Source: a virus
Strand: one strand, 5' to 3'
DNA: 21,956 bases
Virus record (IMG/VR): IMGVR_UViG_3300037487_003238
Coordinates: 1 to 21,956 of that record
The translations under genes were made by a program, and so were the position numbers. Below, piece after piece: positions 1 through 21,956 of the stretch. The notes beneath the pieces are model-generated. The model was given only the letters and a program-made list of their open reading frames with translations, searched no databases and was not told where the DNA came from. Within the stretch, counting starts at the first letter, position 1; every line of letters begins with the position of its first letter.

Positions 1-154
1 GACCGGCCTCGCCCACGATGCAGTAGATGCCTCGGAATAAGCGCATATTGTAATTTAATTTAATCTCTTCTTTGATTTCTCCGATGGTCATTCGTGGGAC
101 ATCGTATAGCTCTGCGTACTCTTGATTAACTGATTTGCTATTGTTTTCCGCCAT
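1..154 (-). CDS. AAA+ ATPase, probable MoxR-like (N-terminal fragment)
   Basis: Only the first 51 residues lie in the window; the gene runs off the left edge. The start is an ATG at 154 preceded by AGGATATCAGGAAA, an acceptable ribosome-binding site. The fragment reads through DVPRMTIGEIKEEI and RLFRGIYCIVGEAG; the final GEAG looks like the beginning of a Walker A loop (GEAGxGKS), whose remainder is outside the window. An ATPase with Walker A about 48 residues from the start fits MoxR-type AAA+ proteins, which are common in large phages, but the diagnostic lysine and Walker B cannot be seen. It diverges from the terminase gene with only 22 bases between the two starts, so the promoters must lie inside coding sequence or be very compact. 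Confidence 0.6.
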   Translation of the reverse strand, partial: MAENNSKSVNQEYAELYDVPRMTIGEIKEEIKLNYNMRLFRGIYCIVGEAG

Positions 155-176
155 TTTCCTGATATCCTTTTCTTGA

Positions 177-1802
177 ATGAAGAACGTTTCCGCCACCATT
201 AGCGAAGTGTGTGAAGCCTGGTTAAACCTAAACGGAAAGCCTTTCCGCCTGGACATGTGGCCAGCCCATCGGACCTTTTACGATGGGCTCTGGCGCCGAA
301 CGTTGTTAAAAACAAGTCGGCAGGTCGCGAAGTCCACGACCCTAGCCAACTTCGGGATTGCTGAGTGCGCTCTTATACCACATTTTTCCGTAATGTTTGT
401 AACGCCCTCCAAAGAGCAGACGATGCGCTTTTCGAATTCTCGCGTTACAAAGGTTATGCGTTACTCTCCGATTATCAGAAAGAAGTTTTTGAGTACAGAA
501 CTTTCGGACCGTGTACTCCACAAGCAGTTCACAAATGGGTCGGAGATGGTCTTTGCGTATGCGTTGGATGACGCAGACCGCCTTCGAGGCCCATCCACTG
601 ACCGCAACGTGTACGACGAGGTGCAGGACCTGCTATATAATCCTGTAATTACGGTAGGTAATGAAACATTGTCGCGTTCTAAATATGCGTACGAGACGTA
701 TGCGGGGACGCCAAAGACAATGGAAAATACCATTCAGTATCTATGGGAATTGAGCACCCAGACCGAATGGGTCATGAAGTGCTCAGGTTGCGGTAAATAC
801 CAGTACGCGGCGTCCGAGAAGTGCATTGGCCTTAAAGGAATGATTTGCCTAAAGTGTGGTACGTACTTAAATCCTTTTGAAGGTCAGTGGGTTGATATGG
901 CAGAGTCCCTCCCGGCTGACTCGCGGGTAGAAGAGGAAGACCGTATTAAAGGTTTTCATATTTGTCAGCCATCCATGCCCGATTGTAATCCTCTCGCTGT
1001 TGAGAAGATGGGATACAATCAAGACCTCGTGCGTTTCGCCTCCAAGCAATGGAAAGACATTTTATATAAGCTAGAAAACCTTCCTCCGACGACTTTTAGA
1101 AACGAAGTTTTAGGAATCTCCGATGCGCTTGGCGCGCGCATGATTGCGAAGGAAGAGCTCGAGGCTCTCTGTACGGGGCCGGCGCTGTCGGCTACTCCAT
1201 CTCCCGCGGGCATGGCGGGGGTTACGACGACGGTAGCGGGAATTGATTGGTCGGGCGGAGGCACCTCCGGCGTATCGAGGACTGTTTTGTGGATTTGGGG
1301 TCTGAACACGCAGCTAGGGGTACTTCGTTGTTTGTTTTACAGAATTTATCCAGGTATAAATCCGGTCAATTCTGTCGAAGAAATTATTCAAATTTGCAAT
1401 ATGTATCGAGTTGCGTACGCGGTGGGTGATGCTGGAGAGGGGAGTCTCCCGAACGACGTGCTTCGAAACGCTCTAGGGCCTAATCGCATGACGCAGGTCC
1501 AATACGGAGCGTATGCGCAAGCGTTGCATTGGAATGGGCAGGATAGATACCTCTTAGATCGAACCACAATGATCGACAACTACGTGATGTTGCTCAAGAA
1601 AAAGATGGTCCAATTCGGTCCGTTGGATGAGATGACCATTCCCATCGCAGATATTTTGAATGAATACGAAGAGGTGACGATGTTGGGGAGGAAGGTGTGG
1701 AGACACTCACCGCAGAAGCCCGATGACTGTCTCCACGCGAGTCTTTTTGGATGGTTGGCGTCCAAGATTGTTATGAACGATTTGAAGTTCTGGAAGGATT
1801 GA
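177..1802 (+). CDS. terL: Terminase large subunit (DNA-packaging ATPase/nuclease)
   Basis: A 541-residue packaging motor that would translocate DNA through the portal and cut concatemers. The ATPase half has a deviant Walker A, KTSRQVAKST (45-54, alanine where glycine is usual), Walker B VYDEVQD (145-151) and a coupling motif TYAGTPK (174-180). The RNase H-like nuclease half has acidic residues in GIDWSGGG (D357), VGDAGEGS (D418) and PDDC (D516/D517). Between them lies a zinc-ribbon-like insert, C202-x2-C205 and C224-x2-C227. An in-frame TGA directly precedes the ATG, so translation cannot start further upstream; no good Shine-Dalgarno is visible. Fold and motif order match known TerL proteins and length is typical. 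The portal gene lies about 16 kb away rather than next door. Confidence 0.95.
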   Translation: MKNVSATISEVCEAWLNLNGKPFRLDMWPAHRTFYDGLWRRTLLKTSRQVAKSTTLANFGIAECALIPHFSVMFVTPSKEQTMRFSNSRVTKVMRYSPIIRKKFLSTELSDRVLHKQFTNGSEMVFAYALDDADRLRGPSTDRNVYDEVQDLLYNPVITVGNETLSRSKYAYETYAGTPKTMENTIQYLWELSTQTEWVMKCSGCGKYQYAASEKCIGLKGMICLKCGTYLNPFEGQWVDMAESLPADSRVEEEDRIKGFHICQPSMPDCNPLAVEKMGYNQDLVRFASKQWKDILYKLENLPPTTFRNEVLGISDALGARMIAKEELEALCTGPALSATPSPAGMAGVTTTVAGIDWSGGGTSGVSRTVLWIWGLNTQLGVLRCLFYRIYPGINPVNSVEEIIQICNMYRVAYAVGDAGEGSLPNDVLRNALGPNRMTQVQYGAYAQALHWNGQDRYLLDRTTMIDNYVMLLKKKMVQFGPLDEMTIPIADILNEYEEVTMLGRKVWRHSPQKPDDCLHASLFGWLASKIVMNDLKFWKD

Positions 1803-1815
1803 TTTCACCTATAAT
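1788..1815 (+). promoter_or_regulatory. Possible promoter for the 1840-2121 microproteins
   Basis: A perfect TATAAT (1810-1815) sits 24 bases before the next ATG, just after the terminase stop. The best -35 candidate, TTCTGG at 16-base spacing, is poor, so this would be a weak sigma-70-type promoter or a chance match. Confidence 0.3.
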
Positions 1816-1839
1816 TGAAGAACGAAAGTGAGGACGCAA

Positions 1840-1944
1840 ATGGATTTTAACAAAGTGGCGTATACACAGGGGTACATGGACGCGGTAGAACTTCTGAAAG
1901 TTGCTTTTACTACCATGAATACTCTCTATGATAAGGGCAAATAG
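1840..1944 (+). CDS. Hypothetical microprotein (34 aa)
   Basis: A short reading frame directly after the terminase gene. The ATG is preceded by GTGAGGACGCAA, a good ribosome-binding site. The 34-residue product (beginning MDFNKVAYTQGYMDAVELLK) is predicted to be mostly helical, without cysteines or a membrane segment. It is too short for family assignment; I do not recognise it. The good ribosome-binding site and co-directional packing support it being real. Confidence 0.5.
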   Translation: MDFNKVAYTQGYMDAVELLKVAFTTMNTLYDKGK

Positions 1945-1959
1945 GGCGGGGAAGGCGCA

Positions 1960-2121
1960 ATGCGTGCGTCCTATATTAAGGCTCGGGATATGGCATACGG
2001 GTATCCTAAAGCAGGGAATAAGAAAATGCACGAGAACCTTCGCCAAAAGTTGAAGTCCGAGAATTATCCTGTGGATGAATGGGATAAGGATAAGCCGAAG
2101 TGGACTAATTCCTTGTTTTAA
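1960..2121 (+). CDS. Hypothetical small protein (53 aa)
   Basis: A 53-residue, highly charged product (beginning MRASYIKARDMAYGYPKAGN and ending in a Trp/Lys/Asp-rich tail, DEWDKDKPKW). The purine-rich GGGGAAGGCGCA before the ATG can serve as ribosome-binding site, and the gene starts 15 bases after the preceding microprotein stop. Its TAA overlaps the stop of the convergent DNA polymerase gene by three bases, leaving no room for a conventional terminator between them. I do not recognise a family. Confidence 0.55.
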   Translation: MRASYIKARDMAYGYPKAGNKKMHENLRQKLKSENYPVDEWDKDKPKWTNSLF

Positions 2122-5100
2122 GCGGCGTGTTCCGCTGTCGCTTCTTCTGCGAGGGCATTTCGAATTTCCAAATCCATATAGTCGTCTTCTTCGCCGGAAG
2201 CGAATTCAGGATTACTGGATAGGAATGAGGCTACGGACATCAGGTCTCCGTAGTTGGCGCCAACTTCGACGTCCCATGAGAAGGGGACTGGCAGCCAGGG
2301 GTACTTTTTGGCGACCTGTTTCACACCGTAGTCCTGAATGAACGCGGGCATTTGATAGGCGTATTTCTTGGGAATTTGGAACACGAGCGAGTCGTGCACG
2401 GTGTTCAGCATATTCCCGCCGAAGTCGCTTTCGATGACGGGGTCGGTAGTGCAGAGGACATCCAAAACCATCTCGGCACTCGTATTTTGGATCTTGAAAT
2501 TTACGGCTTGCCGCTCGGCGCGGCTGCGAAGGAAGCGGGGGAGGTTCTGCAGATTGAGGTGCCGGCGCCGGCCGAGGAAGGTCTCGACGAGACCGATGTG
2601 TTGGACCTGCTTTTTGGTGATGTCGATGTAGTCCTTGATGGACGGGAACATATTGAACAGAGTTCGGATAATGGCCTCGGCTTGGTCTTCCGGGATACCG
2701 ACGATGCCGGATATCTTCTTGGGGGCGGCGCCGTAGAGGATGCCGAACACCACGCGCTTGATGTTCTTTCGGAGGGCGTCCAGCTGCTCGCCATAGGCCT
2801 TGTCCAACTTCTTGAGAGTGTCCCTCGCTTCGAAGTCTTCGTAGCTCCAGGCGTGTTCCTGGTCGATGCCGATGGTAGCCAGAACCGAGGCATACTGCGG
2901 GGGCTTGATGTCCTGCAGCACGTTCGCGACGTTGTAGACGGTCGCGGCGAAGAAGCTGTGAGGGTCCATGCCGTTGTTGAGAGCTGCTATGAGCGCTTTG
3001 TCCCGGCTGTAGGCGGCGTAGACCCGGACCTCCGCGGCTTTGGCGTCGGCGTTGACGATGATGAAGTCCGGGCGAGTTGGAATGAATATACGCTTAATGT
3101 GATACTGGTGCGGAGGCTTCCCTATCCTTTTAGGGATATTTTGCATATTTTCCTCACTTGAGGAAAGTCTAGCGGTAGCCGTTCCATGTTGGTGAAAATT
3201 CGAATGCATTCGCCCATCTTCGCGGCTGAGCACCTCGATATTTTCGATGAACGTGGACCGGGCCTTACTGATGCCGCGGAACTCGAGGAGGGCGGCGCTG
3301 AGTGCACATTTATGCGTGTTGGTCAGGAACTTGAGGAACTTGGCATCGGTGGAGATGGCGCCTTTTTCAGTACGGGGAGGTTCGATTTTCCCCGCGTAGC
3401 AGACGAGCTCGCCCGTGCCCGGTTGCAAGTAGCCGGTCGAGAAGAGTGCCTTGGCGACGTGCTGAGTGCTGGCGGGGTTGAAGTCCGTCAGGCCGATGGG
3501 GAGCATGTCCGAGAAGATGGACGAGGAGCTCGCCAGGTAGCTGTCCATGTCGGCCTGCAGCTTGAGGATGTATTCCCGGTCTACAGCCATCCCGTGGAGC
3601 TCCATCTTCGCTAGGACCTGGGTCGTGGGGAGGATGCGCTTGGCCATGTTATACAGCGGAGGGTTCGGATGCTTGAACAGGACTTCTCCAATCCGCTTGG
3701 AGACTTCTTTTGTGCCTAGCAGGAAGGCGGATCGCTTCTTGGCCAGAGACTTACTTTCTTCCGTGAGCTCTGTGCGCTGTTGGGCCGAGCAGCGAAGAGT
3801 CACATCGGCATCGAAGGCGGCGTACTTCATCAACTCTTGTAGAGGGATGTTCTTGTAACCGTCATCGGTCTCGAGCTTCTTTTCAAGGCGGGATTGTTTT
3901 GGGGCGTCATCTGCTTTCTTTTTCTTGGTGCGCTTTGGCTTTACCTTCTTTAAGAGTTGTTCTTCTTGGGAGGCTTCAGAGGTATCAGCAGGAGTGAGCG
4001 CGTCGATATCTAGTCTTCCTGCGTAGATTTCTTTAAGCTCGTCTTCGTAGGCTGAGAATTCGGGCAGGCGAAGACGCGTAATATGTTTTAAGCCGTAAAA
4101 ACCTTTTTTGTCTTCTTCAATGAGATGCTCTCCTAACATTACATCCCAAGAAAGATTTGCAACTTTAAAACCTTTGCGCTCGAATACTTTGAGGTCGTAT
4201 TTAGCGTTGGCAAAGATTTTGGGTTTTACACAAGTCAAGAGGCGTTCGAGATGAGGGCGTGCGTCCTCTAAGTCGATGCTGGATTCTGGATGCTCGAGTT
4301 GGATAGCGGCAGATTTCCCTTTATCCCAGCAGACAGATACCATGAGGAGCTGCAGTTTATCGCGGTGAGGATAGAGGGTATTAGTTTCAGTATCTAGCGA
4401 GATAGGAGAGTGCTCACGCGTTATTCCAGGTATAGAGTAGTTGACGATTTCCGTTACTAGGTTAGAGAGCTCTTCTACTGTACGAGGATACTGATACTCT
4501 TCGGAGAGACGCGATAGAACAGAGCGTTTGGCTTCAAGTTCTCCGACTTTATTATCCTGGACTAGCTTTAAAAAGACCTCGATTTGCCGAGAGAGGATTT
4601 CAGAATAGCCGGCTTTGGTAGCCAATTGACGCTTGGATAAAGACACGAATATGTACGCGTGTCGTCCATCAATATTTGTCTCGATTATTTTCCCAATGAC
4701 GTCTGTGTATTTTCCGAATTGAATCCCGAGTGATTTTAGAGCCGTAGCACCCATGGCAAAAATGCAGATGGGCTTTTCAGGAGTTGCGTATTCAAGGAGC
4801 TCGGCGCGTAGGTTAGGTGCACATGCGACCATCTCTTTTGCGTTGGGCTTTTCAATCTGACAGCGGACGGCGTAGGTAAAACGCCCCTCGAGTTGACCAA
4901 GACGCACCAGCGCACTTTGAAAGGCGATGAAGATGGTTCGTTCGATATCAAATGACCACCCTGAATGATTTTCCTGTTCGGTAAATCCGCTCAGGAATGG
5001 AGACTCTCCTACGCAGAAGTAGTCTGTATTAGCGGGTTTTCCTCCTTTGCTGACGGTGTAGTGCTTCTTCTGATAGCTTGGACACGCCGGACAGCCAGCG

Positions 5101-5198
5101 TGTTTCCAAGCGTTTGATATGGTACAGGTATAACAGTCGGTAATTATGTCTACGACGACCTCAGCTGTACCATTCTTCTTCGATGTCATCTGGGGCAT
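2118..5198 (-). CDS. Family A DNA polymerase with N-terminal uracil-DNA-glycosylase-like domain and 3'-5' exonuclease
   Basis: A 1026-residue replicative polymerase. Residues ~15-215 resemble family 4/5 uracil-DNA glycosylases: VGESP (63-67), FAMGATALKSLG (147-158), and cysteines C22, C25, C36, C39, C113, C126 that could hold an Fe-S cluster or zinc. The HPSxxLR active-site segment is not recognisable, so glycosylase activity is doubtful. The DEDDy exonuclease follows: LDTETN (268-273), NAKYDLK (331-337), YAAFDAD (459-465), with a Lys-rich insert at about 413-440. Polymerase motifs: TATARLSSSEENMQNIP (673-689), motif A with D718, E723 and R725, motif B K814-x3-F818-G-x2-YG, motif C VHDS (934-937; usually VHDE). 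The start at 5198 has AAAGGACCAAGTAA before it and overlaps the primase end by 38 bases, implying coupling. Confidence 0.95.
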   Translation of the reverse strand: MPQMTSKKNGTAEVVVDIITDCYTCTISNAWKHAGCPACPSYQKKHYTVSKGGKPANTDYFCVGESPFLSGFTEQENHSGWSFDIERTIFIAFQSALVRLGQLEGRFTYAVRCQIEKPNAKEMVACAPNLRAELLEYATPEKPICIFAMGATALKSLGIQFGKYTDVIGKIIETNIDGRHAYIFVSLSKRQLATKAGYSEILSRQIEVFLKLVQDNKVGELEAKRSVLSRLSEEYQYPRTVEELSNLVTEIVNYSIPGITREHSPISLDTETNTLYPHRDKLQLLMVSVCWDKGKSAAIQLEHPESSIDLEDARPHLERLLTCVKPKIFANAKYDLKVFERKGFKVANLSWDVMLGEHLIEEDKKGFYGLKHITRLRLPEFSAYEDELKEIYAGRLDIDALTPADTSEASQEEQLLKKVKPKRTKKKKADDAPKQSRLEKKLETDDGYKNIPLQELMKYAAFDADVTLRCSAQQRTELTEESKSLAKKRSAFLLGTKEVSKRIGEVLFKHPNPPLYNMAKRILPTTQVLAKMELHGMAVDREYILKLQADMDSYLASSSSIFSDMLPIGLTDFNPASTQHVAKALFSTGYLQPGTGELVCYAGKIEPPRTEKGAISTDAKFLKFLTNTHKCALSAALLEFRGISKARSTFIENIEVLSREDGRMHSNFHQHGTATARLSSSEENMQNIPKRIGKPPHQYHIKRIFIPTRPDFIIVNADAKAAEVRVYAAYSRDKALIAALNNGMDPHSFFAATVYNVANVLQDIKPPQYASVLATIGIDQEHAWSYEDFEARDTLKKLDKAYGEQLDALRKNIKRVVFGILYGAAPKKISGIVGIPEDQAEAIIRTLFNMFPSIKDYIDITKKQVQHIGLVETFLGRRRHLNLQNLPRFLRSRAERQAVNFKIQNTSAEMVLDVLCTTDPVIESDFGGNMLNTVHDSLVFQIPKKYAYQMPAFIQDYGVKQVAKKYPWLPVPFSWDVEVGANYGDLMSVASFLSSNPEFASGEEDDYMDLEIRNALAEEATAEHAA

Positions 5199-8100
5199 TT
5201 ACTTGGTCCTTTGTTTCAAGGTCCGCGGGAGGAACGGTCTTCGTGAGAACGGTATCTTCTTTCAAGTCTTCATTTAACCAATATTTCGCACGAAATACTG
5301 CTACGCCTCGCATTTGTAATCCAACGCCTAAGTGAACTTTTGCACGATTTAAAACGCCTGAGCTAAGTGTTTGGTCGATATTTAAAGCGGCAGGATGGCG
5401 TTCGAGTATAGTGCGTAATTGAATAGCGGACGTAGAGGACTGAATTCTAGCTTGTGGCGGAATTAAATGTGCGATAACTTGCTCGAGATTAAAGAGAAGT
5501 AGGTTATCTTTTTCGTCGTAGAAAACGCCCACTCCAGAATCGTTTAATTCAAAGCGCTGTACGCGATTCGCTAAAACGCGCGCTAGCGTATAACATGTCC
5601 CTGTTTCCTTGTAATCTTTAAGGCGGATAACGTTGTATTGAAAGATTTTAGTTAGATAAGTGTCAGCATCGCTAGTACCGTCATCCCGCACGATATGGTC
5701 TGCATTTGCATTTACGTAATCATCTAGGAACGAATAAGGGTCTACTCCAATCGTTTCTAAGACCGCTAGCAGAGGATAGAGCGCTGAAATAAAGCGCTGT
5801 TCCACGTTGAAAGAGAATCGTTTTTTAATAGTTTCAAAGCTACCTTTATACTTTAGGTACTTTTCACGAATGGTCGGTACTTGAGAGTAAAGTCCAAAAT
5901 TCGTTGAACGTCTTAAGCGTAAAATATCGTCAGGAGAAAATACGCTGCGAACGGTTGTATTAGGGTCGCTACGCCCAATTTCCTTCTTCATTTTGACTTG
6001 TAAAATGCGGTTCATATCTTGAGGGCGGTCTGTGCCGGTAATACTAGCGAAGATTACAGGAACATCGTATTCAAAGGTTGTAGTTCCATTCGTACCCATA
6101 TTAGAAATAGTTCGTTTGCCTCCGCTACCTAACTGCATACCGCGCAAAGCTTCCATAATTTGTCCACTATTTTGTACATTCTTAGGTGTGTCAAATTCAA
6201 GTTCGTCAATGCAATGAAGAATGCTGGAGCCAGAGGCAGTTCGGGAAAAAGCAGGTGGAGTTATTTTAAAGAAATATCTTGAAGCAAATAAAATTTGGAT
6301 ATTATATGGGTCTGTCGGGTCAGTGGTAACTGGGCTAAAAACGGACATCAAGCGTGATTTTCCTGAACTAGTTTCTCCTGTAAAATGGATTAAGACTTTT
6401 CGGTCAAGACATGACATAATTGGAAAGGTTAAAATTAATGCTGCTAAAAATTTACTAGTGGATCGTTGATGTTCGAATCCGAAACCTGCGTTAAATAACC
6501 GGCATAAATCTGTGTAAGTTTGCCGCATATCATAATCTTGTGATTCGATTATTATTTTTTCTGTTAAAGTTTCAGAATTATACCAGGGCTGCTTATGTGC
6601 GGAATCCTCCGTATAGATATCTATTACGGTATCGTCAATCCTAGGTTCGGCTGTTTTCGTGACAGTGAATTGTGAGTCTTGTCGATTTAATACGTAGGTA
6701 TCTATCCCGTGCACGACCAATTCTTTATTAGGTAGATAGTGATACCCGTTACGCACTTTGGTCAGATTCGCGTCATGTTTTACGCCTACAGCTAAACTAC
6801 TGAGGGCATCTCTAATTAAATCTCGAAGTTCCCTGTCACGTATTCGCCTACTATCTTTATCTTTCCCCCTATACATAGGAGGAGCGCCAACTTCATTTTC
6901 AATAAAAGGCTGTATTCCACCCGCAATAAGAACTACTTCCTGTGCGATACTCTGTGCGCAATCAATTTTGATACTCGTAAAACGACGGTCTTCTCGGTGA
7001 AAGAGTTGCAGGTATTTTTCATTAAAAGAACCTTCTTTAATACTAATAGTAGAATAGATATCTAAGAAGGTACGAGCGATACGTTGAATAAATCCATCGG
7101 TGCTCTCATCACTAGATAGGATTTCATTTATAAGAGGTTTTACACGTATTACGGGATAAAGTTCATTTATTTTCTGTGCATATATTTCTATATCGTTTTT
7201 TCTATGTAGATTTTTCCCATAGTCAGCCGCAGTAGAAGTTAAAATACTAACAGCATCCGTGTCGTATTCGTCTAATACCGAGACAACTTTATTTACCATC
7301 CAGCGCCAAGCTTGTACGTAGTTTTGTTTAGCGTATAAGGCAGCGTCTATTATATCCGCGGCGATACCAGACGCAGTATAAGCGTGGTCTAAGTCTTCAG
7401 CTGTATTTAATGTAGCCCATGCGGCATCTGTAAAAATAGAAAGAGAACAATCTTGGACTGTTACTTGATTAATCCACTGCGTTACAACGTTTTCACTAGT
7501 ATTCTTGTTTCCTTTTGTCGGTGCATCGCCCATAAGATATAGCTGCTGGATGTCGTTGGTCTGAATAATTTCATCGAAAGCGACAAGAGAACTCGTTCCT
7601 CCGGCACTAATAATTGCTTGTTCTACTTTTCCCGTTTGGAGTACGCGCACCATAGGCTGAAGGGCATCGAATTCCCCTTCGACTACGGTATAGCTCTTAG
7701 GCTTCGTATCGTCTCCTTCTTTTTGAAACGAAACGTATGGAGCAAAATTCAACCCAAAGAATCCAGCCGAGGTATCGAGCGCGTCTTGGATTAAGCCGAG
7801 GCGTTTAGAATCACCTGGGTCATTAGGTAGTCGAATTCTAAATGCGGCAATATGATTTTCAGTTGTACATAGCGGAAATACGACCGAGCTTACGCCTGCC
7901 GTAGTAGCGCTATTATTAATTTCACTCGAGAGAAAGTTCTTAATAAATTGTATTAATTCGATTGCGTTATATTCGGAATAAGTTTTATCTGCCCCAATCT
8001 TTTTATGAGCGAGCTTTGGGATAGCATTAAGAGGAGGAATAATTCCTATGGGTAATTTCTCTAAAAGCTCTAGGGGTATTTTTCTCGTTTCTACTAGCCA

Positions 8101-8790
8101 ATGGACGGTCTTTATTGAGTAATCAAATTCCGTAGATTTGCCGCCAGTAATCGGTGTAACGTTATCAGGAATATCGTCCACTGCATCGGGATTAGGCGCA
8201 AACTCATCTGGATAATCGGGCTCTTCTCCTAGAGCTGAGTAGTCACAATCACTCGTATTCTCGTCCTCGAGACTTACGCTATTGCGCGGATTATTTTTGA
8301 TTACGAGTTCGTCTGCATAAGATTTTGCTGCTTCGATTAGTTGGTCATGGCAAATATCGTAAAAGATTTTCTTAGCCAGCTGCGTCATATGAATGAGTTG
8401 GCTTTTGGCTACGAGGGTGTTGTCTTTAAGATGTTCGGCTCCGGGGTAGGTACTAGCAATGTATACAATTGCTTGCGGATACGTCATCCCCGTTATATGT
8501 GCGATTAATTCGATGGGGTCTATTGTGCGATAGCCGCAACCAAAGCAATACGCGTGGTGCTGCTTTGGGCGGATATGGAAAGAGGGATTCGTATCGGAGT
8601 GGTCCGGATGTGGACAAAGACCCCGAATAGAATCTCCCTTATATTTCGTAAAAGAAAATGAAGCACTCTGCGGGAGCTTTAACCAATCCGTTACCGTGAG
8701 TGCTTCCCATATGCTCGTAATATCTTTCCTTGAAAATTTAGAGGCCTCCGTCGCTTGGGAGGAGGCTTTGCTCTTGGACTTGGTCGCCAT
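5161..8790 (-). CDS. Primase-helicase (CHC2 zinc finger, Toprim, AAA+/SF3-like helicase)
   Basis: A 1209-residue protein that would prime and unwind DNA at the phage fork. Near the N-terminus is a DnaG-type zinc finger (C59, H61/H64, C82, C85 around CPHPDHSDTNPSF and YCFGCG). A Toprim-like catalytic region includes VVEGEFDAL (from about 369) and IISAGG. The C-terminal ATPase has Walker A FTGETSSGKS (ending at 812), Walker B HCIDELE (about 859-865), then IFASITGT and an Arg-containing DRPQDMNR. A start at ATG 8790 is chosen because ACAGGAGAACTGC directly precedes it; an upstream GTG at 8850 has no comparable site. It overlaps the upstream nuclease by 53 bases and the downstream polymerase by 38 bases. 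The bifunctional design is typical of phage replisomes; the long C-terminal third has no assigned role. Confidence 0.9.
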   Translation of the reverse strand: MATKSKSKASSQATEASKFSRKDITSIWEALTVTDWLKLPQSASFSFTKYKGDSIRGLCPHPDHSDTNPSFHIRPKQHHAYCFGCGYRTIDPIELIAHITGMTYPQAIVYIASTYPGAEHLKDNTLVAKSQLIHMTQLAKKIFYDICHDQLIEAAKSYADELVIKNNPRNSVSLEDENTSDCDYSALGEEPDYPDEFAPNPDAVDDIPDNVTPITGGKSTEFDYSIKTVHWLVETRKIPLELLEKLPIGIIPPLNAIPKLAHKKIGADKTYSEYNAIELIQFIKNFLSSEINNSATTAGVSSVVFPLCTTENHIAAFRIRLPNDPGDSKRLGLIQDALDTSAGFFGLNFAPYVSFQKEGDDTKPKSYTVVEGEFDALQPMVRVLQTGKVEQAIISAGGTSSLVAFDEIIQTNDIQQLYLMGDAPTKGNKNTSENVVTQWINQVTVQDCSLSIFTDAAWATLNTAEDLDHAYTASGIAADIIDAALYAKQNYVQAWRWMVNKVVSVLDEYDTDAVSILTSTAADYGKNLHRKNDIEIYAQKINELYPVIRVKPLINEILSSDESTDGFIQRIARTFLDIYSTISIKEGSFNEKYLQLFHREDRRFTSIKIDCAQSIAQEVVLIAGGIQPFIENEVGAPPMYRGKDKDSRRIRDRELRDLIRDALSSLAVGVKHDANLTKVRNGYHYLPNKELVVHGIDTYVLNRQDSQFTVTKTAEPRIDDTVIDIYTEDSAHKQPWYNSETLTEKIIIESQDYDMRQTYTDLCRLFNAGFGFEHQRSTSKFLAALILTFPIMSCLDRKVLIHFTGETSSGKSRLMSVFSPVTTDPTDPYNIQILFASRYFFKITPPAFSRTASGSSILHCIDELEFDTPKNVQNSGQIMEALRGMQLGSGGKRTISNMGTNGTTTFEYDVPVIFASITGTDRPQDMNRILQVKMKKEIGRSDPNTTVRSVFSPDDILRLRRSTNFGLYSQVPTIREKYLKYKGSFETIKKRFSFNVEQRFISALYPLLAVLETIGVDPYSFLDDYVNANADHIVRDDGTSDADTYLTKIFQYNVIRLKDYKETGTCYTLARVLANRVQRFELNDSGVGVFYDEKDNLLLFNLEQVIAHLIPPQARIQSSTSAIQLRTILERHPAALNIDQTLSSGVLNRAKVHLGVGLQMRGVAVFRAKYWLNEDLKEDTVLTKTVPPADLETKDQVNAPDDIEEEWYS

Positions 8791-9586
8791 GCAGTTCTCC
8801 TGTTGCTCGGTCCTTGGCGGGGCACAGTGCTTGGTAGTCACACCAATCACAGAGACGGCTTGGTTGTACGTTGTCTAGGTTTTCAGCTGCCGCGCGTGTC
8901 GTGGTATTGAGGTGCTCCACCACCTTATCTACCCACTCGGCAACTCCAGAAACTTCGATAGGTTTGCCCACGTCGGTGTACTCATCCTGAACCCAATGAA
9001 TAGCGGGTATGACGTGAGTAATCTCAGGATAGTTGGCTTTTGCCAAAAGCGTATAGGCCAGGAATTGCCAATTATAATATCCCAATCCCCGGTTTTTACC
9101 TGTTTTATGATCGATAACCATGAGATGTGGGCGGTCTTTGAAAAGAATACCTACGTCCAAAACTCCGCGGAGTAAACCCGCGTTATTATAGAAAGCGGTA
9201 GGGTTTCCCGTGAAGGTTGACGCTATCTTTTTTTCAACAAGCAAATCAGCTCCTCCGAGTTTATCGATAAAGGCAAATGTTCGGCGCAAGAAAGTTGCGA
9301 CTGCAGGCATGGCCGCTTCTATTTTTTCGCGCTCAACGGTCAGCAGTGTCACCTTGGGATCGTTAAGTGCTATCCCTTTCGCATCGTCAAGGGATTTACC
9401 CGTAAGGCAGAGCTCTAGAATTCTATGAACAGTAATTCCAACTTGAGCTTCTTCTCCTGGGCGGCCTTTTGCAGTCTTTTGTATGTACGCGTACTTGAAT
9501 TTTAAGGGGCATTGCTTTGCCGTATCTGCCTTGCTAGCAGACCAAGGTGCGTATTTTTTCACGAACGGAGTGGGTTCTACCGACAT
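8738..9586 (-). CDS. PD-(D/E)XK nuclease, Cas4/RecB-like, with Fe-S cysteines
   Basis: A 282-residue exonuclease of the RecB/AddB/Cas4 type. Catalytic residues are intact: H54 (GITVHRIL), D144 (GVLDVG), and D159-H-K161 (VIDHKTGK), followed by the helix with Q174. The Fe-S cluster signature is complete: C26 (KQCP) with C246-x2-C249-x5-C255 (CDWCDYQALC). Start chosen at ATG 9586, preceded by GAGAGGAATTACACT; an upstream ATG at 9649 lies in the terminator hairpin and has no site. It sits between the terminator at 9605-9664 and the primase-helicase, and is probably co-transcribed with the latter. Likely roles are end resection or recombination during phage replication; no Cas1/Cas2 or CRISPR array is nearby. 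Confidence 0.88.
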   Translation of the reverse strand: MSVEPTPFVKKYAPWSASKADTAKQCPLKFKYAYIQKTAKGRPGEEAQVGITVHRILELCLTGKSLDDAKGIALNDPKVTLLTVEREKIEAAMPAVATFLRRTFAFIDKLGGADLLVEKKIASTFTGNPTAFYNNAGLLRGVLDVGILFKDRPHLMVIDHKTGKNRGLGYYNWQFLAYTLLAKANYPEITHVIPAIHWVQDEYTDVGKPIEVSGVAEWVDKVVEHLNTTTRAAAENLDNVQPSRLCDWCDYQALCPAKDRATGELHGDQVQEQSLLPSDGGL

Positions 9587-9604
9587 AGTGTAATTCCTCT
9601 CGAG

Positions 9605-9664
9605 AAAAAAAGACCGCTGAGGCGCGATGCTTCCTGGGAGGGAAAGCACTGCGTCTCAGCGGCC
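9605..9664 (-). terminator. Intrinsic terminator after the SSB-like gene
   Basis: On the minus strand, arms at 9664-9644 and 9632-9612 form a 21-base stem (two mismatches, two G-U pairs) around an 11-base loop, followed at once by TTTTTTT (9611-9605). No T-tract exists in the opposite orientation. It ends 18 bases before the next gene in the same operon, so it probably acts as an attenuator. Confidence 0.85.
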
Positions 9665-9675
9665 TAGGTCATACC

Positions 9676-10656
9676 TTATACGTCTGCGTTAATCGCTTCG
9701 TATCCGCCAAAGCCTGTGTCAGCTTCGACGGTGGTTACTGTTGCAGTACCTGTAACGGTCTGCGCGTTCTCTGATGTGGAGGGTTTACTGGTGTCGGCGT
9801 AGCAACGAGCGATGGCAGGGAAGACATAGTCCCGACCTGCAGCGCAGTAGAAAGCGTCACAGAGCGGATGTAGCGCTGCGGGGACTACGCCTTCGGGACC
9901 GGGTATTGCTTCCACGGTAAAGACGAACCAACGATTTTTCTTGTCAGTACTAACTTGTGCAGCGGTCTTTATAGAGTACCAGCGTTGCCAAAGCTGTGGA
10001 GTTCTCCCTGCGAACTTGAGCAACTGGCGGCCGGCGCCTTCCGATGTTCGAGCAAAACGCACCAAGGCGATTTCTTTTCCATCTTGGGCGAGCATAAATG
10101 CGCTGATGTTATTCTTGCACGTCATTTCGGTTCTGTCCGCACCGGGACGCCAGGGGAGATACTGACATTTTTGACACTCTCCGAAAGTGCTTCCCATTTT
10201 GCGGTCGTTTGAATAGCAAATTGTTTTAGGGAGCGAATTTGGGTCAGGCTTCTCGGTGTATTCACGTCCTTCCCAAATAAAAAGCGGAGTACCGATGAAT
10301 TCTTTTCCGACTTTATTGTCGGCGCCTGCACTGTAATACATCTCGCCCGGAATTAAATCCGGTGGGCGTTGGGGGTCATTTCCTGTTCCATGGAAGAGTT
10401 TGAGGTCTGCATGGAAAGACTGAGCTCGGTCGCTGACGATTCCTTTTCTTTCAGGGCTGAGTCTCTTTAAGATATCGTAAAGAGTATCCTTTTGAGAGAG
10501 GTCATCAGGGAGAGCATCGACGAGCTCGAAAAGCGCATCGGGGTTTTTGTAATCGCGGTCAACACTTAGGATGCGTTGCCCGTATTCGCGAACGAAGGAC
10601 GCGTATTCTTTGTACTTTTCGAGGATGGGTGATTCAAGCTTCGTGATATTACTCAT
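9676..10656 (-). CDS. Hypothetical protein, possible ssDNA-binding protein with zinc site
   Basis: A 326-residue protein leading the replication operon. Residues ~1-95 are helical and charged; the middle (about 100-290) is aromatic-rich, as in OB-fold proteins, with a four-cysteine candidate zinc site C147...C161-x2-C164...C180. The C-terminal ~40 residues are Thr/Ser/Ala-rich and look flexible. Start chosen at ATG 10656 (GGAAAAAAG upstream); the open frame continues to 10977 but that extension runs through the promoter region and overlaps the sigma gene. Position ahead of nuclease, primase and polymerase genes, and a strong terminator directly after it, suit an abundant single-strand-binding protein of the gp32 kind. 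That function is inferred from context, not from a recognised family. Confidence 0.7.
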   Translation of the reverse strand: MSNITKLESPILEKYKEYASFVREYGQRILSVDRDYKNPDALFELVDALPDDLSQKDTLYDILKRLSPERKGIVSDRAQSFHADLKLFHGTGNDPQRPPDLIPGEMYYSAGADNKVGKEFIGTPLFIWEGREYTEKPDPNSLPKTICYSNDRKMGSTFGECQKCQYLPWRPGADRTEMTCKNNISAFMLAQDGKEIALVRFARTSEGAGRQLLKFAGRTPQLWQRWYSIKTAAQVSTDKKNRWFVFTVEAIPGPEGVVPAALHPLCDAFYCAAGRDYVFPAIARCYADTSKPSTSENAQTVTGTATVTTVEADTGFGGYEAINADV

Positions 10657-10697
10657 CTTTTTTCCAGGTACCTTTCTTTCCGTGTTTTTTTCAGGGA

Positions 10698-10708
10698 TAG
10701 GAATCCTA
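10698..10708. promoter_or_regulatory. Dyad TAGGA-A-TCCTA, possible operator
   Basis: A perfect 5+1+5 inverted repeat that coincides with the -10 element proposed for the minus-strand promoter, a position where a bound repressor would block transcription. No binding protein is identified. Confidence 0.35.
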
Positions 10709-10732
10709 CCACTGGGATGTTGCCTTGCGCAA
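10703..10732 (-). promoter_or_regulatory. Probable minus-strand promoter for the replication operon
   Basis: On the minus strand TTGCGC (10732-10727) and TAGGAT (10708-10703) are separated by 18 bases and lie about 47 bases before the SSB-like start. The -35 element shares the palindrome TTGCGCAA with the opposite promoter. Confidence 0.4.
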
Positions 10733-10754
10733 GTCTCCTGTGCTCTAATATAAA
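10725..10754 (+). promoter_or_regulatory. Probable plus-strand promoter for the sigma factor gene
   Basis: TTGCGC (10725-10730) and TATAAA (10749-10754) are 18 bases apart; TAATAT at 10746 is an alternative -10. An AGGAGG ribosome-binding site follows at about 10760 and the ATG at 10777. The -35 lies in the palindrome TTGCGCAA (10725-10732), so both directions appear to share it. Confidence 0.45.
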
Positions 10755-10776
10755 TAAACAGGAGGTATTTTTGTAA

Positions 10777-11724
10777 ATGAGCGAAAACTATAGCGACCGA
10801 ACATTCCAGGCGTACTATAACGATGTTGGTCGGCATGCTATAATAACAGCTGCCGAAGAGTACGCATATTTGGTTCGTTATAAAACTTGCCCGTGTTGTA
10901 ATAAACGACTGCCGAAACTTGTGCGACAGAATGTGTGTCCAGCCTGTCGAAAACCAGTTACCGAATATCTGCCTCAAGGGCGTCCTGTTATTTGTGTAAA
11001 GTGTACTACACGTTTTGACTCTTTTAAACCTCCTTCGTACTGCCCGTTGTGCGGGGCGAATCGTGATTTAGAAGCGCGTGAAAAACTCTTACAGGCCAAC
11101 CTCCGTTTCGTTGTGAAAATTGCCAAAAAATTTGCTAAGACCCCGCAGTCAATTCAGCGTCTTATCTCTGCCGGAAATGTGGGGTTAGTCTTAGCGATAG
11201 ATAAATATGAGTTCAAGCACGGCACTCGTTTTCTTACCTATGCCGCTTGGTGGATCAGAAAAGAAATGTGGGACGAGTTACATAAAACGAGCCTCGTGCA
11301 TATACCGTTACACAGACAGCGTGATAAAAAATCGATGCCAGAGTATGACAGTTTTGAGTTAATGGTTGAGCAAGACCTCTCGCAACATTCCCTTATACCA
11401 CTAGAAAGCACACCTTCTCACGCGAGTATGGCGAGCGAAGACGGTGAAGTTGAGGCGAAGGTAATCGACGCGGATAGCGCAGCGCTCTTACGCAAAATGG
11501 TAGACGGTTTAGACTTACGCCCTCGAGACAAGTTTATTATTCTACAGCATTACGATGTCGCGGAAGAGGCACGTAGGACTGAAGAAAAAACGTTAATGCA
11601 AATTGCGTCTGCTGCGGGGATTACGTCTGAGAGAGTTCGTCAGATTCGAGATGGGGTGTTGGTGAAGTTGAAGGCGAAGTTGCAGAAGTCTTGCTCAATC
11701 GGGGATTTTTCAGAGCTTTATTAG
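10777..11724 (+). CDS. RNA polymerase sigma factor (sigma-70 family) with double zinc ribbon
   Basis: A 315-residue sigma-70-family factor that would direct RNA polymerase to phage promoters. Region 1.2-like sequence is at ~10-35 (AYYNDVGRHAIITAAEEYAY). Region 2 runs ~96-185, with NLRFVVKIAKKF, GNVGLVLAIDKYEF and FLTYAAWWIRKEM, which covers core binding and -10 melting. Region 4 runs ~247-303, with GITSERVRQIRDGVLVKLKA as the -35 helix-turn-helix. Region 3 is reduced to a linker. Between regions 1.2 and 2 lie two CxxC...CxxC ribbons: C38/C41/C54/C57 and C73/C76/C89/C92. AGGAGG lies 11 bases before the ATG. It diverges from the replication operon and converges with the ParB-like gene, overlapping its stop by four bases. 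Whether it serves host or phage RNAP is unknown. Confidence 0.93.
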   Translation: MSENYSDRTFQAYYNDVGRHAIITAAEEYAYLVRYKTCPCCNKRLPKLVRQNVCPACRKPVTEYLPQGRPVICVKCTTRFDSFKPPSYCPLCGANRDLEAREKLLQANLRFVVKIAKKFAKTPQSIQRLISAGNVGLVLAIDKYEFKHGTRFLTYAAWWIRKEMWDELHKTSLVHIPLHRQRDKKSMPEYDSFELMVEQDLSQHSLIPLESTPSHASMASEDGEVEAKVIDADSAALLRKMVDGLDLRPRDKFIILQHYDVAEEARRTEEKTLMQIASAAGITSERVRQIRDGVLVKLKAKLQKSCSIGDFSELY

Positions 11725-12782
11725 TCGGAGTCTGCCAGACTCACCGCCATTTGGAGTCCTTGCATAATGCAGCTGTACTTATTGCGCGTAGGCGGGTTGC
11801 GCGCATTGTTCTTTTTATCCTGATACTTGTTCAGAAGCTCTCCTAGACGCTTAGAAGAGAGGGGTTTCATGGACTTGAGATACCCCGAGTCGAGGTAGTC
11901 GTAGTTCTCTTTTTTGATGGCGATTTTACGGCCGCGCTTTTTCTCTTCCTTTTTACCCGCTGCCTTATCGACGGCGCGGCGCTGGCCTACCCACTTGTCG
12001 ACTACCGCGGCGATGGTTCCTGTCGTGAGCTTCCCCGCCTTTACTTTTTCGATAATGCGGTCGAAGTACTTCACGTCACGAGGATCGTCGTAGTTGAATC
12101 GGCACAGAGCAATCGCTGCCGTGACGTCGAGCTTGCCCGTGCTCAGCATCTTCTTGGCTTCGTCAGGGAGGCATTCCAGGCGGAGGTACTGATTGACTTG
12201 GTTGTCGCTGTAGCCCGTGGCTTGGGCTATTTCCTTCACGGTATTTCCCAAGTCGCGCTGCGCGCTGAAAGTTCGGCTAAGTTCCAGAGGAGTGTGGTCT
12301 TCTCGTGCGAGATTTGCCAGGAGGCTCTGAAGCTGTGCTTGCTTTTCGTCCGCGCACGTGGACACGGTAACAGGCACTTCGGTGATGCCCGCTTCCTTGA
12401 GTGCGGCATACCGTCGGCGCCCATCGATGAGCTGCAGCTTGCCGTCAGTACGATAGAAAACGACGAGAGGTACCAGCAATCCTTCGGCAACAATAGACTT
12501 CGTCAACTTGTCGATGTTCTGGAGCTTATCGCGATTCCAAGTACCGGAGAGCTCGATGTCCTTGAGCTTCACCTTTGTCGTGGCCATGGGAGCGTCTTTT
12601 TTCCCAACCACGATTTCCTTCTTCTTCGGATTCACAAAAATTGGTGGAGCTTCTTTTGGAATCGTTATCGGAAGAAGTTCGTCGATGGTTCCGACGAGCT
12701 CGTTATAGGCAGCTTCTTCTTCCGCTTTTTTGTCCACAGTTGTGACTGGAACTTTTTCAGTTTCAAAATCGTCTTGTGTCAT
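11721..12782 (-). CDS. ParB/Spo0J-like DNA-binding protein
   Basis: A 353-residue ParB-family protein. Residues 1-65 are acidic and look disordered. The ParB N-terminal (CTPase/nuclease fold) domain is at ~70-165, with box I-like IVAEGLLVPLVV, the signature LIDGRRRYAALKEAG (118-132) and ANLAREDHTPLE (156-167). A helix-turn-helix follows at 181-206 (EIAQATGYSDNQVNQYLRL). The C-terminal third is basic, with KKEEKKRGRKIAIKK at about 277-291. The ATG overlaps the preceding stop (ATGA). Such proteins bind specific DNA sites and spread; in phages they may act in segregation, replication or gene control. No ParA ATPase gene is visible here. Confidence 0.88.
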   Translation of the reverse strand: MTQDDFETEKVPVTTVDKKAEEEAAYNELVGTIDELLPITIPKEAPPIFVNPKKKEIVVGKKDAPMATTKVKLKDIELSGTWNRDKLQNIDKLTKSIVAEGLLVPLVVFYRTDGKLQLIDGRRRYAALKEAGITEVPVTVSTCADEKQAQLQSLLANLAREDHTPLELSRTFSAQRDLGNTVKEIAQATGYSDNQVNQYLRLECLPDEAKKMLSTGKLDVTAAIALCRFNYDDPRDVKYFDRIIEKVKAGKLTTGTIAAVVDKWVGQRRAVDKAAGKKEEKKRGRKIAIKKENYDYLDSGYLKSMKPLSSKRLGELLNKYQDKKNNARNPPTRNKYSCIMQGLQMAVSLADSD

Positions 12783-13051
12783 ACCGGTTCGTCTCCTGTT
12801 TCACGCAGTTCGCGCAGTACGGCATCCTTGTCAACCAAGCGGAGGTCTATGTGCCTCATGGGGGTCCCCTCAAGGATGGCTCCAAGGGCATGGAAGAGCT
12901 CCACCGCCAACGGAATCAGGCTGTTGTCGCTGTTGTACACGACCATGTACAACGCCCGGATTTTTCGAATGGCGTCGCGGTCAGACCCGCGGAACCTCTT
13001 CGAAGGGGGCGCTGCCGTGGACGATGCAGCGCGGGGTTGGGCTCTCGGCAT
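12779..13051 (-). CDS. Hypothetical small protein (90 aa; start uncertain)
   Basis: The frame ends with a TGA overlapping the ParB-like start. The C-terminal ~65 residues look like a real small fold (VVYNSDNSLIPLAVELFHAL, then RHIDLRLVDKDAV). Two starts are possible. ATG 13051 has GCAGAGGTGTTAG in front but gives a Pro/Ala/Arg-rich N-terminus that overlaps the zinc protein by 71 bases. ATG 12946 gives 55 residues without overlap, but has no ribosome-binding site and cuts off a plausible helix (DRDAIRKIRALY). I prefer 13051 on the ribosome-binding site. No family is recognised. Confidence 0.55.
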   Translation of the reverse strand: MPRAQPRAASSTAAPPSKRFRGSDRDAIRKIRALYMVVYNSDNSLIPLAVELFHALGAILEGTPMRHIDLRLVDKDAVLRELRETGDEPV

Positions 13052-13148
13052 CTAACACCTCTGCTCCGCAAAGAGGACACCGCAGTTTTCCATCTGCAGC
13101 ATTCTTTTGTAGGTCGGAAATGGACTCTTCCACCCCATACTTCTCCAT
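12981..13148 (-). CDS. Small zinc-ribbon protein (55 aa)
   Basis: A 55-residue product starting MEKYGVEE. It contains LRCPLCGAEV and, 17 residues after that CxxC, PRCIVHGSAPFEE. This gives a probable C24-x2-C27...C41-x2-H44 zinc site. The ATG shares one base with the stop of the upstream gene (TGATG), typical of translational coupling. Its 3' half overlaps the possible longer form of the next gene. Small one-ribbon proteins of this style are frequent in phages; function is unknown, with nucleic-acid or protein binding possible. Confidence 0.75.
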   Translation of the reverse strand: MEKYGVEESISDLQKNAADGKLRCPLCGAEVLDAESPTPRCIVHGSAPFEEVPRV

Positions 13149-13588
13149 CAGATCGCCTCTTCCACTTCGGTCTCGGTGGTAGTCGCGGCTGCATCAACCA
13201 TCGCAGCTGCTGTCTCACCCTTCTTGGCGCGCGGCTTGCGGACCTTGGGCTCGGCATTCGCGTCCTGCTCGTTGAAGATGTCCGCGACGAGGTCGGTGAT
13301 GCGTGCCGTACAGCCTCGGCGCTTGCCCTCTCCGGCCTCGCGCGAGCAGATATCGTAGAGAACCTTGTGCTCGTACTTCTTGGTCTCCGGGTTGAGCTGC
13401 AGCACGATGATTGCCGGAGGCTCGTCGACCTCCGCCAGGCCGGCGACGACTTCCTCGATGTGGGCGAGGGTCACTTTGCGGGTCTTGCTCTGGTCCATGA
13501 GGCGCTGGGCATCCTCGAGATTCCCAATGGATTCTTCGGCCTTACCACAGCGTCCGCACTTCTTCGTGATCTTCAGTTGAGCGTTCAT
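13148..13588 (-). CDS. Hypothetical protein (146 aa), CxxC N-terminus, Ala/Glu-rich tail
   Basis: A 146-residue soluble protein. It has CGRC at 11-14 and further cysteines in DICSREAGEGKRRGC, a helical charged middle, then a basic patch (KVRKPRAKKG, about 115-124) and an Ala/Thr/Glu-rich acidic tail that looks disordered. The ATG is preceded by AAGAGGTAATTCAAAGA, whose AAGAGGTAA also encodes the end of the endolysin, so the two genes are tightly linked. The basic patch may contact nucleic acid. I do not recognise a family. Confidence 0.7.
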   Translation of the reverse strand: MNAQLKITKKCGRCGKAEESIGNLEDAQRLMDQSKTRKVTLAHIEEVVAGLAEVDEPPAIIVLQLNPETKKYEHKVLYDICSREAGEGKRRGCTARITDLVADIFNEQDANAEPKVRKPRAKKGETAAAMVDAAATTTETEVEEAI

Positions 13589-13596
13589 TCTTTGAA

Positions 13597-14724
13597 TTAC
13601 CTCTTGAGTTTTTCTAACGTTTTCGGTCCGACAATCCCGTCGACGACGAGAGATTCTGGGCGATTGTCATTACATCTCCGTTGAAAGCTGATTACGACCT
13701 CCTTTGTTTTTTCTCCGTAAATACCATCGACAGTCAGTGCGAAGCCTCGGTTAACGAGAAGCTGCTGGATGTCCTTGATGGCGGGGAGAGTGGTTGCTTC
13801 AGTTTCTTTGTCGGGCTCGGTCTCGAGTCCGTACTCCGGGTTCTCGATGCAGGTATCTTGGTCATCAAACTCTTCGGAACAGATGAAGTCGTTCGATGGA
13901 AGATAAACAGTCTCTATGGCCATCTGGAAGGCTTTGAGCTCTTCCAGTGGATAATCTTCGAAAACGGCAGTGTTTACGTCCGCAAATGGCCAGAGAGGTC
14001 CCATGTCGAACTTCCCCTCTTGCCACTGCGAATGCTGTGACATGCGCGCGGGAGAGAGGAGGGAGTCGTCTGTCGCCCAACGAATGATGCGTTTGAGTTT
14101 GATGTTGTTCGTAACCTGATCTGCAGTGAAAGGCTGGAAAAATTTGGCGCCTTTATAAGCGGGAGAGACAGGCTGGGGCGGGAGTTCTTTTACCAGTTTA
14201 GCCGGGATATTTTTCCCATTCCACATGACCCAGTCTTCTCCGATGCTGCGGACAGGGCCGGCGTTCACCATCTCGATGCTCCAGCTGTCCGCGTTTCGAG
14301 CGGGAGTGTGCCAGGCCCCATGCATCAGTGGGACGATGTAGAAAGGCTTCGTGTGGTAGCCGAGCACGAAATGAGTTGAAGCCCTACTTTTTGAAGAAGA
14401 ACCAAACCAATTCAGCGTCGAAACATGAGAAATACCTGCGGTGAAGTGGTCGATCCACCACAAAGCGGGCTTTGTCAGAAGGCGGTTAGGGTTGCACTTG
14501 GTCGTAGGATACAGAACCTTGGCGGTCTTTCCGAGTGCTTGCAGGATGCGGGCGTGGGAGTCGATAAAGAGTGCGTTCAAGCATGCACAGGCGTCTTCTT
14601 TGCTGAGTCGGATGGACTCAGACAGCTCCCAAAAGTGTTCGAATGTCGTGTTGGAAGCTAGGGCTTCACTCTCGATAAAGTCCCAGAACTTCTTCTCTTT
14701 TGTGTAATCGAGCAATCCGTCCAT
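13597..14724 (-). CDS. Endolysin: N-acetylmuramoyl-L-alanine amidase (Amidase_2) with C-terminal peptidoglycan-binding domain
   Basis: A 375-residue lysin that would cleave the amide bond between MurNAc and the peptide stem. The Amidase_2 (T7 lysozyme/AmpD) pattern is clear: WIDHFTAG (H93, zinc ligand), STHFVLG, GAWHTPARNADSWSIEMVN with E151, and QHSQWQEGKFDMGP supplying H231, K238 and D240. A PGBD1-type domain occupies ~316-375 and contains two VDGI(Y/V)G-x-KT repeats. A predicted helical region precedes the amidase (1-85) and there is no signal peptide, so export would need a holin; none is visible nearby. Start at 14724 is preferred over 14730 because AGAGG lies 8 bases before it. The gene sits inside a nucleic-acid-processing operon, an uncommon place for a lysin. 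Confidence 0.88.
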   Translation of the reverse strand: MDGLLDYTKEKKFWDFIESEALASNTTFEHFWELSESIRLSKEDACACLNALFIDSHARILQALGKTAKVLYPTTKCNPNRLLTKPALWWIDHFTAGISHVSTLNWFGSSSKSRASTHFVLGYHTKPFYIVPLMHGAWHTPARNADSWSIEMVNAGPVRSIGEDWVMWNGKNIPAKLVKELPPQPVSPAYKGAKFFQPFTADQVTNNIKLKRIIRWATDDSLLSPARMSQHSQWQEGKFDMGPLWPFADVNTAVFEDYPLEELKAFQMAIETVYLPSNDFICSEEFDDQDTCIENPEYGLETEPDKETEATTLPAIKDIQQLLVNRGFALTVDGIYGEKTKEVVISFQRRCNDNRPESLVVDGIVGPKTLEKLKR

Positions 14725-14729
14725 GCGCA

Positions 14730-15605
14730 TCACCTCTTTCCTCGGCACCGGCTGTAATAACCACAGAAGGTAAGAGAACAGTGCCAACCTGTGGGGGCAC
14801 AGCGAGGGAAAATTCCCGCCTTTATGTTCCGTGCTACCTCTGCAACGTCTTCTAACAAAATCGTTTTGTCCTGTCGACTGCGTTTGCTTGTCACCGCGGT
14901 ATATTTCGTACCCGTTTTTAGCCACGCAAGGAAATCGATTCTAACGCGGTCGGTGTTTTCCGCAATAGCATAAAACGTTAATTGTGGCTCATTTTCAATT
15001 CGGGAGGCAGGCCAGAGACGTTTTACTGTTTTAAGGTCGCTAACGACCTCGATCATCTGGGGATTTTTGGGGTCGTTCTCTAAACTCATGTCCGGGTTTT
15101 TCACGGAGTCGACGAGGTCGATGATACCGAGAACCGGAACTCCGCACAATTCACGCGACCATTTAAACGTATGTTCCACTCGTACTGGATTGATGTACGG
15201 TACCGCATCATTGTAATAAGTCCTAAACATGCGGATTGCTTTATCTTTTGCGTCTCCTTGCGTCTCCTCTTCCCACTCTTCAATCGTAGGAGCCTGCTCA
15301 TCAAATTTGTCGGAGACCGCGGCGGCCCCCTCTTCAATGGAGATAGGCTTGCCGTGCTTAATGGTGTGCTTGTGGGTTAGCTCAGCTCCTTTGTGCACCG
15401 CGGTTCCGCGAATTTGGGCGATGCCCGGGGGCTTTACGAGCTGCATGATATACGCGTACTCGTACTGGCGCGGGCAGCGCTGGTAGGTGTTGTGCTGAGA
15501 AGGTGAAAGATATCCCTTGGGAAGCTCGGGGTCGAGCCAATCCTTGTCTTCCAGCTCAGTTTTTTCCGGGGTTACGGGGTCGAGGTCATCGAGCTCTTCA
15601 CTCAT
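14730..15605 (-). CDS. PD-(D/E)XK nuclease, Cas4/RecB-like, second copy
   Basis: A 291-residue nuclease of the same superfamily as the one at 8738-9586. Active-site residues are H71 (GTAVHKGAE), D163 (GIIDLVD) and D190-L-K192 (VVSDLKTVKR), followed by PQLTFYA with Q208. Fe-S candidates are C44 (YQRCP), C276, C281 and C287, plus C269 nearby; the C276-x4-C281 spacing differs from the usual CxxC. Residues 1-30 are acidic. The start at 15605 is chosen because TAGGAGCAACCGTG precedes it; upstream ATG 15638 lies inside the previous gene without a site. It overlaps the previous gene by 8 bases and the endolysin by TGATG-like contact. Its place after the SNF2-like helicase suggests joint action on DNA ends, which is inference. 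Confidence 0.87.
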   Translation of the reverse strand: MSEELDDLDPVTPEKTELEDKDWLDPELPKGYLSPSQHNTYQRCPRQYEYAYIMQLVKPPGIAQIRGTAVHKGAELTHKHTIKHGKPISIEEGAAAVSDKFDEQAPTIEEWEEETQGDAKDKAIRMFRTYYNDAVPYINPVRVEHTFKWSRELCGVPVLGIIDLVDSVKNPDMSLENDPKNPQMIEVVSDLKTVKRLWPASRIENEPQLTFYAIAENTDRVRIDFLAWLKTGTKYTAVTSKRSRQDKTILLEDVAEVARNIKAGIFPRCAPTGWHCSLTFCGYYSRCRGKR

Positions 15606-15993
15606 CACGGTTGCTCCTAACGTAAATAATGGGTTCACCCGGCGGTAGGTTTGCTTCGGATTCGTTTCGTTCGCGTGTTGTAACTTCTCCGTCTTGGGAG
15701 TATTCGTACACTATCCCCTCGAGCTGATGGCTTTCAGTCATAATTTGGGCCATTTCTTCCGGAGACGATTCAGGAGGAGGCACAGGTACTTCTTTTGGAG
15801 TCGTCAGATATTGTTTTAGGTGTGGTGGATTAGGAGGTGTTACGGGATAGATTTGCCTATTCAAACCAAAGATGTTTAGATTTGTACCAATAATGACTCG
15901 GTCATCCGGGATAAAAGCGATATGTGTAACGTCCGCGTTCAGGGCCTTGGCAAGAAGGAGTTTGAGTTCTTCAACGGTTATAATGATTTCCAC
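15598..15993 (-). CDS. Hypothetical acidic/proline-rich protein (131 aa)
   Basis: A 131-residue protein starting at GTG 15993, with GGAG ten bases upstream, overlapping the helicase 3' end by 23 bases. The N-terminal ~45 residues form a plausible alpha/beta unit (IIITVEELKLLLAKALNADV then HIAFIPDDRVII). A proline-rich linker follows (VTPPNPPHLKQYLTTPKEVP) and then an acidic, probably flexible C-terminus ending in IIYVRSNRDE. There are no cysteines or membrane segments. Tight overlap on both sides implies co-translation with helicase and nuclease; it might be an adaptor, but no function can be assigned. Confidence 0.65.
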   Translation of the reverse strand: MEIIITVEELKLLLAKALNADVTHIAFIPDDRVIIGTNLNIFGLNRQIYPVTPPNPPHLKQYLTTPKEVPVPPPESSPEEMAQIMTESHQLEGIVYEYSQDGEVTTRERNESEANLPPGEPIIYVRSNRDE

Positions 15994-18022
15994 TTCTTAT
16001 GATCTCCGGTGAAACAGTTTCTCGGCTGATGTTGGACCGGTGTATACACCCGGCCGCCCAGGGAATAATCTTTTCCTTCAAGCAGTCCGCGTAGCGGTTA
16101 CAGAGAGCACAGCTCACTTTTTCCGTGAGCATTTTAGCGATATCTTCTCTGTTATCCAGTGCCACGAGCTGCTGAATCTCGACGCTATCCCGGGCGCACA
16201 GACGATATACGACGGTCTTCCGCGTTTGCCCTATCCGATATTCTCGGGCTCGGGATTGCAACCAGTGCTCCAGCGACCAAGATCGACTGTAATACACCGC
16301 GTAGCGAGAAGCCACGAGATTTATTGCGATGCCTGTGGATTCTTGCCCGAGATACGCGCGACAGTTAATATCCGTGCTGAAATTATTGACGAGCGTCTTT
16401 ATGCGATGCGTTGATGACCCGTCTACGCGCACGTATGCGTAGTTTAACTTTTTCAGAAGCTTCTCAATGTCATCCATCTCCGCCATCATATTTGCCCAAA
16501 TGACAACTTTTTCTTCTGGGTTATCTAAGAGGTCTTCTAGAAGGTCACTCAAGGCCTCGAGCTTAGGATTATGTGTATATCTGAGTGTGTTCTTTTCGAG
16601 CATCTCTCGAAGCTTTTCGTAGCGCTCGCACTGCTTCGTTCCTGGAGCGATACTGTTACGGACACAACGCATAACATACTGACATATGTCGCAAACTTGA
16701 CCCATAGTTTCATCTTTTAGATACAGAAAACCGCTGCATATTTGGAGAAGTTTGTTTAAGCGGACGCCACCGTTGAGATTCGAAAGCTGTCCGTATTCTC
16801 CAAAGTCTAAGTCAACGCGCTTTACGAGGGCGTTATAGTCCTTGAGCTGTTCCGGAGACAGAGTAAACATTACATCCACATCTCTAAGCTCCGGTAAATC
16901 AACGCAATCATCTATAAGCTTTTCACTCGAAAGGCTGTTAATGCGTTGGCTAATGATATTGAGATGCCGGTATCCTGTTATTATGTGCGCGTTCGTAGGG
17001 GATGTAATACAGAACTTATTCGCGTATTCCATATAGTTTTCGGGGCACATATATTTGGCCAAGGCATTCATCTGGGGATAAAGGTCCAAAGGATTTCCCA
17101 TGCTGATAGTTCCAGTGAGTAAGTAGCGCCGCGCTGCGTGTTTACAGAGCTCCATGACCGCCTTCGTACGCTTACTCTTGATATTTTTTATGCGATGAGA
17201 TTCATCTAAGATAATGATTTCATACGGAAAATCTGTAAGACAAAAGTCCTTAGATAGCGCTGCGACCTTACACTTGATAGCCGCGAGGGACACTAAATTT
17301 TGATAATCATCTAGAATCTCTAGCGCATTTTTCTCTGTTAAACCCTTAAGGAGTTTTTGTACCGCGAGTGGCACAGGGAGTCGACCGGTTTTTAGGCGTT
17401 TAATCACTGGAGCTGGAACTGTGTGGACTCCGTAAAGACGTGCGGCATCGTAGGTTGTGAGCAGAATATCACAAGGACCCGCTATAGCTTTTTCTAAAGC
17501 TTCGAGTTTCTTTTGCCGCGTGGTCCCTTTGAGAACTGCAGCTTTTAAAGAGCCGTTGGAGTGGAGCTCTATCTCGGTAATCCAATTGTCGATGGCAACT
17601 ACCGGTGCGATGATAAGAGTTTTCTTGCGCAGCTTATTTAAGGCTTCAATTGCAACCTTTGTTTTCCCTGTCCCCATTTCCCAACGTAGCGCCCAGCGAT
17701 AGTTGTACAAAAGTTCTGCAATTCCTTCGTTTTGATGTTCGTAGTTGGGGTAGGGGCCGAGAGGAGGGGTGGACTGGACCTCCGACAAGAGCTCCTCGTA
17801 GGAGCGTATTTTAGACAGGTATGCCCGAGCCTCATCGCTGTACTGGACGCCTAAAGCCGCAAAATCATTTTTTACTTTCTCCAGAAATGGGGGGTATGCG
17901 GGATACATCCAAGCATTGTATTGTTTCAAATAGGTGCCTCCGTAGATTCGAGATAAGATATCGAGATTCCCCGTGATAATAAATGCGGGAGTCCTTGCTG
18001 AGAGTACAAACGTAGCTTCCAT
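15971..18022 (-). CDS. SNF2/DEAD-like superfamily 2 helicase with two Cys4 clusters
   Basis: A 683-residue SF2 ATPase of SNF2 type, a DNA translocase or remodeller. Motifs in order: Q-motif region YPNYEHQNEG (91-100), Walker A EMGTGKT (115-121), IIAPVVAIDNW (137-147), DILLTTYD (185-192), DESH (273-276), LLTGTI (301-306), then the second RecA lobe with VVIWANM (506-512), STGIAINL (562-569) and the arginine-finger motif QSRAREYRIGQ (589-599). Two cysteine clusters have exactly the same spacing: C444-x2-C447-x5-C453-x11-C465 and C638-x2-C641-x5-C647-x11-C659. The ATG has AAGGAGCGACAGG in front. It is the first gene of a minus operon and diverges from the portal gene. Known phage SNF2-like proteins act in replication, recombination or origin opening. 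Confidence 0.92.
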   Translation of the reverse strand: MEATFVLSARTPAFIITGNLDILSRIYGGTYLKQYNAWMYPAYPPFLEKVKNDFAALGVQYSDEARAYLSKIRSYEELLSEVQSTPPLGPYPNYEHQNEGIAELLYNYRWALRWEMGTGKTKVAIEALNKLRKKTLIIAPVVAIDNWITEIELHSNGSLKAAVLKGTTRQKKLEALEKAIAGPCDILLTTYDAARLYGVHTVPAPVIKRLKTGRLPVPLAVQKLLKGLTEKNALEILDDYQNLVSLAAIKCKVAALSKDFCLTDFPYEIIILDESHRIKNIKSKRTKAVMELCKHAARRYLLTGTISMGNPLDLYPQMNALAKYMCPENYMEYANKFCITSPTNAHIITGYRHLNIISQRINSLSSEKLIDDCVDLPELRDVDVMFTLSPEQLKDYNALVKRVDLDFGEYGQLSNLNGGVRLNKLLQICSGFLYLKDETMGQVCDICQYVMRCVRNSIAPGTKQCERYEKLREMLEKNTLRYTHNPKLEALSDLLEDLLDNPEEKVVIWANMMAEMDDIEKLLKKLNYAYVRVDGSSTHRIKTLVNNFSTDINCRAYLGQESTGIAINLVASRYAVYYSRSWSLEHWLQSRAREYRIGQTRKTVVYRLCARDSVEIQQLVALDNREDIAKMLTEKVSCALCNRYADCLKEKIIPWAAGCIHRSNISRETVSPEIIRSGNHYNR

Positions 18023-18082
18023 CCTGTCGCTCCTTACGATAGAATTTGGTCAGTCTCGCGGACTAAAAAAGAAAGTTGAACC
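18023..18082. promoter_or_regulatory. Divergent intergenic region between helicase and portal genes
   Basis: This 60-base gap must hold the starts of two opposite transcription units. TAGAAT at 18039-18044 is a possible plus-strand -10, with a poor -35 (TTCCAT, 18016-18021). The minus-strand side shows a good ribosome-binding site (AAGGAG) but no convincing promoter. Confidence 0.3.
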
Positions 18083-19816
18083 ATGACTACGATTTCCGAT
18101 ACGACGTTAATGGCCACGGGTGGATTGGGTCACTCTAACCCATACTTCACCTATAGTCAGCTCTTTGCTCCCAAGCGATTGAAGGAACTTTTCAAGATGT
18201 GCGAGTACCTGTTTTATAACAGCCCACACATCTTCGCAGCCCTTCGAAAGTTTGGAGAATATCCTATAACAGAGATTACGTATGATACGGATAATATTCA
18301 GTTAAAAGAGAAGCAGAAGAGTCTCCTAGAAAAGGTTGTCCGCGCAAAAGAATTTCTGTTGAAATCCACGCTGGATAAATATATTTATGGAAACTCCTTC
18401 ACTTCTATGTACCAACCGTTCGTCCGTTATTTGACTTGTCCAAAGTGCAAGGCGGCTACGAATATCAAGTTCGTGGACTATTCTTTTACACTGCAAACTT
18501 TAACGTTTGCTTTTAAATGCCCCGCCTGCGAGCGTCAAGTAACTGTGGGTGAAGATAACGTTGAGGACCGGAAGCTGATGCTCACGAAGGACATCAACTT
18601 CATTCGCTGGGACCCCAAGTGTATCGACATCGAACACAACGTTTTTACAGGAGAATCCGTTTACTATTATTCGATTCCTTCGGATACGGCAGCGCAGGTT
18701 CGACGCGGGCAGAAGCATATCATCGACACGACGCCCTGGGGTTTTCTGCAGGCTATCAAAGAGCACAAGCCTTTTAAGTTCGCCCCCGAGGCCCTCTTCC
18801 ACATGAAATTTTGTGCGCCGGCCGGTGTGAACCCGCAATGGGGCTTGCCGCCCCTCCTCCCAGCGCTCGACCGCTTTTTCTATACGCAGGTGTTGCGTAA
18901 AGCGAATGAGGCTATTGCGCTCGAGCATCTCGTGCCCTTCCGTATCGTGTCCCCCGCGGCGACGTCGAGTAGCGGAGACCCCATCCAGTCTATCAACCTC
19001 GCCCGGTGGATAGACAACATGAAGAAGAACGTGCAGGACTGGCGCAACGACCCGCTGCACATCATGTACGCGCCCATCCCCGTGGCTGTCTCGCAGTTGA
19101 ATGGGCAAGGACGAGCTCTTCTCACCCTCGGAGAAGTCCAAGAGGCAGAGAAGTCCCTCGTGGCTGCCCTTGGAATTCCGCTCGAGTTCCTCTATGGCGG
19201 ACTCACGGGTCAGGGCATGAGCGCGACCTTGCGCATGATTGAGAACCAGCTGGCGACGCATGTCAGCGACCTCACGGACCTCCTTCAATGGATGACGGAT
19301 TCCTGCAGCAAGTTTTTGGGGTGGGAGTCCATTCCGGTGGGACTTATTCCTTTCCGGATGGTGGACGATAATGAAAAGAAGGGAATGCTTTTTCAGCTCT
19401 GGCAAGCGGGACTTCAGGGAATGGGACCTCAGACAATTTCGACGACAACGATGGCCGAAATCAACGACATCGATGTGCAAAAAGAGTATGGAAGAATCAA
19501 AGAAGAGACGTTGCAAAATGCGCGTCGGACACAAGAACTGCAGCGTGAGATGCAGAAGATTCAAAATACGATGGCCCAGCAGATTCAGCAGGAGGCCGGC
19601 GCCGGAGCTCCACAGGGCTATGACCAGCAGCAGGTCATTGCGAACGCTGACAATTTGGCACAGCAGTTTTCACAGATGGACCCCTCGACGAGAAAGAGCC
19701 AGCTTCACCAGCTTCAGATGGAAGACCTCGTAATGTACTCGGTGGTCATTCAACGCCTTGAGCAACAACAGACCGTGGCGCGGCAGCAAGCAACCGTGCA
19801 ACAGGGGGCAATGTGA
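18083..19816 (+). CDS. Portal protein
   Basis: A 577-residue protein that would form the dodecameric ring at the capsid vertex for DNA entry and exit. Portal-like features are ADKYIYGNSFTSM-type strands near 98-110 (here LDKYIYGNSF), the segment LVAALGIPLEFLYGG (about 363-377) followed by a long helical stretch with MSATLRMIENQLATHV, and a Gln-rich coiled C-terminus (~480-577) like a portal barrel or crown. An unusual zinc ribbon, C119-x2-C122 and C146-x2-C149, is inserted near the N-terminal third. The ribosome-binding site is weak. It starts a plus-strand unit with the Cys/His-rich protein directly downstream (TGATG). Terminase and portal are not adjacent in this genome. Confidence 0.85.
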   Translation: MTTISDTTLMATGGLGHSNPYFTYSQLFAPKRLKELFKMCEYLFYNSPHIFAALRKFGEYPITEITYDTDNIQLKEKQKSLLEKVVRAKEFLLKSTLDKYIYGNSFTSMYQPFVRYLTCPKCKAATNIKFVDYSFTLQTLTFAFKCPACERQVTVGEDNVEDRKLMLTKDINFIRWDPKCIDIEHNVFTGESVYYYSIPSDTAAQVRRGQKHIIDTTPWGFLQAIKEHKPFKFAPEALFHMKFCAPAGVNPQWGLPPLLPALDRFFYTQVLRKANEAIALEHLVPFRIVSPAATSSSGDPIQSINLARWIDNMKKNVQDWRNDPLHIMYAPIPVAVSQLNGQGRALLTLGEVQEAEKSLVAALGIPLEFLYGGLTGQGMSATLRMIENQLATHVSDLTDLLQWMTDSCSKFLGWESIPVGLIPFRMVDDNEKKGMLFQLWQAGLQGMGPQTISTTTMAEINDIDVQKEYGRIKEETLQNARRTQELQREMQKIQNTMAQQIQQEAGAGAPQGYDQQQVIANADNLAQQFSQMDPSTRKSQLHQLQMEDLVMYSVVIQRLEQQQTVARQQATVQQGAM

Positions 19817-20355
19817 TGAAAAGTTTTATTGACGCTATTAACGATTCTAGAGCAACGTCTATTGCCGAACCCGTTGCGCCCTTGGATAACGTAGCGATGT
19901 TCATGCCCGAAGCTAAGAGCGTCCTAAAAGGAAAACAGACAACTTTTGGGCAAGGTCTGAACTGTAACGGACATTCAAAAGTGTTCGTTCTTTGGCGTCC
20001 GTGGACTCAATGCCATCGCTGTCTTAAAAAAATAGAGCACGGAGAATTTGAGCTCCCGGATGTGGGAGACCATGAGTGTCCGCACACTATGCGTGAGGAC
20101 TATGAAGCCATTTTAGATAGCGGCCTTCGGGGTGACGTTCTTTTTCAAACACAGGAATACTTCACGCTCCATGACGGCACGCGCTGTTGCCACGCTGTTT
20201 GGTTGACTATGGATGCCAAAGTATCGGAGTTGGCCGCAAAAAGGCAGGAGGTCGCCGAGACTTTTTCCCCGTTACATTCCTCGATAATCGCGGAGATGAA
20301 AGCGGAGGCGGAGAAAAAAGAAGCCCTGGAGGCTTCTGAGGACGAACCTCAATGA
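19816..20355 (+). CDS. Hypothetical Cys/His-rich protein after portal
   Basis: A 179-residue protein whose ATG shares a base with the portal stop; AGGGGG lies seven bases before it, and the GTG three bases earlier is less well placed. It has a probable zinc site, C66-x2-C69 with C88-x-H90, and a second group C124-C125-H126. The last ~45 residues are a charged helix rich in Lys, Glu and Ala. Position suggests a virion or assembly role with the portal. Its last codons lie inside the hairpin at 20323-20370. No family is recognised. Confidence 0.75.
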   Translation: MKSFIDAINDSRATSIAEPVAPLDNVAMFMPEAKSVLKGKQTTFGQGLNCNGHSKVFVLWRPWTQCHRCLKKIEHGEFELPDVGDHECPHTMREDYEAILDSGLRGDVLFQTQEYFTLHDGTRCCHAVWLTMDAKVSELAAKRQEVAETFSPLHSSIIAEMKAEAEKKEALEASEDEPQ

Positions 20356-20370
20356 TTCTGCCTCCAGGGC
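20314..20370 (-). terminator. Intrinsic terminator of the antisense micro-ORF
   Basis: Perfect 11-base arms GCCTCCAGGGC (20360-20370) and GCCCTGGAGGC (20323-20333) enclose an inner TGAGG/CCTCA stem. On the minus strand the hairpin is followed by TTCTTTTTT (20322-20314), a good terminator. In the plus direction only AGGTTTT follows, so it is weak there. Confidence 0.75.
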
Positions 20371-20375
20371 AGGTT

Positions 20376-20435
20376 TTAGCGACGCAGCACGGCTATTAGC
20401 AGCGCTGCCAGAATCATTGCGGGCTGGATGACCAT
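20376..20435 (-). CDS. 19-residue hydrophobic micropeptide
   Basis: On the minus strand an ATG at 20435 is preceded by AAAGGAGGTGATAACAA, a near-complete match to the anti-Shine-Dalgarno at ideal spacing. The product is MVIQPAMILAALLIAVLRR: a single membrane-spanning stretch ending in two arginines, then TAA. The stop is five bases before a perfect terminator hairpin. Size and hydrophobicity recall the Ibs-type toxins of type I toxin-antitoxin systems and small phage membrane peptides, but sequence alone cannot decide. Read-through transcription from the portal operon would produce RNA complementary to it. No clear promoter is seen upstream. Confidence 0.6.
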   Translation of the reverse strand: MVIQPAMILAALLIAVLRR

Positions 20436-20440
20436 TTGTT

Positions 20441-20452
20441 ATCACCTCCTTT
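20441..20452 (-). promoter_or_regulatory. Consensus Shine-Dalgarno on the minus strand
   Basis: Minus-strand AAAGGAGGTGAT is the strongest ribosome-binding site in the window and points only at the 19-residue micro-ORF. In an otherwise non-coding gap this argues for real translation. Confidence 0.75.
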
Positions 20453-20512
20453 CATGGGGGGTGACAGTAGTGGTCTCCTCTCTAGTTCTTGTACCCAAAA
20501 TCGAGGTCACAT

Positions 20513-21956
20513 ATGAAACTGATACCTATCCTTCAAAACCCCAATGAGAAGCGTGAGCGCATCCGCGATAAAGTAATTGAAGGACTGACCGAGTCCTTTC
20601 CGATTACAGCACGTAATAAAATTATCGAGGTCACGGATGTTTCTTTTACTCCGAGAGATTACACCTCGAACGAGCAGAAGATGGCCATCCTTCGGGGAGA
20701 TTCTCTTTTTGAGACAGCGAAGGGTACGGTACGTATAAAAGATGCGAAAACAGATAAGGTTTTAGACGAGGCTAAAAATTTCACTCTCGCCCGCGTTCCG
20801 TGGTTCACTCCGCGACATACGCTCATCGTTGCTGGAAATGAATATTCGATTGCGAACATGGTACGGCCAAAGCCAGGCGTGTACGCACGTAAGAGGGCTA
20901 ATGGAATCCTCGAAGCTAGTTTTAATACTGTCGGCACCTCGAACTTTAATGTCACCATGGACCCGGAGAAGGGAGAACCAGAGCTCGAGTACGGTTCTTC
21001 CAAAATACCTCTTTACACAATTCTCCGAGCCTCGGGAATCTCCCATGACGCTATCGCTAAAAAGTGGGGTAGTGCACTAGCGAACGAAAATCAGAAGCGT
21101 CTTGAAAAGAATCTTCCGCAGCATGTCGACAAGCTTTATCGAAAAGTAGTTCCTGCTTACGCTATCCTTCCAGATATGACCGTGGACTCCAAGATGGAGG
21201 AGGTCCTTGCGCGGTATAAAAAGGCGACGATGGACCCAAAGGTTAATGAGAAAACCTTGGGAACAGCGTACGGGCATGTGACTCCTGATAGCCTCCTCGA
21301 CGCTTCGGCAAAGGTGCTTAACATTTTTCGTAATCCCGAGGAGGTCGATGACCGCGATAACCTCGATTTTAAATCGTTGCGTTCTGTAGAGGACTTTTTC
21401 AAAGAGCGTATCCAACTCGATGCGCGTGATATTGGTCGGCGTGCAGCTATCAAGCTTGAAAATACGCCAGAGGTCCGTAAGGCTATGACTTCTGGAGCTT
21501 TTACTCCAGGCCTTGTCAAGTTCATTACGGGTTCGCAGCTTGCGGCGATTCCCACGCAGACGAATCCGATGGAGCTCATCGATACAGCCGTGCGCGTGAC
21601 GTCGCTGGGTGAAGGCGGTATCAGCTCTGAGCGGGCTATTCCCATGGAAGCGCGGATGATTCATCCGACACAGATTGGGGCGCTCGACCCGGTTCGTACT
21701 CCGGAGTCCTTCCGCGCGGGTATCGACGTACGTGCGGCGCTCTCGGCAGCACACGATAAAGATGGAAACATTTTTGTCCCGATGATTGATACTAAAACGG
21801 GAAAGCAGACTTATATCCGAGCAGGAGAGATTGCAACTTCGACTGTAGCGTTCCCACAACAGGTTATGAAAGGGAAAATTTCAGCTCTGGTAAATGGCAG
21901 AATTGCTACGGTGCAAGCGAATAAAGCCCAGTATCAAATTCCCCATTCTTCGGTGA
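20513..21956 (+). CDS. RNA polymerase beta-subunit-like protein (N-terminal 481 aa; truncated by window)
   Basis: The open frame starts at ATG 20513 (CGAGGTCACAT upstream) and runs off the right edge without a stop. Landmarks of bacterial beta appear in order: ARVPWFTPRHTLIVAGNEYS (93-112, like the RTPRxT...FIVNGTERV stretch), VRPKPGVYARK (117-127, like HRSPGVFF), VDDRDNLDFKSLRSVEDFF (278-296, like DDIDHLGNRRVRSVGE), GSQLAAIPTQTNP (340-352, like SSQLSQFMDQNNP), RVTSLGEGGISSERA (361-375) and RMIHPTQIGALDPVRTPES (381-399, like RDVHPTHYGRVCPIETPEG). The lobe domains are much shorter than in cellular beta. The catalytic C-terminal part is outside the window. It follows the portal unit, so a late or virion-associated RNAP is possible. 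The partner subunits are not in view. Confidence 0.9.
   Translation, partial: MKLIPILQNPNEKRERIRDKVIEGLTESFPITARNKIIEVTDVSFTPRDYTSNEQKMAILRGDSLFETAKGTVRIKDAKTDKVLDEAKNFTLARVPWFTPRHTLIVAGNEYSIANMVRPKPGVYARKRANGILEASFNTVGTSNFNVTMDPEKGEPELEYGSSKIPLYTILRASGISHDAIAKKWGSALANENQKRLEKNLPQHVDKLYRKVVPAYAILPDMTVDSKMEEVLARYKKATMDPKVNEKTLGTAYGHVTPDSLLDASAKVLNIFRNPEEVDDRDNLDFKSLRSVEDFFKERIQLDARDIGRRAAIKLENTPEVRKAMTSGAFTPGLVKFITGSQLAAIPTQTNPMELIDTAVRVTSLGEGGISSERAIPMEARMIHPTQIGALDPVRTPESFRAGIDVRAALSAAHDKDGNIFVPMIDTKTGKQTYIRAGEIATSTVAFPQQVMKGKISALVNGRIATVQANKAQYQIPHSSV

Follow-up and report, generated by a model that had tools for sequence, protein, structure and literature searches.

A phage gene for a bacteria-like RNA polymerase: a beta–beta' fusion with a split beta', a putative active-site intein and a probable place in the virion

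The stretch of DNA analysed here, referred to as the window, comprises 21,956 nucleotides (positions 1 to 21,956 of IMG/VR virus record IMGVR_UViG_3300037487_003238) and ends within a gene for the main chain of an RNA polymerase (RNAP). The 5' part of this gene occupies positions 20513..21956 of the plus strand (481 codons, cut at its 3' side by the window end); ATG 20513 serves as the start codon, and TTG 20489 is a possible alternative. Upstream on the same strand lie a portal homologue (18083..19816, 577 aa; profile match to portal Gp204 of Salmonella phage Arash, 316 bits) and, between portal and RNAP gene, an open reading frame (ORF) for a 180-aa protein (19813..20355, plus strand), for which no PHROG match was found. 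Of 93 related loci where this could be tested, 81 likewise have a portal gene upstream of the RNAP gene on the same strand.

The other window genes include a terminase large subunit as a lineage marker (177..1802, plus strand; PF05876, 3.1e-12; phrog_675, 1.4e-38, a family that the Arash terminase matches too) and, on the minus strand, a family A DNA polymerase with an N-terminal UDG-like domain and a 3'-5' exonuclease domain (2118-5198), a zinc-finger primase-like protein (5161-8850), a ParB-like protein (11721-12782) and a SNF2-type helicase (15971-18022). A sigma-70-type factor with N-terminal zinc-ribbon cysteines is encoded on the plus strand at 10777..11724 (PF04542, 3.1e-12; PF04545, 6e-6) and is the orthologue of Arash Gp196 (1.3e-16 in phmmer/tblastn searches with Gp196). 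The co-occurrence of a UDG-like family A polymerase and a sigma factor, pointed out in an earlier note made from the sequence alone, is borne out by homology for both genes, the UDG-like domain matching PF03167 at the cut-off (3.7e-5). CxxC zinc-ribbon-like inserts are present in both the sigma factor and the portal.

The RNAP reading frame in the window spans the N-terminal region of beta up to the fork (HPTQIGALDPVRTPES), and all beta-subunit signature motifs named in the earlier note can be found in it. The 481-aa protein matches Rpb2 domain 3 of Pfam (5.1e-8), and in sequence searches RpoB chains of the PDB match its residues 74-431 with E values down to 2e-16. An AlphaFold model built with 19 relatives (pLDDT 78, pTM 0.72) gave the answer to the proposed comparison with beta structures: each of the best 50 PDB fold matches is a beta chain from bacteria or plastids (top E value 5.5e-24; TM-score ~0.7 by query length). 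The fork region, residues 348-410, is poorly modelled, yet well conserved in sequence. The lobes had been described as shortened, which is true in comparison with E. coli-type beta but not with cyanobacterial beta; relative to the latter the stretch is nearly full length, its residues 74-431 aligning with chain residues 84-454. Relatives of the window protein occur in 26 viral loci, mostly at 61-100% identity. What the window contains is the first third of the gene of a tailed phage for a cell-like RNAP of the two-barrel type.

The continuation of the gene was taken from two assemblies of practically the same phage, L008 and L001, to which the window is identical by 99.99% over 11.4 kb and 99.07% over 8.4 kb, respectively. 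In these, the full main-chain gene has 1784 codons and encodes beta, a putative intein and the N-terminal half of beta' (beta'N). Beta reaches its own C-terminus and is followed, without an intervening stop, by beta'N, which holds the sequence INRAPTLHR...GADFDGD and stops ~90 residues beyond. Domain matches along the fused chain comprise Rpb2 domains 3 and 6 and Rpb1_2 (2.9e-19), in addition to the DFDGD motif. The remainder of beta and the beta' DFDGD motif, which the earlier note proposed to look for downstream, lie in the same reading frame. Its proposal of an RNAP beta subunit behind the portal was right as to the polymerase and the portal but has to be modified as to the subunit, the gene encoding a beta–beta'N fusion rather than beta alone.

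Two further genes follow. The start of the second one overlaps the RNAP gene, and its 489-aa product combines a LigD-type primase-polymerase (PrimPol; PF21686, 7e-17) with a phosphoesterase-like domain (PF13298, 3.3e-6, below its cut-off). The third encodes the C-terminal half of beta' (beta'C; 622 aa from the first start codon; Rpb1_5, 6.9e-14). The order of fused chain, PrimPol and beta'C is kept in those loci of the window phage's clade that have enough sequence. Throughout this clade, a LigD-type PrimPol is located between both RNAP genes (L001 12316-13785; also L002, L004, L006, L010, L021 and others). Downstream of beta'C, L008 and L001 differ: the former carries an ORF at 20655-21443 (LNRTHKIALDPTLHQEVYFRRCCGVARF...), presumably for a TnpB-type transposon protein, and the latter a structural-type ORF. 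The L001 contig of 172,892 bases bears a 190-bp terminal repeat (189 of 190 positions identical) and therefore represents a complete genome of ~172.7 kb; the window spans the ends of this contig.

Compared with Salmonella RpoC, phage beta' still has the DxDGD barrel, the histidine of the trigger loop and the second zinc site, whereas exactly the first zinc domain is missing and much less is left of the stretch from the trigger loop to the C-terminus. Members of the window clade have a strongly altered bridge helix (GARKG to SEAIL) and trigger loop (MRTFH to ALGAKH), so that activity should not be assumed; single-chain relatives such as L085 retain the bacterial-like residues in these elements. 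Over the family, the GDK motif and the second lysine of beta are invariant, as is DxDGD. Each genome has one place for beta and one for beta'C (18 records), which indicates a single enzyme rather than two sets as in phiKZ-like phages. The ~172.7-kb genome carries two sigma-like genes. A de novo search for phage promoter motifs in the upstream regions of a 173-kb relative, based on crude gene calls, yielded nothing convincing, a result that speaks neither for nor against such promoters.

A gene for the alpha subunit was found in none of the 18 long records searched, the controls being matched in 13 of 14 cases. The lack of a detectable alpha, the closeness of the sequence to bacterial beta and the altered active-site elements of the window clade would also suit an enzyme that is completed by host subunits (alpha, perhaps sigma), or a decoy or inhibitor of host transcription. 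Such a role is improbable: a decoy would not need the DxDGD motif and the two lysines, which do not vary within the family, no genome lacks the beta'C gene, and phiKZ-like RNAPs dispense with alpha (PMC7598289). An alpha-free polymerase of the phage's own is thus preferred.

The beta part of the chain is interrupted, downstream of the window part, by an insert of 330 residues (site A; GDKL/C...SGN/SGRYGNKG in L001). It sits between both catalytic lysines of beta, which we take to be the equivalents of K1065 and K1073 in the active site of E. coli beta. In 14 relatives, Cys1, the TxxH motif and a C-terminal Asn of the insert are invariant, and a Ser at position +1 is present in all seven relatives checked. 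The predicted model of the insert (pLDDT 89) matches VMA-type and PI-PfuI/PI-SceI inteins with a homing-endonuclease domain (1.9e-16), and empty sites are seen in relatives. By sequence hallmarks, predicted fold and empty sites, the insert qualifies as a putative intein. A second site (B) lies directly behind the beta' DxDGD triad and is occupied in L011, L013, L019 and L029 by inserts of ~480-540 residues, which match LAGLIDADG profiles and, in L019, also the intein splicing domain; L019 and L093 have inserts at both sites. The insert at site B apparently ends in Asp, not Asn. With inteins at both catalytic motifs, the enzyme is predicted to be inactive before protein splicing, which may thus serve as a control point of RNAP activity.

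Further large insertions in the RNAP chain are located at other conserved places: around beta column 400 in L034 and L043, where they match the site-A intein profile, at beta ~227 and 584-591 in L089 and L095, and at beta ~940 in L099 and L101. The portal genes of L020 (6226-9291), L058, L065, L071 and L103, too, contain large insertions that stay in frame and may be inteins or homing genes. In Vibrio phages D148 (OZ196545.1) and D181 (OZ196140.1), the RNAP match, at ~144.1-149.6 kb, is in three pieces and the region includes an annotated homing endonuclease, unlike D69, probably due to an intron or similar insertion.

Profile searches revealed at least 128 related viral stretches in one case and at least 157 in another. 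A tree was built from 99 phage loci and four bacterial outgroups. All 99 phage loci form one clade relative to the outgroups, and the branch between this clade and the bacteria has a length of 1.27 substitutions per site. A core of beta, beta'N and beta'C in one ORF is found in 39 of the 99 loci, some of which are near-identical, and has a length of ~2000-2500 codons where complete. The fused-then-split form makes up a clade of 55 loci (support 0.999) that includes Arash, the Vibrio phages and the window clade; in five of its members (L075, L076, L082, L090, L105), the chain is instead broken early in beta'. The fused-then-split label of L071 (bbN/bC) in this tree is an artefact of the contig end. 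When the tree is rooted with bacteria, the single-chain forms branch first, which suggests that fusion preceded fission, the deep nodes being poorly supported. The window clade looks like a later re-splitting behind the active-site barrel of beta', at the break site that cyanobacteria and phiKZ-like phages have in common (PMC7598289).

In L100, the fused RNAP frame (8184-13955) is broken by three in-frame TGA codons only (8487, 9051, 10863), which suggests that this phage reads TGA as an amino acid. Other beta and beta' homologues, at ~25-27% identity, are encoded by Rhizobium phages RHph_TM30 and others, Cobetia phage Carin-5, Yersinia phages YerA41/GN1 and Vibrio phage Va2.

Context and tree also bear on the question whether the gene might stem from bacterial contamination or be a recently captured host rpoB. 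Some database records of supposed phages (Listeria, Staphylococcus, Enterococcus, Acinetobacter) do contain an ordinary bacterial rpoB. The window gene, however, adjoins a portal gene in a 172.7-kb genome with a terminal repeat, has counterparts in ~100 related viral loci whose clade is distant from bacteria, is fused and lacks the first zinc domain of beta'. Contamination or host pick-up is ruled out by genomic context and tree and was given next to no credence. Among the INPHARED records, OR846602, OR844998, OR846821, CAKLQH020000005, AFYI01000006 and similar ones contain ordinary bacterial rpoB/rpoC filed as phage; in two of them, these genes are annotated inside a normal ribosomal-protein operon, indicating contamination or misfiled genomes. 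Beta and beta' also have matches in PHROG families 24349 and 25354, which cannot be taken as evidence of phage relatives because their lengths (1191 and 1216) look like ordinary bacterial RpoB and RpoC.

A cultured relative provides information on where the enzyme resides. Arash Gp206 (L027) is an orthologue of the main chain, with 32.5% identity over the window part and 36% over the chain. In the published virion proteome of Arash, Gp206 is the most detected protein (3516 spectra, 128 unique peptides), and the beta'C chain Gp216 (1210 spectra), the sigma factor Gp10 (467) and the helicase Gp217 (1148) were also abundant, whereas the second sigma factor, Gp196, is absent from the list (PMC10585845). 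Normalized to length, Gp206, Gp216, Gp10 and Gp217 account for 2.31, 2.00, 2.00 and 2.43 spectra per residue, compared with 1.51 for the portal and 4.34 for the capsid protein; spectral counts are a crude measure, as some Arash proteins with two unique peptides have hundreds of spectra. The density of unique peptides groups the RNAP chains with structural proteins (8.4 per 100 aa for Gp206 versus 0.4-0.7 for two helicases on the same list). Orthologues of Gp206, Gp216, Gp10 and Gp217 all exist in the window phage, those of Gp10 and Gp217 at 137067-137783 (1e-33) and 43405-44832 (2e-79) of the L001 contig. The RNAP is hence a virion component in Arash and, by analogy, probably also in the window phage, which supports the suggestion of a virion-packaged enzyme in the earlier note. 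The enzyme being in the particle of a cultured relative, phages of this lineage may begin transcription without the host polymerase.

The Arash list comprises 116 proteins, with likely carry-over among them, such as ribonucleotide reductase, primase and ligase, and carry-over is offered as an alternative by its authors (PMC10585845). The RNAP could accordingly be a non-virion enzyme for middle or late genes that is produced after infection, reaches high levels in lysates and was carried over into the Arash particle preparation, the early genes being read by host RNAP with a phage sigma factor. The phage sigma factors could serve host RNAP, and a single set of RNAP genes might mean that the one enzyme serves one phase. 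This reading is unlikely, while deserving to be kept in mind: carry-over does not sit well with the top spectral count of Gp206 and its structural-like peptide density, with the listing of one of two Arash sigma factors but not the other, or with the location of the RNAP gene within the head-gene block, next to the portal.

The preferred and probable explanation is an RNAP of beta–beta'N and beta'C that lacks alpha, travels in the virion and, directed by a sigma factor, transcribes the early phage genes. Gene identity, fusion and split, the intein (by sequence and predicted fold), both sigma genes and the absence of a detectable alpha are established parts of it. The main chain comprises the whole of beta and the N-terminal half of beta', which ends shortly after the DFDGD barrel; the remaining beta', with its second zinc site, its bridge helix and its trigger loop, comes from the second RNAP gene. 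The putative intein between the catalytic lysines of beta would have to splice out before the enzyme works. Covalent fusion may take over part of the role of alpha in assembly. The RNAP would be packaged in the virion together with the Gp10-type sigma factor and enter the cell alongside the DNA, where it may act as a holoenzyme and transcribe early genes without host RNAP. The presence of Gp10 in the Arash virion, the absence of Gp196 from the list and the orthologues of both in the window phage suggest an early/late sigma model, in which the zinc-ribbon sigma factor (10777-11724 in the window) would be made later and redirect transcription. Against the explanation as a whole count the greater distance between the RNAP genes of Arash and the lack of a PrimPol gene there, the possible carry-over and crude spectral counts of the Arash list, the promoter search without a convincing motif, and the altered bridge helix and trigger loop of the window clade.

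On the scale of the lineage, the RNAP core may have been fused into one chain and re-split in the window clade, possibly helped by mobile elements hitting the catalytic motifs again and again, and an alpha-free, sigma-directed virion holoenzyme may free early transcription from the host. This broader scenario is tentative, its chances being put at a little under even. If true, no known virion RNAP would be more bacteria-like, and the family would document in nature how subunits fuse and come apart again. Earlier work on phage RNAPs has dealt with very divergent single chains (crAss-like, P23-45) or with multiply split enzymes (phiKZ/AR9), whose relation to the cellular ones is hard to establish. 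The window family is directly alignable with bacteria and has intermediate architectures (one chain; fused and then split in the cyanobacterial manner; split elsewhere) as well as cultured members. It allows tests of (i) how two-barrel RNAPs assemble without alpha, (ii) whether a bacteria-like holoenzyme with its sigma factor can be carried in a virion, and (iii) whether the splitting of subunits is driven by inteins or homing elements.

Among cellular enzymes, Helicobacter has a fused rpoBC and cyanobacteria have split rpoC1/rpoC2, both in combination with alpha and omega. Each thus shows either the fusion or the beta' split after the barrel, and neither combines both, in contrast to the window clade. 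The phiKZ/AR9 enzymes resemble the window RNAP as phage two-barrel RNAPs without alpha or omega, with beta' split after the barrel and a virion form; they differ by two RNAP sets, a split beta, no known initiation factors and extreme divergence (PMC7598289). The window phage has one set, an unsplit beta fused to beta'N, two sigma-like genes and a sequence alignable with bacteria. The crAss-like and P23-45 virion RNAPs (PMC10770324) likewise have both barrels in one polypeptide and are virion-borne, but their sequences hardly reveal them as RNAPs and other virion proteins are fused to them, whereas the bacterial beta and beta' domains are kept throughout the window family. An assignment to the phiKZ-like or crAss-like type is ruled out by the unsplit beta, the single set, the sigma factors of the phage and the far better alignment with bacterial beta.

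The closest published group, the multi-subunit RNAP-encoding Caudovirales (mReC; Weinheimer and Aylward 2020, PMC7481178), is similar in consisting of tailed phages known from uncultured material, whose beta and beta' are cell-like, can be aligned and form a clade apart from cells; its description mentions neither inteins nor splitting, neither sigma factors nor a presence in virions, and fusion only for crAssphage (PMC7481178). Two named mReC examples come from metagenome 3300017989, as does the relative L056, so that an overlap of the groups is likely and the window phage a candidate member. The mReC capsids belong to PF07068, a capsid being detected in only 8 of 97 mReC contigs, and their terminases to PF03237/VOG01069 (PMC7481178). 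A search for PF07068 capsids matched none of 54 records, but the controls were also without match; the Arash capsid matches PF05065 weakly and PF07068 not at all. The window terminase matches PF05876 only, that of Arash both PF05876 (6e-6) and PF03237 (3.8e-5).

The closest known systems are Arash (Gp206 and Gp216; OQ632216) and Vibrio phages D69, D148 and D181, which have the same beta–beta'N fusion, a separate beta'C and a homologous portal upstream, and share a well-supported clade with the window phage (36% identity over the whole chain). They differ from the window clade by a beta GDK site without intein and by other genes, and no PrimPol, between the RNAP genes. Arash Gp206 is annotated as beta only and the Vibrio genes as hypothetical; the 'beta subunit' annotation of the former needs to be corrected to a beta–beta' fusion. 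No description of the fusion, split or inteins of this lineage was found in the open-access literature, most subscription papers being outside its scope. Phage RNAPs of the multisubunit type are known as such; the present one is marked by the beta–beta'N fusion with a split beta', the putative active-site intein, the phage's own sigma factors and the probable presence of the enzyme in the virion.
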